A DNA stretch of 64,000 bases from Amycolatopsis alkalitolerans (GTDB lineage: Bacteria > Actinomycetota > Actinomycetes > Mycobacteriales > Pseudonocardiaceae). This document shows positions 1-64,000 of the stretch, in pieces (the stretch's first letter is position 1; the number at the start of each line of letters is the position of its first letter). The stretch is from positions 62,001-126,000 of the forward strand of contig NZ_VDFW01000010.1 of assembly GCF_006152065.1 (NCBI RefSeq). The letters run 5' to 3'. The notes below the pieces were generated by a model. The model was not told where the DNA came from. It worked only from the letters and a program-made list of their open reading frames with translations, and ran no database searches. Both the position numbers and the translations under genes were made by a program.

Positions 1-943
1 CGAACGGCAGCAGCCCGCGCCCGGCGCCCGCCCACGCCGAGGTCGAGGTCGACGTCGCCGCGCCGGGTGCGCTCCGCGGTTCCTCGACTTCGGCCGCGGT
101 GAGCGTCCGGCCGCCGAACCCCAACTGCTCGGCCGGCCGCCAGAACCGCAGCAGCACCAGCAACGCGCCGAAGCACACCAGCGAGCCGATGATGTCGGGC
201 AGGTACGGGCCGAGCCACTGCGACGTCGGGTACTGGCCGGCGATGTAGGCCAGCGACCCCACCAGCGCCAGCGGCCAGCCGGTGCGGAAGCCTCGCCGGC
301 CGCTGACCAGGTAGATCAGCAGCCACGGCGGAGCCAGCGCGAGCACCGCGACGATCTTGCCGATCGCGGCGGACAGCGCGAGCAGCGGCAGACCGGTGAC
401 CGCGGCCAGCCCGATGACCGGCGCGCCGAGCGCGCCGTAGGACACCGGGGCGTTGTTGGCCAGCGCGGCCACCCGCACCGCGGCGATGTCCGCGATCCCG
501 AACCCGATCAGCAGCGGCGCCACCACCGCCCACGGGTAGCCGAACCCGACGAGGCCCTCCATCAGCGCGCCGAACGCCCACGCGATGAGGATCGTCTGCA
601 CGCGGATGTCCGCGGTCGCCTGCCTGACCAGCCAGCGCTTGAACCCGTCGAACGCGCCGGTCGCGACCAGGGTGTGGTAGATGATCACGCCCCAGAACAC
701 GATCCAGTCGATCGACCAGAACCCGGTCGCGGCGCCCAGCCCGTAGGCGACGAACGAGTCCCCGGCCGGTGCCCGCCAGATGAAGATGGACTCCAGCAGG
801 GTCACGACGGTGCCGATGATCACCGCCTGCCACGCCGACAGCCGCAACACCGCGAGCGCCACCAGCAGCACCGCGACCGGCAGCAGCGCCAGCAGGGTAC
901 TGCCCACCACGCTGTGCACAGGATCGAGAAGCTGGCCGAACAT
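1..943 (-). CDS. lctP: L-lactate permease (LctP family), N-terminal part
   Basis: Reading the minus strand from the ATG at 943 gives 314 residues that run off the left edge, so the C-terminus is missing. The product is a multi-pass membrane protein starting MFGQLLDPVHSVVG, with the family signature GALMEGLVGFGYPWAV near residue 130 and a further conserved stretch ANNAPVSYGALGAPV. LctP proteins (usually about 530-560 residues) import L-lactate or glycolate with protons. A Shine-Dalgarno-like GAGGTGA lies 7-13 bases upstream of the ATG. The gene is divergent from the phospholipase gene, and the shared upstream region holds a 19-bp inverted repeat that could bind its regulator. A related short-chain carboxylate permease is possible. 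Confidence 0.88.
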   Translation of the reverse strand, partial: MFGQLLDPVHSVVGSTLLALLPVAVLLVALAVLRLSAWQAVIIGTVVTLLESIFIWRAPAGDSFVAYGLGAATGFWSIDWIVFWGVIIYHTLVATGAFDGFKRWLVRQATADIRVQTILIAWAFGALMEGLVGFGYPWAVVAPLLIGFGIADIAAVRVAALANNAPVSYGALGAPVIGLAAVTGLPLLALSAAIGKIVAVLALAPPWLLIYLVSGRRGFRTGWPLALVGSLAYIAGQYPTSQWLGPYLPDIIGSLVCFGALLVLLRFWRPAEQLGFGGRTLTAAEVEEPRSAPGAATSTSTSAWAGAGRGLLPF

Positions 944-1209
944 CTCGCGTCACCTCGCCACCGGAAAAGGCAAATGGGCCATGCGAGAGTGTCGCATGTC
1001 ACAGTTGAAATATCACCCGTCCAGGGCCACGTTTTCGCTCATCAATGTGCCATTTAATCGGACCTTCTACGCAAATCAGAAATATTGGCCCCTTTTCTGT
1101 AGCGGAAGTTCAACCGGCATTCACTCGCTCGCGCGAATTTGCTCAACAAGAGCAACAAGGGTCGCAGAGCAGTGCGGGACAACCGGTCGAGCGTTTCAGG
1201 AGGGTCACG
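944..1209. other. Divergent intergenic region lctP / phospholipase C
   Basis: A 266-base spacer between two divergent genes. The part from about 1000 to 1150 is clearly richer in A and T than the surrounding DNA, as expected for promoters. I see no convincing small gene in it. The only clear structure is the inverted repeat at 980-998. Confidence 0.5.
980..998. promoter_or_regulatory. Inverted repeat upstream of lctP
   Basis: CATGCGAGAGTGTCGCATG is a perfect 7-bp inverted repeat with a 5-base spacer, 37 bases upstream of the lctP ATG. Its size and place suit a dimeric repressor operator. The regulator is not in the window. Confidence 0.35.
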
Positions 1210-2697
1210 ATGAACGACGAGCCGACCTCACCCGGCATCACCCGGAGACGGCTGCTGGGTTCGGCCGCCGCCGCGAGCGGGCTGGCCGCGACCGCCACGG
1301 TGTTGCCGGCCAACGTACGCAAGGCGATCGCTTCGCCGATGCCCCAGCGGGGACAGCTGCAGGACATCGAGCACGTCGTCCTGCTGATGCAGGAGAATCG
1401 CAGCTTCGATCACTACTTCGGGACGCTGTCCGGTGTCCGCGGCTTCGACGATCCGGACGCCCTGCGCCTGCCGGACGGGCGTTCCGTCTTCTACCAGCCG
1501 GACCCGGGCAACCCGGACGGCTACCTGCTGCCCTACCGGCTCAACACGACGAACACCGCCGCGCAGGCCATCCCGTCGACCAGCCACGCCTGGTCGGTGC
1601 AGCACTCGGCGTGGAACGGCGGCAAGATGGACAACTGGCTGCCGGCGCACCTCGCGGCCGACGGTGCGGCCAAAGGCCCTTATACGATGGGCTATTACAC
1701 CCGCGAGGACATCCCGTTCCAGTACGCGCTGGCCGACGCGTTCACGATCTGCGACGCCTACCACTGCTCGGTGCTGGGCCCGACCCATCCGAACCGCTAC
1801 ATGTGGATGACCGGCACCGTCGACCCGAACGGCGAGTTCGGTGGGCCGGCGCTGGACAACGGAGCGGCCGCGGGCACGTATTCGTGGCAGACCTACCCCG
1901 AACGGCTGACCGAGGCCGGGGTCAGCTGGCGCATCTACCACCAGGCGGCCAACGTCACCGGGTGGAAGCCGATCTCCCGGATGAAGCAGTACAGCAACGC
2001 CGCGCCGGGCTCCGCGCTGTACGAGAACGCCGTGGCGCCGACCCCGCTCGGCCAGTTCGAGTACGACGCGCTCAACGACAAGCTGCCGACGGTCAGCTGG
2101 ATCATGCCGCCGACGGAGTACGACGAGCACCCGCAGCGCATGCCGGCCGCGGGCGCCGCCTTCGTCGCCGGGATCGTGGACGCGCTCGCCGCGAACCCCG
2201 ACGTATGGGCCAAGACCGTGTTCATCCTTTCCTACGACGAAAACGACGGGCTCTTCGATCACGTGCTGCCGCCCACGCCGCCGGCGGGGACCGCGGACGA
2301 GTTCGTCACCAAGACCTCGCCGACCGGCATTCCGGGCGCGGGACTGCCGGTGGGACTCGGCTTCCGGGTGCCGTGCATCATCGTCTCGCCCTGGACGGTG
2401 GGCGGCTGGGTCTGCTCCGAGGTGTTCGATCACACGTCCCAGCTGCTGTTCCTGGAAAAGCTCACCGGTGTCAGGGAAACCAACATCAGTGCCTGGCGCC
2501 GCGGCACGGTCGGCGATCTGACCTCCGCCTTCCGGTTCGGGCATGGCAGCACGCGCAAGCCGGACCTGCCGGAGACGACGGCCGCCTACAACCTGGCCCA
2601 GTACGAGGCCAGCCAGTTCCCGCTGCCGACGGCACCGACCTCAGGTCAGCAGGTTCCGCACCAGGAAAAGGGACAGCGCCCCCGCGTCGGCCACTGA
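1210..2697 (+). CDS. Tat-exported phospholipase C-family phosphoesterase
   Basis: The 495-residue product begins with a twin-arginine signal (TRRRLLGSAAAASG, residues 11-24, then a hydrophobic stretch), so a folded protein is probably exported. The mature part opens with the hallmark of the phosphoesterase family (PF04185), HVVLLMQENRSFDHYFG near residue 55. Later parts include CDAYHCSVLGPTHPNR and FILSYDENDGLFDH, which carry metal- and phosphate-binding residues. Such enzymes cleave phospholipid head groups (PlcN-type) or other phosphodiesters. Length is shorter than phosphocholine-specific PlcC (about 700), so the two C-terminal domains of that subtype are absent. The ATG at 1210 was chosen for its AGGAGGG ribosome site six bases upstream and the Tat signal that follows. 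Substrate is not determined; supply of choline head groups to the betaine operon downstream is only a suggestion. Confidence 0.9.
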   Translation: MNDEPTSPGITRRRLLGSAAAASGLAATATVLPANVRKAIASPMPQRGQLQDIEHVVLLMQENRSFDHYFGTLSGVRGFDDPDALRLPDGRSVFYQPDPGNPDGYLLPYRLNTTNTAAQAIPSTSHAWSVQHSAWNGGKMDNWLPAHLAADGAAKGPYTMGYYTREDIPFQYALADAFTICDAYHCSVLGPTHPNRYMWMTGTVDPNGEFGGPALDNGAAAGTYSWQTYPERLTEAGVSWRIYHQAANVTGWKPISRMKQYSNAAPGSALYENAVAPTPLGQFEYDALNDKLPTVSWIMPPTEYDEHPQRMPAAGAAFVAGIVDALAANPDVWAKTVFILSYDENDGLFDHVLPPTPPAGTADEFVTKTSPTGIPGAGLPVGLGFRVPCIIVSPWTVGGWVCSEVFDHTSQLLFLEKLTGVRETNISAWRRGTVGDLTSAFRFGHGSTRKPDLPETTAAYNLAQYEASQFPLPTAPTSGQQVPHQEKGQRPRVGH

Positions 2698-2722
2698 GCC
2701 GCGTGGTGCTGACGGCGGGCCG

Positions 2723-3649
2723 TCAGCCGAAGTAGTGGCCCAGATCGAGGTCGGCGAGAAGGCCGGGGTGTTCCGGTTTCCATTCGAGCACCTCGCGCGT
2801 GCGGGCGCTGGACGCCACGTTGTCGAGCCCCGCGAAAGGAGCGAACCAGCCGAAGTGCGCGCCGGCCTCCTCGGCCGGGACGCTCACGGCCGGGATGCCG
2901 AGGTGACGGCCGATCGCCTCGGCGATCTGCCGGAGCGGGACCCCTTCGTCGTCGACCGCGTGCAGGCGCGACCCGGCCGGGGCCTTCTCCAAGGCCAGCC
3001 GGTAAAGGCGGGCGATGTCCAGCGAGTGGGCCGCGGGCCAGCGGTTGGCCCCGTCGCCGAGGTAGCCCGACACGCCCTTTTCGCGGGCGATGCCGATCAG
3101 GGTCGGGACGAAGCCGTGCTTGTCGAGTTCACTGTGGACGGTCGGCGGCAGGCGCAGGACCGAAGACCGGACGGCATGGCCGGCGAGACCGATGATCAGG
3201 TTCTCGGTGTCGACGCGGTAGCCGCCGGGGATCACGTCGTCCTCGGTGCCGGTGCCCGGGATGCCCGCCATGGCAAGCATCCCGGTTCCCGACGTGCCGA
3301 CCAGCGGCTTGCCGGTGCCGGTGCCGGTGCCGGTGCCGGTGCCGGTGAGAGCGTCCGCGAGCGCCTGCACGGCAGCCAGGTCGGCGGCGGCCGCGCTCGC
3401 CATGTCCCCGGCGATCATGGCGTCGTGCTTGAAGGCGAGGTGAATGACGCCGTCGGACGCGGCCGCGGCTTCCCGCAGGCCATCGAGGTCGTCCAGATCG
3501 CCGCGGCGCACCTCGGCGCCACGGGCTCGCACTGCCGCGGCCGCGGTGTCGGACCGGGCGAGGCCGACGACTTCATGCCCGGCTGAGAGCAGTTCGGGGA
3601 TGAGCGCGGAGCCGACGTGGCCGCTCGCCCCGGTGACGAAGACACGCAT
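2723..3649 (-). CDS. NAD(P)-dependent epimerase-like oxidoreductase (extended SDR)
   Basis: The 308-residue protein starts MRVFVTGASGHVGSALIPEL, a Rossmann nucleotide-binding motif (GxxGxxG). It keeps the extended-SDR layout of nucleotide-sugar epimerase relatives: GDLDDLDGL, then IHLAF, then a YRVDTENL region in place of a plain YxxxK. The ATG at 3649 was preferred to upstream starts because GGGAGG lies just before it. A run of six TG dipeptides near residue 110 comes from a hexanucleotide repeat in the DNA. It is a single gene, convergent with the phospholipase. A perfect 19-bp palindrome lies 16 bases upstream of its start, so it is probably under a repressor that may sense its substrate. 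The reaction is unknown. Confidence 0.85.
   Translation of the reverse strand: MRVFVTGASGHVGSALIPELLSAGHEVVGLARSDTAAAAVRARGAEVRRGDLDDLDGLREAAAASDGVIHLAFKHDAMIAGDMASAAAADLAAVQALADALTGTGTGTGTGTGKPLVGTSGTGMLAMAGIPGTGTEDDVIPGGYRVDTENLIIGLAGHAVRSSVLRLPPTVHSELDKHGFVPTLIGIAREKGVSGYLGDGANRWPAAHSLDIARLYRLALEKAPAGSRLHAVDDEGVPLRQIAEAIGRHLGIPAVSVPAEEAGAHFGWFAPFAGLDNVASSARTREVLEWKPEHPGLLADLDLGHYFG
3311..3346 (+). repeat. Hexanucleotide tandem repeat (GCCGGT x6)
   Basis: Six perfect tandem copies of GCCGGT inside the oxidoreductase gene encode six Thr-Gly pairs on the minus strand. The unit is a multiple of three, so copy-number change would alter loop length without a frameshift. Confidence 0.9.
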
Positions 3650-3947
3650 GAGAGATCCTCCCTGTGATGACACCTGGTGTCATCGACCACCGTAGCACTC
3701 GCTAACACCGGGTGCCATCACCTGCCCACCGCCCGCAGCCCACCCCGCGAGTCCGGCTCCCCCTACGCGCGGCGTCGTGTGTGTGCGGGGCGGTGGGGGC
3801 CATCGCGGGTCAGCGGCGGCGGCGCGGTGGCTGGTCCCACAGCCGGGCACCTCTCACGAGCGTTCCGGCCTGCTTGGGCCGGCGGCCCGTCGGACTGCAC
3901 GGCTACGCGCGTGCCTGTCGCGCATGGCACCGGAGAGGCCGAGGCCC
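3650..3947. other. Intergenic region between SDR gene and dmgO
   Basis: 298 bases upstream of the SDR gene and downstream of the betaine operon. Beyond the palindrome pair at 3666-3719 I see no feature. Open frames across it are arginine- and proline-rich shadows. No clear hairpin with a T-run was found for the operon end. Confidence 0.4.
3666..3684. promoter_or_regulatory. Perfect palindrome, probable repressor operator
   Basis: GATGACACCTGGTGTCATC has two perfect 9-base arms around one central base, 16 bases upstream of the oxidoreductase ATG. A weaker related copy, AACACCGGGTGCCATC, lies 35 bases away at 3704-3719 (centre to centre). The pair looks like a main and an auxiliary site for a TetR-, MarR- or HxlR-size regulator that is not in the window. 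Confidence 0.55.
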
Positions 3948-6929
<2,982 letters not shown>

Positions 6930-6937
<8 letters not shown>

Positions 6938-9614
6938 CGCGGCGCGTCCCCTCCGGATCGACCAGGACCGTTTCCCGGATCTGCGCCGGCACGAGCGTGC
7001 CGCCCACGGGTACGTGCACCAGATCGCCGATGCGCGCACGCCCGCCCTTCACCAGCGCGAGCGCGAACGGGCGGCCCAGCGCGGCGCTGTGATAGCTCGA
7101 CGTCACATGGCCGAGCATCGGCACCGGTGGCGCGGGCAGAATCCCGTCCTGGCACAGTTCCACGATCTGCGAGCCTTCCGGCAGCCTGGTGCGCCCGTCC
7201 GTCGGCAGCAGCGAGACCAGGTGCTTACGTGACGGATTGGTGTTCTCCGGGCGCGAAAACGAGCGCTTGCCGATGAAGTCAGCCTTCTTCTTCGACACCG
7301 CCCAGCTCATCCCGAGATCCTGCGGCGTAACCGTGCCGTCCGTGTCCTGCCCGATGATCGGGTAGCCCTTCTCCGCGCGCAGCACATGCATCGTCTCGGT
7401 GCCGTACGGTGTGATACCGAACCGCTCCCCCGCCGCCAGTAAGCGCTTCCACACCGACACCGCGTACCAGGAACTGACGTTGACCTCCCAGGCGAGCTCA
7501 CCGGAGAAGGAGATACGGGCGAGGCGGGCGGGGACGCCGTCGAGCATGGTGTCCTGCCACGACATGAACGGGAACGCCTCGTTGGACACGTCCACCCCGG
7601 CGAAGACCGCGCCGATCACGTCGCGCGCGCGGGGGCCGGCGACGGGGAAGACCGACCACTGTTCGGTGACCGAGGTGAGCCACACCCGCAGCCCGGGCCA
7701 CTCGGTCTGGACCCACTCCTCCATCCAGTCCAGCACGGCCGCCGCGCCGCCCGTGGTGGTCGTGACGAGGAACCGGTTCCCGGTGATCCGCGACACGGTA
7801 CCGTCGTCGATGACCATGCCGTCGTTGCCGCACATCACGCCGTAGCGCACCCGGCCGACCTTCAGGGTGCTGATCATGTTCGGGTACATCCGGTCGAGCA
7901 GCACCCCGGCATCCGGGCCCTGGACGTCGATCTTGCCCAGGGTCGAGCCGTCGAGGATGCCGACGCTTCGCCGGACCGCGGCGCATTCGCGCAGCACCGC
8001 GGCGTCCATGTCCTCGCCCGGCCGCGGGTAGTACCGCGCCCGTTTCCACTGGCCCACATCCTCGAACACGGCCCCGGCCCGCACATGCCAGTCATGCAGC
8101 GCGGTGCGCCGCTCGGGGTCGAACAGCGGACCGCGTTCCCGCCCGGCCAGCGCGGCGAAGGCGACGGGTGTGTACGGCGGGCGGAACGTCGTCGTGCCCA
8201 GTTCTTCGACCGGGCGGCCCAGCAGTTCGGCGGTGATCCCGGCGGCGATCATGCCGGACGTCTTGCCCTGGTCGTGTGCGGTACCGATGGTGGTGTAACG
8301 CTTGACGTGCTCGACCGAGCGCAGCCCGGCCGCGACCGCTCGCTCGATGTCGGCGACGGTGGCGTCCCGCTGGATGTCGACGAACTGCCGCGACGAGTCG
8401 CCTTCGGTGCGCCACAAGACGTTCGCCGGGGTTTCGGTGGGGTCGAACGTGCCGCCCGCGGCCCCGGTCACCGTCACGCCAGGCAGCGTCCCGGCCGGGC
8501 GGAAGGCGCCGAGCGCCGCGTCGTACGCCAAGGCTCCCCTGAGGTGGCTGAACAGGTGCACCGCCGGGCTCCAGCCGCCCGAAACGAGCACCGTGTCCGC
8601 CGGACAGCGCATCGGGCCGTCCGGACTCGTCGCGAGCACGGCGGAAACCCGCTCGTGCCCTTCGGTCCCGGTGACCACAGTGGACGGATACACCGCGATG
8701 CCCTGGCGGTGCGCGAGGCTCGGCACGGCGTCCCGCGCGTCCAGGATGGTCACGTTCGCGCCCGCGCCGGCGAGATCGAGGGCCGTCAGGTAAGCGCTGT
8801 CATGGCTGGTGAACACGACGATCTCGCGGCCGACGAGCACCCCGTACCGGTGCAGGTAGTCGCGGGCCGCCGAGGCGAGCATGATCCCCGGGCGGTCGTT
8901 GTCGGAGAACACGATGGGCCGCTCGTGCGCACCGGTCGCGAGAACGACCTTCCCGGCCCGGATCCGGTGCACCCGCTGGCGCGACCGGGTGCGCGGCGCG
9001 GCCGCCCCGAGGTGATCGGTGCGGCGTTCGAGAGCCAGCACGAACCCGTCGTCGTAGTGCCCGAACGCGGTCGTGCGCTGCAGGTGCAGGACCTCCGGGT
9101 TAGCGGCCAGTTCGGCCACGACCTCGTCGGCGGATTCGAGTACCGGGCCGCTGCCGCCGGGAGTCGCCCGGTCGTCGATCAGGACGACGCTCTCCCCCGC
9201 GCGGGCGGCGGCCCGCGCGGCGCGCAGCCCGGCCGGACCGGCGCCGACGACGAGCGTGTCGGTGTGGGTGTGCTTGCCGTCGTAGCGCGCGGTGTCTGCG
9301 ACCTCGGCGAGCCGCCCCCGGCCGTCGAGACCGAGAGCGACGAGCCCGTCGGTGACCTCGACGGTGCTCGCGAGCAGCATGGGCTCGGGGAAGGGCTCTT
9401 CGATCTGCACCAGTCCGCTCGGGTCCTCGGTCCACGCGGCGCCGATGCCGCGCGGGCGGCCCAGTTTCACGCTCGACCCGATGTGGTGCACGTCGTTGGC
9501 CAGCAACGCCGACGCGAGTGTGTCACCGGGGTGGCCGGTGTAGCTGCGGCCGTCGAAGGTGAAGGTCAGCGTTCTCGTGCGGTCGATCCGCCCGTACCCG
9601 TCGATCCTGCTCAT
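6930..9614 (-). CDS. soxA: Sarcosine oxidase alpha subunit
   Basis: 894 residues. The N-terminus (MSRIDGYGRI, then FTFDGRSYTGHPGDTLASAL) is the SoxA N-terminal 2Fe-2S-ferredoxin-like fold. Next comes an NAD-binding FAD-reductase type domain (TLVVGAGPAGLRAARAAA near 145), and the C-terminal half is a GcvT/tetrahydrofolate domain. The alpha subunit binds NAD and folate and receives the methylene group made by SoxB. The ATG at 9614 sits in an ATGA overlap with soxD. A longer frame reaching 9860 is an out-of-frame read of soxD. It is a little shorter than typical SoxA (about 960), but all recognisable domains are present. Confidence 0.93.
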
Positions 9615-9880
9615 TGGTGCACCTCCCCGATCCGGTAGGTGGCGAGGAACCGGTAGGTCCTCGTGTCGCGGATGGCGTTGAACCAGCGGCGGCAGCCCGC
9701 GGCGTGGCTCCAGCGTTCCGCGAAGGGACCCTGGGGGTTGTCCCGGTAGAACACGAACTCCGCCCAGTCCTGATCGGACAGTCCGTCGGGTTCGTCCGGA
9801 TAGGCGACGCCGGCCTGGCCGCCGTAGTGGAACTCGACCTCCTCGCGGGGGCCGCACCACGGGCAGTGGATGAGTTGCAT
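9611..9880 (-). CDS. soxD: Sarcosine oxidase delta subunit
   Basis: The 89-residue protein starts MQLIHCPWCGPREEVEF and carries CPWCG, conserved in the zinc-binding SoxD family, followed by an AGCRRWFNAIRDT segment typical of the C-terminus. It caps the heterotetramer. It lies 10 bases after soxB and overlaps soxA by 4 bases, so subunit ratios are probably set by translational coupling. Confidence 0.93.
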   Translation of the reverse strand: MQLIHCPWCGPREEVEFHYGGQAGVAYPDEPDGLSDQDWAEFVFYRDNPQGPFAERWSHAAGCRRWFNAIRDTRTYRFLATYRIGEVHQ

Positions 9881-9890
9881 GGCAGACCTC

Positions 9891-11120
9891 TCAGTGAGCC
9901 ACGGCGGCGGCGCCGTGCTCGTCGACGAGCGCGCCGGTGGCGAACCGGCCGAGACCGAACGGGGCGACGTACGGGTGCGGCTCGCCTTGCGCGATCGTGT
10001 GCGCGTAGCACCAGCCGATCCCGGGGGTCGCCTTGAACCCGCCGGTCCCCCAGCCGGCGTTGACGAACACGTTCTCGTACGGCGTGTGCCCGACGATGGG
10101 GCTCGCGTCCGGGGTGACGTCTACGATCCCCGCCCAGGTGCGCAGCAGGTGCGCGCGGGCGAACACCGGGAACAACTCGACCGCGGCGGCCATCTGCCGT
10201 TCGATGATGTGGAACGCCCCGCGCCGGCCGTAGCCGTTGTAGGCGTCGATACCGGCGCCCATCACCAGTTCGCCCTTGTGCGCCTGCGACACGTACACGT
10301 GCACCGCGTTCGACATCACGATCGTCGGGTGCACCGGCTCGAGCAGTTCGGATACCAGCGCCTGCAAGGGATGCGACTGCAGCGGCGCCCGGACGCCGAG
10401 ATGGTCCAGCAGCACCGAGGTGTGCCCGGCCGCGCACAGCGCGACCGTCCCGCACGCAATTTCGCCGCGCGTCGTGCGCACCCCGGTGACCCGGTCACCG
10501 TCCACAGTGAACCCGGTGACCTCGCAGTCCTGGACCAGATCGACGCCGGCCTCGTCCGCGCGGCGCGCGAACCCCCAGGCCACGTAGTCGTGTTTGGCGA
10601 TACCCGCGCGCGGCTGATACGTCGCGCCCTGAACCGGATAGCGGATCTGGGCGGACACGTTGACGATCGGGCAGATCTTGACGACCTCGTCCGGGCCGAG
10701 CCATTCGGCGTCGATCCCGTTGAGCTTGTTCGCCTCCACCCGCCGCACCGAGTCGCGCACGTCCTGCTCGGTGTGCGCAAGGTTCAGCACCCCGCGCTGG
10801 GAGAACAGGATCGGATACCCGAGATCGTCTTCCAGCCCCTCCCACAGCTTCAGGGAGTGCTCATAGATCGCCGCGGACTCGTCCCACAGGTAGTTCGAGC
10901 GGATCAGCGTGGTGTTGCGGGCCATGTTCCCGCCCGCGAGCCAGCCCCGCTCCAGGACGGCGACGTTGGTGATGCCGTGGTTGCGCGCCAGGTAGTACGC
11001 GGTGGCGAGACCGTGCCCACCGCCGCCGACGATCACCACGTCATAGGCCTTCGCCGGTTCCGGGTTACGCCACAGGAACCCGGGGTGTTCGTGCCCCTCG
11101 CGATCAATCGTGACGCCCAT
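9891..11120 (-). CDS. soxB: Sarcosine oxidase beta subunit
   Basis: The 409-residue flavoprotein has an FAD-binding motif [18 protein letters not shown] near residue 29 and, near the C-terminus, [15 protein letters not shown], both typical of SoxB (about 405 residues). It oxidises the N-methyl group of sarcosine. The ATG at 11120 was chosen because [14 protein letters not shown] aligns with normal SoxB length; upstream starts to 11240 lie inside the Rieske oxygenase gene. It overlaps that gene by 17 bases, tying sarcosine oxidation to betaine demethylation in one transcript. Confidence 0.93.
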
Positions 11121-12264
11121 CCCCGCCCCCAATCGCCGCCGCGACCCAATCCCGGAACGCGGCGATGTGGTGCTCGCTGGGTACCAGCACCCCGCCCGAG
11201 GCGTACGCACGCGAGGACATCGCGGGCTGGCACCGTTCACAGGCCGCGAAGTCCTGCTCGTTGACCCGGTGGAACAGGTCCACCGAACGCGAGAGGTCGG
11301 CGCCGCCGTCGATGACCTCTCGCGGGTAGAGCCAGTCGCATTCGACGATCGTCCGGTCGACCGCCATCGGGTACATCCGGTGGAAGATCACGTGATCGGG
11401 GACCAGGTTGAGAAACACCTGCGGGTTGACGGTGATCGCATAGTAGCGCCGGTCATGGGCCTCGTCGAGGCCGCCGAGCGTGCCGAACCCGGTGCCGCCG
11501 TCCACCGTGAACCCGGTGATCCCTTCGCCGAATTCCGCGCCGTGGCCGACGTAGTACTGCGCGGCGTAACCACCGGCGAACTCCGGGAGCACCTCGGTCA
11601 GCTCGGGATGAATGGTCGCGCAGTGGTAGCACTCCATGAAGTTCTCCACGATGAGCTTCCAGTTGGCTCGCACGTCGTAGACGATCCGGCGCCCCACGGC
11701 GAGTTCGTCGATGCCCCACCGGTCGATGAGGCCCTCGTCGCCGAGCCGGGCACTGACCACGGACCGCACCGTGTCCTCGAACGAAGGCGGTTCGCCGGCG
11801 AGGCACACCCAGACCGCGCCGAGCCATTCCCGCAGCGCGACCCCTACCAGCCCGTACTCGTCCCGGTTCACGTCCCCCATAGAGGTGAGGTTCGGTGCCG
11901 CGACGAGCGAACCGTCGAGACCGTAGGTCCAGGCGTGGTACGGGCACTGCAGGTTCCGGCGGATCGTGCCGGACTCGTCCACGCACAGCCGCGCGCCCCG
12001 GTGCCGGCAGACGTTGAGGAACGCGCGCAAGGCGCCGTCACGACCGCGCACGATCAGCACGCTTTCGCCGGCCACATCGACCTTGCGGAAACTGCCCGGC
12101 GTCGGCAGGTCGGTGCCGCGAGCCGCGGCGAACCAGCTGCGGCCGAAGATGCGGGACTGCTCGTGCCCGAAGATCGCGGGATCGGCGTAGTACGAACCCG
12201 GCAGCGTCGGGATGAGGCTCGGCGCGGGCTCCGGGTGCTGGTCGCGAACTTCGACAGAGCTCAC
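11104..12264 (-). CDS. gbcA: Rieske non-heme iron oxygenase, probable glycine betaine demethylase
   Basis: 386 residues. The Rieske 2Fe-2S motif uses C86/H88 (CRHRGA) and C107/H110 (CPYHAW). The catalytic domain has the mononuclear iron ligands H214 and H219 in [10 protein letters not shown]. This architecture matches GbcA, which removes one methyl from glycine betaine as formaldehyde, giving dimethylglycine. Stachydrine or carnitine oxygenases look similar, but here the downstream genes are sarcosine oxidase BDAG and dimethylglycine oxidase, which makes betaine the best substrate. Start is GTG at 12264 with AAAGGA upstream. Electrons probably come from the ferredoxin and reductase encoded just upstream instead of a fused GbcB-type reductase. 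Confidence 0.85.
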
Positions 12265-12289
12265 GATGGTCCTTTCGGCTACGGGAAGA

Positions 12290-13456
12290 TCAGGGCCGGG
12301 ACGCCAGCTCGCGGCGCCAGCGCCCGAACGAGCGGGCCCGGTCGATGGCCAGCACGGCGACCGGCTTGCCGGCCGTGTCGCGGTAGAGCGCGAGGAAGTC
12401 GAACGAACCTGGATCGCCTTCGATCACCTCGACCCGGGCGTCCGGCGTGCGGCGGCCGGCGAACTGGATGCGGTGGCCGTACTGGTCCGACCAGAAGTAG
12501 GGCACCTCGTGGTGCGGCGAGGGCGTGTGACTGGTGCCGAGCAGGGCCGAGACCGCGGCGACCGGTTGCTGCACGGCGTTGGTCCAGTGCTCCAGCCGCA
12601 GCGGGCCGCCCGGGTACGCGCGGGGGGAGCTCGCGCAGTCGCCGACGGCGACGACCTCGGGAATGCTTGTGACACACCGGGAATCGGTGATCACCCCGTC
12701 GCCGATGTCCACTCCGGACCCGGCCAGCCACCCCACGCAGGGCGCCGCGCCCACGCCGGCCACGACGACGTCGGCGGGCAGTTCGCGGCCGTCGGTCAGG
12801 CGGACGCCGGTGACGTGTGGCGAGCCGATCAGCCCGGCGACGCCGGCGCCGGCGTGCAGGCGGACCCCGCGGGTCGCGTGCAGCCGGGCACACACCATGC
12901 CCATCTCGGTGCCCAGCGCGTTCTGCAATGGCACCGGCGCGGCCTCGACGACATCGACCTCGATCCCCATCGCCGCCGCCGTCGAGGCGACCTCCGAGCC
13001 GATGAACCCCGCGCCGGCCACCACGAGCCGGGTTTCGCCCATCAGCGCCTTGCGTAGCGCGACCGCGTCGTCGAGGGTGCGAAGGGTGTACACGCCGTCA
13101 GGCACCGGCCCGGGCAGGCTCTTCGCCCGCGCCCCCGTCGCCAGCACGACACCGTCGGACACGATCCGCTCCCCGTCGTCGAGCACGACCGCGCGCCCGG
13201 CGGCGTCGAGGGCGACGGCGGAACGCCCGAGACGCCATTCGGCCAGCAGCGACTCGTCCTCGGGCGTCTCCAGCTTCAGGTCTTCCCCGGTGATCGTGCC
13301 GGCGAGGAACTCCTTCGACAGCGGCGGCCGGTCGTACGGTGCGTACCCCTCGTCGCCGATCACCACGATGCGTCCCCCGAAACCCCGGTCCCGCAGCGCC
13401 CTGGCCGCGGTAAGGCCCGCCAGGGAGGCGCCGACGACCGTGATCGCCCGTCTCAC
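12290..13456 (-). CDS. FAD-dependent NAD(P)H-ferredoxin reductase
   Basis: The 388-residue protein has two dinucleotide motifs: FAD (ITVVGASLAGLTAARAL, residues 5-21) and NAD (RLVVAGAGFIGSEVAS, near 150). It also has the ATG motif of the family (VVLATGAR) and VVAVGDCASSP for the FAD tail. This is the BphA4/CamA-type ferredoxin reductase family (about 400 residues). It should pass electrons from NADH to the adjacent Rieske ferredoxin and so to the betaine oxygenase. The GTG at 13456 overlaps the ferredoxin stop by 4 bases; longer readings up to 14926 run through the divergent IclR gene and are not real. Confidence 0.88.
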   Translation of the reverse strand: MRRAITVVGASLAGLTAARALRDRGFGGRIVVIGDEGYAPYDRPPLSKEFLAGTITGEDLKLETPEDESLLAEWRLGRSAVALDAAGRAVVLDDGERIVSDGVVLATGARAKSLPGPVPDGVYTLRTLDDAVALRKALMGETRLVVAGAGFIGSEVASTAAAMGIEVDVVEAAPVPLQNALGTEMGMVCARLHATRGVRLHAGAGVAGLIGSPHVTGVRLTDGRELPADVVVAGVGAAPCVGWLAGSGVDIGDGVITDSRCVTSIPEVVAVGDCASSPRAYPGGPLRLEHWTNAVQQPVAAVSALLGTSHTPSPHHEVPYFWSDQYGHRIQFAGRRTPDARVEVIEGDPGSFDFLALYRDTAGKPVAVLAIDRARSFGRWRRELASRP

Positions 13457-13788
13457 CAGGCCTCCCCCGCGACCGCTTCGGCGACCCGCGCCGGCACGTG
13501 GACGTAGACCTGCCCGTCGAGCACGGTCACCTCGTGCGTGCGGACCGGTTTCCGTGCCGGCGGGCCGCTGGGCCGCCCGGTGCGCAGATCGAAGCACGCG
13601 GCGTGCAGCGGGCATTCGATCTCGCATCCTTCGAGCCAGCCGTCGGACAGGGAGGCGTCCTGATGGGTGCAGGTGTCGTCGATCGCGTAGAAGACGCCAT
13701 CCACGTTGAAGACCGCGACCGCCACCTCGGCCTGCACCCGGACCGATCCTCCAGCGGGGATGTCCGACACGGCGCCAACTGAGATCAT
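13453..13788 (-). CDS. Rieske-type [2Fe-2S] ferredoxin
   Basis: The 111-residue protein has cluster ligands C40/H42 (CTHQDASLSDG) and C59/H62 (CPLHAACF). It is a BphF-like small Rieske ferredoxin, first gene of the betaine operon. It likely shuttles electrons between the reductase and the oxygenase. Two adjacent ATGs occur at 13791 and 13788; the second is preferred since CAGGAG then has a 5-base spacing. A nitrite reductase small-subunit-like protein is the main lookalike, but no such partner is present. Confidence 0.88.
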   Translation of the reverse strand: MISVGAVSDIPAGGSVRVQAEVAVAVFNVDGVFYAIDDTCTHQDASLSDGWLEGCEIECPLHAACFDLRTGRPSGPPARKPVRTHEVTVLDGQVYVHVPARVAEAVAGEAW

Positions 13789-13791
13789 CAT

Positions 13792-13910
13792 CGCTCCTGT
13801 TGCCTATAACGGAACATGACACGCCATCCGCAACGAACGATCCGTCACCCGTCCCCCGCCCGTCAATGGCCAGATCCCAAGCTGCCCGTACCCCAGCCCG
13901 GAGTTGCGAT
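13792..13910. promoter_or_regulatory. Divergent promoter region, possible IclR site
   Basis: 119 bases between the betaine operon and its divergent IclR gene. At 13799-13817 the sequence TGTTGCCTATAACGGAACA has paired ends (TGTT/AACA) and resembles IclR operators of the TGTTCCG...CGGAACA type, but the inner bases pair poorly. It may be where the IclR protein at 13911 binds. Confidence 0.35.
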
Positions 13911-14687
13911 ATGTACAACTCGGACGCGACCGCGGAAGCCCGCTCGGTCAGCCAGACCGTCGATCGCGCGCTGTCGATGCTCACCCTGCTGGCCCGCAAC
14001 GGGCCGTCCGGCGTGACCGAACTGGCACGCGAACTGGGCGTGCACAAGTCCACGGCCTCCCGGCTGATGGCGGCGCTGGAGAAGTACCGGTTCGTCGAGC
14101 AGGTCGGCAACCGGGGCAAGTACCGGCTCGGGTTCGGCATCGTCCGGCTGGCCGGCGCGACCGCCGCGCAACTGGACATCGCCGCCGAAAGTCGCCCCGT
14201 CTGCCTGCGCCTGGCGGCCGAGTTGCGCGGGACGGTCAGCGTCAGCGTGTTCGAAGGCGGTGGCGTGACGGCGGTCGCGCAGGAACCGAGCACCGAACGG
14301 AACTGGATCGGGCTCCGCGCGCCCCTGCACGCGACGGCGAGCGGGAAGGTCCTGCTGGCGAGCTTCGGCTTCGAGGAACTCGGTGAGGCATTGGAGCAAC
14401 CGCGCCAGCGCTTCACCCCGCACACCGTCACCGCGCCCGGGGCACTGCTGGCGGACCTGAGCCGGGTGCGCGATCGCGGCTGGGCTTCGACGAGCGGTGA
14501 ACTCGAACCCGGCCTCAACGCCGTCGCCGTGCCGGTCCGCGGGCCGGGCGGCCGCGTCGCCGGTGCCCTGAGCGTTTCGGCCGCCGCCGAGTATCTGCGG
14601 TCTTCGGACTTCCCGGATATCGCCCGTGCACTGGGCCGGGGCGCCGACGAGATCCTCGACCGGCTGCGGCGGCTCGCCGGCCACTGA
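13911..14687 (+). CDS. IclR-family regulator of the betaine operon
   Basis: 258 residues. The winged-helix domain (about 12-75) contains VTELARELGVHKSTASRLM, and the C-terminal effector domain has APLHATASGKVLLAS near residue 139, both classic IclR features. The ATG at 13911 has GGAG seven bases upstream; starts at 13800 or 13866 lack such a site. Divergent placement next to the ferredoxin gene suggests it controls betaine demethylation, with betaine or a breakdown product as effector (inference). Confidence 0.88.
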   Translation: MYNSDATAEARSVSQTVDRALSMLTLLARNGPSGVTELARELGVHKSTASRLMAALEKYRFVEQVGNRGKYRLGFGIVRLAGATAAQLDIAAESRPVCLRLAAELRGTVSVSVFEGGGVTAVAQEPSTERNWIGLRAPLHATASGKVLLASFGFEELGEALEQPRQRFTPHTVTAPGALLADLSRVRDRGWASTSGELEPGLNAVAVPVRGPGGRVAGALSVSAAAEYLRSSDFPDIARALGRGADEILDRLRRLAGH

Positions 14688-14738
14688 ACCGGAGGCCACC
14701 TGCTTGCCGCTAGGGTCCTGCCAATTGAAGTAAGCTGA

Positions 14739-14753
14739 TTCCATAATGTGGCA
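14739..14753. promoter_or_regulatory. IclR-type palindrome, copy 1
   Basis: TTCCATAATGTGGCA differs from the perfect palindrome at 23783 at two positions. It ends 17 bases before the ATG of the IclR gene at 14771, as expected for autoregulation. Confidence 0.5.
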
Positions 14754-14770
14754 GATGCCGGGGGGTTGAC

Positions 14771-15565
14771 ATGGCGATGGAAGGCTCCGAGGGAACGGGG
14801 CGGGCCGTCGGTACGCAGGCGATCAGCCGTGCGTTCGCGGTGCTGCACCTGGTGCGCGACCACGGCGCCGAACTCGGGGTGGGCCAGATCGCCAAGGAAC
14901 TGCAGCTGAATCTCAGTACGGCGCACCGGATCGTACGCGCGCTCGTGGGCGAAGGCTACCTGGCGCAGAACGAGACCAACGAGCGGTACTACCTCGGCAC
15001 CGGCGCGTTGCTGCTGGGCCAGGCGGCGTCACGCAATTTCCGGCTGGACGTCGTCCATCCCGTCCTGGCGCGGCTGGCCGAGCGCACCGGCGAATCGGTC
15101 AATCTGGGCGTGCTCAACGGGACTTACGCGGTGGTGGTCGAGCGCATCGAGTCACCGCAGCCGCTGCGGTTCACCCAGCCGCCCGGCACCAGGGCGCCCT
15201 TGCACGCCTCCGCGATGGGCAAGGCATTGCTGGCCTTCAACGAGCATCTGGAGGCCAGCTACCTCGCGTCGGCGGATCATCTCGTGGGTATCCATCCGAA
15301 CACGCACACGACCGAAGGCGGCCTGCGTGACGACCTCGCGGCGACCCGTGCCCGGGGCTGGAGCACCGACGACGAGGAGTCCTACCTCGCGGTGCGGTGC
15401 GTCGGCGCCCCCATCCAGGACGGTCCCGGCCACAGCCGGGCGGCGATCGCGGTGCAGGCACCGGCCCTGCGGATGCCTCCCGAGCGGTTCGCCGAGGTCG
15501 GCCCCGAAGTCGTCCGGGCCGCCAAAGAGATCGCCGCGCTGCTGCCGCCGGGCCACGCGTTCTGA
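14771..15565 (+). CDS. IclR-family transcriptional regulator
   Basis: 264 residues with an N-terminal winged helix (QIAKELQLNLSTAHRIVRAL) and a C-terminal ligand-binding domain (APLHASAMGKALLAF). It is the same length as the IclR protein at 25183-25977, and both share blocks such as TGESVNL and PLRFTQP, so the two are close paralogues. A palindrome that recurs upstream of the neighbouring catabolic operons precedes this gene. Convergent with the amidase gene. Likely controls the carboxylase/BKACE operon; the effector is unknown. Confidence 0.88.
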   Translation: MAMEGSEGTGRAVGTQAISRAFAVLHLVRDHGAELGVGQIAKELQLNLSTAHRIVRALVGEGYLAQNETNERYYLGTGALLLGQAASRNFRLDVVHPVLARLAERTGESVNLGVLNGTYAVVVERIESPQPLRFTQPPGTRAPLHASAMGKALLAFNEHLEASYLASADHLVGIHPNTHTTEGGLRDDLAATRARGWSTDDEESYLAVRCVGAPIQDGPGHSRAAIAVQAPALRMPPERFAEVGPEVVRAAKEIAALLPPGHAF

Positions 15566-15578
15566 GTCGTCCGGAACC

Positions 15579-17174
15579 TCACGGCGAACACACCGGCGGT
15601 TCGGGGAGCGGTGCCCGGGCCGCTTCGAGCGCCGCCGCGACGTAGCAGAGCCGGGCGTCCTCGCCCGGTGGCGCGGCGAACTGCACCCCGATCGGCAGCC
15701 CAGCGGTGTCCTGACCGAAGGGCAGGGTCAGCGCCGGCACACCGGTGATGCTGAACGGTGCCGTATAGCGCGGTAATGCCGTCCCGATCGGCTCAGCCCG
15801 GCCGTCGAGGTCGATGGTGGCGGAGCCCAGCTTCGGTGCGGTGCACGGCAGGGTGGGAACGATCAAGACGTCCACGGTCCCCCACAGCAGGCCGAGCTGC
15901 CGACAGGCCGCGGCACGGAGCCGTTGCGCGGTGAGGTACTCCCCGGCGAGGACGAAGCGGCCGGCCTCCAACCGGGCACGCACTCCGTCCTCGTACCCGG
16001 CCGAGGCCCGCAACATCGGCTCGTGCCAGGCCGATCCTTCGGCGTAGGCGATCACCCGGTTGACCGCGGTGAGCAGATCGGCGTCGGGCAGGGTGACCTC
16101 CAGCACCGTGGCACCCTGGCGCTCCAATTCCCTTACCGCGGCGCGAAATCCGTGCACGACCGGCGCGGTCGAGCCCGCCAGCCATGCCTGCGGCACGCCG
16201 ACCCGGATGTCCGCCAGCCCGCCGTGCGCGCCGGCGCGGGCGGCCCGCTCGGCGCGTGTCCCGGCCAGCACGTCCAGCATCATCGCCGCGTCACGGACGG
16301 TCCGGGCGAGCGGGCCGACGTGGTCGAGAGTCCAGGCGAGCGGATACGTGCCCGTCACCGGCACCAGGCCGTACGTCGGCTTGAGGCCGACCACGCCACA
16401 GCAGGCGGCCGGTATCCGCACCGAACCGCCGGTGTCGGTGCCCAGCGCGGCGGCCGCCGTCCCGCAAGCGACCGCGGCCGCCGCTCCCCCGCTCGATCCC
16501 CCCGCCATGTGCGCGAGGTGGTAAGGGTTGCGTACGGGGCCGTAGTGCTCGTTCTCCGCGGTGACCCCCGCCGCGAACTCGTGCGTGTTGAGCTTGCCGA
16601 GCAGTGATGCGCCGGCCTGGCGCAGCAGTCGCCAGGCCTCGGCGTCGCGCGCCGGGACGCGGGTGCTCAGCAGCCGCGATCCGCAGGTGGTACGGATACC
16701 GGCGGTGTCGATCAGGTCCTTCAGGCCGATCGGCACCCCGGCCAGCGGCCCGGTCGTCCCGCCGTGCCACTCGGCGGCAACCGTGAGGTAGGCGTTGACG
16801 GCGGGATCGAGCTCGGCGATCCGGCGCACGAACGCTCGATGTACCTCGGCCGCGTCGAGCTCACCGGCACGGACCAGAGCGGCCAGATCCGCGACCCGGG
16901 TCGCCGTGAGCCGCCCGTCGTCCGGCAGCGCCGGTGACGGCTCCCCTGGTGGCGCGGGCAACCTGAGCGGCCGCCAGCTTCGCGGCCCGCCGGCCAGGAC
17001 CGGGTCGAACCCGGGTACCGGCGGATACGGTTCCAGCTCCGCCGGATCGAGGCCCGCCAGCCGGTCACGTAGCGGGGCGAGCAGCTCGTCGGCGGCGTCC
17101 AGCAGGTGAGCGTCCAGCTCCGGGGCCATCACCCGCATCGCCGTGGCGGTCACCCGTAGCGGGCCGCCGATCAC
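15579..17174 (-). CDS. Amidase-signature family hydrolase
   Basis: 531 residues. The amidase signature region holds the Ser-cisSer-Lys triad: Lys in PIGLKDLIDT, the cis-Ser in MAGGSSGGAAAAVA and the nucleophile Ser in GTDTGGSVRIPAA. The C-terminal FSITGVPALTLPFG is also conserved. About 80 residues before the core form a helical extension. Such enzymes hydrolyse amides or act on carboxylated urea-like substrates. The GTG at 17174 overlaps the BKACE stop by 4 bases; ATG at 17136 is an alternative. As last gene of the biotin carboxylase operon it probably releases ammonia or an acid from the pathway substrate, which is unknown. Confidence 0.87.
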   Translation of the reverse strand: MIGGPLRVTATAMRVMAPELDAHLLDAADELLAPLRDRLAGLDPAELEPYPPVPGFDPVLAGGPRSWRPLRLPAPPGEPSPALPDDGRLTATRVADLAALVRAGELDAAEVHRAFVRRIAELDPAVNAYLTVAAEWHGGTTGPLAGVPIGLKDLIDTAGIRTTCGSRLLSTRVPARDAEAWRLLRQAGASLLGKLNTHEFAAGVTAENEHYGPVRNPYHLAHMAGGSSGGAAAAVACGTAAAALGTDTGGSVRIPAACCGVVGLKPTYGLVPVTGTYPLAWTLDHVGPLARTVRDAAMMLDVLAGTRAERAARAGAHGGLADIRVGVPQAWLAGSTAPVVHGFRAAVRELERQGATVLEVTLPDADLLTAVNRVIAYAEGSAWHEPMLRASAGYEDGVRARLEAGRFVLAGEYLTAQRLRAAACRQLGLLWGTVDVLIVPTLPCTAPKLGSATIDLDGRAEPIGTALPRYTAPFSITGVPALTLPFGQDTAGLPIGVQFAAPPGEDARLCYVAAALEAARAPLPEPPVCSP

Positions 17175-18010
17175 GGGTTGGCGGGCACGGGCAGCCGCAG
17201 CAGCGACCGGGTTTCGCCGGGGGCCGCGGGGTGCCGACCGTGTTCCCAGCAGACCTTGGCGAGCCGGCTGACCAGCTCGGCGTTGGACGCGGCGAGCCGG
17301 CCCTTCTCGAAGTAGATGTTGTCCTCCAGCCCGGTGCGCACGTGGCCGCCGCGCGCCAGCGCCCAGCGGTTCGCGTCCAGCTGGTGGCGGCCGATGGCGG
17401 CGCACGTCCAGGTCGCGCCGGGTAGCACGTCGGCCAGCTCGGACACGAACGTGTCCACCAGCGGCTCACGGGCGGGCAACGCGTTCTTGATACCCATCAC
17501 CAGCTGCACGTGTGCGGGGGTGACCAGCAAGCCACGGCGCGCCAGGTCGGCCGCGGCGTACAGCATCGCGAAGTCGAACACCTCGATCTCCGGCTTGATA
17601 CCCAGGTCGCGCATCCGCGTCGCGGCGCGCTCCACCAGATCCGGTGCGTTGTCGTAGATCCGGCCGGGAAAGTTCACCGATCCGGTGGCCAGTGACGCCA
17701 TCTCCGGGCGCAGTTCGAGACACGAGAACCGCTCTTCGGCCGAACGGCCACGCGCGCCGGTGGACATCTGGACCACCATCTGCGGGCAGGCCTCCCGGAT
17801 GCCGTCGCGTACCGCGGCGTAGCGAGCCGGGTCGGCGCTGGGCTGCTGCTCGTCATCACGGACATGCACGTGGCATACCGTCGCGCCCGCCTCGAAGCAT
17901 TCGACGGCCGATGCGATCTGCTCCTCGGGCGTCACGGGAACGGCCGGGTTGTCGGATTTGGTCGGGACGGCCCCGGTGATGGCGACGGTGATGATAGCGG
18001 GCGTGGTCAT
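17171..18010 (-). CDS. Beta-keto acid cleavage enzyme (BKACE)
   Basis: The 279-residue protein starts MTTPAIITVAITGAVPTK and has HVHVR (H47 and H49, zinc ligands), QMSTG and GLEDNIYF, all diagnostic of BKACE (PF05853, formerly DUF849). Known members condense a beta-keto acid with acetyl-CoA to give acetoacetate and a CoA ester; the founding member acts on 3-keto-5-aminohexanoate in lysine fermentation. Different members take different beta-keto acids and the substrate cannot be read here. It overlaps the biotin carboxylase gene (ATGA) and the amidase gene (GTGA), placing it in the middle of the pathway. Confidence 0.92.
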   Translation of the reverse strand: MTTPAIITVAITGAVPTKSDNPAVPVTPEEQIASAVECFEAGATVCHVHVRDDEQQPSADPARYAAVRDGIREACPQMVVQMSTGARGRSAEERFSCLELRPEMASLATGSVNFPGRIYDNAPDLVERAATRMRDLGIKPEIEVFDFAMLYAAADLARRGLLVTPAHVQLVMGIKNALPAREPLVDTFVSELADVLPGATWTCAAIGRHQLDANRWALARGGHVRTGLEDNIYFEKGRLAASNAELVSRLAKVCWEHGRHPAAPGETRSLLRLPVPANP

Positions 18011-19341
18011 GCCAGTGCCTCCGTGAGATAGCGCGTCGTGTAGGTACCTGCAACGACTTCCGGCTGCGTCAGCAGCCACTCGTGCAGTCCGACCGTGCTG
18101 TGCACGCCGTCGACACGGAACTCCGACAGTGCTCGCCGGGCCCGGCGCAGCACCTCGTCGCGATCCGCTCCGTGCACGATCAGCTTGCCCAGCAGGGAGT
18201 CGTAGTGGGGGGAGATCACGGCACCGGGCCGGCAGTGGGTGTCGACACGAATACCGGGACCGGCCGGCGGGTCGAACACCGTCAGCGTGCCCGGTGCCGG
18301 CACGAAACCGCGCTTCCAGTCCTCGGCGTTGATGCGGAACTCCATCGCGTGGCCGCGCCGTGGTGGCGGATCGGCTTGCAACGCCTCACCGGCCGCGATC
18401 CGCAGTTGCCAGGCCACCAGGTCCAATCCGGTCAGTACCTCGGTGAGCGGATGCTCAACCTGGATGCGGGTGTTCATCTCGATGAAGTAGACGGCGCCGG
18501 TGTCCATGTCCAGGACGAACTCGACGGTGCCGGCACCCACGTAGCCCACCGACTCGGCGGCGCGGACCGCCAGGCCGGCCAGATCCTGTCGCCGGCCGGC
18601 ATCCAGCGCCGGCGAGGGCGCCTCCTCGACCACCTTCTGATGGCGGCGCTGCATCGAGCAGTCCCGCTCACCGAGCTCGATCACGCGCCCGTGCCGGTCG
18701 GCCAGCACCTGCACTTCCACGTGGCGCACCCGCTGGAGGTACTTCTCCACGTAGATTCCGTCGTCGCCGAAGGCGCCGGCCGCCTCCTGCCGGGCCAGGG
18801 TGAAGCACTCCCGCAGCTCATCCTCGTCACCGGCGACCCGCATTCCCTTGCCGCCGCCGCCCGCGCGAGCCTTGAGCAGCACCGGATAACCACATTCGGC
18901 GGCCGCGGCGACCGCCTCGTCCACATTGGACACCGCGTCGGGCGACCCCGGCACCACGGGCACGTCCACCTTGGCGACCGCCTTGCGCGCCATGGCCTTG
19001 TCGCCCATCACCGCGATGACCTCGGCGGGCGGCCCGACGAAGGTCGCGCCGGCCTCCTCGACGGAGGCTGCGAACCCGGGATTCTCCGACAGGAAACCAT
19101 ATCCTGGATGTATCGCGTCACAGCCGGTGGCCTCCGCGACGTGCAGCAGCAGATCTTGCCGCAGGTAGCTGGCACCGGCCGGCGCCGGCCCCAGGCATAC
19201 CGCCCGGTCTGCCAGCTCCGTGTGCAACGCGCCCCGGTCGGCGTCGGAGTAGACGGCCACGGTCGGCACCCCGAGATCGCGGGCCGCGCGGATGACCCGT
19301 ACCGCGATCTCGCCGCGGTTCGCCACGAGCAGCCGCCGCAT
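18007..19341 (-). CDS. Biotin carboxylase subunit (AccC type)
   Basis: 444 residues, the usual AccC length. It has the N-terminal LLVANRGEIAVRVIRAARDLG, the ATP-grasp glycine loop KARAGGGGKGM, HVEVQVLAD and EMNTRIQVEHPLTE. It carboxylates the biotin of the carrier protein using ATP and bicarbonate. Its partners are the carrier at 20828 and a PycB/OadA-like transferase at 19341, not AccA/AccD, so acetyl-CoA is not the likely acceptor. It shares one base with the transferase stop (TGATG). Confidence 0.92.
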   Translation of the reverse strand: MRRLLVANRGEIAVRVIRAARDLGVPTVAVYSDADRGALHTELADRAVCLGPAPAGASYLRQDLLLHVAEATGCDAIHPGYGFLSENPGFAASVEEAGATFVGPPAEVIAVMGDKAMARKAVAKVDVPVVPGSPDAVSNVDEAVAAAAECGYPVLLKARAGGGGKGMRVAGDEDELRECFTLARQEAAGAFGDDGIYVEKYLQRVRHVEVQVLADRHGRVIELGERDCSMQRRHQKVVEEAPSPALDAGRRQDLAGLAVRAAESVGYVGAGTVEFVLDMDTGAVYFIEMNTRIQVEHPLTEVLTGLDLVAWQLRIAAGEALQADPPPRRGHAMEFRINAEDWKRGFVPAPGTLTVFDPPAGPGIRVDTHCRPGAVISPHYDSLLGKLIVHGADRDEVLRRARRALSEFRVDGVHSTVGLHEWLLTQPEVVAGTYTTRYLTEALA

Positions 19342-20831
19342 CAGCGCCTACCGTGGTCGATGTGCAAGCGGAAACCGGGCCGGCTGACCGTGATCCGGCC
19401 GGCCCGCGGCTGCTCGGCGATTCCGCGCAGGAGCTCAAGGAGCGGGGTGGTCGCGGACAGCGGTGCGTCCGCGACGCGGCGTACGGACCGGGCGGCCAGC
19501 AGATCCGCCAGCTCCCGGTCGCTGTAGAAGGCCGCCAGCAGCAGGTCGTCGTCGGAGTCGAACGGGCCGCGCTCCGCGCGCAGCGCGGGCAGTGCCGGAT
19601 CGATGATCTCGCCCGGCCGGCCGGTGAGCGCCTCGGTTCCGGGTGGCGCCTCGTCCAGCACCCGGTCGACGATCTTCGGCAGCGCCGGCGCGGCCAGCCG
19701 GCCGTAGTGGCCCAGCACGTATCGGCGGACCTCGTCGGGGATGGCGCTGTACCGCTCCCCCTGCGTCACGTTCAGGATGGCCTGCACGACGACGAACTGC
19801 GCGAAGGGACTCACCAGGATCGGGTAGCCGAGGTCGACGCGAACCTGCTCCACCTCTTCCAGGATCTCCGGCTCGCGCTCGGACATGCCCATTCGCGCCA
19901 GATCGGCGCGCAGGTTGGAGATCATCCCGCCGGGCACCTGGTGGCGATAGAGGGCGGGGTCGTACCGGTGCGGGGTGGCGGGCGGGAATCCGTACCGCCG
20001 CGCGATCCCGGTGAAATAGTCGGCCATCTCGTCCAAATCGGACAGTGACAGATCGGTCACGAAGCCCTCGCGCTCGAGATGCCGGACGCAGTACTCGGTC
20101 GGCGGCAACGAGGCCCCGCTGGCCAGCGGGTGCGACGCGGTGTGCAACACGTCCACGCCGAGCGGAACGGCCTCCAGATAGCTGGGTTCGGCCATCCCGG
20201 ACAGTGAGTGTGAGTGCAGTTCCAGCGGCAGGTCACCGACCGCGGCCCGCACCGCGGGAACGAGCGTGCGCACCCGGTCCGGGGTGAGCAGTCCGGACGG
20301 GTCCTTGATGAACACGGAGTCGGCCCCGAGGCGGACCAGATCCTCCGCGACGGACACGTAATAGGCGTCCGTGTGCACCGGCGAGAGCGTGTACACCATC
20401 CCGGCGCACACGTGCAGCCCTTCCTGCTGTCCCACCCGGACACTCAGTTCCAGGTTGCGCACGTCGTTCAGCGCGTCGTAGACGGTGATCCGGCGCATGC
20501 CGTTCGCCCGGATCCGCCGCACGGTCAGCGCCACCACGTCATCGGCGAAGAACCGGAAGGTGAACAGGCTCTGCCCCCGGGTCATGATGTCCACCGGCGT
20601 GCGCCGGGTCCGCTGGGCGACCAGCCGCATCCGTTCCCACGGGTCCTCGTGCAGGAAGCGAACGCACACGTCGAACACCGCGCCGCCCTCGAGATTGATC
20701 CAGTCGAAGCCCATCTCGTCCATCCGCGGCATGAACGGCAGGATCATCCCGTTGGTCATCCGCGTGGCCCACAGCGACTGGTGCCCGTCGCGGGTGGTGA
20801 CGTCGACGAACCCGACTCGCCGCCCGGTCAT
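19341..20831 (-). CDS. Biotin-dependent carboxyltransferase, PycB/OadA-like
   Basis: 496 residues. The HMGL-like TIM barrel shows the metal site of pyruvate carboxylase transferases: D15 in TTRDGHQSLWATRM, the Lys expected to be carbamylated at K176 (FIKDPSG), and H206/H208 in LELHSHS. VPGGMISNL holds the Ser/Thr that shuttles the proton. LGYPILVSPFAQ follows. There is no C-terminal biotin domain; that sits in the separate carrier. Known relatives move CO2 to or from pyruvate/oxaloacetate or 2-oxoglutarate. The operon context (BKACE, amidase, transporter) suggests another keto substrate that becomes a beta-keto acid (inference). The ATG at 20831 is in an ATGA overlap with the carrier gene. 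Confidence 0.86.
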   Translation of the reverse strand: MTGRRVGFVDVTTRDGHQSLWATRMTNGMILPFMPRMDEMGFDWINLEGGAVFDVCVRFLHEDPWERMRLVAQRTRRTPVDIMTRGQSLFTFRFFADDVVALTVRRIRANGMRRITVYDALNDVRNLELSVRVGQQEGLHVCAGMVYTLSPVHTDAYYVSVAEDLVRLGADSVFIKDPSGLLTPDRVRTLVPAVRAAVGDLPLELHSHSLSGMAEPSYLEAVPLGVDVLHTASHPLASGASLPPTEYCVRHLEREGFVTDLSLSDLDEMADYFTGIARRYGFPPATPHRYDPALYRHQVPGGMISNLRADLARMGMSEREPEILEEVEQVRVDLGYPILVSPFAQFVVVQAILNVTQGERYSAIPDEVRRYVLGHYGRLAAPALPKIVDRVLDEAPPGTEALTGRPGEIIDPALPALRAERGPFDSDDDLLLAAFYSDRELADLLAARSVRRVADAPLSATTPLLELLRGIAEQPRAGRITVSRPGFRLHIDHGRR

Positions 20832-21286
20832 CGCGGCTCGATCCAGATCAGCGGCTGCCCGTACTCCACCAGGCAGCCGTCCTCGGCGTCGATGCGGACG
20901 ACCGTTCCGGCCACCTCGGCCTTCAGCTCGGTGAACAGCTTCATGACCTCGATCAGAGCGACGGTCTGCCCTTTCGCCACTTGCTCGCCCACGCTCGCGC
21001 ACGGTGGCTCACCCGGCGCGGGCGAGCGGTAGAACGTGCCGGTCATCGGAGAGGACACCGCGACGGCCGCGTCCGGTTCCCCGGGCTGTTCGGCCGGTTC
21101 CACGGGCCGCGCCGGTTCGGTGGGCTCCGGTGCCGCCGCGGGCCCGGACGCGACCGGTGGATCGGCCGTACCGGCGCGGCACACGCTGATCCTGAAGTCG
21201 CCGCACTCCAGTTCGAACGTGTCGCAGTCGAGTTGCCTGATCAGCCCGAGAACGTCGCCGACCTCAGTGAAGGACAGTTGATCCAC
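20828..21286 (-). CDS. Biotin carboxyl carrier protein (AccB type)
   Basis: 152 residues. The N-terminal helix (FTEVGDVLGLIRQLDCDTFEL) is AccB-like, then a Pro/Ala/Glu-rich linker (about 42-75), then the biotinyl domain with the target K116 in LIEVMKLFTEL. The GTG start at 21286 has GAAAGG upstream; longer open frames belong to the preceding transporter. It connects the carboxylase and transferase of this operon. Confidence 0.93.
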   Translation of the reverse strand: MDQLSFTEVGDVLGLIRQLDCDTFELECGDFRISVCRAGTADPPVASGPAAAPEPTEPARPVEPAEQPGEPDAAVAVSSPMTGTFYRSPAPGEPPCASVGEQVAKGQTVALIEVMKLFTELKAEVAGTVVRIDAEDGCLVEYGQPLIWIEPR

Positions 21287-21291
21287 GGACG

Positions 21292-22803
21292 CTACCTTTC
21301 GCTCGCCGTTACCGTGCCATCGGTGCCGAGCCCAGAGTTCGCGGTCGCACCACCGGACCCGGCCCGCGGCTTTGTCGCCGTGCCCAGCTCCTCCATGTTG
21401 CGACCGGCCGTTTCCTGACCGAAGAAGATCATCGGAACGACCAGCAGGACCATGACCACGGCCGCGCAGATGAACACGGTCGCCACGCCCCAGCTCGCGA
21501 ACATCGCCGGCAGCAGGTAGATCAGCAGGCCACCGGTGAGAGCCCGGCTGACCATCTCGCCGGTCGAGGTGCCCAGGCCGCGCAGCCGGGTCGGGTACTG
21601 CTCGGCCAGGTACATCTTGGGGATGGAGAAGCTGCCGAGGCCGAACCACGCGACCAGGACACCGGCCACGATCACGACGCTGATGCCCAGCGCCTTGTAC
21701 GCGGGCAACACGACCATGCCGATGGCCGCCACCAGGATGTAGATGGCGAAGATCCGCTTGCGGCCGAACCGGTCGGCCCACCGTCCCTGGAAGAACACCC
21801 CGAAGGCCGAGATGAACATCATGATCGCGGTGTAGAGCAGGCTCGTGCTCGAGGTCGCGTGCAACAGCCCTTTGAAGATCGTCGGCGCGTAGGTCAGCAT
21901 CGTGTACCAGATCACGAACGACGAGGTGAGCGCGGCGTAGGCGATCAGGCTCCGGGACAGGTAGGGCCGCGCCAGCAGGGTGCGCATCCGGACGTCCCGG
22001 CTCGCCGTGGTGGTCAGCACCTGCAGTGCGCCGGAGTCGACGATCGTGGTGTCGTGCGGGAGCCGGGCTTCGGTCTCGATGCGCTCCACGAGCCGCCGCA
22101 CCTTGTCCCGGTCGGCGGGCCGGCCGCGCAGTTCGGCTCGTTTGAGCAGGAACCGGGGTGTCTCCGGCACCCAGATGATCAGGGCGGGGATCAGCAGCAA
22201 CGGGAAGCCACCGAGCAGCAACGGGACTCGCCACGACCACTCGACCGGGAACGCGGTGACCACCCAGATGCCGACCAGCGCCGGGAGCGTGTACCCGCCG
22301 TTGAGCACCCATTGCGCGTAGCCCATCACCGTGCCACGCAGCCGTTTCGAAACGAGCTCGGAGATGATCATGTACGGCACGGGGAACAGCGCACCCTCCC
22401 CCAGGCCGGCGATCACCCGCAGGGCGAACAGGGTCCAGAAGTCGTGCGCGGCCGCGCCGAGCATCGTGAACAGCGCGAACTCGGCCGTTCCGGCCAGCAG
22501 CACGGCCTTGCGGCCGAACTTGTCGGCCAGCCGGCCGGCCGGAACGATCCCGATGACCAGGCCGATGGTCCCGGAGGCACCGAGCAGCCCGGTCTGCATC
22601 GAGTCCAGGTGCCAGTGCGGTTTGAGGATCACGATCAGGGTGCTGACGATCCCGATGTCGAACGATTCGATCAGCCAGACCAGGATCAGCACGCCGATAC
22701 CGATCTTCAGCGCGCGCGTGACCGGGGCACGATCGAGGCGGCTCAACAGGTTCGCGTCGTCGCGGAGCCGTGAAGAGGCCATCGCGTCTGGGGGTTCTGC
22801 CAT
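21292..22803 (-). CDS. MFS transporter (sugar-porter / AAHS type)
   Basis: 503 residues with twelve expected membrane segments. It has the MFS loop motifs GRLADKFGRKAVL near residue 90 and GRWADRFGRKRIF near 340, plus PETPRFLLKR after segment 6, as in the SP and aromatic-acid families. First gene of the biotin carboxylase/BKACE operon, 5 bases before the carrier gene. It probably imports the pathway substrate with protons. The palindrome at 22861-22875 is 57 bases upstream of its ATG. Confidence 0.88.
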   Translation of the reverse strand: MAEPPDAMASSRLRDDANLLSRLDRAPVTRALKIGIGVLILVWLIESFDIGIVSTLIVILKPHWHLDSMQTGLLGASGTIGLVIGIVPAGRLADKFGRKAVLLAGTAEFALFTMLGAAAHDFWTLFALRVIAGLGEGALFPVPYMIISELVSKRLRGTVMGYAQWVLNGGYTLPALVGIWVVTAFPVEWSWRVPLLLGGFPLLLIPALIIWVPETPRFLLKRAELRGRPADRDKVRRLVERIETEARLPHDTTIVDSGALQVLTTTASRDVRMRTLLARPYLSRSLIAYAALTSSFVIWYTMLTYAPTIFKGLLHATSSTSLLYTAIMMFISAFGVFFQGRWADRFGRKRIFAIYILVAAIGMVVLPAYKALGISVVIVAGVLVAWFGLGSFSIPKMYLAEQYPTRLRGLGTSTGEMVSRALTGGLLIYLLPAMFASWGVATVFICAAVVMVLLVVPMIFFGQETAGRNMEELGTATKPRAGSGGATANSGLGTDGTVTASER

Positions 22804-22860
22804 AGCTCACCGCTCCCTTGCGGTCGACCCATGTTCAGCGGACAGCAACCGGTCGACTAC

Positions 22861-22875
22861 TTCCAGAATATGGAA
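22861..22875. promoter_or_regulatory. IclR-type palindrome, copy 2
   Basis: TTCCAGAATATGGAA lies in the divergent region between the MFS/biotin carboxylase operon and the SDR gene. It differs from the perfect copy at 23783 by one base, and could control both directions. Confidence 0.6.
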
Positions 22876-22969
22876 GTCTATGCCGCATGATGCTAGACAG
22901 GGAGCGACTGCAGTGTCAATCGTCACGCCTGAGGACCACCCACCGTCCGCCGCGAACCCTGGAGCCACG

Positions 22970-23722
22970 ATGTTCGATGAACGGTCATCCGCACCGACCC
23001 ATCCGCCCGCGACGTGGAGCCTCGCCGGCCGGACGATGGTCGTCACCGGCGGTTCCCGCGGCATCGGCGAGGCCGTGGTGCGCCTCGCCCGCGAGGCCGG
23101 GGCCCGCGTCGCCGTCCTGGACCTGACGCCCTCGTCCGCCGGCGACTGCTTCGTGGAGTGCGACGTGACCGACACCGAAGCGGTGAACGCGGCGTTCAAC
23201 GAGGTCCGGCGCACCCTCGGGCCGGTCGACAGCCTGGTGAACAACGCGGGCATCGCACCGCCGGGCCGATTCGAGCAACTCACCGACGCGTCGTGGGAGG
23301 CGACGCTCGCCGTCGATCTCACCGGCGTCTTCCGGTGCGTCCGATCGGCACTGCCCCAGTTGCGGGAGCGCGGACGGGGCTCGGTGATCAACGTCGGCTC
23401 CATCGCCGGACGGCACCGCAGCTTCACCGCGAGCGCCGCCTACGCCGCGGCCAAGGGCGGCGTGATCGCCCTGACCAGGCAACTCGCGCACGAGTTCGCG
23501 GCCGAGGGCGTGCGGGTCAACTGCGTGTGTCCCGGCTTGGTGGCCACCGACATCATCCGGCGCAACGTCACCGAGGAGCAGCGAGCCCAGCTCGCGGCCG
23601 CCATTCCGCTGCGCCGCCTCGCGCGGCCCGACGAAGTGGCCACCACGATCTGCTTCCTGGCGACGGACGCCGCCAGCTACGTCACCGGAGCCGTGCTCGA
23701 CGTCAACGGCGGCCTCTACTGA
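22970..23722 (+). CDS. Short-chain dehydrogenase/reductase
   Basis: 250 residues. Classical SDR: TGGSRGIGEAV for the cofactor, VNNAGIAPP, and the triad Ser (NVGSIAG), Tyr and Lys (SAAYAAAKGG). Ends VTGAVLDVNGGLY as in FabG-like enzymes. VLDLT at the end of strand 2 favours NAD over NADP. Start ATG 22970 has GGAG five bases away; a GTG at 22913 with GGGAG is a real alternative adding 19 residues. It likely oxidises an alcohol to a ketone for the neighbouring pathway (inference from context). Confidence 0.87.
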   Translation: MFDERSSAPTHPPATWSLAGRTMVVTGGSRGIGEAVVRLAREAGARVAVLDLTPSSAGDCFVECDVTDTEAVNAAFNEVRRTLGPVDSLVNNAGIAPPGRFEQLTDASWEATLAVDLTGVFRCVRSALPQLRERGRGSVINVGSIAGRHRSFTASAAYAAAKGGVIALTRQLAHEFAAEGVRVNCVCPGLVATDIIRRNVTEEQRAQLAAAIPLRRLARPDEVATTICFLATDAASYVTGAVLDVNGGLY

Positions 23723-23782
23723 CCGCACATCGTGGGCGTCATTGACGCCGGACCGGTGACGTGTGACACTTTTGAAGTTAAC

Positions 23783-23797
23783 TTCCATAATATGGAA
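23783..23797. promoter_or_regulatory. IclR-type palindrome, copy 3 (perfect)
   Basis: TTCCATAATATGGAA is a perfect palindrome of two 7-base arms around one base. It ends 18 bases upstream of the MHS transporter ATG, overlapping where a promoter or ribosome site would act. Confidence 0.65.
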
Positions 23798-23815
23798 TCT
23801 TCGGGAGGTTGTTCC

Positions 23816-25177
23816 ATGCGCGAGCCGCTGGCCGGCCAACCTAGCCAGGACGTCCCGGTCTCCAAGGTCGCGCTCGCCAGCGCGATCGGTACGACCATCG
23901 AGTGGTATGACTTCTTCCTCTACGGCACGGCCGCGAGCCTGGCCTTCAACCACCTGTTCTTTCCCAGCTTCAGCCCGGCGGCCGGCGTGATCGCCGCCTT
24001 CGCCACGTTCGCCGTCGGCTACCTCTCGCGGCCGATCGGCAGTGTGGTGTTCGGGCATTTCGGCGACCGTCTGGGGCGCAAGAAGATGCTCGTGTCCACC
24101 CTGTTCGTGATGGGCCTGGCGACCTTCGCGATCGGCCTGTTGCCGACCTACGGGCAGATCGGCGTCTGGGCGCCCATCCTGCTGGTGCTGATGCGGGCGC
24201 TGCAGGGGATCGGCATCGGCGGGGAATACGGCGGCGCGGTGGTGATGGCGGTGGAGTACGCCCCTCCCGGGCGCCGGGGCTTCTTCGGAAGCTGGCCCCA
24301 GGTCGGCGTGCCGGCCGGGCTGCTGCTGGCATCCGGGGTGTTCGCCGCGCTCTCCGGCCTGCTTCCCAAGGCCGCGTTCACCTCCTACGGCTGGCGGATC
24401 GGCTTCCTGCTGAGTGCCCTGCTGGTGGCGGTCGGCCTCTACGTGCGGCTGAAGGTGCTGGAAACACCGGCGTTCACCGCGATGCGCAACCGGCAGGAAG
24501 AAGCGAAGCTGCCCTTCGCCGCGTTGCTCCGGGGCTCCACCAAGGAGTTCTGGCTGAGCCTCGGCACCCGCTGGGTCGAGGGGCTGACCTACAACGCCTA
24601 CTCGGTGCTGGTCGTTTCGTTCGTGGCCAACCAGCTGCACCTGTCCGGCGGCATCGCGCTCACCGGCGTGATCATCGCTTCCGCACTCGGGATCGTGCTC
24701 ACCCCGCTGTACGGCGCGCTAAGCGATCGGGTCGGCCGCAAGACGGTGTACACCGCGGGGGTGCTGAGCGTGCTGGTGCTGACGTTCCCCTCGTTCTGGG
24801 CGATCCAGACCGGCCAGCGAGCGTGGATCTGGCTCGGCATCGTCATCCCGTTCGGCATCGGGTACTTCGCCATCTACGCGCCGCTGTCCACCTTCTGGTC
24901 GGAACTGTTCGACACCCGCTACCGCTACACCGGGGTGGGCGCGGTCTACCAGTTCTCCGGCGTCTACGCCAGCGGGCTGACTCCGGTGATCGGTGTGACG
25001 CTGTTCGCCGCCGATGGCGGGCGCCCCTGGTATTTCGCGGCGTACATGGTCGTGGTGGCCGTGATCAGCCTGGTCGCCACCGCATTCCTGCCGGAGACCA
25101 ACCGTCGCGACATCATGCCCGGCGCGGACGGCCGAACCGCAACGCGTGCCGAAGGTGCGCTCGAGCCGGACCGGTGA
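23816..25177 (+). CDS. MHS-family metabolite:H+ symporter
   Basis: 453 residues. The start of segment 1, IGTTIEWYDFFLYGTAA, and GHFGDRLGRKKML plus RALQGIGIGGEYGG are signatures of the MHS family (ShiA, KgtP, ProP). Such carriers import organic acids or osmolytes with protons. ATG 23816 is chosen for GGGAGG eight bases before it; an upstream ATG at 23792 lies inside the palindrome. The substrate is probably shared with the carboxylase/BKACE block, since the operator is the same. Confidence 0.9.
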   Translation: MREPLAGQPSQDVPVSKVALASAIGTTIEWYDFFLYGTAASLAFNHLFFPSFSPAAGVIAAFATFAVGYLSRPIGSVVFGHFGDRLGRKKMLVSTLFVMGLATFAIGLLPTYGQIGVWAPILLVLMRALQGIGIGGEYGGAVVMAVEYAPPGRRGFFGSWPQVGVPAGLLLASGVFAALSGLLPKAAFTSYGWRIGFLLSALLVAVGLYVRLKVLETPAFTAMRNRQEEAKLPFAALLRGSTKEFWLSLGTRWVEGLTYNAYSVLVVSFVANQLHLSGGIALTGVIIASALGIVLTPLYGALSDRVGRKTVYTAGVLSVLVLTFPSFWAIQTGQRAWIWLGIVIPFGIGYFAIYAPLSTFWSELFDTRYRYTGVGAVYQFSGVYASGLTPVIGVTLFAADGGRPWYFAAYMVVVAVISLVATAFLPETNRRDIMPGADGRTATRAEGALEPDR

Positions 25178-25182
25178 GCACG

Positions 25183-25977
25183 TCAGACCGGGGACCCGGG
25201 CGGCATGACGGCGGACACCGCCCGGGCCGTCTCGACCACGAGCGCGCCCAGTTCCGGGACCTGGGCTTCGGTGATCCTGATTTCGGGGCCCTGCACTGCA
25301 ACCGCGGCGATCACCTGCCCGTCCTCGCCGAGGACCGGCGCCGCGACCCCGCGGACGCCGGCGATGCGCTCTCCCCGATTCAGGCTGTACCCGCGTGCCC
25401 AGGTGTCGCGAAGCTCGGTGAGCAGGGCACGCGGCGAGGTGACCGTCGCCGGGGTCAGCGGCGTGAGCTCGCCGAGCCCGGCGATCTGCGCGGCCGCGTC
25501 GCCGGCGAACGCGAGCAGCGCCTTGCCGCTGCTCGTGCAGTACAGCGGAATCCGCGCCCCCACCGGCTGGGTGAACCGCAGCGGCTGCCACGAGTCGACG
25601 CGTACCACGACCACGCCCTCGTCCCCGTCGCGCACCACCAGGTTGACCGACTCCCCAGTGGCTTCCGCCAGCCGCTCGAGCACGGGCGCGGCAGCGTCGA
25701 ACCCGAGCGTTCGCCCGGCGGCACGACCGAGCAGGAACGACTCGGGGCCCAGCCGGTAACGTTCGGTCCGCTCGTTCTGGACGACGTAGCCGGCCACGAC
25801 GAGAGCCTTCAGGATCCGGTGCGCGGTGCTCGCATGCAGGCCGAGCACCTTGGCGATCTCCGCACCGCCGAGATCGTCGCGGGCATCGCGCAGCACCCGC
25901 AGGACGGCCAGTGCCCGGGCGATCGTCTGGGTGCCCGCCACCTGCCGAGCCGCGGGCGTCCGGTCCACCGTGGTCAC
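25183..25977 (-). CDS. IclR-family transcriptional regulator
   Basis: 264 residues with a winged helix (EIAKVLGLHASTAHRILKAL) and an effector domain (IPLYCTSSGKALLAF). It closely resembles the IclR protein at 14771. The GTG start at 25977 has GGGGG upstream; a longer frame to 26043 would run into the operator. Convergent with the MHS transporter, 5 bases apart, and divergent from the SDR/RidA pair, which it may control through the two repeats at 26043-26074. Confidence 0.87.
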   Translation of the reverse strand: MTTVDRTPAARQVAGTQTIARALAVLRVLRDARDDLGGAEIAKVLGLHASTAHRILKALVVAGYVVQNERTERYRLGPESFLLGRAAGRTLGFDAAAPVLERLAEATGESVNLVVRDGDEGVVVVRVDSWQPLRFTQPVGARIPLYCTSSGKALLAFAGDAAAQIAGLGELTPLTPATVTSPRALLTELRDTWARGYSLNRGERIAGVRGVAAPVLGEDGQVIAAVAVQGPEIRITEAQVPELGALVVETARAVSAVMPPGSPV

Positions 25978-26042
25978 CCGATACCCCCTTCCGCGGACGA
26001 GTCCCGGCGCCGCGACCGGCACCGGAACCCAGGACACCGGCA

Positions 26043-26074
26043 TTTCACAATATGGCGTATTATTTCACAATATG
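26043..26074. promoter_or_regulatory. Two direct TTTCACAATATG repeats (IclR-type site)
   Basis: TTTCACAATATG occurs at 26043-26054 and 26063-26074, exactly 20 bases (two helical turns) apart. It resembles half of the TTCCATAATATGGAA palindrome. It lies between the IclR gene at 25977 and the SDR gene at 26177, so cooperative binding on one DNA face is plausible. Confidence 0.5.
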
Positions 26075-26176
26075 CATTGGCGCCGCCGCGGTCAACTACC
26101 ACTGCGCGGATCGGCCACTGAACACCTTTATGTCGTCAGCTTGACGACCGTAACCGCAACGTGGCAGGGTCCGGAC

Positions 26177-26935
26177 GTGTCCAGTTCGACTCCCACCGCC
26201 GTCGTCACCGGGGCCGGCCGGGGCATCGGACGCGCCGTCGCGATCCGGCTCAGTTCGGAGGGGTACCGCGTGGCGCTCACTTCGCGCAGCGAGGGCGAAC
26301 TCCGCGAGACGGCCCGGTCGTGTCCGCGGGAAACGTTCGTCTTCCCCGCGGACATCACCTCGACCGGCGCCGTCGACAGCCTGTTCGCCGCGGTGGAGGA
26401 GACGTGGGGCAGCGCCGAGGTCCTCGTCGCGAACGCGGGGGCCGGCACCTCCGCCCCGCTCGCCGAGACCACCGACGAGCAGTGGGCGCGGATGCTCGAA
26501 CTGAACCTGACCGCGCCGTTCCGCTGCATCCGGCGCGCGGTCCCGGCGATGATCGAGCGCGGGTACGGCCGGATCGTCGTGGTCGCGTCCGTCGCGGCGA
26601 CCCGAGGCGAGCCGTACATCAGCGCCTACACGGCCAGCAAGCACGGCGTGCTCGGCGTCGTCCGGTCGGCGGCGGCCGAACTGGCGTCGAAGGGCATCGC
26701 CGTGAACGCGGTGTGCCCGGGATACGTCGACACGCCCATGACCGACCACACCGTCGCCGCCATCGCGGACAAGACCGGTCGCACCCTCGCCCAGGCCCGG
26801 GCGGCGCTGGAAGCCAAGCAGCCCGGGGGGCGGCTGGTGACGGTCGGCGAAGTGGCCGAAGCGGTGTGGTCGTGCATCACCGATCCGGCCCGCAACGGGC
26901 AGGACATCACGATCGACGGCGGAGGGCAGCCTTGA
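26177..26935 (+). CDS. Short-chain dehydrogenase, probable 3-hydroxyacyl-CoA type
   Basis: 252 residues. Classical SDR with TGAGRGIGRAVA, VANAGAGTS, Ser in VVASVAATRG, Tyr/Lys in ISAYTASKHG and the C-terminal ITIDGGGQP. Start is GTG 26177. It overlaps the RidA gene by 4 bases. Relatives beside CoA-dependent aromatic clusters act as hydroxyacyl-CoA dehydrogenases; the nearby aminobenzoyl-CoA genes suggest the same here, but the substrate is inferred. Confidence 0.85.
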   Translation: MSSSTPTAVVTGAGRGIGRAVAIRLSSEGYRVALTSRSEGELRETARSCPRETFVFPADITSTGAVDSLFAAVEETWGSAEVLVANAGAGTSAPLAETTDEQWARMLELNLTAPFRCIRRAVPAMIERGYGRIVVVASVAATRGEPYISAYTASKHGVLGVVRSAAAELASKGIAVNAVCPGYVDTPMTDHTVAAIADKTGRTLAQARAALEAKQPGGRLVTVGEVAEAVWSCITDPARNGQDITIDGGGQP

Positions 26936-27330
26936 GTCTCGAGTTCGTCAACCCGCCCGAACTGGCCGCCCCGAAGGGTTTCTCCCACGCCACGGTGGGC
27001 GCGGGGAGGACGGTCTTCCTGGCCGGCCAGACCGCGCTGGACCGATCCGGCCGGATCGTCGGCGAGACCATCACCGAGCAGTTCGAGCAGGCGCTCGGTA
27101 ACCTGCTGACCGCGCTCGAGGCCGCCGGGGGCGGCCCGGCCGACCTCGCGAGCCTGACCATCTACATCGTCGACATGCCGGCGTACCAAGCGAATTCGCG
27201 CGCGATCGGCGCCGTGTGGAAGCGGCTCGTCGGCGAGCGGTATCCGGCGATGGCCGGGATCGGCGTCTCCCGGTTGTGGGACGCCGAGGCGCTCGTAGAG
27301 GTGCAGGGCTACGCCGTCCTGCCCGGCTGA
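26932..27330 (+). CDS. RidA-family enamine/imine hydrolase
   Basis: 132 residues, normal for RidA/YjgF/YER057c. Conserved features are VFLAGQTALD, the helix FEQALGNLLTALEAAGG, and GVSRLWDAEALVEVQGYA, where the Arg matches the imine-binding Arg of RidA. Start is TTG 26932 with GGAGG upstream, in a TTGA overlap with the SDR. RidA proteins deaminate reactive enamines. In a 2-aminobenzoyl-CoA pathway the reduced ring product is an enamine, which gives this protein a logical job (inference). It overlaps the 3' end of the PaaX gene by 22 bases. Confidence 0.88.
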   Translation: MSLEFVNPPELAAPKGFSHATVGAGRTVFLAGQTALDRSGRIVGETITEQFEQALGNLLTALEAAGGGPADLASLTIYIVDMPAYQANSRAIGAVWKRLVGERYPAMAGIGVSRLWDAEALVEVQGYAVLPG

Positions 27331-28175
27331 GTGACGGTCGACGCCTCGACGTATCGGTGTGCGTCGGGGGCGAGGCGCTCGTGCAGGGTGAAGAAGACGT
27401 CCGCGGCCTGGGAACCCCGCCAGTTACCCGGGAGCAACCCGGCCGGCAGCCCTGGGTCGAGGTACGGCAGCCGGCGCCAGTGCGTGAGGACCCGCACGTA
27501 GTCCGCGAAGGCCGTCGCGTCGTCATCGCGCCGCCGCCGGCGCCAGCGCGCGAGGACCGGACGGTACTCCTCGACGAAATCCTCGTACATGCGCTCCAGC
27601 CCGTCGAGGTCCCACCACGAGGCGACCTGCTCCGGCTCGGGCCGGAACGCGACATATTCGGCACGGAAGAGGCTGACGTAGTCGCTCAGCCCGCTGCTCG
27701 CCAGCGCGTCCCGTGCTTCGTGCTCGACGTGGACCGGCGCGATCCACACCCCGGAGGCGACGGTGCCGAAGCCCAGCCACGACAGCCGCGAACGGAGCTG
27801 ATGCCGCTTGTCGCGCTCGGACTCGGGCACGCTGAACACCGCGAGCAGCCAGCCGTCGCCCGCACCCGCGCGAGGCCGTTCGAAGATCCTCCGGTCGCCT
27901 TCGTCGAGGATCGCGCGCGCCCGGTCCGACAGCGCGTACCCCGCCGCCCCGCCGACCTTCTCCGGGAGCAGGAGGCCGCGGCGCTTGAGCCGTGAGATCG
28001 ACGAGCGCACCGCCGACTCGTCCACCCCGATCGTGGCCATGAGCCTGATCAGAGAGCTGATGCTCAGCGCACCGCCGACCTCGCGGGCGTACAGGCCGTA
28101 GATGGTGACGATCAGAGCGCGCGGCTGGATCCCTCTGACCGGCCCGGCATCCTCGGTGGGCAGCGATTCCGACAC
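27309..28175 (-). CDS. PaaX-family transcriptional repressor
   Basis: 288 residues. The PaaX N-terminal winged helix covers about 17-85 (ESAVRSSISRLKRRGLL), followed by the PaaX domain (WLLAVFSVPESERDKRHQLR, then a C-terminal SWLGFGTVASGVWIAP). PaaX binds aryl-CoA esters and derepresses aryl-CoA pathway genes. It is divergent from the aminobenzoate-CoA ligase gene, so aminobenzoyl-CoA is a likely inducer. GTG start at 28175. Confidence 0.9.
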   Translation of the reverse strand: MSESLPTEDAGPVRGIQPRALIVTIYGLYAREVGGALSISSLIRLMATIGVDESAVRSSISRLKRRGLLLPEKVGGAAGYALSDRARAILDEGDRRIFERPRAGAGDGWLLAVFSVPESERDKRHQLRSRLSWLGFGTVASGVWIAPVHVEHEARDALASSGLSDYVSLFRAEYVAFRPEPEQVASWWDLDGLERMYEDFVEEYRPVLARWRRRRRDDDATAFADYVRVLTHWRRLPYLDPGLPAGLLPGNWRGSQAADVFFTLHERLAPDAHRYVEASTVTQPGRTA

Positions 28176-28234
28176 CCACGGAGTCTAGCGTCCGCGCGGC
28201 GACCGTCACGCGGACGCAGGAGTATGTTGATCTG

Positions 28235-28264
28235 TTGACTATCGTCATAAACAGTGCATAGTGT
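28235..28264 (+). promoter_or_regulatory. Probable promoter of the aminobenzoate operon
   Basis: TTGACT at 28235-28240 and TAGTGT at 28259-28264 are 18 bases apart, a reasonable sigma-70-type pair. TGACTATCGTCA (28236-28247), an inverted repeat over the -35 box, and two TGTTGA direct repeats at 28225 and 28233 could be the PaaX site. Confidence 0.4.
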
Positions 28265-28298
28265 GCTGAAGAGCTCCCCGAGGCCCGGGAAGGACGCC

Positions 28299-29921
28299 AT
28301 GCCGCCGTCAATCTCCGCCCACGTCGACACGTTCTGCCGAGACAACCTGCCGCCCGAGGACGAGTTGCCCACGCTGCTGTTCGACCTCCCCGGCCTGCGG
28401 TACCCCCAACGGCTCAACTGCGGGGTCGAACTGCTCGACGCGGTCGCGGAACGCCTCGGCGCCGGCCGGCCCTGCCTGCTCTCCCCCGGCGCCGCCACCT
28501 GGACCTACGGCGACCTGCGCCGCGTGTCCAACCAGATCGCGGCGGTGCTGACCGAGGACCACGGGATCGTGCCCGGCAACCGGGTGCTGCTCCGCGGGCC
28601 CAACAACCCCTGGCTGGTCGCCTGCTGGTTCGGCGTCATGAAGGCCGGCGCGGTCGCGGTCACCACGATGCCCCTGCTGCGCGGCAGCGAACTCGCCGGG
28701 ATCGCCGAAATCGCGGCCGTGGACTTTGCCCTGTGCGACAGCCGGTTCACCGGCGCGCTCACGGGTATTCCTGGAATCACGGTGGTGGAGTACGGCGGTG
28801 ACGGCGGCCTGACTTCGGCGATCGAGGGCAAGTCCGGAGAGTTCGCCGCGGCCGGCACCGCGGCCGACGACGTGGCGATGCTGGCCTTCACGTCCGGGAC
28901 GACCGGCCGTCCCAAAGCGACGATGCATTTCCACCGCGACGTCCTGGCGATCGCGGACACCTTCTCGGCACGGGTGCTGCGGCCGGTGGCGACCGATGTG
29001 TTCACGGGCACCCCGCCGCTCGCGTTCACCTTCGGGCTCGGCGGGCTCGTCATCTTTCCCCTGCGGGCGGGCGCCTCGACGCTGCTGATCGAGAAGGCGA
29101 CGCCCGGCCAGCTCGCCGATCTGATCGCCGAGCACCACGTGTCGGTCTGCTTCACCGCGCCGACCGCGTACCGCGCGATGCTCGCCGCCGGCAAGGCCGA
29201 CCGGCTCTCGACGCTGCGGCGCGCGGTGTCCGCCGGCGAGCACCTCCCCGCCGGCACCTGGCAATCGGTCTTCGACGCGACCGGCATCAGGCTCATCGAC
29301 GGCATCGGCGCGACCGAGATGCTGCACATCTTCATCGCCTCGGCCGACGACGACATCCGGCCAGGATCCACCGGTCGCGCCGTCCCCGGCTACGTCGCCG
29401 TGGTGCTCGACGAACACGGTGATCCGCAACAGCCGGGAACGCCGGGACGCCTCGCGGTCAAAGGCCCCACCGGCTGCCGCTACCTGGCCGACCCGCGGCA
29501 GCGCAGCTACGTGCAGGGCGGCTGGAACATCACCGGCGACACCTTCGTCCAGGACGCCGACGGCTACTTCTGGTACCAGGCCCGCAACGACGACATGATC
29601 GTGTCCTCCGGCTACAACATCGCGGGCCCCGAGGTCGAGGAGGCGCTGCTCGCGCACCCCGACGTCAAGGAGTGCGGGGTGATCGGCCTGCCCGACGAGG
29701 CGCGCGGCCAGCTCGTCACCGCGTTCGTCGTGCCGCGCGAAGACGCCACGGGCGACGATCAGCTCGCCGGGCGGCTGCAGGAATTCGTCAAGCAGACGAT
29801 CGCACCGTACAAGTACCCGCGGCGCGTGATCTTCGTCGACGAGCTGCCCAGGACCGCCACCGGAAAGCTGCAGCGGTTCCGGCTCGCGGACCTGGTCCCG
29901 CAGCCGAACGCGGGAGTCTGA
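28299..29921 (+). CDS. 2-aminobenzoate-CoA (benzoate-type) ligase
   Basis: 540 residues. AMP-forming acyl-CoA synthetase with the P-loop FTSGTTGRPKATMH near residue 202, the A5 region GIGATEMLHIFIASA, and the C-terminal hinge NDDMIVSSGYNIAGPEVE and catalytic Lys in PRTATGKLQR. GATEMLHIF and the overall length match benzoate/2-aminobenzoate-CoA ligases. It activates the aromatic acid so the next enzyme can attack it. ATG 28299 has GGAAGGA in front. Salicylate is the main alternative substrate, as salicylate-CoA pathways use closely related enzymes. Confidence 0.85.
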   Translation: MPPSISAHVDTFCRDNLPPEDELPTLLFDLPGLRYPQRLNCGVELLDAVAERLGAGRPCLLSPGAATWTYGDLRRVSNQIAAVLTEDHGIVPGNRVLLRGPNNPWLVACWFGVMKAGAVAVTTMPLLRGSELAGIAEIAAVDFALCDSRFTGALTGIPGITVVEYGGDGGLTSAIEGKSGEFAAAGTAADDVAMLAFTSGTTGRPKATMHFHRDVLAIADTFSARVLRPVATDVFTGTPPLAFTFGLGGLVIFPLRAGASTLLIEKATPGQLADLIAEHHVSVCFTAPTAYRAMLAAGKADRLSTLRRAVSAGEHLPAGTWQSVFDATGIRLIDGIGATEMLHIFIASADDDIRPGSTGRAVPGYVAVVLDEHGDPQQPGTPGRLAVKGPTGCRYLADPRQRSYVQGGWNITGDTFVQDADGYFWYQARNDDMIVSSGYNIAGPEVEEALLAHPDVKECGVIGLPDEARGQLVTAFVVPREDATGDDQLAGRLQEFVKQTIAPYKYPRRVIFVDELPRTATGKLQRFRLADLVPQPNAGV

Positions 29922-29936
29922 AGGGATCTGGTGCAC

Positions 29937-32303
29937 ATGCGTATCGCGGTCATCGGCGGCGGCCCTGGTGGCCTGTACTTCGCGGCGCTGGCCAAGCAGT
30001 TGGGGCCACACCACGAGATCACCGTGTGGGAGCGCAACGCGGCCGACGACACGTTCGGATTCGGCGTGGTCTTCTCCGACGAGACCCTCGGCGGGATCGA
30101 ACACGCCGACGCCGCCGTCTACCGGCGGATGGAGCAGGAGTTCGCGCGCTGGGACGACATCGACGTGCATTACCGGGGCGAGACGATCACCAGCGGAGGC
30201 CACCGGTTCGCGGCGATGAGCCGCAAGCGGCTGCTGGAGATCCTGCAGGCGCGGTGCGCCGAACTCGGCGTCGCCGTGCGTTTCCGCACCGACGCTCCCG
30301 CCGTGGAGACCCTGGCCGCGACGCACGACCTCGTCGTCGCGGCGGACGGGCTCAACTCGACGGTGCGCTCGGCCTACGCCGGATCGTTCGCGCCGAGCCT
30401 CGACCGCCGGGCCTGCAAGTACATGTGGCTCGGCACCCGCAAGGTGTTCGACGCGTTCAAGTTCTACGTCAGCGAAACGCCCTACGGCGTGATGCAGGTG
30501 CACGGCTACCCGTTCGACTCCCACGGCAGCACGTTCATCGTCGAGATGAACGAAGACGTCTGGCGCGCGGCCGGATTCGACGTCTTCGCCGGGCACGAAC
30601 TGAGCCCCGGCGAGTCCGACGAGAAGTCCATCGAGCGGATCAAGGAGCTGTTCGCGGACGTCCTCGACGGCCACGAGGTGATGGCGAACAACTCAAAGTG
30701 GATCAACTTCACCACCGTGCGCAACGAGCACTGGCGGCATCGCAACGTCGTCCTCCTCGGCGACGCCGCGCACACCGCGCACTTCTCCATCGGGTCCGGG
30801 ACGAAGCTGGCCATGGAAGACGCGCTGTCACTGGCGGCCTGCCTGTTCGAGCACGACACGGTGGACGCCGCGCTGGAGGAGTACGAGACCGAGCGCAAGG
30901 CGGTCGTGCTTTCCACCCAGCGCGCGGCGCAGGCCAGCCTGGAGTGGTTCGAGAACCTCGGCCAGTACGTCGACCAGGACCCCCTGCAGTTCGGCTTCAA
31001 CATCATGACCCGCAGCCGCCGCGTCACCTACGAGAACCTGCGGCTGCGCGATCCGGAGTTCGTCGACCGGGTCAACGGCTGGTTCGCCGCGCGGCATCCC
31101 TCCCACCGCCCCGGCACGCCGCCGATGTTCCAGCCGTTCCGGATCGGCGAACTGGAACTGGTCAACCGGGTCGTGGTGTCCCCGATGGACATGTACCGCG
31201 CGACCGACGGCTTGCCGGACGACTTCCACCTGGTCCACCTCGGCGGCAAGGCGCTCGGCGGCGCCGGCCTGGTGATGACCGAGATGGTCTGCGTGAGCGA
31301 GCAGGGCCGGATCACGCCGGGCTGCACCGGGATCTGGACCGGCGCGCAGTCCGCGGCCTGGCGCCGGATCACCGGGTTCGTGCACGCCGAGACCCGCGCG
31401 AAGATCGGCATCCAAATTGGGCACTCGGGCCGCAAGGGCTCCACCAAGCTCATGTGGGAAGGCATCGACGAGCCGCTCGACGAGGGCAACTGGGAGGTCG
31501 TGGCGCCCTCGGCGCTGCCGTACCGGCCGGGCGTGAACCAGGTTCCCCGTGACCTGAGCGCGACCGACCTCGCGGCGATCAAGCGGCAGTTCACCGATTC
31601 GGCGAAGCTGGCCGACGACGCGGGATTCGATCTGCTCGAACTGCACTGCGCCCACGGCTACCTGCTCTCGTCGTTCATTTCCCCGGTCACGAACCGGCGC
31701 ACCGACCGCTACGGCGGCGATCTGGCGGCCCGGCTGCGGTATCCGCTCGAGGTCTTCCGCGCGATGCGCGAGGTGTGGCCGGCGCACAAGCCGATGACCG
31801 TGCGCATCTCCGCGACCGACTGGGTGGACGGCGGTATCACCGGCGACGACGCCGTGATCATCGCGCAGGCCTTCAAGGACGCGGGCGCCGCCGCGATCGA
31901 CGTGTCCTCCGGGCAGGTGACCCCCGATGAGACACCAGCCTTCGGCCGCTCGTACCAGACGCCGTTCGCGGACCGGATCCGCAATCAGGTCGGCATACCC
32001 ACCATCGCCGTCGGCGTCATCTCCTCCGACGACGACGTGAACTCGATCGTGCTCGCCGGGCGCGCGGATCTGTGCGCCCTCGGCCGGGTCCACCTCTACG
32101 ATCCGAATTGGACGCTGCACGCCGCGGCCGAGCAGGGCTACTCGGGTCCGGGAGCGACGTGGCCCGAACCGTGGCAGGCGGGCCGCCGCATGCCACGGAC
32201 CGGCCGCACCGACGGGCCCAAACCCCGGCTGGAACTGATCCGCGAAGGACAGCAGGGCACCCGCCACGACCGGTGGCGCCCTGCCGGAGGAGACGGCCGA
32301 TGA
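29937..32303 (+). CDS. 2-aminobenzoyl-CoA monooxygenase/reductase (two-domain)
   Basis: 788 residues in two halves. Residues 1-390 are an FAD monooxygenase (IAVIGGGPGGLYFAALA at the start; GDAAHTAHFSIGSGTKLAMEDA near 280). From about 395 the protein is an Old Yellow Enzyme-type FMN reductase (FRIGELELVNRVVVSPM; HCAHGYLLSSFISP). The family hydroxylates and then reduces 2-aminobenzoyl-CoA to a non-aromatic 2-amino-5-oxocyclohexenyl-CoA; salicylyl-CoA 5-hydroxylase shares only the first half. The complete second half therefore favours aminobenzoate. Start is ATG 29937 or GTG 29931; ATG gives better spacing from AAGGGA. ATGA overlap with the next gene. Confidence 0.9.
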   Translation: MRIAVIGGGPGGLYFAALAKQLGPHHEITVWERNAADDTFGFGVVFSDETLGGIEHADAAVYRRMEQEFARWDDIDVHYRGETITSGGHRFAAMSRKRLLEILQARCAELGVAVRFRTDAPAVETLAATHDLVVAADGLNSTVRSAYAGSFAPSLDRRACKYMWLGTRKVFDAFKFYVSETPYGVMQVHGYPFDSHGSTFIVEMNEDVWRAAGFDVFAGHELSPGESDEKSIERIKELFADVLDGHEVMANNSKWINFTTVRNEHWRHRNVVLLGDAAHTAHFSIGSGTKLAMEDALSLAACLFEHDTVDAALEEYETERKAVVLSTQRAAQASLEWFENLGQYVDQDPLQFGFNIMTRSRRVTYENLRLRDPEFVDRVNGWFAARHPSHRPGTPPMFQPFRIGELELVNRVVVSPMDMYRATDGLPDDFHLVHLGGKALGGAGLVMTEMVCVSEQGRITPGCTGIWTGAQSAAWRRITGFVHAETRAKIGIQIGHSGRKGSTKLMWEGIDEPLDEGNWEVVAPSALPYRPGVNQVPRDLSATDLAAIKRQFTDSAKLADDAGFDLLELHCAHGYLLSSFISPVTNRRTDRYGGDLAARLRYPLEVFRAMREVWPAHKPMTVRISATDWVDGGITGDDAVIIAQAFKDAGAAAIDVSSGQVTPDETPAFGRSYQTPFADRIRNQVGIPTIAVGVISSDDDVNSIVLAGRADLCALGRVHLYDPNWTLHAAAEQGYSGPGATWPEPWQAGRRMPRTGRTDGPKPRLELIREGQQGTRHDRWRPAGGDGR

Positions 32304-33451
32304 CGAACCTCAGCGCCGCGGAAAAGGCGTACGTGGACCGCATCCGCGAACTGGCGGCGACCGAACTGCTGCCGTTGACCGGAAAGGCCGGTGAAGGAAA
32401 GGTCAACCGCCCCCTCGTCACGGCCATGGGCACGCACGGACTGCTGCGCGACCTGTTCGGCGGGTCGCCGCAGGAACCGCCGAGCGACGCCGCGGCCATG
32501 CGCCTGTGCCTGCTGCGCGAGACCATCGCCGGGGTGTCCACCGAGGCGGAGACGGCGCTCGCCCTGCAGGGTCTTGGCAGCTACCCGATCCTCCAGTCCG
32601 GCTCCCCCGAAACCGTCGAGCGCTGGATTCCCGGAGTCGTGCGCGGCAGCACGGTCGCGGCTTTCGCGCTCACCGAGCCCGCTGCGGGCTCCGACGCCGC
32701 CGCGCTCGCCCTGCGCGCGGAGCCGGACGGCGACTGCTGGCGGTTGCACGGCGAGAAGATCTGGATTTCCAACGCCCCGGAGGCCGACGTCTACACCGTG
32801 TTCGCCCGCACCACGCCGGATGCGGGCGCGCGCGGCGTCACCGCGTTCGCGGTCCCCGGGGACGCCGAGGGCCTGTCCGGCGAGCACCTCGACCTGCTGT
32901 CGCCGCATCCGATCGGCCGGCTCCGCTTCGACGGTGTCCGCGTCGGGCGCGGCGACCTGCTCGGTGAGACCGGCGGCGGTTTCCGGGTGGCGATGCGCAC
33001 CCTCGACCTGTTCCGGCCCAGCGTGGGTGCTTTCGCGCTGGGCATGGCGCGGAGGGCACTCGACCTCACGCTCGACCACGTCTCGACGCGGCGTGCGTAC
33101 GGCGCACCGCTCGCGGCACAGCAGTCGGTCGCCCACACCCTGGCGGACCTCGCGACCCAACTGGAAGCGGCCCGGCTGCTCGTGTACGCCGCGGCGCGCG
33201 CCTACGACGCGGGAGCACCGCGCGGCGAGATCACCCGGTCCGCGGCGATGGCCAAGCTGTACGCGACCGAAGCGGCCCACACGATCGTCGATCAGTGCGT
33301 CCAGCTTCACGGAGCCCGCGCCCTCGAACGCGGCCACCCGCTCGAGCGTCTCTACCGCGACGTACGGGCTCCTCGCATCTACGAGGGCGCTTCAGAGGTG
33401 CAACGTTCGATCATCGCCCGCGAGCTGTTCAAGGAGAGGAACACCCCGTGA
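32300..33451 (+). CDS. Acyl-CoA dehydrogenase
   Basis: 383 residues with AFALTEPAAGSDAAAL and GEKIWISNAPEADVYTVFAR (FAD/substrate contacts), and the C-terminal LHGARALERGHPLERLYRDVRA. The catalytic base region YEGASEVQRSIIAREL is also typical. It likely oxidises the alicyclic CoA ester made from aminobenzoyl-CoA. It is coupled on both sides (ATGA before, GTGA after). Confidence 0.87.
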   Translation: MTNLSAAEKAYVDRIRELAATELLPLTGKAGEGKVNRPLVTAMGTHGLLRDLFGGSPQEPPSDAAAMRLCLLRETIAGVSTEAETALALQGLGSYPILQSGSPETVERWIPGVVRGSTVAAFALTEPAAGSDAAALALRAEPDGDCWRLHGEKIWISNAPEADVYTVFARTTPDAGARGVTAFAVPGDAEGLSGEHLDLLSPHPIGRLRFDGVRVGRGDLLGETGGGFRVAMRTLDLFRPSVGAFALGMARRALDLTLDHVSTRRAYGAPLAAQQSVAHTLADLATQLEAARLLVYAAARAYDAGAPRGEITRSAAMAKLYATEAAHTIVDQCVQLHGARALERGHPLERLYRDVRAPRIYEGASEVQRSIIARELFKERNTP

Positions 33452-34275
33452 CCCGTTTCAGGGCATCGGCTCCGCTGACCACGGACTGGAAGCATTTCGG
33501 CTTCACCGTCTCCGGCCCGGTCGCCACCGTCACGTTCAACCGGCCGGAGAAGCTGAACCCGCTCACCTTCTCCTCGTACGCGGACCTGCGCGACCTGCTC
33601 AGCGAGTTGCCGTACCACGAGCAGGTCAAGGTGCTGGTGATCCAGGGCGAAGGCCGCGGGTTCTGCGGTGGCGGCGACGTCAACGAGATCATCGGCGAGC
33701 TGATCAAGATGAAGGCCGGTGAGCTGATGAGGTTCACCAAGATGACCGGGGACGTCATCCGCGCCATGCGGGAGTGCCCGGTCCCGATCGTCGTGAAGAT
33801 CCAGGGCGTCGCCGCGGGTGCCGGCGCCGTCATCGCCCTCGCCGCGGACTTCCGCGTCGTCGGCCGATCCGGGCGCTTCGCGTTCCTGTTCACCAAGGTC
33901 GGCCTCTCCGGCGGCGACATGGGCGCGGCCTACCTCCTGCCGCGGGTCGTCGGCCTCGGCCGGGCCACCTCCCTGCTGATGCTGGGCGACACGATCGACG
34001 CCGAGACCGCCGACCGCTACGGCCTGGTCTCGCAGTTGACCGACGACGAAGGGCTCGACGCCGCCGTCACCGCGCTCGCCGGGCGCCTCGCCACCGGCCC
34101 GAGCCTGGCGCTCGCGCAGACCAAGTCGCTGCTGACCCGCGAGCTGGACATGTCGCTGTCGTCCTCGATGGAACTCGACGCGATGACGCAGGCGCTGCTG
34201 ATGACCACCGACGACCACGCCGAGTTCCACGCGGCCTTCAACGCGGGCCGCCGGCCGAACTGGAAGGGTCAGTAA
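33448..34275 (+). CDS. Enoyl-CoA hydratase/isomerase family protein
   Basis: 275 residues of the crotonase fold: NRPEKLNPLTF, the oxyanion loop GEGRGFCGGGDVNEI near residue 72, and VAAGAGAVIALAADFRV near 125. KVGLSGGDMGAAYLLPRVVG follows; usual hydratases carry a Glu in this loop (EVTLGIxPG...), while here SGGDMG has an Asp. This hints at a ring-hydrolysing or other variant reaction. It is the last gene of the aminobenzoyl-CoA operon, with its 3' end overlapping the cupin regulator by 7 bases. Confidence 0.87.
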   Translation: MTRFRASAPLTTDWKHFGFTVSGPVATVTFNRPEKLNPLTFSSYADLRDLLSELPYHEQVKVLVIQGEGRGFCGGGDVNEIIGELIKMKAGELMRFTKMTGDVIRAMRECPVPIVVKIQGVAAGAGAVIALAADFRVVGRSGRFAFLFTKVGLSGGDMGAAYLLPRVVGLGRATSLLMLGDTIDAETADRYGLVSQLTDDEGLDAAVTALAGRLATGPSLALAQTKSLLTRELDMSLSSSMELDAMTQALLMTTDDHAEFHAAFNAGRRPNWKGQ

Positions 34276-34805
34276 CTGGGCGGGGTCACGCTCACGAGGA
34301 ACCGCGTGGGTTCGCCCGACTCGTTGAGGAACCGGTGCGGCAGGTTCGAGTCGAAGTGGCAGCTGTCGCCCTCCGCGAGTTCGTGCCGCTCCCCCATCAC
34401 CTCGACGACGAGACACCCGGACAGCGCCACCACGCACTCCTCGGACGGATGGCCCCGCGGCTCGGTCGCGGACACCGAACCGGGTTCCAGGAGCGCCTCC
34501 AGCACCTCCAGCCGGCTCCCGCCCCGGGACGCACGGCTGTAGGTGATGGTCGAATGCGGTGAGCCGATCGTCGCCCGGTCACCGCGGCGGATCACCGCGA
34601 CCTTGCTGGGCTCCTCGTCCTGGAACAGGCTGAACAGCGGGATCTCGAGCACGCGGGCGATCTTGCGCATGGTCTCGAGGCTCGGGTCCGCGATCCCCCG
34701 CTCGACCTGGCTGATCAATCCGGAGGACACCCCGGCCCTGGTCGCGAGCTCGCGGACGGTCAAACCCCGGGAAACGCGGTAGTCGCGGATCCGGGTCTGG
34801 CTCAC
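34269..34805 (-). CDS. XRE-family regulator with C-terminal cupin
   Basis: 178 residues. Helix-turn-helix at about 6-60 (LTVRELATRAGVSSGLISQVERG), then a cupin domain (about 105-175; HPSEECVVALSGCLVVEV, SCHFDSNLPHRF). Such regulators bind a small ligand in the cupin. It is 9 bases downstream of the sodium symporter gene on the same strand, so it probably controls uptake and use of that solute. GTG start at 34805. Confidence 0.88.
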   Translation of the reverse strand: MSQTRIRDYRVSRGLTVRELATRAGVSSGLISQVERGIADPSLETMRKIARVLEIPLFSLFQDEEPSKVAVIRRGDRATIGSPHSTITYSRASRGGSRLEVLEALLEPGSVSATEPRGHPSEECVVALSGCLVVEVMGERHELAEGDSCHFDSNLPHRFLNESGEPTRFLVSVTPPSY

Positions 34806-34814
34806 CGCGATATC

Positions 34815-36293
34815 TTAGCCAGCCGTGGCCACGGGCGCGGGTGCGGCGGCCCGCGGCATGCCCACCGCCACCGCCTCGTCCGCCGGGGGCTTGGTGAACG
34901 GCGTGACCGCCAGCACCACGATCAGGTTGATCACGAGCGCCGGGATGCCCACCACCGTGCCGGCCGGGAACGCGGCCAGCGCGAGGTCCCCGAGCGCCGG
35001 CACACCCACGACGAGCCCGCCGGCCACGACGCCGCACACCAGCGCCGGGGCGGTGACGCGCCGCCACACCAGTGACAGCACGACCGCGGGCGCGAGCTGC
35101 CCGATCGCGCTGTACATGCTGGTCATGATGGTGACCAGTTGCTCGCTGCCACTGATCGACAGCAGCACGCCGAGCACCGTGAACACCACGACCCCGGCCC
35201 GCGCGGCGGCGAGCGAGCGGCCGCGGCCCCCGCCGAGCACGTTGCGGGTGAACAGGCTCGTGGCGGCCACGATCAGCACCGCGGTGGGCGCGAGCGCGAC
35301 CAGGATCCCGGCTCCCGCGAGCATCCCGATCACCGCGGGCGGGAAATGCTGGTGCACGAACATCAGCAGCGACTTGTTGGCCGCCGATCCGGACAGCTTG
35401 GGCAGGACGAGCAGCGCCGCGTAGGCGATGTAGATGATGGCGACGTAGAACAGCGAGTACAGCGGCTGGATGATGCTGTTCCGCCGGATCGTGGCGGCGT
35501 CCTTGGCGCTGAACGAAACCTGGAACTGGTGCGGCATGGCGAACGTCGCGGGCGTTAGCAGCAGGAAGCTCATCCACCACCACAGGTTCGTCTTCGCCGA
35601 ACCGCCGATACCCGGCACCGTGGCCGCGTCGGGGAACTTCCTTGCCACGCCGTCGAAAACGCCGCCGACCGACGTGACCCCGGCCGCCTTCGCCGCACCG
35701 ATCGCGATCACCAGGAGCGCGACCACGAGCAGCACGTCCTTGACGACGGCCACGAACGCCGCCGCCCGCAGGCCACCGGCGAGCGCGAACACCGCGACCA
35801 CGACCGCGCCGGCGATCAGGTAGATCTTGGGCGAGACGTCGAATCCGAGCAGGTTCTGCAGGATCAGCCCGAGCCCGGTCAGCTGGACGCGCATGTACAG
35901 CAGCAGGGCGATGATGCCGAAGAGCGCGACCACGCGGCCGAACCACGGCGACGAGAACCGCCGGGCGAAGTAGTCGCCCATGGTGAGCAGTTCGCCCTGC
36001 TTTCCGGCCTGCCAGATCCTCGGCACGATCCAGTATCCGGCCGCCGCGAACAGCACGACGGTGCCGAGCACGTAGAAGCCGGGCGCGCCGCCGCTGAACA
36101 CCCCCTGCGACGCACCGAGCAGGGCGAAGGTCGTGAACGTCTCGCCGACCAGCAGGAACCAGAACAGCGCCGTGCCGAGCCGGCGGCCGCCGACCGACCA
36201 TTCGGCGACGTCCATCCGCACGCCCCGCGCGGCCAGCAGGCCGCCGCCGAGCACCGCGCCGAGTGCGATCACCAACGCGATCGTGAGTGCCAT
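34815..36293 (-). CDS. Sodium:solute symporter (SSS family)
   Basis: 492 residues and about 13 membrane segments. SSS features include the segment-1/2 region SVGGRRLGTALFWFLLVGE, MGDYFARRF, and ALAGGLRAAAFVAVVKDVLL. The paired DUF3311 protein upstream is a common partner of this transporter type. Substrate unknown; its position opposite the aminotransferase/amidohydrolase operon suggests it imports that operon's substrate. Confidence 0.88.
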   Translation of the reverse strand: MALTIALVIALGAVLGGGLLAARGVRMDVAEWSVGGRRLGTALFWFLLVGETFTTFALLGASQGVFSGGAPGFYVLGTVVLFAAAGYWIVPRIWQAGKQGELLTMGDYFARRFSSPWFGRVVALFGIIALLLYMRVQLTGLGLILQNLLGFDVSPKIYLIAGAVVVAVFALAGGLRAAAFVAVVKDVLLVVALLVIAIGAAKAAGVTSVGGVFDGVARKFPDAATVPGIGGSAKTNLWWWMSFLLLTPATFAMPHQFQVSFSAKDAATIRRNSIIQPLYSLFYVAIIYIAYAALLVLPKLSGSAANKSLLMFVHQHFPPAVIGMLAGAGILVALAPTAVLIVAATSLFTRNVLGGGRGRSLAAARAGVVVFTVLGVLLSISGSEQLVTIMTSMYSAIGQLAPAVVLSLVWRRVTAPALVCGVVAGGLVVGVPALGDLALAAFPAGTVVGIPALVINLIVVLAVTPFTKPPADEAVAVGMPRAAAPAPVATAG

Positions 36294-36319
36294 GTCGCAG
36301 CCTTCCTGAGTTCTGTCAT

Positions 36320-36336
36320 AAGCGGCGGAGCCGCTT
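36320..36336. repeat. Short hairpin between DUF3311 and symporter genes
   Basis: AAGCGGCGGAGCCGCTT forms a 7-bp stem with a 3-base loop in the 105-base spacer. It could protect or attenuate the transcript; there is no T-run after it. Confidence 0.35.
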
Positions 36337-36398
36337 GCTGTGGGCCGTCAACCGGCACCGCTGCCCGCACCGCCACGCAAGCCAGGTTCGATGCACGA

Positions 36399-36632
36399 TC
36401 AAAGCCGGTCGAGGTCGCCGTTGCGGCGGTCGATGACGTACACCGCGCCGATGCAGACCGTGCCGATGAGCACGCCCACCGTCATCCACACCAGCAGGAA
36501 CGGGATCGAGCCGAACGCGAATTCGATGCGGCCGACCAGCGGGAGGGCCGCGATGCACCACAGGAACGGCACGGTCAGCAGCAACCAGTGCCATCGGCGG
36601 CGTGACCGGTCAGGGGGCTCGGCCCGGTTCAT
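36399..36632 (-). CDS. DUF3311 small membrane protein
   Basis: 77 residues with two membrane segments: LLLTVPFLWCIAALPLV and IPFLLVWMTVGVLIGTVCIG. This is the DUF3311 pattern, nearly always found before an SSS symporter and thought to be its accessory subunit. It is divergent from the aminotransferase gene, 66 bases away. Confidence 0.85.
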   Translation of the reverse strand: MNRAEPPDRSRRRWHWLLLTVPFLWCIAALPLVGRIEFAFGSIPFLLVWMTVGVLIGTVCIGAVYVIDRRNGDLDRL

Positions 36633-36698
36633 CTCATCGCCTCCGTAGGTTAGTGTGCTTGAACATGAGCAGTGTGATTGAAGCTCCAGGGGGCGTCA

Positions 36699-37856
36699 AT
36701 GCGTGAAACAGGATCGAAACCGGTGACCCCCGAGGAGTTCCGGCGGCAGTTCCCGGCCCTGCGTGACACCACGCACCTGGCTTCCTGCAGCCAGGGCGCG
36801 ATCTCCGAGCACGTCACCGCGGCACTCTCCGAACTGGCGTACTCGCTGCGCCACCGCGGCGCGCCGTGGGATCTGTGGATGGCCGAGGCGGAAGCGGCGC
36901 GTACCGCGTTCGCGGCGCTGATCGGTGCTGACCCCACCGAGATCGCGCTGGTCCCGTCCGCCTCGGCGGGCGCGTTCCAGGCGGTCGGCGCGCTCGATCC
37001 CGCGCGGCGGCCCGTGCTGGTCTCGCCGCGCGCCGAGTTCCCCAGCGTCGGCCAGGTCTTCCACGCGCAGCAGCCATTCGGCGCGCGGGTGCGCTGGGTC
37101 GACGACGAGGCCATGCGGCGGCACGGCGTCGTCGAGGCGTACCGGGCGCAGATCGACGAGACCACGGCACTGGTTTCGATCCCGTTCGCTTTGTACTCCA
37201 ACGGTTCCCTGCAGCCGGTCGACGAGATCGCCAAGCTGGCGCGCGAGGCCGGGGCGCGCGTGTTCGTCGACGCCTACCAGGCGGCCGGGGTGCTCCCGGT
37301 CGACGCGCGCGAGATCGACTGCGACTACCTGGTGACCGGGTCCCTGAAGTACCTGCTCGGGCTTCCCGGGGTCGCGTTCCTGTTCGCGCGCGCGGGCGTC
37401 CCTGACGAGCGGCCGCCGCATCTGACCGGCTGGTTCGGCCGCGTCGACCCGTTCGACTTCGACGCCACCCGGCTCGATTTCCCCGCCGAGGCAAGGCGGT
37501 TCGAGTCGGGCACGCCCGCCGTCCCCTCGCTGTACGCGGCGCGTGCGGGCCTCGAGACCCTCGCCACCCTCGATCAGGCGGAGGTCGCCGCTCACGTGTC
37601 CGATCTGGTCCAGACCGCGACGGCACGGCTGACCGCGGCCGGCGAGGAGCTGTCCCCTCCCCTGCCCGGCGCCCGCCCGGGACCGCAGGTGGCCATTGTG
37701 GACGATGACCCGGAAGGTCTGGCCCGCTTCCTCGCCGGGCGCCGGATCGTCACCAGCCCCCGCGGGCGGATCCTGCGCCTTTCCTGGCACTACTACAACA
37801 ACCATGATGACATCGACGCCGTCGTCGCCGCGCTGGCCGAAGCGAGGAACCGATGA
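36699..37856 (+). CDS. Class-V aminotransferase-fold PLP enzyme
   Basis: 385 residues. PLP Lys is K217 in VTGSLKYLLGLPG, with D191 in VFVDAYQAAG holding the ring nitrogen. This is the class-V fold shared by cysteine desulfurases, kynureninase and isopenicillin epimerase. The typical kynureninase signature near the N-terminus is not clear, so no reaction is assigned. ATG 36699 has GGGGG upstream. First gene of a four-gene operon with an amidohydrolase, a cyclase and a ThDP enzyme (ATGA overlap with the amidohydrolase). Confidence 0.83.
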   Translation: MRETGSKPVTPEEFRRQFPALRDTTHLASCSQGAISEHVTAALSELAYSLRHRGAPWDLWMAEAEAARTAFAALIGADPTEIALVPSASAGAFQAVGALDPARRPVLVSPRAEFPSVGQVFHAQQPFGARVRWVDDEAMRRHGVVEAYRAQIDETTALVSIPFALYSNGSLQPVDEIAKLAREAGARVFVDAYQAAGVLPVDAREIDCDYLVTGSLKYLLGLPGVAFLFARAGVPDERPPHLTGWFGRVDPFDFDATRLDFPAEARRFESGTPAVPSLYAARAGLETLATLDQAEVAAHVSDLVQTATARLTAAGEELSPPLPGARPGPQVAIVDDDPEGLARFLAGRRIVTSPRGRILRLSWHYYNNHDDIDAVVAALAEARNR

Positions 37857-39112
37857 TCCTGACCGCCGCGCGCCTGCTCACCGCCGACGACGCCGAGATC
37901 ATCCCCGACGGCGCGGTCGCGGTCTCCGGCGGCGTCATCACCTACGCGGGCCCTCGCGCTCAGGCGCCGGACGGGCCGGTGCGCGCGCTCGGTGACGTGA
38001 CCTTGCTGCCGGGCCTGTTCGACTGCCACGTGCACCTGTGCATGGATCCCGCCGCCGAGCGGACCGACGCGAACACCGCCGAGGTGACCGATCCGGCGCC
38101 GATCCGGGCGCGCATGCTCGACAATGCCACCAGGTTGCTCGACGCCGGGATCACGACCGCGCGCGACCTCGGCGCGCCCGCGCCGCTCGGCACCGAAGTC
38201 CGCGATCTCCTCGCGGCCTCCGCGAACGCCACGCCCCGCATCCTCGCGGCGAACGCGCCGATCACGGTGCCCGGTGGCCACGCGTGGGCGATGGGCGGTG
38301 CGGCCGAGGGCGTCGCGGGCGCGGTCGAGCAGGTCCGGCGGCATGCGGCGGAACGGGTCGACGTCATCAAGGTGATGACGACCGGTGGCTTCATGACTCC
38401 CGGCACCGGTCCCGCCTTCGCGCGCTTCACCCTCGACGAACTGACCGCGCTCGTCGAGGAGGCGCATCGCCACGGGATCACCGTGACCACCCACGCGCTC
38501 GGCGTCGAAGGCATCGAACGCGCGGTCCGGGCCGGCGTGGACGGGATCGAGCACTGCGGTTGGGTCACCGAGGACGGCAGCCGGTTCGACCCGGACATCG
38601 CCCGGCAGATCGTGGACGGTGGCGTCGTCGTGTGCCCCACGATGAACGCCGCGTGCACGGCCGAGACGTACTTCTGCCCGTGGGACGAGCGCGAGCACGT
38701 GATCGGCAACCTGCGTGCGCTGCGCGCCGCGGGTGCCACGCTGGTCGCCGGCACGGACGCCGGCATCCCGCTCGTCCCGTTCGAGGATTTCGCCGACTGC
38801 CTCACGGTTTTCGCCGAGATCGGCATGACGCACCGCGAGGTCATCGCCTCGGCGACGAGCGTCGCCGCCGAGGCGTGCGGGCTCGGCGGGGTCACCGGCC
38901 GGCTCCGGCCGGGCCTGGCCGCGGACCTGATCGCCGTCCCCGGCGACCCGACCCGGGAGCTGACCGTGCTGCGCACGCCCGCGTTCGTCATGGCCCGCGG
39001 ACTCGGCCACCAGCCCCGCCCGCGGCAGGTTCCGGGCTCGACCGCGGACGCTCGCCGCCGTTTGCTGACTACGCTCACCACCGGCGCGGGCCGGACACCG
39101 GACCCCGCGTGA
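37853..39112 (+). CDS. Metal-dependent amidohydrolase (imidazolonepropionase-like)
   Basis: 419 residues. Metal-site motifs of the amidohydrolase superfamily: HVH in LFDCHVHLCMD, a possible carbamylated Lys in VDVIKVMTTGG, His in VTTHALG and IEHCG, and Asp in VAGTDAGIPL. It is close to the Xaa-Pro dipeptidase/imidazolonepropionase-related subfamily. The substrate is unknown. It is coupled to the aminotransferase gene by ATGA. Confidence 0.85.
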   Translation: MILTAARLLTADDAEIIPDGAVAVSGGVITYAGPRAQAPDGPVRALGDVTLLPGLFDCHVHLCMDPAAERTDANTAEVTDPAPIRARMLDNATRLLDAGITTARDLGAPAPLGTEVRDLLAASANATPRILAANAPITVPGGHAWAMGGAAEGVAGAVEQVRRHAAERVDVIKVMTTGGFMTPGTGPAFARFTLDELTALVEEAHRHGITVTTHALGVEGIERAVRAGVDGIEHCGWVTEDGSRFDPDIARQIVDGGVVVCPTMNAACTAETYFCPWDEREHVIGNLRALRAAGATLVAGTDAGIPLVPFEDFADCLTVFAEIGMTHREVIASATSVAAEACGLGGVTGRLRPGLAADLIAVPGDPTRELTVLRTPAFVMARGLGHQPRPRQVPGSTADARRRLLTTLTTGAGRTPDPA

Positions 39113-39135
39113 ACGTCCCGACCCCAGGAGGTCCC

Positions 39136-39912
39136 ATGCCCGTGCTGACCGAACTGCTCTCCGCGCTGCGGACCAGCCGTATCGAGGTCGTCGACCTGAC
39201 CGCGCCGCTCTCGGCGAGCACCCCGATCCTGCAGCTGCCGCCGCCGTTCGCGAACACCGTGAGCTTCCGGCTGGAGGAGATCAGCCGCTACGACGACCGG
39301 GGGCCGCGGTGGTACTGGAACGACATCCACACCGGTGAGCACGTCGGCACCCACGTCGACGCGCCCAATCACTGGGTTTCGGGCAAGGACGGGCCCAGCG
39401 TGGACGAGATCCCGCTGGGCACGCTGATCGGGCCCGCGGTCGTGCTCGACGCTTCGGCGAAGGTCGCGGATGATCCCGATTTCCTGTTGCGGACCGACGA
39501 CATCCGCGAATGGGAACGCGAGCACGGGCCGCTGCCCGACGGCGGCTGGCTGCTCTACCGGACCGGCTGGGACACGCGTTCCGGCGATCAGGACAGCTTC
39601 CTCAATGTCCGCGAAGGCGCCTCCCACACGCCGGGGGTTTCGCCCGAGTGTGCGCAGTGGCTTGCCGAAGAGGCCCCGATCGCGGGGTTCGGCGTGGAGA
39701 CCGTGGGCACCGACGCCGGGCGCGCCGCCGAGCTGGACCCGATCTTCCCGTGCCACGACCGGTTGCTGGGCGCCGGGAAATGCGGGCTGACCCAGTTGCA
39801 GAACCTCGCGCAACTGCCGCCGACGGGTGCGCTGCTGGTGGTCTCGCCGCTGCCGATCGTCGGTGGTTCGGGCAGCCCGGCCCGCGTCTACGCGTTCGTG
39901 GAGAAGGCGTGA
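39136..39912 (+). CDS. Cyclase-family hydrolase, isatin hydrolase or KynB-like
   Basis: 258 residues. The metal motif HxGTHxDxPxH is seen as H69-V-G-T-H73-V-D75-A-P-N-H79 and defines PF04199. Members include isatin hydrolase (isatin to isatinate) and kynurenine formamidase. The next gene, overlapping by GTGA, encodes a ThDP-dependent enzyme; a similar pairing is reported for isatin hydrolase in Bradyrhizobium-type indoleacetate breakdown, which tips the call toward isatin. ATG 39136 has CAGGAGG upstream. Confidence 0.78.
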   Translation: MPVLTELLSALRTSRIEVVDLTAPLSASTPILQLPPPFANTVSFRLEEISRYDDRGPRWYWNDIHTGEHVGTHVDAPNHWVSGKDGPSVDEIPLGTLIGPAVVLDASAKVADDPDFLLRTDDIREWEREHGPLPDGGWLLYRTGWDTRSGDQDSFLNVREGASHTPGVSPECAQWLAEEAPIAGFGVETVGTDAGRAAELDPIFPCHDRLLGAGKCGLTQLQNLAQLPPTGALLVVSPLPIVGGSGSPARVYAFVEKA

Positions 39913-41537
39913 TCGTCGCCGAGGCGGTCGGCCAGACACTGGCGCGGCTGGGCGCGGGCCCGGTGTTCGGTGTTGTGGGCAGCGGGAATTTCCACGTGGC
40001 GAACGCCCTGCGGGCGGCCGGCGTCGCCTTCTACGCCACCCGCCACGAGGGCGGGGCGGCCACCGCGGCGGACGCCTGCGCCCGGATGAGCGGGCGGGTC
40101 GCGATCGTGTCCACGCATCAGGGCTGCGGGCTGACCAATGCGGTCACCGGCATCGGGGAAGCGGCCAAGAGCCGCACCCCGCTGCTCGTGCTCACCGCGG
40201 ACACCCCGGCCGCCGATCCCCTCAACAACTTCCGTGTCGACCAGGACGGGCTCGCCCGCGCGGTCGGCGCCGTCGCCGAGCGCGTGCACGGTCCGGAAAC
40301 CGCGGTGGCCGACACGGTCCGCGCGTACCGGACCGCGGCGCACGAGCGTCGCACCGTCGTGCTCAACCTTCCGCTCGACGTCCAGGCGATGCCCGCGCAC
40401 ACCCCGGAAACCGTTGCGCCAGACGAAGAACCCGCGGTGCCGGCACCCGATCCGGCCGCCGTCGCGGCGCTGGCCGGGCTGCTGGCCGCGGCCGAGCGGC
40501 CGGTGTTCATCGCGGGCCGGGGCGGCCGGAGAGCCGCGGCGGAGATCCGCGCGCTCGCCGGCGCGTGCGGCGCGCTGCTGGCCAGTTCCGCGGTGGCGCA
40601 CGGGCTGTTCCACGACGACCCGTGGGCGCTGGGCATTTCCGGCGGTTTCTCCTCGCCGCTGACCGCGGAGCTGATCCACGGCGCGGATCTCGTCGTCGGC
40701 TGGGGCTGCGCGCTCAACCGCTGGACCACGCGGCACGGCAAGCTGATCGGCCCCGGCGCCCGGATCGCGCAGGTGGATCTGGAGGCGAGCGCACTCGGCG
40801 CGCACCGCCCGATCGACGTGGGAGTGCTCGGCGACAGCGCGGCCACCGCCCGCGCGGTCATGGCCGAACTGGGCGGCCGGGTCGCGTCCGGCTACCGCTC
40901 TCCCGGACTCGGTGCCCGGATCGCCGAACGCGCCCGCTGGTCCACCGCCGACTACACCGACGCCTCGACCGCCGACCTGATCGACCCGCGCACGCTGTCG
41001 GCCCAGCTGGACCGGATCCTGCCAGCCGAGCGCGTGGTTTCCGTGGATTCGGGCAACTTCATGGGCTATCCCAGCGCGTACCTCGGGGTGCCGGACGAGT
41101 TCGGGTTCTGCTTCACGCAGGCCTTCCAGTCCATCGGGCTCGGCCTGGCCACCGCGATCGGCGCCGCGCTGGCGCAGCCCGCCCGGCTGCCCGTCGCGGC
41201 GCTCGGCGACGGCGGGTTCCACATGGCCGCCGCCGAACTCGAAACCGCCGTCCGGCTGGGCCTGCCGCTTGTGGTGATCGTCTACAACGACGCCGCCTAC
41301 GGCGCCGAAGTCCACCATTTCACCGGCGACCTCACGACCGTCCGCTTCCCGCCGACCGACATCGCGGCCATCGCACGCGGTTTCGGCTGCACCGGTGTCA
41401 CCGTCCGCACCACCGGCGATCTCAAGCCCGTCGCCGAGTGGCTCGACGGACCCCGGAGCAGCCCGCTGGTGATCGACGCGAAGATCGTCGACGACGGCGG
41501 CTCGTGGTGGCTGGCCGAAGCCTTCCACGGCCACTGA
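39909..41537 (+). CDS. ThDP-dependent enzyme, probable 2-oxoacid decarboxylase
   Basis: 542 residues with three ThDP-fold domains. The catalytic Glu is E47 in YATRHEGGAATAADA. The ThDP-Mg motif starts GDGGFHMAAAELETAVR and ends with Asn in VIVYNDAAYGAEV. The family includes benzoylformate decarboxylase, acetolactate synthase and oxalyl-CoA decarboxylase. After an isatin hydrolase the expected substrate is isatinate (2-aminophenylglyoxylate), giving an aldehyde or anthranilate; this is inference. Start GTG 39909. Confidence 0.82.
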   Translation: MIVAEAVGQTLARLGAGPVFGVVGSGNFHVANALRAAGVAFYATRHEGGAATAADACARMSGRVAIVSTHQGCGLTNAVTGIGEAAKSRTPLLVLTADTPAADPLNNFRVDQDGLARAVGAVAERVHGPETAVADTVRAYRTAAHERRTVVLNLPLDVQAMPAHTPETVAPDEEPAVPAPDPAAVAALAGLLAAAERPVFIAGRGGRRAAAEIRALAGACGALLASSAVAHGLFHDDPWALGISGGFSSPLTAELIHGADLVVGWGCALNRWTTRHGKLIGPGARIAQVDLEASALGAHRPIDVGVLGDSAATARAVMAELGGRVASGYRSPGLGARIAERARWSTADYTDASTADLIDPRTLSAQLDRILPAERVVSVDSGNFMGYPSAYLGVPDEFGFCFTQAFQSIGLGLATAIGAALAQPARLPVAALGDGGFHMAAAELETAVRLGLPLVVIVYNDAAYGAEVHHFTGDLTTVRFPPTDIAAIARGFGCTGVTVRTTGDLKPVAEWLDGPRSSPLVIDAKIVDDGGSWWLAEAFHGH

Positions 41538-41550
41538 GGCGGTCACCGCC
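41538..41550. terminator. Possible hairpin after the ThDP operon
   Basis: GGCGGTCACCGCC directly follows the stop codon and forms a 5-bp GC stem with a 3-base loop in a 32-base convergent spacer. There is no T-run, as is common in actinomycetes. Confidence 0.3.
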
Positions 41551-41569
41551 GGTCCGTCGCCGTGACACC

Positions 41570-42169
41570 TCAGGAGTAGCTGGAATCCCGGCCGATCCGG
41601 TCCCATTCGCGGCCCCACTGGTCGTACCGGCGCCGGTTCAGCGCCAGGTGCGCGGCACCGCACACCGCGATGAGCAGCGCGCTCACGGCCAGCCAGATCC
41701 CGATGCCGGTGGCCAGCCCGCTCACTCTCGCGTCCGCGGGCTGGAACGGCGCGGCGGCCGGGTTTCCGGCGCCGTCGAGCCAGATCGTGGTCTTCGCGCC
41801 GGCCTTGGTGCCCTGCTCGACGACGATGACCCCATGGCGTTCCGCTCCGTCGGCGGTGGTCCACGTCGCCGCCACGTCCACCGGCAGATTGGCACCGGCC
41901 GACCCGACGGCGGCGGTGCGGACGTAGGGCGCGTCGGCGACGGTGACCGCGGTGACGGTGGTGCGGGTGGCGCTCTCGTGCCGCGACCGTTCGAGGCCCT
42001 GGGCCGTCACGTCCGACCCGATCGCGGTGGCGAACGGGATCGTGATCAACACCAGCGCGATCGCCGCCAGGACGAGCCGGAACTCGGCCCGGTCGACGCG
42101 GCGAGCCAGCGGGTTCCGGCCACCGCGCAGCCGCCAGAGCCGGACGAGCAACGAGGGACGATCGTTCAT
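41570..42169 (-). CDS. Rv1733c-like membrane protein
   Basis: 199 residues. Two membrane segments (LVLAAIALVLITIPFATAIG near 32 and ATGIGIWLAVSALLIAVCG near 152) flank an extracytoplasmic region of about 100 residues. Starts RLWRLRGGRNPLARRVDRAE, as in the actinobacterial Rv1733c family. Function unknown; the Mycobacterium protein belongs to the DosR dormancy regulon. Single gene ahead of the SPFH/NfeD pair's 3' side. Confidence 0.8.
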   Translation of the reverse strand: MNDRPSLLVRLWRLRGGRNPLARRVDRAEFRLVLAAIALVLITIPFATAIGSDVTAQGLERSRHESATRTTVTAVTVADAPYVRTAAVGSAGANLPVDVAATWTTADGAERHGVIVVEQGTKAGAKTTIWLDGAGNPAAAPFQPADARVSGLATGIGIWLAVSALLIAVCGAAHLALNRRRYDQWGREWDRIGRDSSYS

Positions 42170-42208
42170 GGCTCCGGTCTCCTTGGTGTGCCGCCAACGC
42201 GGTGGGCC

Positions 42209-43246
42209 TTACCGTCTGGCTGCCCCGTCGCTGGTCGAGGTAATCGCGGACGCGCTGTTCACTTCCGCCGCGTCGGCGACGGCCGCCGCGGCCGCTTCGG
42301 CTGCCTCGGCGGCGTCGTCGGCGGCCTTGGCCGCGGCCTCGTCCGAGGAAGTGTCCCGGGTGGCCGGTGATTTCGGCAGCGCTTCGGTGAAGGCGCGCGA
42401 CACGCCGTGCAGTGCCGAGGTGACTTCGCTCGGGATCACCCAGAACGTGTTGCCCTCACCGTTCGCCAGCTCCGGGAGCATCCGCAGGTACTGGTACGCC
42501 AGCAGTTTGGGGTCGGGGTCGTTGCGGTGCACGGCCTGGAAGACCTGATCGATCGCACGGGACTGGCCTTCCGCTTTGAGGATCTCGGCGGCCCGGGCCC
42601 CCTCCGCCCGCAGCACCGCGGCCTGCTTGTCGCCCTCGGCGGTCAGGATCTGGGACTGCCGCTGCCCTTCCGCGCCGAGGATCGCGGCGCGCTTGTCACG
42701 CTCGGCGCGCATCTGCTTCTCCATCGCCTCCTTGATGGTCGGCGGCGGGTCGATCGCCTTGATCTCCACCCGGTTGACCCGGATCCCCCACTTGCCGGTC
42801 GCATCGTCCAGCACCCCGCGCAACTGGCTGTTGATGGTGTCGCGCGAGGTCAGGGTCTGCTCGAGGTCCATCGAGCCGACCACGTTGCGCAGCGTCGTGA
42901 CGGTCAGCTGTTCGACGGCCTGCAGGTAGCTCGCGATCTCGTACGCGGCCGCGCGTGGATCGGTGACCTGGAAGTACAGCACGGTGTCGATCTGCACGAC
43001 GAGGTTGTCCTCGGTGATCACCGGTTGCGGCTGGAACGACACGACCTGCTCACGCAGATCGATCGCGGGGTACACGTGGTCGATGTAGGGGATGACGAAG
43101 TTCAGGCCCGGGCGCAGGGTCCGGTGGTACCGGCCGAGCCGTTCGACGTTGCGAGCCCGCGCCTGCGGCACGATACGGACCGTGCGCAGTACCGTGAACA
43201 CCACGAACAGGGCGACCAGCAGTCCTGCGATCACCAACGCTGACAT
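42209..43246 (-). CDS. SPFH/band-7 membrane protein (stomatin-like)
   Basis: 345 residues. One N-terminal membrane segment (ALVIAGLLVALFVVFTVL), then the SPFH domain (RPGLNFVIPYIDHVYPAIDLR, TSRDTINSQLRGVLDDATG), a long coiled coil rich in AEG repeats (about 195-245), and an Ala/Asp-rich tail. It forms membrane scaffold oligomers. ATG 43246 is preceded by GGGAG. The NfeD gene 5 bases upstream is its classic partner. Confidence 0.9.
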   Translation of the reverse strand: MSALVIAGLLVALFVVFTVLRTVRIVPQARARNVERLGRYHRTLRPGLNFVIPYIDHVYPAIDLREQVVSFQPQPVITEDNLVVQIDTVLYFQVTDPRAAAYEIASYLQAVEQLTVTTLRNVVGSMDLEQTLTSRDTINSQLRGVLDDATGKWGIRVNRVEIKAIDPPPTIKEAMEKQMRAERDKRAAILGAEGQRQSQILTAEGDKQAAVLRAEGARAAEILKAEGQSRAIDQVFQAVHRNDPDPKLLAYQYLRMLPELANGEGNTFWVIPSEVTSALHGVSRAFTEALPKSPATRDTSSDEAAAKAADDAAEAAEAAAAAVADAAEVNSASAITSTSDGAARR

Positions 43247-43251
43247 ATCTC

Positions 43252-43683
43252 TCACTCCCGTGGGTAGACGAGGGCGGTACTGCCGCTGATCTCCATGACG
43301 TCGACGGTCGATCCGGCGGGAATCACCAGGGTTTCGTCGTAGGCACGTGCGGTCCATTCCTCACCTTCGATGCGGACCCGGCCGCCGAGCCCGGTGACCT
43401 CTCGCACCACGTAGGCGCGTTTGCCGACGAGCGCGTCCACGCCGAAGCGCTGCGGCTCCGGCTGATGCAGATGCCGCAGCATGACCGGGCGGACCAGCAC
43501 GAGCCCGGCCGCGCAGGCGACGGCGAACGTCACGAACTGCAGCGGCAGCGCGAGCCCGAGCGCGGACGCGCCGGCCGTGATCAACGCGGCGCCGCCGAGT
43601 ATTCCCAGCGCCGCGGTGAAGGTGAAGATCTCGGCCCCGCCCAGGACGACCGCGACGACCAGCCAGATCAGCCAAGCCGGCAT
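43252..43683 (-). CDS. NfeD-family membrane protein
   Basis: 143 residues. Three to four hydrophobic segments at about 4-70 and a soluble OB-fold at the C-terminus (GLGGRVRIEGEEWTARA) mark the short NfeD class. These proteins work with SPFH proteins in membrane-domain quality control. AGGAGG lies before ATG 43683. Confidence 0.88.
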   Translation of the reverse strand: MPAWLIWLVVAVVLGGAEIFTFTAALGILGGAALITAGASALGLALPLQFVTFAVACAAGLVLVRPVMLRHLHQPEPQRFGVDALVGKRAYVVREVTGLGGRVRIEGEEWTARAYDETLVIPAGSTVDVMEISGSTALVYPRE

Positions 43684-43777
43684 ACGGCGACCTCCTGACC
43701 GGGCGGACGGCGTCGTGCCCTGTCACACATCGTGATGCCGCCACGCCGAACCGGACAAGGCGGTCACCCGGCGAGGC

Positions 43778-45274
43778 TTACGAGGGTTTCGTTTCCGGGG
43801 CCCGGCAATGAGCCGCGAGTGCGAGACCGGTCGAGATCAGCCCGGCATGGCTCAGCGCGTGCGGGCACGCACCCGCGAACGCCCCGGTGTCCTGATCGAT
43901 CTCCTCCGGCAGCAGGCCGAGCGGACCCGCGTGGGCGCATACCTTGTCGTAAAGCTCGCCCGCCGCATCGACTTCACCCATGGCGAGAAGGGCGTCCGCC
44001 AGGCACAAGGTGCGGCCCGGGGAGGTGCGGCCGGGCCGGTTCACGCCTGCGGAGACCAGCCCGTTCGGTGCGGTCAGCCGGCGGCGCACCGCGCGCGCCG
44101 TGGCGGCCAGGCGCGGATGGCCGGCGGGGACGACGCCGCGGGCGGGCAACGCGAGCAGCGCCGCGTCGAGCCTGCCCCCGGGCCCGAGCCGGTCGGTGAG
44201 GCATTCCTGGTCGTCGTCCCAGCCGCCGGCCAGGATCCGGTCGGTGAGCTCGGCCGCCCGCGCGGACCACGCGGCCGGATCGCCGGGCAGGTGCGTCTCG
44301 GCGGCCAGCCGGGCAGCGCGGTCGAGCGCGATCTGCCGGAGCGCCAGCACCTGCATAGGCGCCGGCGTGGCCGGGAACCGCCTGGCGGCCTCGACCGGCG
44401 CGGACAGCCTGGTCCACAAGGGTTCGTCGATGGTGCCGCCGTGCGCGGCCCACTGGTACGCGCAATCCAGGACGTCGCCGGGCGCATCCGCGTCCTGCGG
44501 CGAATACCCGCTGTGGCTCTCCGCGGCGTCGAGTACGGCGGCCAGCGCCGAGTCGGCGTCGGCGCTCAACCCGAGCCTCCGCAACGCGACCGCGGACCGC
44601 GCGACGGTGGCCGCCTGCTCATGGGGCAGGAGTCTGAGGGTGAGCGCGGAGCGGCGCACCAGGTCCCGATGCGGGCCGTGGTAGCTGATCCCCGTGCACC
44701 AGCGCCGCCAGGCCGTGGCGGTGTCCTCCAGCAGCCGCCGGGGATGCACATGGCGCATCCGCCCGGCGCGCGGATGCCAGCGCACCAGCAGCCACAGGTC
44801 CTCACCGGCGGCGTCCACCCCCGTCCGCAGGCGATCCAGCGGATGGCTGGCGAGCAGGTGCAGCGCCGGATCCATGGGTGCGGCGCGCAGGCGCAACCCG
44901 CCACCGAACCAGTCGGCCCGGACACCGGCGCTCTGCCGTAGCGACAGGCGCAGCGAGGCGCTGCCTTCCAGCACTCGCACGTGGCGCAGCAGCTCGCCGT
45001 GGCCCGCGACCGCCAGGTCGGTTCCGGCCGGCACGGTGAACGCGTCGGTCACCTCGACGAGCCCACCGGCACAGCGCAGTTCGGTGACCAGCACGGCGGT
45101 TTCGGGCAGGTAGTACTGCCGGGTGCACCGCGCACTGTCCGGCAGCAACGCGATCGTCTCGACGCCACTGCCCGCTCGCGCCCCGACCCGGATCCGGCCG
45201 TCCGTGCCCACCAGCGCCGCGTGCTGCCCGTCGCCGATCAGGCCGCCGGCCACGGCGGTATCGAGCGTGGTCAC
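43778..45274 (-). CDS. GH15-like protein, probably catalytically impaired
   Basis: 498 residues. The ends fit glycoside hydrolase family 15: an N-terminal beta domain (GGLIGDGQHAALVGTDGRI), LVRRSALTLRLL, and the C-terminal GLLPEEIDQDTGAFAGACPHALSHAGLI with the general-base Glu. The typical middle block with GxERNWDYRxxWLRD between these parts is missing, as is the DEGIWE-like segment that carries the general acid. Family members are usually near 600 residues. It may be a binding protein or a decaying gene. GTG start 45274 gives the expected N-terminus. Divergent from the PucR gene. Confidence 0.72.
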   Translation of the reverse strand: MTTLDTAVAGGLIGDGQHAALVGTDGRIRVGARAGSGVETIALLPDSARCTRQYYLPETAVLVTELRCAGGLVEVTDAFTVPAGTDLAVAGHGELLRHVRVLEGSASLRLSLRQSAGVRADWFGGGLRLRAAPMDPALHLLASHPLDRLRTGVDAAGEDLWLLVRWHPRAGRMRHVHPRRLLEDTATAWRRWCTGISYHGPHRDLVRRSALTLRLLPHEQAATVARSAVALRRLGLSADADSALAAVLDAAESHSGYSPQDADAPGDVLDCAYQWAAHGGTIDEPLWTRLSAPVEAARRFPATPAPMQVLALRQIALDRAARLAAETHLPGDPAAWSARAAELTDRILAGGWDDDQECLTDRLGPGGRLDAALLALPARGVVPAGHPRLAATARAVRRRLTAPNGLVSAGVNRPGRTSPGRTLCLADALLAMGEVDAAGELYDKVCAHAGPLGLLPEEIDQDTGAFAGACPHALSHAGLISTGLALAAHCRAPETKPS

Positions 45275-45388
45275 AGATGCCAATCGTGGTCGGCCGACGG
45301 GGTGCCCGCCAGGCGCGGCTCCGGCTATCGTCGGAACCAGTACCTTGCCGGACCCTGGCAACCACCGTGAATCGCGAGGGCACCGATC

Positions 45389-46459
45389 ATGGCCACAGAG
45401 CACACCGATGTCGCGGCACTGGCCGCGCGGGACGCGGGTGTCCCGCCCGCGTACCTGGACGGGTATCCCCGCATGCTGGACAGGGTGAGCACGACCGGTC
45501 GCCGCCTCGCGCGCGACGAACTCGACTCCCGGCGCGCGCTCGGCGCCCGCGCCGCCGAGGCGAGCGTTCCGCTGCGCTCCCTGGTCGATCTCTACCTGAC
45601 GGCGAACTGGCTGTGCTGGCGGGAACTCCCGGCGGTCGCCGCCGCGCCGGGGAAGGACGAGGTCCGCGCCATCGCCGAAACGATCATGAGGGCCGCCGAC
45701 GACGCGATCGTGGCCCTCGCCGAGGGGTACGACAACGCGCAGCGGCTCGTCGTGCGACAGCAGGAAGCCGAACGCCGCGAGTTCATCGACGACCTGCTCT
45801 ACGGCCGCGGCGATCTCGGGCGCCTGGCCGAGCGAGCCGAACGGTTCGGCCTGCGCCTGGCGACCAGCTACCTCGTCGCCGCGGCACGCGCGGATCAGCC
45901 CTTCACCGACGGCGACACCACGACCCGGCACACCGAAACCGCGCTGCTCCCCCGCTTCGACACCCGCGAAGTGCTGATCACCGCCAAGGACGGCCTCCTG
46001 CTGTGCATCGCCCCCGGCGCGACCACCGAGGCCATCGACGAGTTCGCCCGCCACCTGCGGATCCTGCTCGGCACGCGGAACTGGCAGATCGCCGTCGGCC
46101 GTGCCCACCCCGGGCCCGGCGGGATCCTGCGGTCCTACCAGGAAGCGAGGACCGCGCTCGAACTCGCCGGCTCACTCGGTCTCGACACTCGCGTCCTCCA
46201 CGCCAGCGAACTGCTCGTCTTCCAGGTCCTCTACCGGGACCGGGCCGCCATCATCGACCTCGTCGACACGGTATTGAGCCCGCTCACCCGTACTCGCGGC
46301 GGCGCGAAACCGCTTCTGGAGACCCTCACCGCCTACTTCGCCACCGGGGGCGTCACCGCCGAAACCGCGCGCGAGTTGTTCCTCAGCGTCCGGGCCGTGA
46401 CGTACCGGCTCGACCGGGTCAGGCACCTCACCGGCTACGACCCGCGAAACCCCGCGTAA
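45389..46459 (+). pseudogene. PucR-family regulator, truncated by in-frame TAA
   Basis: Reading from ATG 45389 gives 356 residues: an N-terminal sensory region, a middle GGDEF-like segment, and a C-terminal PucR helix-turn-helix (GGVTAETARELFLSVRAVTYRLDRVRHLTGYDP). Reading stops at TAA 46457-46459. The same frame then continues for 32 codons (RFTLEAAVLGARLLNWP...) to TGA at 46556. RFTLEAAVLGARLL is the ordinary end of PucR proteins, so the TAA removes a normal part. The HTH is still intact, so some DNA binding may remain. PucR regulators control purine or other metabolite genes. The target is not clear. Confidence 0.78.
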
Positions 46460-46558
46460 CGCTTCACCCTCGAAGCCGCTGTCCTCGGCGCCCGCCTGCT
46501 CAACTGGCCCGAGGCGACCGTCGAGGATCAGTCCGCCGACATCGCGGAATTTGTATGA
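46460..46558 (+). pseudogene. Detached C-terminal end of the PucR regulator
   Basis: The 32 codons after the TAA stay open in the same frame and spell the usual C-terminal helices of PucR proteins (RFTLEAAVLGARLLNWPEAT). This is best explained by a nonsense change, possibly CAA to TAA. The last 31 bases overlap the 3' end of the FadR-type gene on the other strand. Confidence 0.7.
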
Positions 46559-47268
46559 CAATCGGACCATGACAGCCCGGACAGCAGGTGCTCGCTGTGC
46601 CGCATGATGCGCCGGAGGTGGTTTTCGGTGGCGAAACGCGCCCGGGACGGATCGCCGGCGGCGATCGCGACCGCGATCTCACGGTGTTCGGCGAGGGTGT
46701 GGCCGCCCTCGGAGGGATAGCCGGGGCCCGACGCGTAGGCCTCGCGCAGGAAACCGTTGACGGGCCGCATCACCAGTGAGAAGAACGGGTTGCCGCTCGC
46801 CCGCGCGACGATCTCGTGGAAGCGCAGATCCGCCTCCAGGAACCGCCCGTGCCCATCGGCGGACTCCAGTGCCGCGGCGAGCGTGTGGTTGGTCTGCTCC
46901 AGTTCGGCGAGGTGCTCGTCGGTGCGGCGGGCGGCGGCGAAGACGGCCATCTCGACCTCCAGCACGAGACGCAGTTCGAGCAACTGCTCGAACGACCCCT
47001 CGCTGCGCCGCAGCAGCAGGCCGTACTGGTCCGCGATGAACCGGCCGTCGAACTCGGCCACCGCCATCCCACGCCCCGGTTTCACGGTCACCAGCCCACG
47101 CTGGACCAGCAGCCGCGCCGCCTCGCGGACGACGGTGCGGGACACCCCGAACCGGCCCGCCAGTTCCGCCTCCGTCGGCAACCGCTCCCCCGGCGGCAAA
47201 CCGACGATCTCGTTCTGGAGGGTGTCGGCCAGCCGCTCCGAGAGGCGGCTACGCGGGTCCTCGCCCAT
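46528..47268 (-). CDS. FadR/GntR-family regulator with FCD domain
   Basis: 246 residues. GntR winged helix at about 5-75 (RLPTEAELAGRFGVSRTVVREAARLL), then the all-helical FCD domain with metal ligands likely in DLRFHEIVARASGN and the His of TLAEHREI and ENHLRRIM. Such regulators sense sugar acids or other carboxylates. ATG 47268 was chosen over 47307. It is divergent from the FAH-family gene at 47331, its likely target. Confidence 0.88.
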   Translation of the reverse strand: MGEDPRSRLSERLADTLQNEIVGLPPGERLPTEAELAGRFGVSRTVVREAARLLVQRGLVTVKPGRGMAVAEFDGRFIADQYGLLLRRSEGSFEQLLELRLVLEVEMAVFAAARRTDEHLAELEQTNHTLAAALESADGHGRFLEADLRFHEIVARASGNPFFSLVMRPVNGFLREAYASGPGYPSEGGHTLAEHREIAVAIAAGDPSRARFATENHLRRIMRHSEHLLSGLSWSDCHTNSAMSAD

Positions 47269-47275
47269 AGGCCGA

Positions 47276-47285
47276 ATTGTACGAT
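47276..47285. promoter_or_regulatory. Possible FadR-type operator
   Basis: ATTGTACGAT is a near-palindrome in the 62-base divergent spacer, similar to GntR/FadR sites with GT...AC cores. It lies 8 bases upstream of the regulator ATG and 46 bases upstream of the FAH start. Confidence 0.35.
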
Positions 47286-47330
47286 GAACCAGCGCGCCCA
47301 CCGCCACCTCGATACCAGGAAGGCCGTCTC

Positions 47331-48524
47331 GTGAACTTCATCGCCCAGCCCGGCCAGATCCTTCCCGACGGCAACGAGCGCGCGACCCTGCTCGCCCGCG
47401 TCTTCGACCCCGAAGTCGGCGGCCCGTGCGTCGCCGCCATCCGCGGGGATCGCGTGGTGGACCTGACCGCCGTGAGCCCCACGGTCGCGGACCTCCTCGA
47501 GCGGCCCGACGCCGTCGACGTGGTCCGCAACGCCGCGGGTGGGCGCGAGTGGCCGCTGGAGGCGGTGCTCGAGTCGACGATGTCGGGCCAGCCCGCCGGT
47601 GCCCATTTCCTCGCCCCGGTGGATCTGCAGGTGATCAAGGCGGCCGGGGTCACGTTCGTCCGTAGCATGCTGGAACGCGTCATCGAGGAGCGCGCCGCCG
47701 GGGACCCGCATCGCGCCGACGAGGTCCGCACGCGGATCGCCGGCCTCGTGCGCGGGCACATCTCCCGGCTGCAGCCGGGTTCGGCGGACGCGGCACGCGT
47801 GAAGGAGCTGCTGGTCAGCGAAGGGCTGTGGTCGCAGTACCTGGAGGTGGGCATCGGCCCCGATCCCGAGATCTTCACCAAGGCGCCCGTGCTGTCGGCC
47901 GTCGGCACCGGGGCGGAGATCGGCGTGCTCGCCCGCTCCACCTGGAACAACCCGGAGCCCGAACTCGTCCTTGCGGTCACCTCGGCCGGGGTGCCGGTCG
48001 CCGCCACCCTCGGCAACGACGTCAATCTCCGCGACTTCGAGGGACGCAGCGCGCTGCTGCTGACCGAGGCCAAGGACAACAACGCCTCCTGCGCGATCGG
48101 GCCGTTCCTGCGGTTGTTCGACGACGATTTCACGATCGCCGACGCGCGCCGGGTCGAGATCGCGCTCGACATCACCGGAACGGACGGGTTCTCACTGCAC
48201 GGGGTCAGTCCGGTGAGCGAGATCAGCCGCGATATCGCCGAACTGGCCGGCCACGCCTGCGGCCCGCACCACCGCTATCCCGACGGGTTCGTGCTGTTCA
48301 CCGGCACCATGTTCGCGCCGACGGAAGACCGCGACGAGCCCGGTCAGGGCTTCACCCACAAGCACGGGGACGTCGTGCGCATCTCCTCTCCCGCGCTCGG
48401 CGCGCTCGTCAACGTGGTCACCAGCGCCGAACAGGCACCGGACTGGACGTTCGGCATCCGCGCGCTGATGGCCAACCTCGCCGCCCGCGGCCTGCTCACC
48501 GGTACGGCGGAAGCTCGCCCGTGA
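47331..48524 (+). CDS. Fumarylacetoacetate hydrolase-family protein (AraD1-like)
   Basis: 397 residues. FAH fold with a metal-binding region: EIGVLARSTWNNPEPELVLAV holds the two acidic ligands (E...E), and LGNDVNLRDFEG the next Asp. Its length and the long N-terminal domain resemble 2-keto-3-deoxy-sugar-acid dehydratases (AraD1) more than short FAH proteins. With an FCD regulator next to it, a sugar-acid substrate is plausible. GTG 47331 follows CAGGAAGG. Confidence 0.8.
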   Translation: MNFIAQPGQILPDGNERATLLARVFDPEVGGPCVAAIRGDRVVDLTAVSPTVADLLERPDAVDVVRNAAGGREWPLEAVLESTMSGQPAGAHFLAPVDLQVIKAAGVTFVRSMLERVIEERAAGDPHRADEVRTRIAGLVRGHISRLQPGSADAARVKELLVSEGLWSQYLEVGIGPDPEIFTKAPVLSAVGTGAEIGVLARSTWNNPEPELVLAVTSAGVPVAATLGNDVNLRDFEGRSALLLTEAKDNNASCAIGPFLRLFDDDFTIADARRVEIALDITGTDGFSLHGVSPVSEISRDIAELAGHACGPHHRYPDGFVLFTGTMFAPTEDRDEPGQGFTHKHGDVVRISSPALGALVNVVTSAEQAPDWTFGIRALMANLAARGLLTGTAEARP

Positions 48525-50104
<1,580 letters not shown>

Positions 50105-50116
50105 GGGAGGACAACC

Positions 50117-52523
<2,407 letters not shown>

Positions 52524-52533
52524 AACATCCGGT

Positions 52534-52571
52534 GGCGCGGCGGGCTCAATCCCATTCGAGCCCGCCGCGCC
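52534..52571. terminator. Bidirectional terminator between gap and nuoA
   Basis: Two perfect 14-base arms (GGCGCGGCGGGCTC and its complement) surround a 10-base loop. The structure begins 11 bases after the gap stop and covers the nuoA stop and its last eight sense codons. It should end both convergent operons. Confidence 0.65.
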
Positions 52572-52902
52572 GCCACACGTAGGCGTAGGCGACCAGCACC
52601 GGCAGCATGAACAGGCCCATCTCGACGAGCCCGAAGACGCCGAAGGCGCTTGAGTTCACCGCCCACGGGTAGAGGAACACGATGTCCACGTCGAGCAGGA
52701 TGAACAGCATCGCCGTGACGTAGAACCGGATCGGGAACCGTCGCGCCGGCTGGGACCGCCCCGGCTGCACGCCGCATTCGTACGGGTCGAGCCCGGGGCC
52801 GCTCGAACGGTGCGGACCCAGGAGCCGGCCCGCGACGACCGACACCGTGGCGAATCCCGCCGCGAGCGCACCCAGAACCACGATGGGCAGCCAAGGGTTC
52901 AT
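52546..52902 (-). CDS. nuoA: NADH-quinone oxidoreductase subunit A
   Basis: 118 residues, three membrane segments. Conserved DPYECGVQPGRSQPARRFPIRFYVTA... region and LDVDIVFLYPWA mark NuoA/ND3. ATG 52902 was chosen since GAGG is 8 bases upstream; GTG 52911 is the alternative. In most bacteria nuoA leads the operon; here it is last, after nuoN, with an 18-base spacer. Confidence 0.94.
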   Translation of the reverse strand: MNPWLPIVVLGALAAGFATVSVVAGRLLGPHRSSGPGLDPYECGVQPGRSQPARRFPIRFYVTAMLFILLDVDIVFLYPWAVNSSAFGVFGLVEMGLFMLPVLVAYAYVWRRGGLEWD

Positions 52903-52920
52903 CGTCGACACCTCGTTTCG

Positions 52921-54372
52921 TTACTGGAGGAAGGAAGCGGCCTGGCCCGCGAGACCGAGCAGTGGGCCCGGCGCCACCCCCGCGCCGACGGTGACCAGCC
53001 CGGCGACCGCGATCACCGCCGCGACGCGCGCGGTCGGCCGGGTGATCGCGGCACCGCCGGGACGTGGCTCGTGGAAGAACATCAGCACGATCACCCTGGC
53101 GTAGAAGAAGACCGCGATCGCGCTGGCGAGCGCCGCGACGATCACCACCGCGAACCCGCCACCCGCGAGCACGGCCGAGAACACCGCGAACTTGCCGACG
53201 AACCCGCCGGTCAGCGGGATCCCGGCAAGGCCGAGCAGCAGCACCGCGAAGATCCCCGCCGCGACCGGCGAGCGCCGGCCGAGCCCGGCCCACGACGCGA
53301 GCCTGGTCGTGTCGCCGCCGCCGTCGTGGACCAGCGTCACGAGCGCGAACGCACCGAGCGTGCCGAAGCCGTAGACGGTGAGGTAGAACAGTGTGCCGGC
53401 GATCCCGGACCGGCTCGCGGCCACGACGCCGAGCAGCATGAACCCGGCGTGGGCGACGGCGGAGTAGGCGAGCATGCGCTTGACGTCCTGCTGCGCCACC
53501 GCGATCACGACGCCGAGCACCATGGTCAGGGCGGCCACCCCGGTCAGCACCGGCCGCCAGTCCTGCTCCGCGCCCCCGAACGCCACCGTGAACAGGCGCA
53601 GGAAGGCACCGAAGGCACCGATCTTGGTCACCGCGGCCAGCAACGCCGTGACGGCGGTCGGCGCGCCCTGGTAGACATCCGGCACCCAGCTGTGGAACGG
53701 CGCGGCACCGATCTTGAACAGCAGGCCCACCGCGAGCAGCGCCATCCCGATCAGCAGCAGCGGCCGGTGCGCGCCGGAAGCGACCGCGGCGCGGATGTCC
53801 GGGAAGGCGACCGATCCCGCGAACCCGTACACCATCGCGGAGCCGTAGACGAAGAACGCCGCCGAGAATCCGCCCAGGACGAAGTATTTCAGCGAGGCCT
53901 CGTGCGCCACCTTCGCGCGCGCACGGGCGAGCCCGGCCAGCAGGTACAGCGGCAACGACAGGACCTCGACCGCGACGAACATCGTCAGCAGGTCGTTCGC
54001 CGCCGGCAACAGCAGCAGCCCGCCGACCGCGAACATGGTCAGCGGCAGCGCCTCGGGCGGTGGTGGCTCGGCGCCGCGGCCGGCGATCAGCAGTACCGCC
54101 AGTATCGCCAGCACCAGCGCGGCTCCCTGCAGGAACAACGCGGGCCCATCGATCACAACGGACCCGGCCGCGGTGACGGTGTGCCCACCGCGCACGGCCA
54201 CCAGCACCAGGCACACCAGCGCCCCGGCGAGCCCGCCGACCGCCAGTGGCAACTGGCCACGGTGCCGGGCCTGGCGTGGCGCGAACGTCGTCACCAGCAC
54301 GCCGAGCACCCCGGTCGCGAACACCACCAGCATCGGCGCGACCGCCGGGTAGTCGATCTGCGGCGGGGTCAC
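52921..54372 (-). CDS. nuoN: NADH-quinone oxidoreductase subunit N
   Basis: 483 residues, about 14 membrane segments. Antiporter-like subunit with EVLSLPLYLL, AHEASLKYFVLGGFSAAFF, FKIGAAPFHSWVPDVYQGAP and DVKRMLAYSAVAHAGFMLLG, which hold the proton-channel Glu and Lys residues. GTG 54372 overlaps the nuoM stop. Confidence 0.95.
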   Translation of the reverse strand: MTPPQIDYPAVAPMLVVFATGVLGVLVTTFAPRQARHRGQLPLAVGGLAGALVCLVLVAVRGGHTVTAAGSVVIDGPALFLQGAALVLAILAVLLIAGRGAEPPPPEALPLTMFAVGGLLLLPAANDLLTMFVAVEVLSLPLYLLAGLARARAKVAHEASLKYFVLGGFSAAFFVYGSAMVYGFAGSVAFPDIRAAVASGAHRPLLLIGMALLAVGLLFKIGAAPFHSWVPDVYQGAPTAVTALLAAVTKIGAFGAFLRLFTVAFGGAEQDWRPVLTGVAALTMVLGVVIAVAQQDVKRMLAYSAVAHAGFMLLGVVAASRSGIAGTLFYLTVYGFGTLGAFALVTLVHDGGGDTTRLASWAGLGRRSPVAAGIFAVLLLGLAGIPLTGGFVGKFAVFSAVLAGGGFAVVIVAALASAIAVFFYARVIVLMFFHEPRPGGAAITRPTARVAAVIAVAGLVTVGAGVAPGPLLGLAGQAASFLQ

Positions 54373-55847
54373 GGCTGCTCACCTCCCGCGATACCGGCCT
54401 GCTGGGCGGTTCCCGCGACCACCGGCTCGATCACGTCGAGCACCGGCTTCGGGTACAGCCCCAGGATCAGGATCAGCGCCAGCAGCGGCGCCACCACCCA
54501 GCGCTCGCCGGTGCCGAGGTCCCGCACCCCTTCGGTCCAGGGCCGCGCGTGCCCGGTCATCGTCCGCTGGTACAGCCACAGCACGTACACGGCGGCGAGC
54601 ACCACTCCCCCGGCGGCGATCACGGCCGCGACCGGATGCGTCGTGAAAGTACCCACCAGCACGAGGAATTCGGCCACGAAACCGGACAGGCCGGGTAGCG
54701 CGAGCGTGGCCAGTCCCGCGAACAGGAACGTGCCGGCCAGCACGGGAGCGACCCGTTGCACACCGCCGTAGTCGGCGATATGGCTCGAGCCGTGCCGCTT
54801 GATCAGGAACCCGGCGAGCAGGAACAGCGCGGCCGCGGACAGCCCGTGACTGACCATGTAGAACGCGGCTCCGGCCTGGCTCTGCGTGGTCATCGCGAAC
54901 ACGCCCAGCGTGATGAACCCGAAGTGGGACAACGAGGTGTAGGCGATCAGGCGGGTGATCTCCGGTTGCCCGATCGCGACGAGCGCGCCGTAGACGATGC
55001 CGATCACGCTCAGCACGACCACGAGCGGGGTGAAGAACCGCGAGGCTTCCGGGAACAGCTGCAGGCAGTACCGGAGCATGCCGAACGTGCCGGCCTTGTC
55101 GAGCACCGCCACCAGGAGCACGGCTCCGCCCGGCGTGGATTCCGCGACGGCGCCGGGCAGCCAGCTGTGCAGTGGCCACAGTGGAGCTTTGATCGCGAAG
55201 GCGAGGAAGAATCCGGCGAACAGCAGGCGCCCGGTCACCGGGTCCAGCCGCAGGGTGCCCTGCTGCACCGCCTCGACGAGCGCCGGCAGGTCGAACGTCC
55301 CCGCCCGCACACCGAGCGCGATCACCGCCGCCAGCATGATCAGGCCGCCGAAAAGACTGTAGAGCAGGAACTTCATCGCGGCGGCGGCGCGCCGCGGACC
55401 GCCGTAGCGTCCGATGAGGAAGTACATCGGGATGAGCATGACCTCGAACAGCACGTAGAACAGGAACACGTCGGTGGCCGCGAAGACGCCGATCGTGATG
55501 GCCTCCAGCACCAGCACGAGCGCGAAGTACCCGCGCCCGGCCTGCCCGGCGGCGATGACGAGCGGCGTGAGCACCACGGTCAGCGCGACGAGCGTCAACC
55601 CGACCCCGTCGAGGCCGAGGCTGTAGGAGATGCCGAACTGCGGGATCCAGGAATGCCGCTCCGCCAACTGGAAACCCGGCCCGCCGACGCGGAACCGCGT
55701 GGCCGCGAGCGCCAGTACGACCACGGCCACCAACGCGAAGGCGAGTGCCACCCGCCGCGCCGTGCGATCGTCCCGCGGCAGCGTGGCCACGAGCAAAGCC
55801 CCGATCAGCGGCACGGCGACGAGCGTGGTCAGCCAGGGAAAGCTCAT
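54369..55847 (-). CDS. nuoM: NADH-quinone oxidoreductase subunit M
   Basis: 492 residues. Segments FEVMLIPMYFLIGRYG, AIKAPLWPLHSWLPGAVAES, ITRLIAYTSLSHFGFITLG and MVSHGLSAAALFLLAG are typical of NuoM/ND4. Start ATG 55847; GTG 55856, in a GTGA overlap with nuoL, is equally possible and adds 3 residues. Confidence 0.95.
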   Translation of the reverse strand: MSFPWLTTLVAVPLIGALLVATLPRDDRTARRVALAFALVAVVVLALAATRFRVGGPGFQLAERHSWIPQFGISYSLGLDGVGLTLVALTVVLTPLVIAAGQAGRGYFALVLVLEAITIGVFAATDVFLFYVLFEVMLIPMYFLIGRYGGPRRAAAAMKFLLYSLFGGLIMLAAVIALGVRAGTFDLPALVEAVQQGTLRLDPVTGRLLFAGFFLAFAIKAPLWPLHSWLPGAVAESTPGGAVLLVAVLDKAGTFGMLRYCLQLFPEASRFFTPLVVVLSVIGIVYGALVAIGQPEITRLIAYTSLSHFGFITLGVFAMTTQSQAGAAFYMVSHGLSAAALFLLAGFLIKRHGSSHIADYGGVQRVAPVLAGTFLFAGLATLALPGLSGFVAEFLVLVGTFTTHPVAAVIAAGGVVLAAVYVLWLYQRTMTGHARPWTEGVRDLGTGERWVVAPLLALILILGLYPKPVLDVIEPVVAGTAQQAGIAGGEQP

Positions 55848-55852
55848 CGCGA

Positions 55853-57715
55853 TCACCGCCCCGCCACGAACGCCGCGAGGAGCACGGTCGCGCCGGCGAA
55901 CATCCAGAGCGCGTATCCACGCACGTATCCGGTCTGGGCCCGGCGCAGCACGGCCGCGCCCCGGGCGACCGTGCCGCCGACGCCGGTGACGACCCCGTCG
56001 AGATCCTCCTCCGCCGGACCCGCCAGCCAGCGGGAGAGCGCGCGGCCAGGCCGCATGAACAGCGCCTCGTTGAGCGTGTCGCCGTACAAGTCCCGTCGCG
56101 CGGCACGCACGAGCGCACCGGCCGCACGCCCGGACCGGCCGTGCTGTCGCCCGGCCACCGCGATGCCCGCGCCGACCACGGTGAGGATCAGCGCCGTCCA
56201 CACCCACCCGGGAAGCGGCGTGTGGGGCTCGGGCGGCTCGCCGAGCACCGGGGTGAGCCAGCCCACCAACCGCCCACCGAGCCAGAGCAGCAGACCGGCC
56301 CCGGCCGAGCCGAGCGCGAGCACGCCCATCGGCACGAGCATCGTCGGCGGCGACTCGTGCGGGCGGACACCCTCGGCCCACTTCCGGCTGCCGAAGAAGG
56401 TCATCAGCACCACGCGTGTCATGTAGAACGCGGTCAGCCCGGCGCCCGCCAGCGCCGCCGTGCCGAGCGCCCAGCCCACCGCGCCACCGGCGCCGAAGGC
56501 CGCCTCGATGATGCGGTCCTTGGAGAAGAACCCGGCGAACGGTGGCACCCCGATGATCGCCAGGTAGCCGGCACCGAACGTGAGGAACGTGGCGGGCAGC
56601 ACCACGCGTAGGCCGCCGTATCGGCGCATGTCCACCTCGTCGTCCATCGCGTGCATGACCGAACCCGCGCCGAGGAACAGCCCTGCCTTGAAGAACCCGT
56701 GGTTGACCAGGTGCATGATCGCGAGCGCGTATCCGGCCGGCCCCAGGCCCACCGCCAGCATCATGTAGCCGATCTGCGACATGGTCGAGGCTGCCAGTGC
56801 CTTCTTGATGTCGTCCTTGGCGCAGCCGATCACCGCGCCGAACAGCAGCGTGGCCGCGCCGACGAGCGCGACGGCCAGCCGTGCGTCCGGTGCCACCGCG
56901 TAGATCTCGTGCGATCTGGCGATGAGGTAGACCCCGGCGGTGACCATCGTGGCGGCGTGGATGAGCGCCGAGACCGGGGTCGGCCCCTCCATCGCGTCCA
57001 GCAGCCACGACTGCAGCGGCAACTGGGCGGACTTCCCGCACGCGGCGAGCAGGAGCAGCAGGCCGATCGCGGTCGCGGTGCCGCCGGCCGAGCCGGCGCG
57101 GGCGAACACCGTGTCGAACCCCGGCGAGCCGAAGGCGGCGATCATCAGCATCATCGCCACCAGCAGCCCGGCGTCGCCTACGCGGTTGACCACGAACGCC
57201 TTCTTCGCCGCGACGGCCGCGGCCGGTTTGTGCTGCCAGAACCCGATCAGCAGGTACGAGGCGAGACCGACGCCCTCCCAGCCGATGAACAGCACGACGT
57301 AGTCGTCGGCGAGCACCAGCAGCAGCATCGCCGCCACGAACAGGTTGAGGTACCCGAAGAACCGGCGGCGGCGCGGGTCACCGGCCAGGTAGGCGACCGA
57401 GTAGACGTGGATGAGGGCGCCGACCCCGGTGATCAGCAGCACGAACGTGAGCGACAGCGGATCGAGCAGCAGCCGTACGTCCACCCGCAACCCGCCGACG
57501 GAAAGCCAGGTGAACAGCGGCACGTGCAGAACCCGTTGCGCCGGGCCGAATCCGGCGATATCCACAGTGGACAGTACGCCCAGCGCGAACGCGGCCGCCG
57601 TCGTCGCGACTCCCAGCAGGTGCCCCCACCGGTCCGTCCGCCGCCCGCCCAGCAGCAGCACGGCGGCGCCGGCGGCGGGTAACGCGACGATGAGCCAGGC
57701 GGTCGATCCGGACAT
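55853..57715 (-). CDS. nuoL: NADH-quinone oxidoreductase subunit L
   Basis: 620 residues. [70 protein letters not shown] and [20 protein letters not shown] are all standard for NuoL/ND5, including the long horizontal-helix C-terminus. ATG 57715 is 9 bases after nuoK. Confidence 0.96.
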
Positions 57716-57724
57716 GGCATTCCC

Positions 57725-58024
57725 TCAATGCTTGAGCAGGTTGGCGTCGTCGATCGAGGACGACCGGCGGTCGCGGAAGGCGGCCATCACGATCGCGAGG
57801 CCGACCACGACCTCCGCGGCGGCGACGACCATGGTGAAGAACGCGAACACCTGGCCGTCGAGGTGGCCGTGCATCCGTGAGAAGGCGACGAACGCCAGAT
57901 TCGCCGCGTTGAGCATCAGCTCGACGCACATCAGCACGACGATCGCGTTGCGCCGCATCAGGACACCGACGGCGCCCAGTCCGAACAGGACGGCCGAGAG
58001 GTAGAGGTAGTTCGCCGGGTTCAC
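57725..58024 (-). CDS. nuoK: NADH-quinone oxidoreductase subunit K
   Basis: 99 residues, three membrane helices. Membrane Glu residues occur in [14 protein letters not shown] and [14 protein letters not shown], as in NuoK/ND4L. GTG 58024 overlaps the nuoJ stop by 4 bases; longer starts run into nuoJ. Confidence 0.96.
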
Positions 58025-58701
58025 CGAGCACCTCGGCGGCCCGGCACGGAATGCCACGCGGGTGTGCCGTCCGGCAGCCGCGCCGGAACGTCCACCGAGT
58101 TGCGGTCCGCGTAGACGCCCGGCGGCGGCAAGGGGCTGACCTGGCCGCCCAGCATGAGCCGGCGGATCCGCTCCCGCGACAGTTCGCGCTGCGTCTTGCG
58201 GGCGGCGCCGCGCTGCCCGGCCAGCGTCATCGTGCCCAGCGCGGCGGTGATCAGCAGCGCGCTGGTCACCTCGAAGGCCCAGACGTACCGGGTGAAGATC
58301 AGCGTCGCGAGACCCGGTACGTCGCTACCGGCCGGCGCGGCCGGTCCGGACGGCGCGAGCGCCGCGGCGCCGACCCCCGCGACGACCAGCACCGCGAACC
58401 CGAGCCCGGTCAGCACGGCGGCCACCCGCTGCCCGCGCAACCGCTCCACCAGTGACTCGGCGGCGTCGACGCCGGCCGTCATCAGCACGAACAGGAACAG
58501 CATCATCACCGCGCCGGCGTAGACCACGACCTGGACCACGGCGAGGAAGGCCGCGCCCTGCCCGAGGTAGCAGACCGCCAGGCCGAGCATGGCCAGCGCG
58601 AGCAGCAGAGCGCTGTGCACGGCCTTAGGCGCCGCCAGCATGCCGGCGGCGGCCGCCACGACGACCGGCGCGAGAATCCAGAACATGATCGTCTCGGTCA
58701 T
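58021..58701 (-). CDS. nuoJ: NADH-quinone oxidoreductase subunit J
   Basis: 226 residues. Membrane helices with [16 protein letters not shown], the conserved NuoJ segment, and a hydrophilic C-terminal tail after about residue 165 that is longer than in E. coli (184). ATG 58701 sits in an ATGA overlap with nuoI. Confidence 0.94.
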
Positions 58702-59222
58702 CGGGTGCTCCCCTCCACCGGCAGTACCCGGTCCGCGTAGTAGTCGGCGGTGCTCGTTCCCGGCGCCATGGGATGGGGCGGCGCGACCATGCCGGGACCC
58801 AGCTCCGCCAGCAACTGCTCCTTCGTGAACACCAGCTGCTCGCGGCCCAGGTCCGCGAGCTCGAACTCGGGGCTCATCGTCAGCGCCCGCGTCGGGCAGG
58901 CCTCGACGCACAGGCCACAGAAGATGCAGCGCAGGTAGTTGATCTCGTACCGCCGGCCGTACCGCTCACCCGGCGAGTACCGCTCGGCGTCGGTGTTGTC
59001 CGCACCCTCCACGTGGATCGCGTCCGCCGGGCAGGCCCACGCGCACAGCTCGCAGCCGACGCATTTCTCCAGCCCGTCGGCATACCGGTTGAGCACGTGA
59101 CGGCCGTGGAAGCCGTCCGGCGTCTCCTTGCGGTGCTCCGGATAGAACTCCGTGGTGGGTTTGCGGAACATCGCCCCGAAGGTGACACCGAACCCCGCGA
59201 CGGAATCGAGGAACCTACCCAC
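58698..59222 (-). CDS. nuoI: NADH-quinone oxidoreductase subunit I
   Basis: 174 residues. Two [4Fe-4S] motifs, [12 protein letters not shown] (about 54-65) and [12 protein letters not shown] (about 99-110), carry the N6a/N6b clusters that link the peripheral and quinone arms. GTG 59222 overlaps the nuoH end by 8 bases. Confidence 0.96.
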
Positions 59223-60417
59223 GCCCGGCCTCCCTCAACGGTGTGCGCGGCACCGGAAACCCCGGGTAGCCGTTGTCGACGGGCCTGGGCCGTCCACGCC
59301 TGCGGCGGAACGCCAGCGGCGCCACAGCCAGCACGACGGCGACCGCGCCGGCGATGACCAGGGCGCCGGCCCCGGCGCCCTGGTCGCGCAGTGTCTTCAC
59401 GACGGCCACCACGACGATCCAGCCCAGCGAGAACGGGATCAGGCCCTTCCACCCCAGCGCCATGAACTGGTCGTAGCGCAGCCGGGGCAGCGTGCCGCGC
59501 AGCCAGATGAACACGAACAGCAGCAGCAACACCTTGCCCAGCAACCACAACGCGGGCCAGCCTCCCCGGTTCGCCCCGTCCCACAACGAGATCGGCCACG
59601 GCGCCCGCCAGCCGCCGAGGAACAGGGTGCTGGCCAGCGCGGACACCGTGACCATGTTGATGTACTCGGCGAGCATGAACGTCGCGAACTTCAGCGACGA
59701 GTACTCGGTGTGGAAACCCCCGACCAGCTCACCCTCGGCCTCGGGCAGGTCGAACGGCGCGCGGTTGGTCTCCCCCACCATCGCCACCAGGTAGATCAGC
59801 AGGGACGGGGCCAGCAGCACCCCGAACCACAGCCGCTGCTGGGCCTGCACGATGTCCGATGTGGACATCGAACCGGCGACGAGGAAGACGCTGACGAACG
59901 ACAGGGCCATCGCGATCTCGTAGGAGATCACCTGCGCCGCCGAGCGCAACCCGCCCAGCAGCGGGTACACCGAGCCCGATGACCAGCCGGCCAGCACGAT
60001 GCCGTAGACCCCGGTCGACGCGGCGGCGAGCACGAACAGCACGCCCACGGGCAGATCCGTGAGCTGCAGGGCGGTGGTGTGGCCGAACACGGTCACCGCG
60101 GGGCCGAACGGGATGACCGCCATCGACAGGAACGCGCACGTCCCGGCGATCATCGGGGCCAGCACGAACACCACGCGGTCGGCCGCCTTCGGGGTGATGT
60201 CCTCCTTCAGCGCGAGCTTGAGCGCGTCGGCGAGCGACTGCAGGGTGCCCCACGGGCCGACCCGGTCCGGGCCGACCCGCATCTGCATGAAGGCCACGAC
60301 CTTGCGCTCGTAGACGACGCAGAACATGGTGATGAGCAGCAGCAGGGCGAAGATCGCGACCGCCTTCCCGGCGACCAGCCACCACGGGTCCCGCGCGAGC
60401 AACTGTGCCGCGGTCAT
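59215..60417 (-). CDS. nuoH: NADH-quinone oxidoreductase subunit H
   Basis: 400 residues, eight membrane helices. [41 protein letters not shown] and [11 protein letters not shown] form the quinone-site loops. A charged C-terminal tail (about 45 residues) extends past the last helix. ATG 60417 overlaps the nuoG stop (ATGA). Confidence 0.96.
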
Positions 60418-62852
60418 CTCGCCTCACCCTCCAGACGAGGTGCCGTGAGGGGGTCCCTCACGGCCCTATAGGGCATGAGGGGGTCCCTCACGGCATTCGG
60501 GGCGATCCGCACTAGCGAGCCGCTGGGCGCGCCGAGCGTCTCCAGCACGGTGCAGCCCTTCGAGTTCTGCGGGAGCCACACGACCCGCTCGGGCAGGTCG
60601 GCGACCGCGAGCGGCAGGGTGATCGAGCCCGTCGCCGTGGACACCGTGAGACCATCGCCGTCCGCCACGCCGATTTCGGCGGCGGTGCTCGCCGAAAGCC
60701 GCGCGACCGGGCGGCGCGCCGCGGCGGCCAGGTTCGGCTCGCCGTCCTGGAGGCGGCCGTTGTCCAGCAGCATCCGCCAGGTGGCGAGCACGGCCTCGCC
60801 CTCGCGCGGCGCGACGTGCACCGGGCTGACCGGTTCGAACCGGGGCCGGGCCCCGGACCAGGAACCGAGCCGGGCCAGTTCCTGCCGCGCGCCGTCCACG
60901 GTGCCCAGATCCGCACCCGCGCGGGCGGCGATCGCGGTCAGCACCCGATGGTCGGGCCAGCGGCCCACGTCGCGCACGGCGGCTTCGAACGCGCGGTGCC
61001 GGTTCTCCCAGTTGACGAACGTCCCTGCCTTCTCGCTGGGCACCGCGACCGGGAGCACGACGTCGGCGCGCTCGGTCACCGCCCCGGCACGCGTTTCCAG
61101 GCTCACGACGAACGGCGTCCGTTCGAGGGCCTGCAAGGCCGTGCGGGGGTCGCGCAGGTCGGCGGGCTCGACCCCGGCCACGAGCAGCGCGCCGAGGTCG
61201 CCGCCCGCGCCCGCGGCGAGGATCGATTCGGTGTCACGGCCAGGTTCCGCCGGTAGCGAGCGCACTCCCCACGCCCCGGCCACTTCGGCGCGGGCCCCGG
61301 CATCGGCCACCGGACGGCCGCCGGGCAGCAACGTGGGGAACGCTCCCGCCTCCAGCGCGCCGCGGTCCCCGGCGCGGCGCGGCACCCAGCCCAGCGCCGC
61401 GCCGGACTCCTCGGCCAGGTGGGCCACCGCGGTCAGCGCACCGGCCGAGCCCGCGAGCCGCTCGCCCACGAGAATCACCGTGCCAGGAAGGGAAAGCGCC
61501 TGCCGTGCTTCGTCCGAGGCCAGTGCACCGGCCTCCTCGCCGGGCACCACGCGCAGCAGCGTTCCCTCGAGCTTTTCCAAGCCACGGCTGGCGAACGGTG
61601 CAACGGACAGCACCCGGAGGCCCGCCCGGACGGCCTTACGCAGCCGCAGGAACACGATCGGCGCTTCTTCCTCGGGTTCGAGCCCGGCGAGCAGCACGAC
61701 CGGCGCGCGCTCCAGGTCCGCGTAGGCGGGGCCATCCCCAGGCGCGACCATCGTGGTGAGGAAACCCGTTTCCTCCACGGAAAGCGGCCGGGCGCGGAAG
61801 TCCACATCGTTCGTACCGAGCACGATCCGCGCGAACTTCGCGTAGCCGTAGGCGTCTTCCAGGCTCAAGCGCCCGCCGGTCAGCACACCCGCGTTGCCGC
61901 GCGCCGCGACCAGCCCCGCGGCGGCCGCCGCCAGCGCGTCCGGCCATGGCACGGATTCGAGGCGGCCGGTCCAGCGGTCCCGCACCAGCGGCGCGGTGAG
62001 CCGGTCGGCCGCGGTGGCGTACTGGAAGGCCCACCGTCCCTTGTCGCAGCTCCATTCCTCGTTGACCGCCGGATCGTCACCCGCGTTCCGTCGCACGACT
62101 TCGCCGCCCCGCGAATCGGTACGGATGGCGCAGCCGGCGGCGCAGTGCTCGCACACCCCCCGCGTCGACACCAGGTCGAAGGGGCGGGAGCGGAACCGGT
62201 ACGAGCTCGCGGTGAGCGCGCCGACCGGGCAGATCTGCACCGCGTTGCCGGAGAAGTACGAGTCGAACGTGGTCGACTCCCCCACCCCGATCTGCTGCTC
62301 GGAACCTCGCTCCATCAGCGCGATCAGCGGATCGCCCGCCACCTGCTCGGCGAACCGGGTGCAGCGCGCGCACTGCACGCACCGCTCGCGGTCGAGCAGC
62401 ACGAGGCTGGAGATCGCGACCGGCTTCGGGAAGGTGCGCTTGGGACCGGCGAACCGGGACCGGGTGCCGCCGTTCGTCATGGCCTGATTCTGCAGCGGGC
62501 ATTCGCCGCCCTTGTCGCAGACCGGGCAGTCCAGCGGGTGGTTGATGAGCAGCAGTTCCATCACCCCGCGTTGCGCGCGCTCGGCCATCGGCGAGGTGAG
62601 GTGGGTGCGCACCGCCATCCCAGGGGTCACCGCCGCCGTGCACGCGGTGACGGGTTTCGCCTGCCCGGTCACCTCCACGAGGCACTGGCGGCAGGCGCCA
62701 GCCGGTTCGAGCAGCGGGTGATCGCAGAACCGGGGGATCTCGACGCCGGCCGCTTCGGCGGCGCGGATCACCAGCGTGCCCGGGGGCACGGTGATCTCGG
62801 TTCCGTCGACGGTCAGCGTGACCAGCTCGGTCTCCTCGCTCGTGGCGGTCAC
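60414..62852 (-). CDS. nuoG: NADH-quinone oxidoreductase subunit G
   Basis: 812 residues. N-terminal 2Fe-2S ligands ([20 protein letters not shown]), [19 protein letters not shown], then [10 protein letters not shown] and the N7-type [13 protein letters not shown], followed by a molybdopterin-like domain. The last 30 residues contain [18 protein letters not shown], encoded by two copies of a palindromic repeat 30 bases apart, so the C-terminus looks recently altered. GTG 62852 overlaps nuoF. Confidence 0.94.
60442..60464. repeat. REP-like palindrome, full copy in nuoG
   Basis: Perfect 10-base arms (GCCGTGAGGG and its complement) around GGT. Its core recurs at 60476-60494 exactly 30 bases on. 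Both copies are inside the 3' end of nuoG. Confidence 0.8.
60476..60494. repeat. REP-like palindrome, partial copy in nuoG
   Basis: TGAGGGGGTCCCTCACGGC repeats 19 bases of the copy at 60446-60464 with no change. One outer arm is degraded (GCA in place of GCCG). Together the copies encode two AVRDPL peptides. Confidence 0.8.
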
Positions 62853-64000
62853 CGCCGGGCTCCCTCGTCGGCGAAGAGCGCGCTGCGCTCAGGCGGGAAC
62901 GGGCACGCGCCGAGCCGCAGATGCGCCAGGTACTCGTCCCGGAAGTGGGCGACCGACGAGACGATCGGGCTGGTGGCGGCGTCACCGAGGGCGCAGAACG
63001 AGCGGCCCGCGACGCTGTCGCACACGTCGAGCAGCTTGTCCAGGTCGTCCACGCCCGCAGTGCCGCGCTCCAGTTCTTCGAGGATCCGCGTCAGCCAGAA
63101 CGTGCCCTCGCGGCACGGCGTGCACTTGCCGCACGATTCGTGCGCGTAGAACTCCGACCAGCGCAGCACCGCACGCACCACACACGTCGTCTCGTCGAAG
63201 ATCTGCAGCGCCTTGGTGCCGAGCATGGATCCGGCCGCCGCGACGCCCTCGTAGTCGAGCGGGATGTCCAGATGTTCCGCGGTGAGGATGGGGGTCGAGG
63301 AACCACCCGGCGTCCAGAACTTCAGCCGGTGCCCGTCGCGGACGCCGCCCGCGCGGGTGAGCAGGTCTCGCAACGTGGTCCCGAGTGGAGCCTCGTACTG
63401 ACCGGGCCGCGCGACATGCCCGGAAAGCGAGTACAGCGTGAAACCCGGGGACTTCTCGGTGCCCATCGAGCGGAACCAGGCCGCGCCCTCGCGCAGGATC
63501 GCGGGCACGCTCGCGATCGTCTCGACGTTGTTGACCACGGTCGGGCAGGCGTAAAGGCCCGCGGTCGCGGGGAACGGCGGGCGCAGCCGTGGCTGCCCTC
63601 GCCGGCCCTCCAGCGAGTCCAGCAACGCCGTCTCTTCGCCGCAGATGTAGGCGCCCGCGCCCGCGTGCACCACGACGTCGAGGGAGAACCCCGAACCGAG
63701 GATGTCCTCGCCGAGGTAGCCGGCGGCGGCCGCCTCGGCGACGGCCGCGTGCAGCCTCCTCAGCACCGGGGCCACCTCGCCGCGGACGTAGATGAACGCC
63801 TGCCGCGCACGGATCGCGTAGGCGGCGATGACGACACCCTCGATCAGTTCGTGCGGGCAGGCCATCATCAGCGGCACGTCCTTGCACGTGCCCGGCTCCG
63901 ACTCGTCGGCGTTGACCACCAGGTAGTGCGGTTTGCCGTCGCCCTGCGGGATATAGCCCCATTTCACGCCGGTCGGGAAACCCGCCCCGCCACGCCCCCG
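62849..64000 (-). CDS. nuoF: NADH-quinone oxidoreductase subunit F, C-terminal part
   Basis: 384 codons are visible; the start lies beyond the right edge. The first visible residues are [15 protein letters not shown], the FMN/NADH glycine-rich motif. Also present are [33 protein letters not shown] and the [4Fe-4S] site [12 protein letters not shown] with a distal Cys in [12 protein letters not shown]. It oxidises NADH in complex I. GTGA overlap with nuoG. Confidence 0.96.

Follow-up and report, generated by a model that had tools for sequence, protein, structure and literature searches.

A Biotin-Dependent Carboxylase–BKACE Operon of Amycolatopsis alkalitolerans and Its Possible Role in Organosulfonate Degradation

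Introduction

What might a soil-type actinobacterium carboxylate with an enzyme whose genes are coupled to those of a BKACE and an amidase? Members of the BKACE family convert a beta-keto acid and acetyl-CoA into acetoacetate and an acyl-CoA, and the gene set considered here is widely conserved. We analysed a window of 64,000 nucleotides (the whole stretch of DNA under study) from Amycolatopsis alkalitolerans, together with related loci and genomes.

A Coupled Six-Gene Operon

Six minus-strand genes (22803–15579) encode an MFS transporter, BCCP, an OadA/PycB-type carboxyltransferase (CT), a biotin carboxylase (BC), a BKACE and an amidase. All of them were found as named in the original prediction, in that coupled order, and the divergent SDR that it placed beside the operon is a real gene as well. 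The features are as follows:

14771..15565, plus strand, IclR-family regulator next to the operon's 3' end
15579..17174, minus strand, amidase-signature hydrolase (PF01425) with an N-terminal extension of ~90 residues
17171..18010, minus strand, BKACE (PF05853, NF053568)
18007..19341, minus strand, BC of the AccC type (PRK08591, 620 against a cut-off of 597)
19341..20831, minus strand, CT of the OadA/PycB type (PF02436, PYC_OADA, and PF00682, HMGL-like; PRK09282)
20828..21286, minus strand, BCCP with an EVMK biotin motif (TIGR00531)
21292..22803, minus strand, MFS transporter (PF07690/PF00083), aromatic acid:H+/sugar-porter superfamily, under the subfamily cut-offs
22970..23722, plus strand, divergent SDR (profile match)
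23816..25177, plus strand, MFS transporter of the metabolite:H+ symporter family (profile match)

About 5 nt separate the MFS stop from the GTG of BCCP, and the last five genes overlap one another by 1–4 bases each (4 bases at BCCP/CT, BC/BKACE and BKACE/amidase, 1 base at CT/BC), if the BCCP and amidase start codons are as assumed. The folds of the operon proteins are clear from their sequences. With BC, CT and a BCCP bearing the biotin motif encoded together, the operon specifies a three-part biotin-dependent carboxylase, BCCP scoring barely above the TIGR00531 cut-off (115.4 against 115.2 bits). The MFS protein is likely the substrate importer, and genes whose products are 59–65% identical to it lie near the carboxylase–BKACE module in three other loci (L040, L043, L044). 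Ten alphaproteobacterial loci, all from a single CT clade, have a symporter gene 52–56% identical to the one at 23816..25177 directly 3' of BKACE. IclR genes turn up repeatedly near module loci.

The Carboxyltransferase and the Pyruvate Question

The CT combines PF02436 and PF00682 domains with the Asp/His/His site and K176, whose carbamylation is predicted, which assigns it to the OadA/PycB type. The metal ligands expected at the outset (D15, K176, H206, H208) are all present and invariant among the four aligned sequences. Against the domain model PRK09282, named "pyruvate carboxylase subunit B", the CT scored 453 with a cut-off of 402, while it fell below the equivalog cut-offs of oadA (414 against 756) and pyruv_carbox (190 against 1114).

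Could this be a split anaplerotic pyruvate carboxylase that has nothing to do with the BKACE and the amidase encoded beside it? The PRK09282 match and the retention of R14, D15, Q18, R85, K176, H206 and H208 would agree with such a role. Yet the motifs (C/A)WGGAT and LLRGQNLLGY of solved pyruvate/oxaloacetate-type enzymes, which we take to line the pyruvate site, were not found in sequence alignments of the CT clade, whose members carry E/V-GGAV and TRGQSLFTF instead. Moreover, a 1138-aa frame elsewhere in the same genome resembles a single-chain pyruvate carboxylase. Because of this second frame and the changed substrate-side motifs, a housekeeping pyruvate carboxylase appears unlikely, and we rejected that identity. 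The anaplerotic reading also leaves the cross-phylum co-conservation with BKACE (see below) without explanation; we regard it as exceedingly improbable. In a MAFFT alignment with the organism's own pyruvate carboxylase-like protein, the GG motif is preceded by a gap of two residues; we dropped this gap as evidence because HMMER aligns the same stretch gap-free with solved OadA-type enzymes, and we claim only the substitutions. Overall, the CT shares its family, its catalytic and metal residues and its biotin chemistry with the split pyruvate carboxylase PYCA/PYCB, oxaloacetate decarboxylase alpha and transcarboxylase 5S, but differs from them in the altered motifs, the linkage to BKACE and the presence of that separate gene.

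Pairing of the Carboxylase with BKACE

The BKACE scored 325 against PF05853 (cut-off 24.8) and 426 against NF053568, "3-oxoadipate:acetyl-CoA acetyltransferase" (cut-off 350). Its residues H47, H49, E143, R225, E229 and D230 are invariant in an alignment of 46 sequences; they correspond to the His-x-His, the Glu-Asp pair, the Arg and the Glu that presumably bind the metal and act in catalysis, as in Kce, the 3-keto-5-aminohexanoate cleavage enzyme. From the alignments of this study the rows of L079 (A3; stop within the stretch), L044 and L089 were omitted. By sequence the protein belongs with Kce, PF05853 and NF053568, and the same type of reaction with acetyl-CoA is expected, whereas the substrate proposed for it below would be carboxylase-made and sulfonate-bearing.

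Related CT loci were found by a short-peptide-pattern scan and the best 80 of 137 were examined, so that the following counts are no census. Of these 80 loci, 42 have a same-type BKACE 3' of the carboxyltransferase gene and in its orientation, 33 of them within 200 bp; the partial matches in L099, L052, L064 and L073 are counted as linked, and L087, L114 and L116, with BKACE on the opposite strand ~8 kb off, as unlinked. Actinobacterial loci have the order BCCP-CT-BC-BKACE, whereas BC-CT-BKACE prevails among the proteobacterial loci. Since the carboxylase and BKACE stay paired despite these differing orders, ketone carboxylation followed by cleavage of the beta-keto acid with acetyl-CoA is supported as the best reading of the gene sets. 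The co-conservation check named in the original prediction does not refute the pairing; of the two substrates that the prediction allowed, a ketone or a 2-oxoacid, the 2-oxoacid gained no support. The 3-hydroxybutyrate dehydrogenase gene directly 3' of BKACE in L085 fits a release of acetoacetate. An SDR-superfamily match above 50 bits is present in 29 of the 42 BKACE-linked loci (from the same best 80 of 137).

Sulfonate Genes in the Neighbourhood

What had gone unnoticed at the start is the organosulfonate context of these loci, formed by SauS, Xsc, SauCD-like and TauE-type genes. SauS (acylating sulfoacetaldehyde dehydrogenase) acts specifically on sulfoacetyl-CoA, and Xsc on sulfoacetaldehyde; the sulfite specificity of TauE/SafE exporters, whose genes occur in module neighbourhoods, is not strict. 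A SauS gene over the cut-off is found nearby in nine of the 42 BKACE-linked loci (best 80 of 137; L040, L077, L088, L092, L094, L095, L102, L113 and, at the edge, L065). In the gammaproteobacterial L088, L094 and L113 it lies directly 3' of BKACE (704, 730 and 721 bits against a cut-off of 600). Xsc is on the module contig in several of these loci, as in the one-contig clusters of Acidocella L092 with L146, and L095, and in L065, where xsc-sauS-sauCD-like genes share that contig. In Amycolatopsis acididurans, the genes sauS-sauCD-like-MFS-BCCP-CT-BC-BKACE-amidase run in one direction, with xsc alongside.

At the genome level, SauS passed the cut-off in 38 of the 42 BKACE-linked genomes (from the best 80 of 137 CT loci) versus 5 of 150 relatives (carriers included) and 14 of 289 Alphaproteobacteria (centre genome included), and Xsc in 38 of the same 42 versus 12 of the 150 relatives, these twelve including all four full-module genomes (the window's own, G018, G045, G073); the background figures may be somewhat low because the best 5–10 first-look candidates per genome were scored. 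The tallies of linked and unlinked genomes were counted by hand and leave out L078; L096 and L112 contribute no separate genome, and the samples overlap (L040 = G018, L041 = G073, L042 = G045). A profile search left SauS unmatched in two module genomes (L042, L044), its matches in L107 and L111 fall below the cut-off at contig ends, and Xsc is absent or under the cut-off in the genomes of L108, L073, L107 and L061. In the window's own genome, contig C45 carries SauS (816 against 600), Xsc (1061 against 676), SauCD-like and Pta-like genes.

Genomes whose CT has no adjacent same-type BKACE, taken in two sets, have Xsc in 13 of 20 and 3 of 3 and SauS in 12 of 20 and 4 of 4. Comparing linked with BKACE-less loci thus failed to isolate BKACE, and because the BKACE-less genomes often have these genes too, the sulfonate link, judged by gene content, belongs to the carboxylase clade and not to BKACE alone. 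One might then suppose that carboxylase-BKACE and SauCD-SauS-Xsc serve separate compounds and share genomes just because their hosts are metabolically broad: the SauS and Xsc genes of the window's genome lie on another contig than the operon, and G057 and G070 have SauS without a close BKACE orthologue (the search covered BKACE). We consider this very improbable, given the direct BKACE-SauS adjacency in the three gammaproteobacterial loci and the clusters that share one contig in Acidocella, L065 and A. acididurans.

A Proposed Route

From the genes with their families and coupling, and from the way in which carboxylase, BKACE, SauS and Xsc occur together, we favour, with some reserve, an operon for a biotin-dependent methyl-ketone carboxylase and a BKACE. 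Their joint task would be to open a short ketone bearing a sulfonate, with sulfoacetone (2-oxopropane-1-sulfonate) as the likeliest candidate; its sulfonate nature is suggested by gene context. The SDR may oxidize 2-hydroxypropane-1-sulfonate to sulfoacetone, whose methyl group BCCP, CT and BC would carboxylate with bicarbonate and ATP, giving 3-oxo-4-sulfobutanoate. BKACE would then convert this acid and acetyl-CoA into acetoacetate and sulfoacetyl-CoA. By the known functions of families present in the genome, SauS would reduce sulfoacetyl-CoA to sulfoacetaldehyde, Xsc would form acetyl phosphate and sulfite from it, and Pta would yield acetyl-CoA, Xsc and Pta being the downstream enzymes of sulfoacetate degradation too. 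That this amounts to an undescribed, widespread aerobic C3-sulfonate pathway, from sulfoacetone or 2-hydroxypropane-1-sulfonate to SauS-Xsc desulfonation, strikes us as slightly better than an even bet. With SauCD-like genes near several modules, sulfoacetate rather than the BKACE product could feed SauS.

The main rival substrate is levulinate (4-oxopentanoate), our initial hypothesis, drawn from the NF053568 name and a maleylacetate-reductase-like neighbour. The carboxylase would make 3-oxoadipate, BKACE with acetyl-CoA would release succinyl-CoA and acetoacetate, with ATP recovered by a succinyl-CoA-ligase-like pair. Besides the NF053568 match over the cut-off, it is favoured by BKACE genes (69–72% identical) of L033 and L036, in stretches without a carboxylase match, that adjoin an iron-type dehydrogenase. 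The dehydrogenase of L036 matches solved maleylacetate reductases, enzymes that form 3-oxoadipate. In L041 and L042, moreover, BKACE has a short-chain-fatty-acid-transporter-like gene on its 3' side (Pfam search: L042). We demoted levulinate once SauS, SauCD-like, Xsc and TauE-type genes had been recognised among the neighbours. It accounts neither for SauS directly 3' of BKACE nor for the TauE-type genes, nor for SauS and Xsc each in 38 of 42 module genomes (from the best 80 of 137), and the L041 genome (G073) itself also carries an xsc-pta-like-sauS-sauCD-like cluster. It now seems rather improbable.

The same architecture might instead serve another small anionic methyl ketone (a sulfonate, phosphonate or carboxylate), perhaps depending on the clade, an option that we hold improbable. 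The transporters vary by lineage (MFS, TctA-type, NMT1-like ABC, SCFA), and five Rokubacteria and one Chloroflexi genomes tested lack Xsc and SauS over the cut-off; in some of their loci the CT neighbours include CoA-ligase-like (L051, L054, L057, L104) and thiolase-like (L051, L057; by eye) genes. Nevertheless, SauS and Xsc occur in most BKACE-linked carriers.

Relation to Described Systems

One of the closest precedents for the sulfoacetone scheme is HpeCBA/XccBCA of Rhodococcus and Aromatoleum, a three-part biotin carboxylase of the phospho-phenylethanone pathway. There, too, a ketone is first carboxylated at its acetyl group, and the resulting beta-keto acid then undergoes C-C cleavage; the HpeCBA pathway is aerobic in Rhodococcus and the ketone is aromatic and phosphorylated, whereas the one proposed here is short and sulfonated (PMC9618137). 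As to the original suggestion of an undescribed carboxylation-driven cleavage, carboxylation before ketone cleavage is known from HpeCBA (PMC9618137). The families are known, while their combination is undescribed as far as our searches reach. Sulfoacetate degradation by SauCD/SauS uses the same enzyme families and also converges on sulfoacetyl-CoA and sulfoacetaldehyde, but there sulfoacetyl-CoA comes from sulfoacetate and not, as proposed here, from BKACE cleavage (PMC12890257). Among the papers listed by searches of the open-access literature, none brings together the carboxylation of ketones, cleavage by BKACE and the breakdown of organosulfonates, none contains the names sulfoacetone or 2-oxopropane-1-sulfonate, and none treats levulinate with a carboxylase and 3-oxoadipate.

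If the scheme is true, these three processes would become connected, and the BKACE subfamily currently named after 3-oxoadipate would gain a biological role. The annotation "pyruvate carboxylase subunit B" in marine and soil bacteria would be corrected. The sulfur cycle would gain a new C3 sulfonate substrate and an undescribed route of organic-sulfur recycling, implying an unrecognised environmental pool of sulfoacetone or 2-hydroxypropane-1-sulfonate.

The Amidase

The sulfoacetone scheme assigns the amidase no step. It had been expected to remove an amide before or after the other reactions, and nothing that we found places it on either side of any step; comparison with PDB and NCBIfam indicated no specific substrate, the best NCBIfam, AtzE, being matched below both cut-offs (334 against 461 and 318 against 426). 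A similar amidase gene occupies the same position in L040 (56%) and L044 (49%).

The operon and its carboxylase

The module is a run of six genes:

22803 to 15579, minus strand: MFS transporter, biotin carrier (BCCP), OadA/PycB-type carboxyltransferase (CT), biotin carboxylase (BC), beta-keto acid cleavage protein (BKACE) and amidase-signature hydrolase, in this order

The gene order from transporter to amidase is that of the original prediction. About 5 nt separate the MFS stop from the BCCP start; at each remaining junction, the neighbouring genes share 1 or 4 bases. In the alignment, the window CT retains R14, D15, Q18, R85, K176, H206 and H208, including all four metal ligands previously read from the sequence (D15, K176, H206 and H208). 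Aligned with solved pyruvate/oxaloacetate-type enzymes, it combines an unchanged catalytic set with substrate-side motifs unlike theirs, and its own genome (6.78 Mb, 84 contigs) holds a second CT-like frame of 1138 aa (31% to the window CT) that reads like a single-chain pyruvate carboxylase. It is unlikely that the operon carboxylase acts on pyruvate.

Pairing of carboxylase and BKACE

Querying 150 genomes (the own genome and relatives) with the BKACE returned five close orthologues beyond the window's own (69-73%). Three of the five genomes (G018, G045 and G073) carry BCCP-CT-BC-BKACE, and G018, from the same genus as the window's genome, has all six operon genes. In the stretches read from G065 and G020, BKACE occurs without a carboxylase match and adjoins an iron-type dehydrogenase; that of G020 has maleylacetate reductases of known structure as matches.

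Scanning the genome collection for sequence patterns of the CT alignment gave 137 relatives, and our locus counts rest on the best 80 of these 137. The predicted coupling of carboxylase and BKACE does extend across genomes: 42 of these 80 loci have a same-type BKACE 3' of CT on the same strand. In 33 of them, no more than 200 bp separate it from the CT match, five actinobacterial loci have BC in between, and the remaining four comprise L064 (488 bp), L072 and L090 (about 3.3 kb) and L099 (a partial match). In 58 of the 80, BC and CT share a strand and lie within 300 bp of each other. Actinobacterial loci are ordered BCCP-CT-BC-BKACE and most proteobacterial ones BC-CT-BKACE, usually with a divergent BCCP; on the CT tree, BKACE-linked CTs are scattered, the label changing 14 times. 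With gene orders differing and linked CTs so dispersed, the pairing has outlived rearrangement. The two form a conserved pair.

As for the amidase, L040 and L044 each have a similar gene at the equivalent position, and seven proteobacterial loci (L071, L085, L093, L097, L099, L106 and L108) hold more distant amidases together with SDR and TauE-type genes, six of the seven also having TctA-type genes. Such recurrence suggests that the association is probably not random, with no substrate indicated. In L044, from a metagenome genome, CT (9001-10395) is broken by a stop, reflecting either a broken gene or an assembly error.

Sulfonate genes beside the module

A recurrent neighbour is a CoA-acylating aldehyde dehydrogenase, assigned by NCBIfam to the acylating sulfoacetaldehyde dehydrogenase SauS (772 and 793 bits vs a cut-off of 600). 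It occurs in nine of the best 80 of 137 loci, every one BKACE-linked. In L088, L094 and L113, it lies immediately 3' of BKACE (704, 730 and 721 bits); in L065, it is clipped at the locus edge and whole on the contig, where xsc (sulfoacetaldehyde acetyltransferase), sauS and sauCD-like genes (resembling those of sulfoacetate degradation) are oriented as CT and BKACE. On one Acidocella contig (L092 with L146), xsc, pta-like, sauS and sucCD-like (SauCD-type) genes precede SDR, IclR, BC, CT, BKACE, BCCP, MFS and TauE genes. In Amycolatopsis acididurans, a single direction is shared by sauS, sauCD-like, MFS, BCCP, CT, BC, BKACE and amidase genes, adjoined by xsc and a pta-like gene. The TauE/SafE-type gene cluster, two members of which were tested with Pfam, is represented in 17 of the best 80 of 137 loci, 12 of them BKACE-linked.

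In the own genome, contig C45 holds, inside about 14 kb, xsc and sauS together with a sauCD-like pair and one pta-like gene; therefore, a lower pathway is present there, though not linked to the operon. Beside these sauSCD-like genes stands an iron-type alcohol dehydrogenase (L140:11723-13063) weakly like the sulfoacetaldehyde reductase SarD (221 bits, below 700). A molybdopterin oxidoreductase with an FeS/NrfD protein adjoins the operon in L035 (2836-7335; Pfam), and a pair that resembles it by eye adjoins sauSCD-like genes in L144 (10536-14915); such pairs are candidate sulfite-oxidising enzymes.

Genome-wide distribution of SauS and Xsc

Of the 42 BKACE-linked genomes, 38 have SauS above its cut-off; L042 and L044 gave no match and L107 and L111 only contig-end pieces that score below it. 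The background is five of 150 genomes among the window's kin, three being module carriers, and 14 of 289 among evenly drawn Alphaproteobacteria, including the centre genome, a carrier (the other 13 being counted irrespective of the module). A Fisher test of 38/42 vs 13/288 gives p ~4e-34, to be taken as a guide only because the genomes are related and scoring depth is unequal, module genomes being mostly scored in full and background searches covering 5-10 candidates per genome. Xsc likewise exceeds its cut-off in 38 of the 42, the exceptions being L108, L073, L107 and L061, the last with a contig-end piece. It occurs in 12 of the 150 kin genomes, and all four full-module genomes of that set are positive (p ~2e-5).

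Of 20 genomes in which no such BKACE adjoins the CT, 13 have Xsc and 12 SauS; in four further genomes of this kind (L087, L097, L106 and L114), SauS is found in 4/4 and Xsc in 3/3 tested. The sulfonate link therefore belongs to the whole CT clade, and the counts speak against a simple reading. Among the CT genomes tested, neither protein was above its cut-off in five Rokubacteria, one Chloroflexi and L109 (with a sub-cut-off Xsc piece); the L103 genome has Xsc and lacks SauS. It is possible that some clades use another anionic methyl ketone.

Proposed route through sulfoacetone

Enzymes of the BKACE family catalyse R-CO-CH2-COO- + acetyl-CoA -> R-CO-SCoA + acetoacetate. On the premise that sulfoacetyl-CoA, on which SauS acts, is this R-CO-SCoA, R would be -CH2-SO3-, the beta-keto acid 3-oxo-4-sulfobutanoate and the ketone sulfoacetone. 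An SDR would then oxidise 2-hydroxypropane-1-sulfonate to sulfoacetone, the carboxylase would carboxylate its methyl group to 3-oxo-4-sulfobutanoate, and BKACE would convert this and acetyl-CoA to acetoacetate and sulfoacetyl-CoA, to be taken up by SauS. SDR-superfamily matches occur in 29 of the 42 BKACE-linked loci. A 3-hydroxybutyrate dehydrogenase (TIGR01963, 332 > 307 bits) immediately 3' of BKACE in L085 fits acetoacetate as co-product, and lactate-racemase-like genes in three CT loci (BKACE-linked L105 and L117, the latter by Pfam, and unlinked L048) fit a chiral 2-hydroxy compound.

The main rival is a route from levulinate via 3-oxoadipate to succinyl-CoA. It accounts for the 3-oxoadipate-type name of the BKACE model (NF053568), the maleylacetate-reductase-like neighbour of BKACE and, in L041 and L042, the short-chain-fatty-acid transporter. 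It leaves the SauS, Xsc and TauE genes unaccounted for.

With respect to known systems, HpeCBA is described as carboxylating a ketone before cleavage, as we propose for the window operon; the next steps proposed there are a CoA synthetase and a hydrolase (PMC9618137). SauCD-SauS is described for sulfoacetate (PMC12890257). In the open-access literature, sulfoacetone was not found under the names used; papers that matched contain sulfoacetyl-CoA or 2-hydroxypropane-1-sulfonate, the second of these in four that concern materials or surfactants, judging by title. No paper there combined sulfoacetaldehyde acetyltransferase with biotin carboxylase, or either of them with beta-keto acid cleavage, and none of the matches listed joined sulfonate with carboxylase or BKACE. 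Known enzyme families form a combination undescribed in that literature, acting on a probably new substrate.

Other variants

Rokubacterial loci L051, L054, L057 and L104, with L048, fall in the same CT clade, have no adjacent BKACE and show neither SauS nor Xsc above cut-off. Four Rokubacteria loci have an ADP-forming-CoA-ligase-like gene near CT and two a gene that looks thiolase-like by eye, perhaps another way of cleaving the carboxylated ketone. Five carboxylase loci without BKACE (L078, L086, L089, L098 and L109) show a family III CoA-transferase, a Rieske ferredoxin-like gene, an SDR and, by eye, a TauE-like gene, possibly a CoA-transferase variant of the pathway. A second BKACE, distinct from the first and about 300 aa long, stands beside SDR and TctA-type transporter genes near the carboxylase in L087, L088, L094, L113, L114 and L116; it fell below all cut-offs in the two loci tested.

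A separate cluster at 3951-13791 of the window encodes a flavoprotein with weak similarity to trimethylamine N-oxide demethylase and a Rieske oxygenase resembling GbcA, neither of which reaches its cut-off, together with a ferredoxin and a reductase, and perhaps serves methylated-amine or betaine catabolism.
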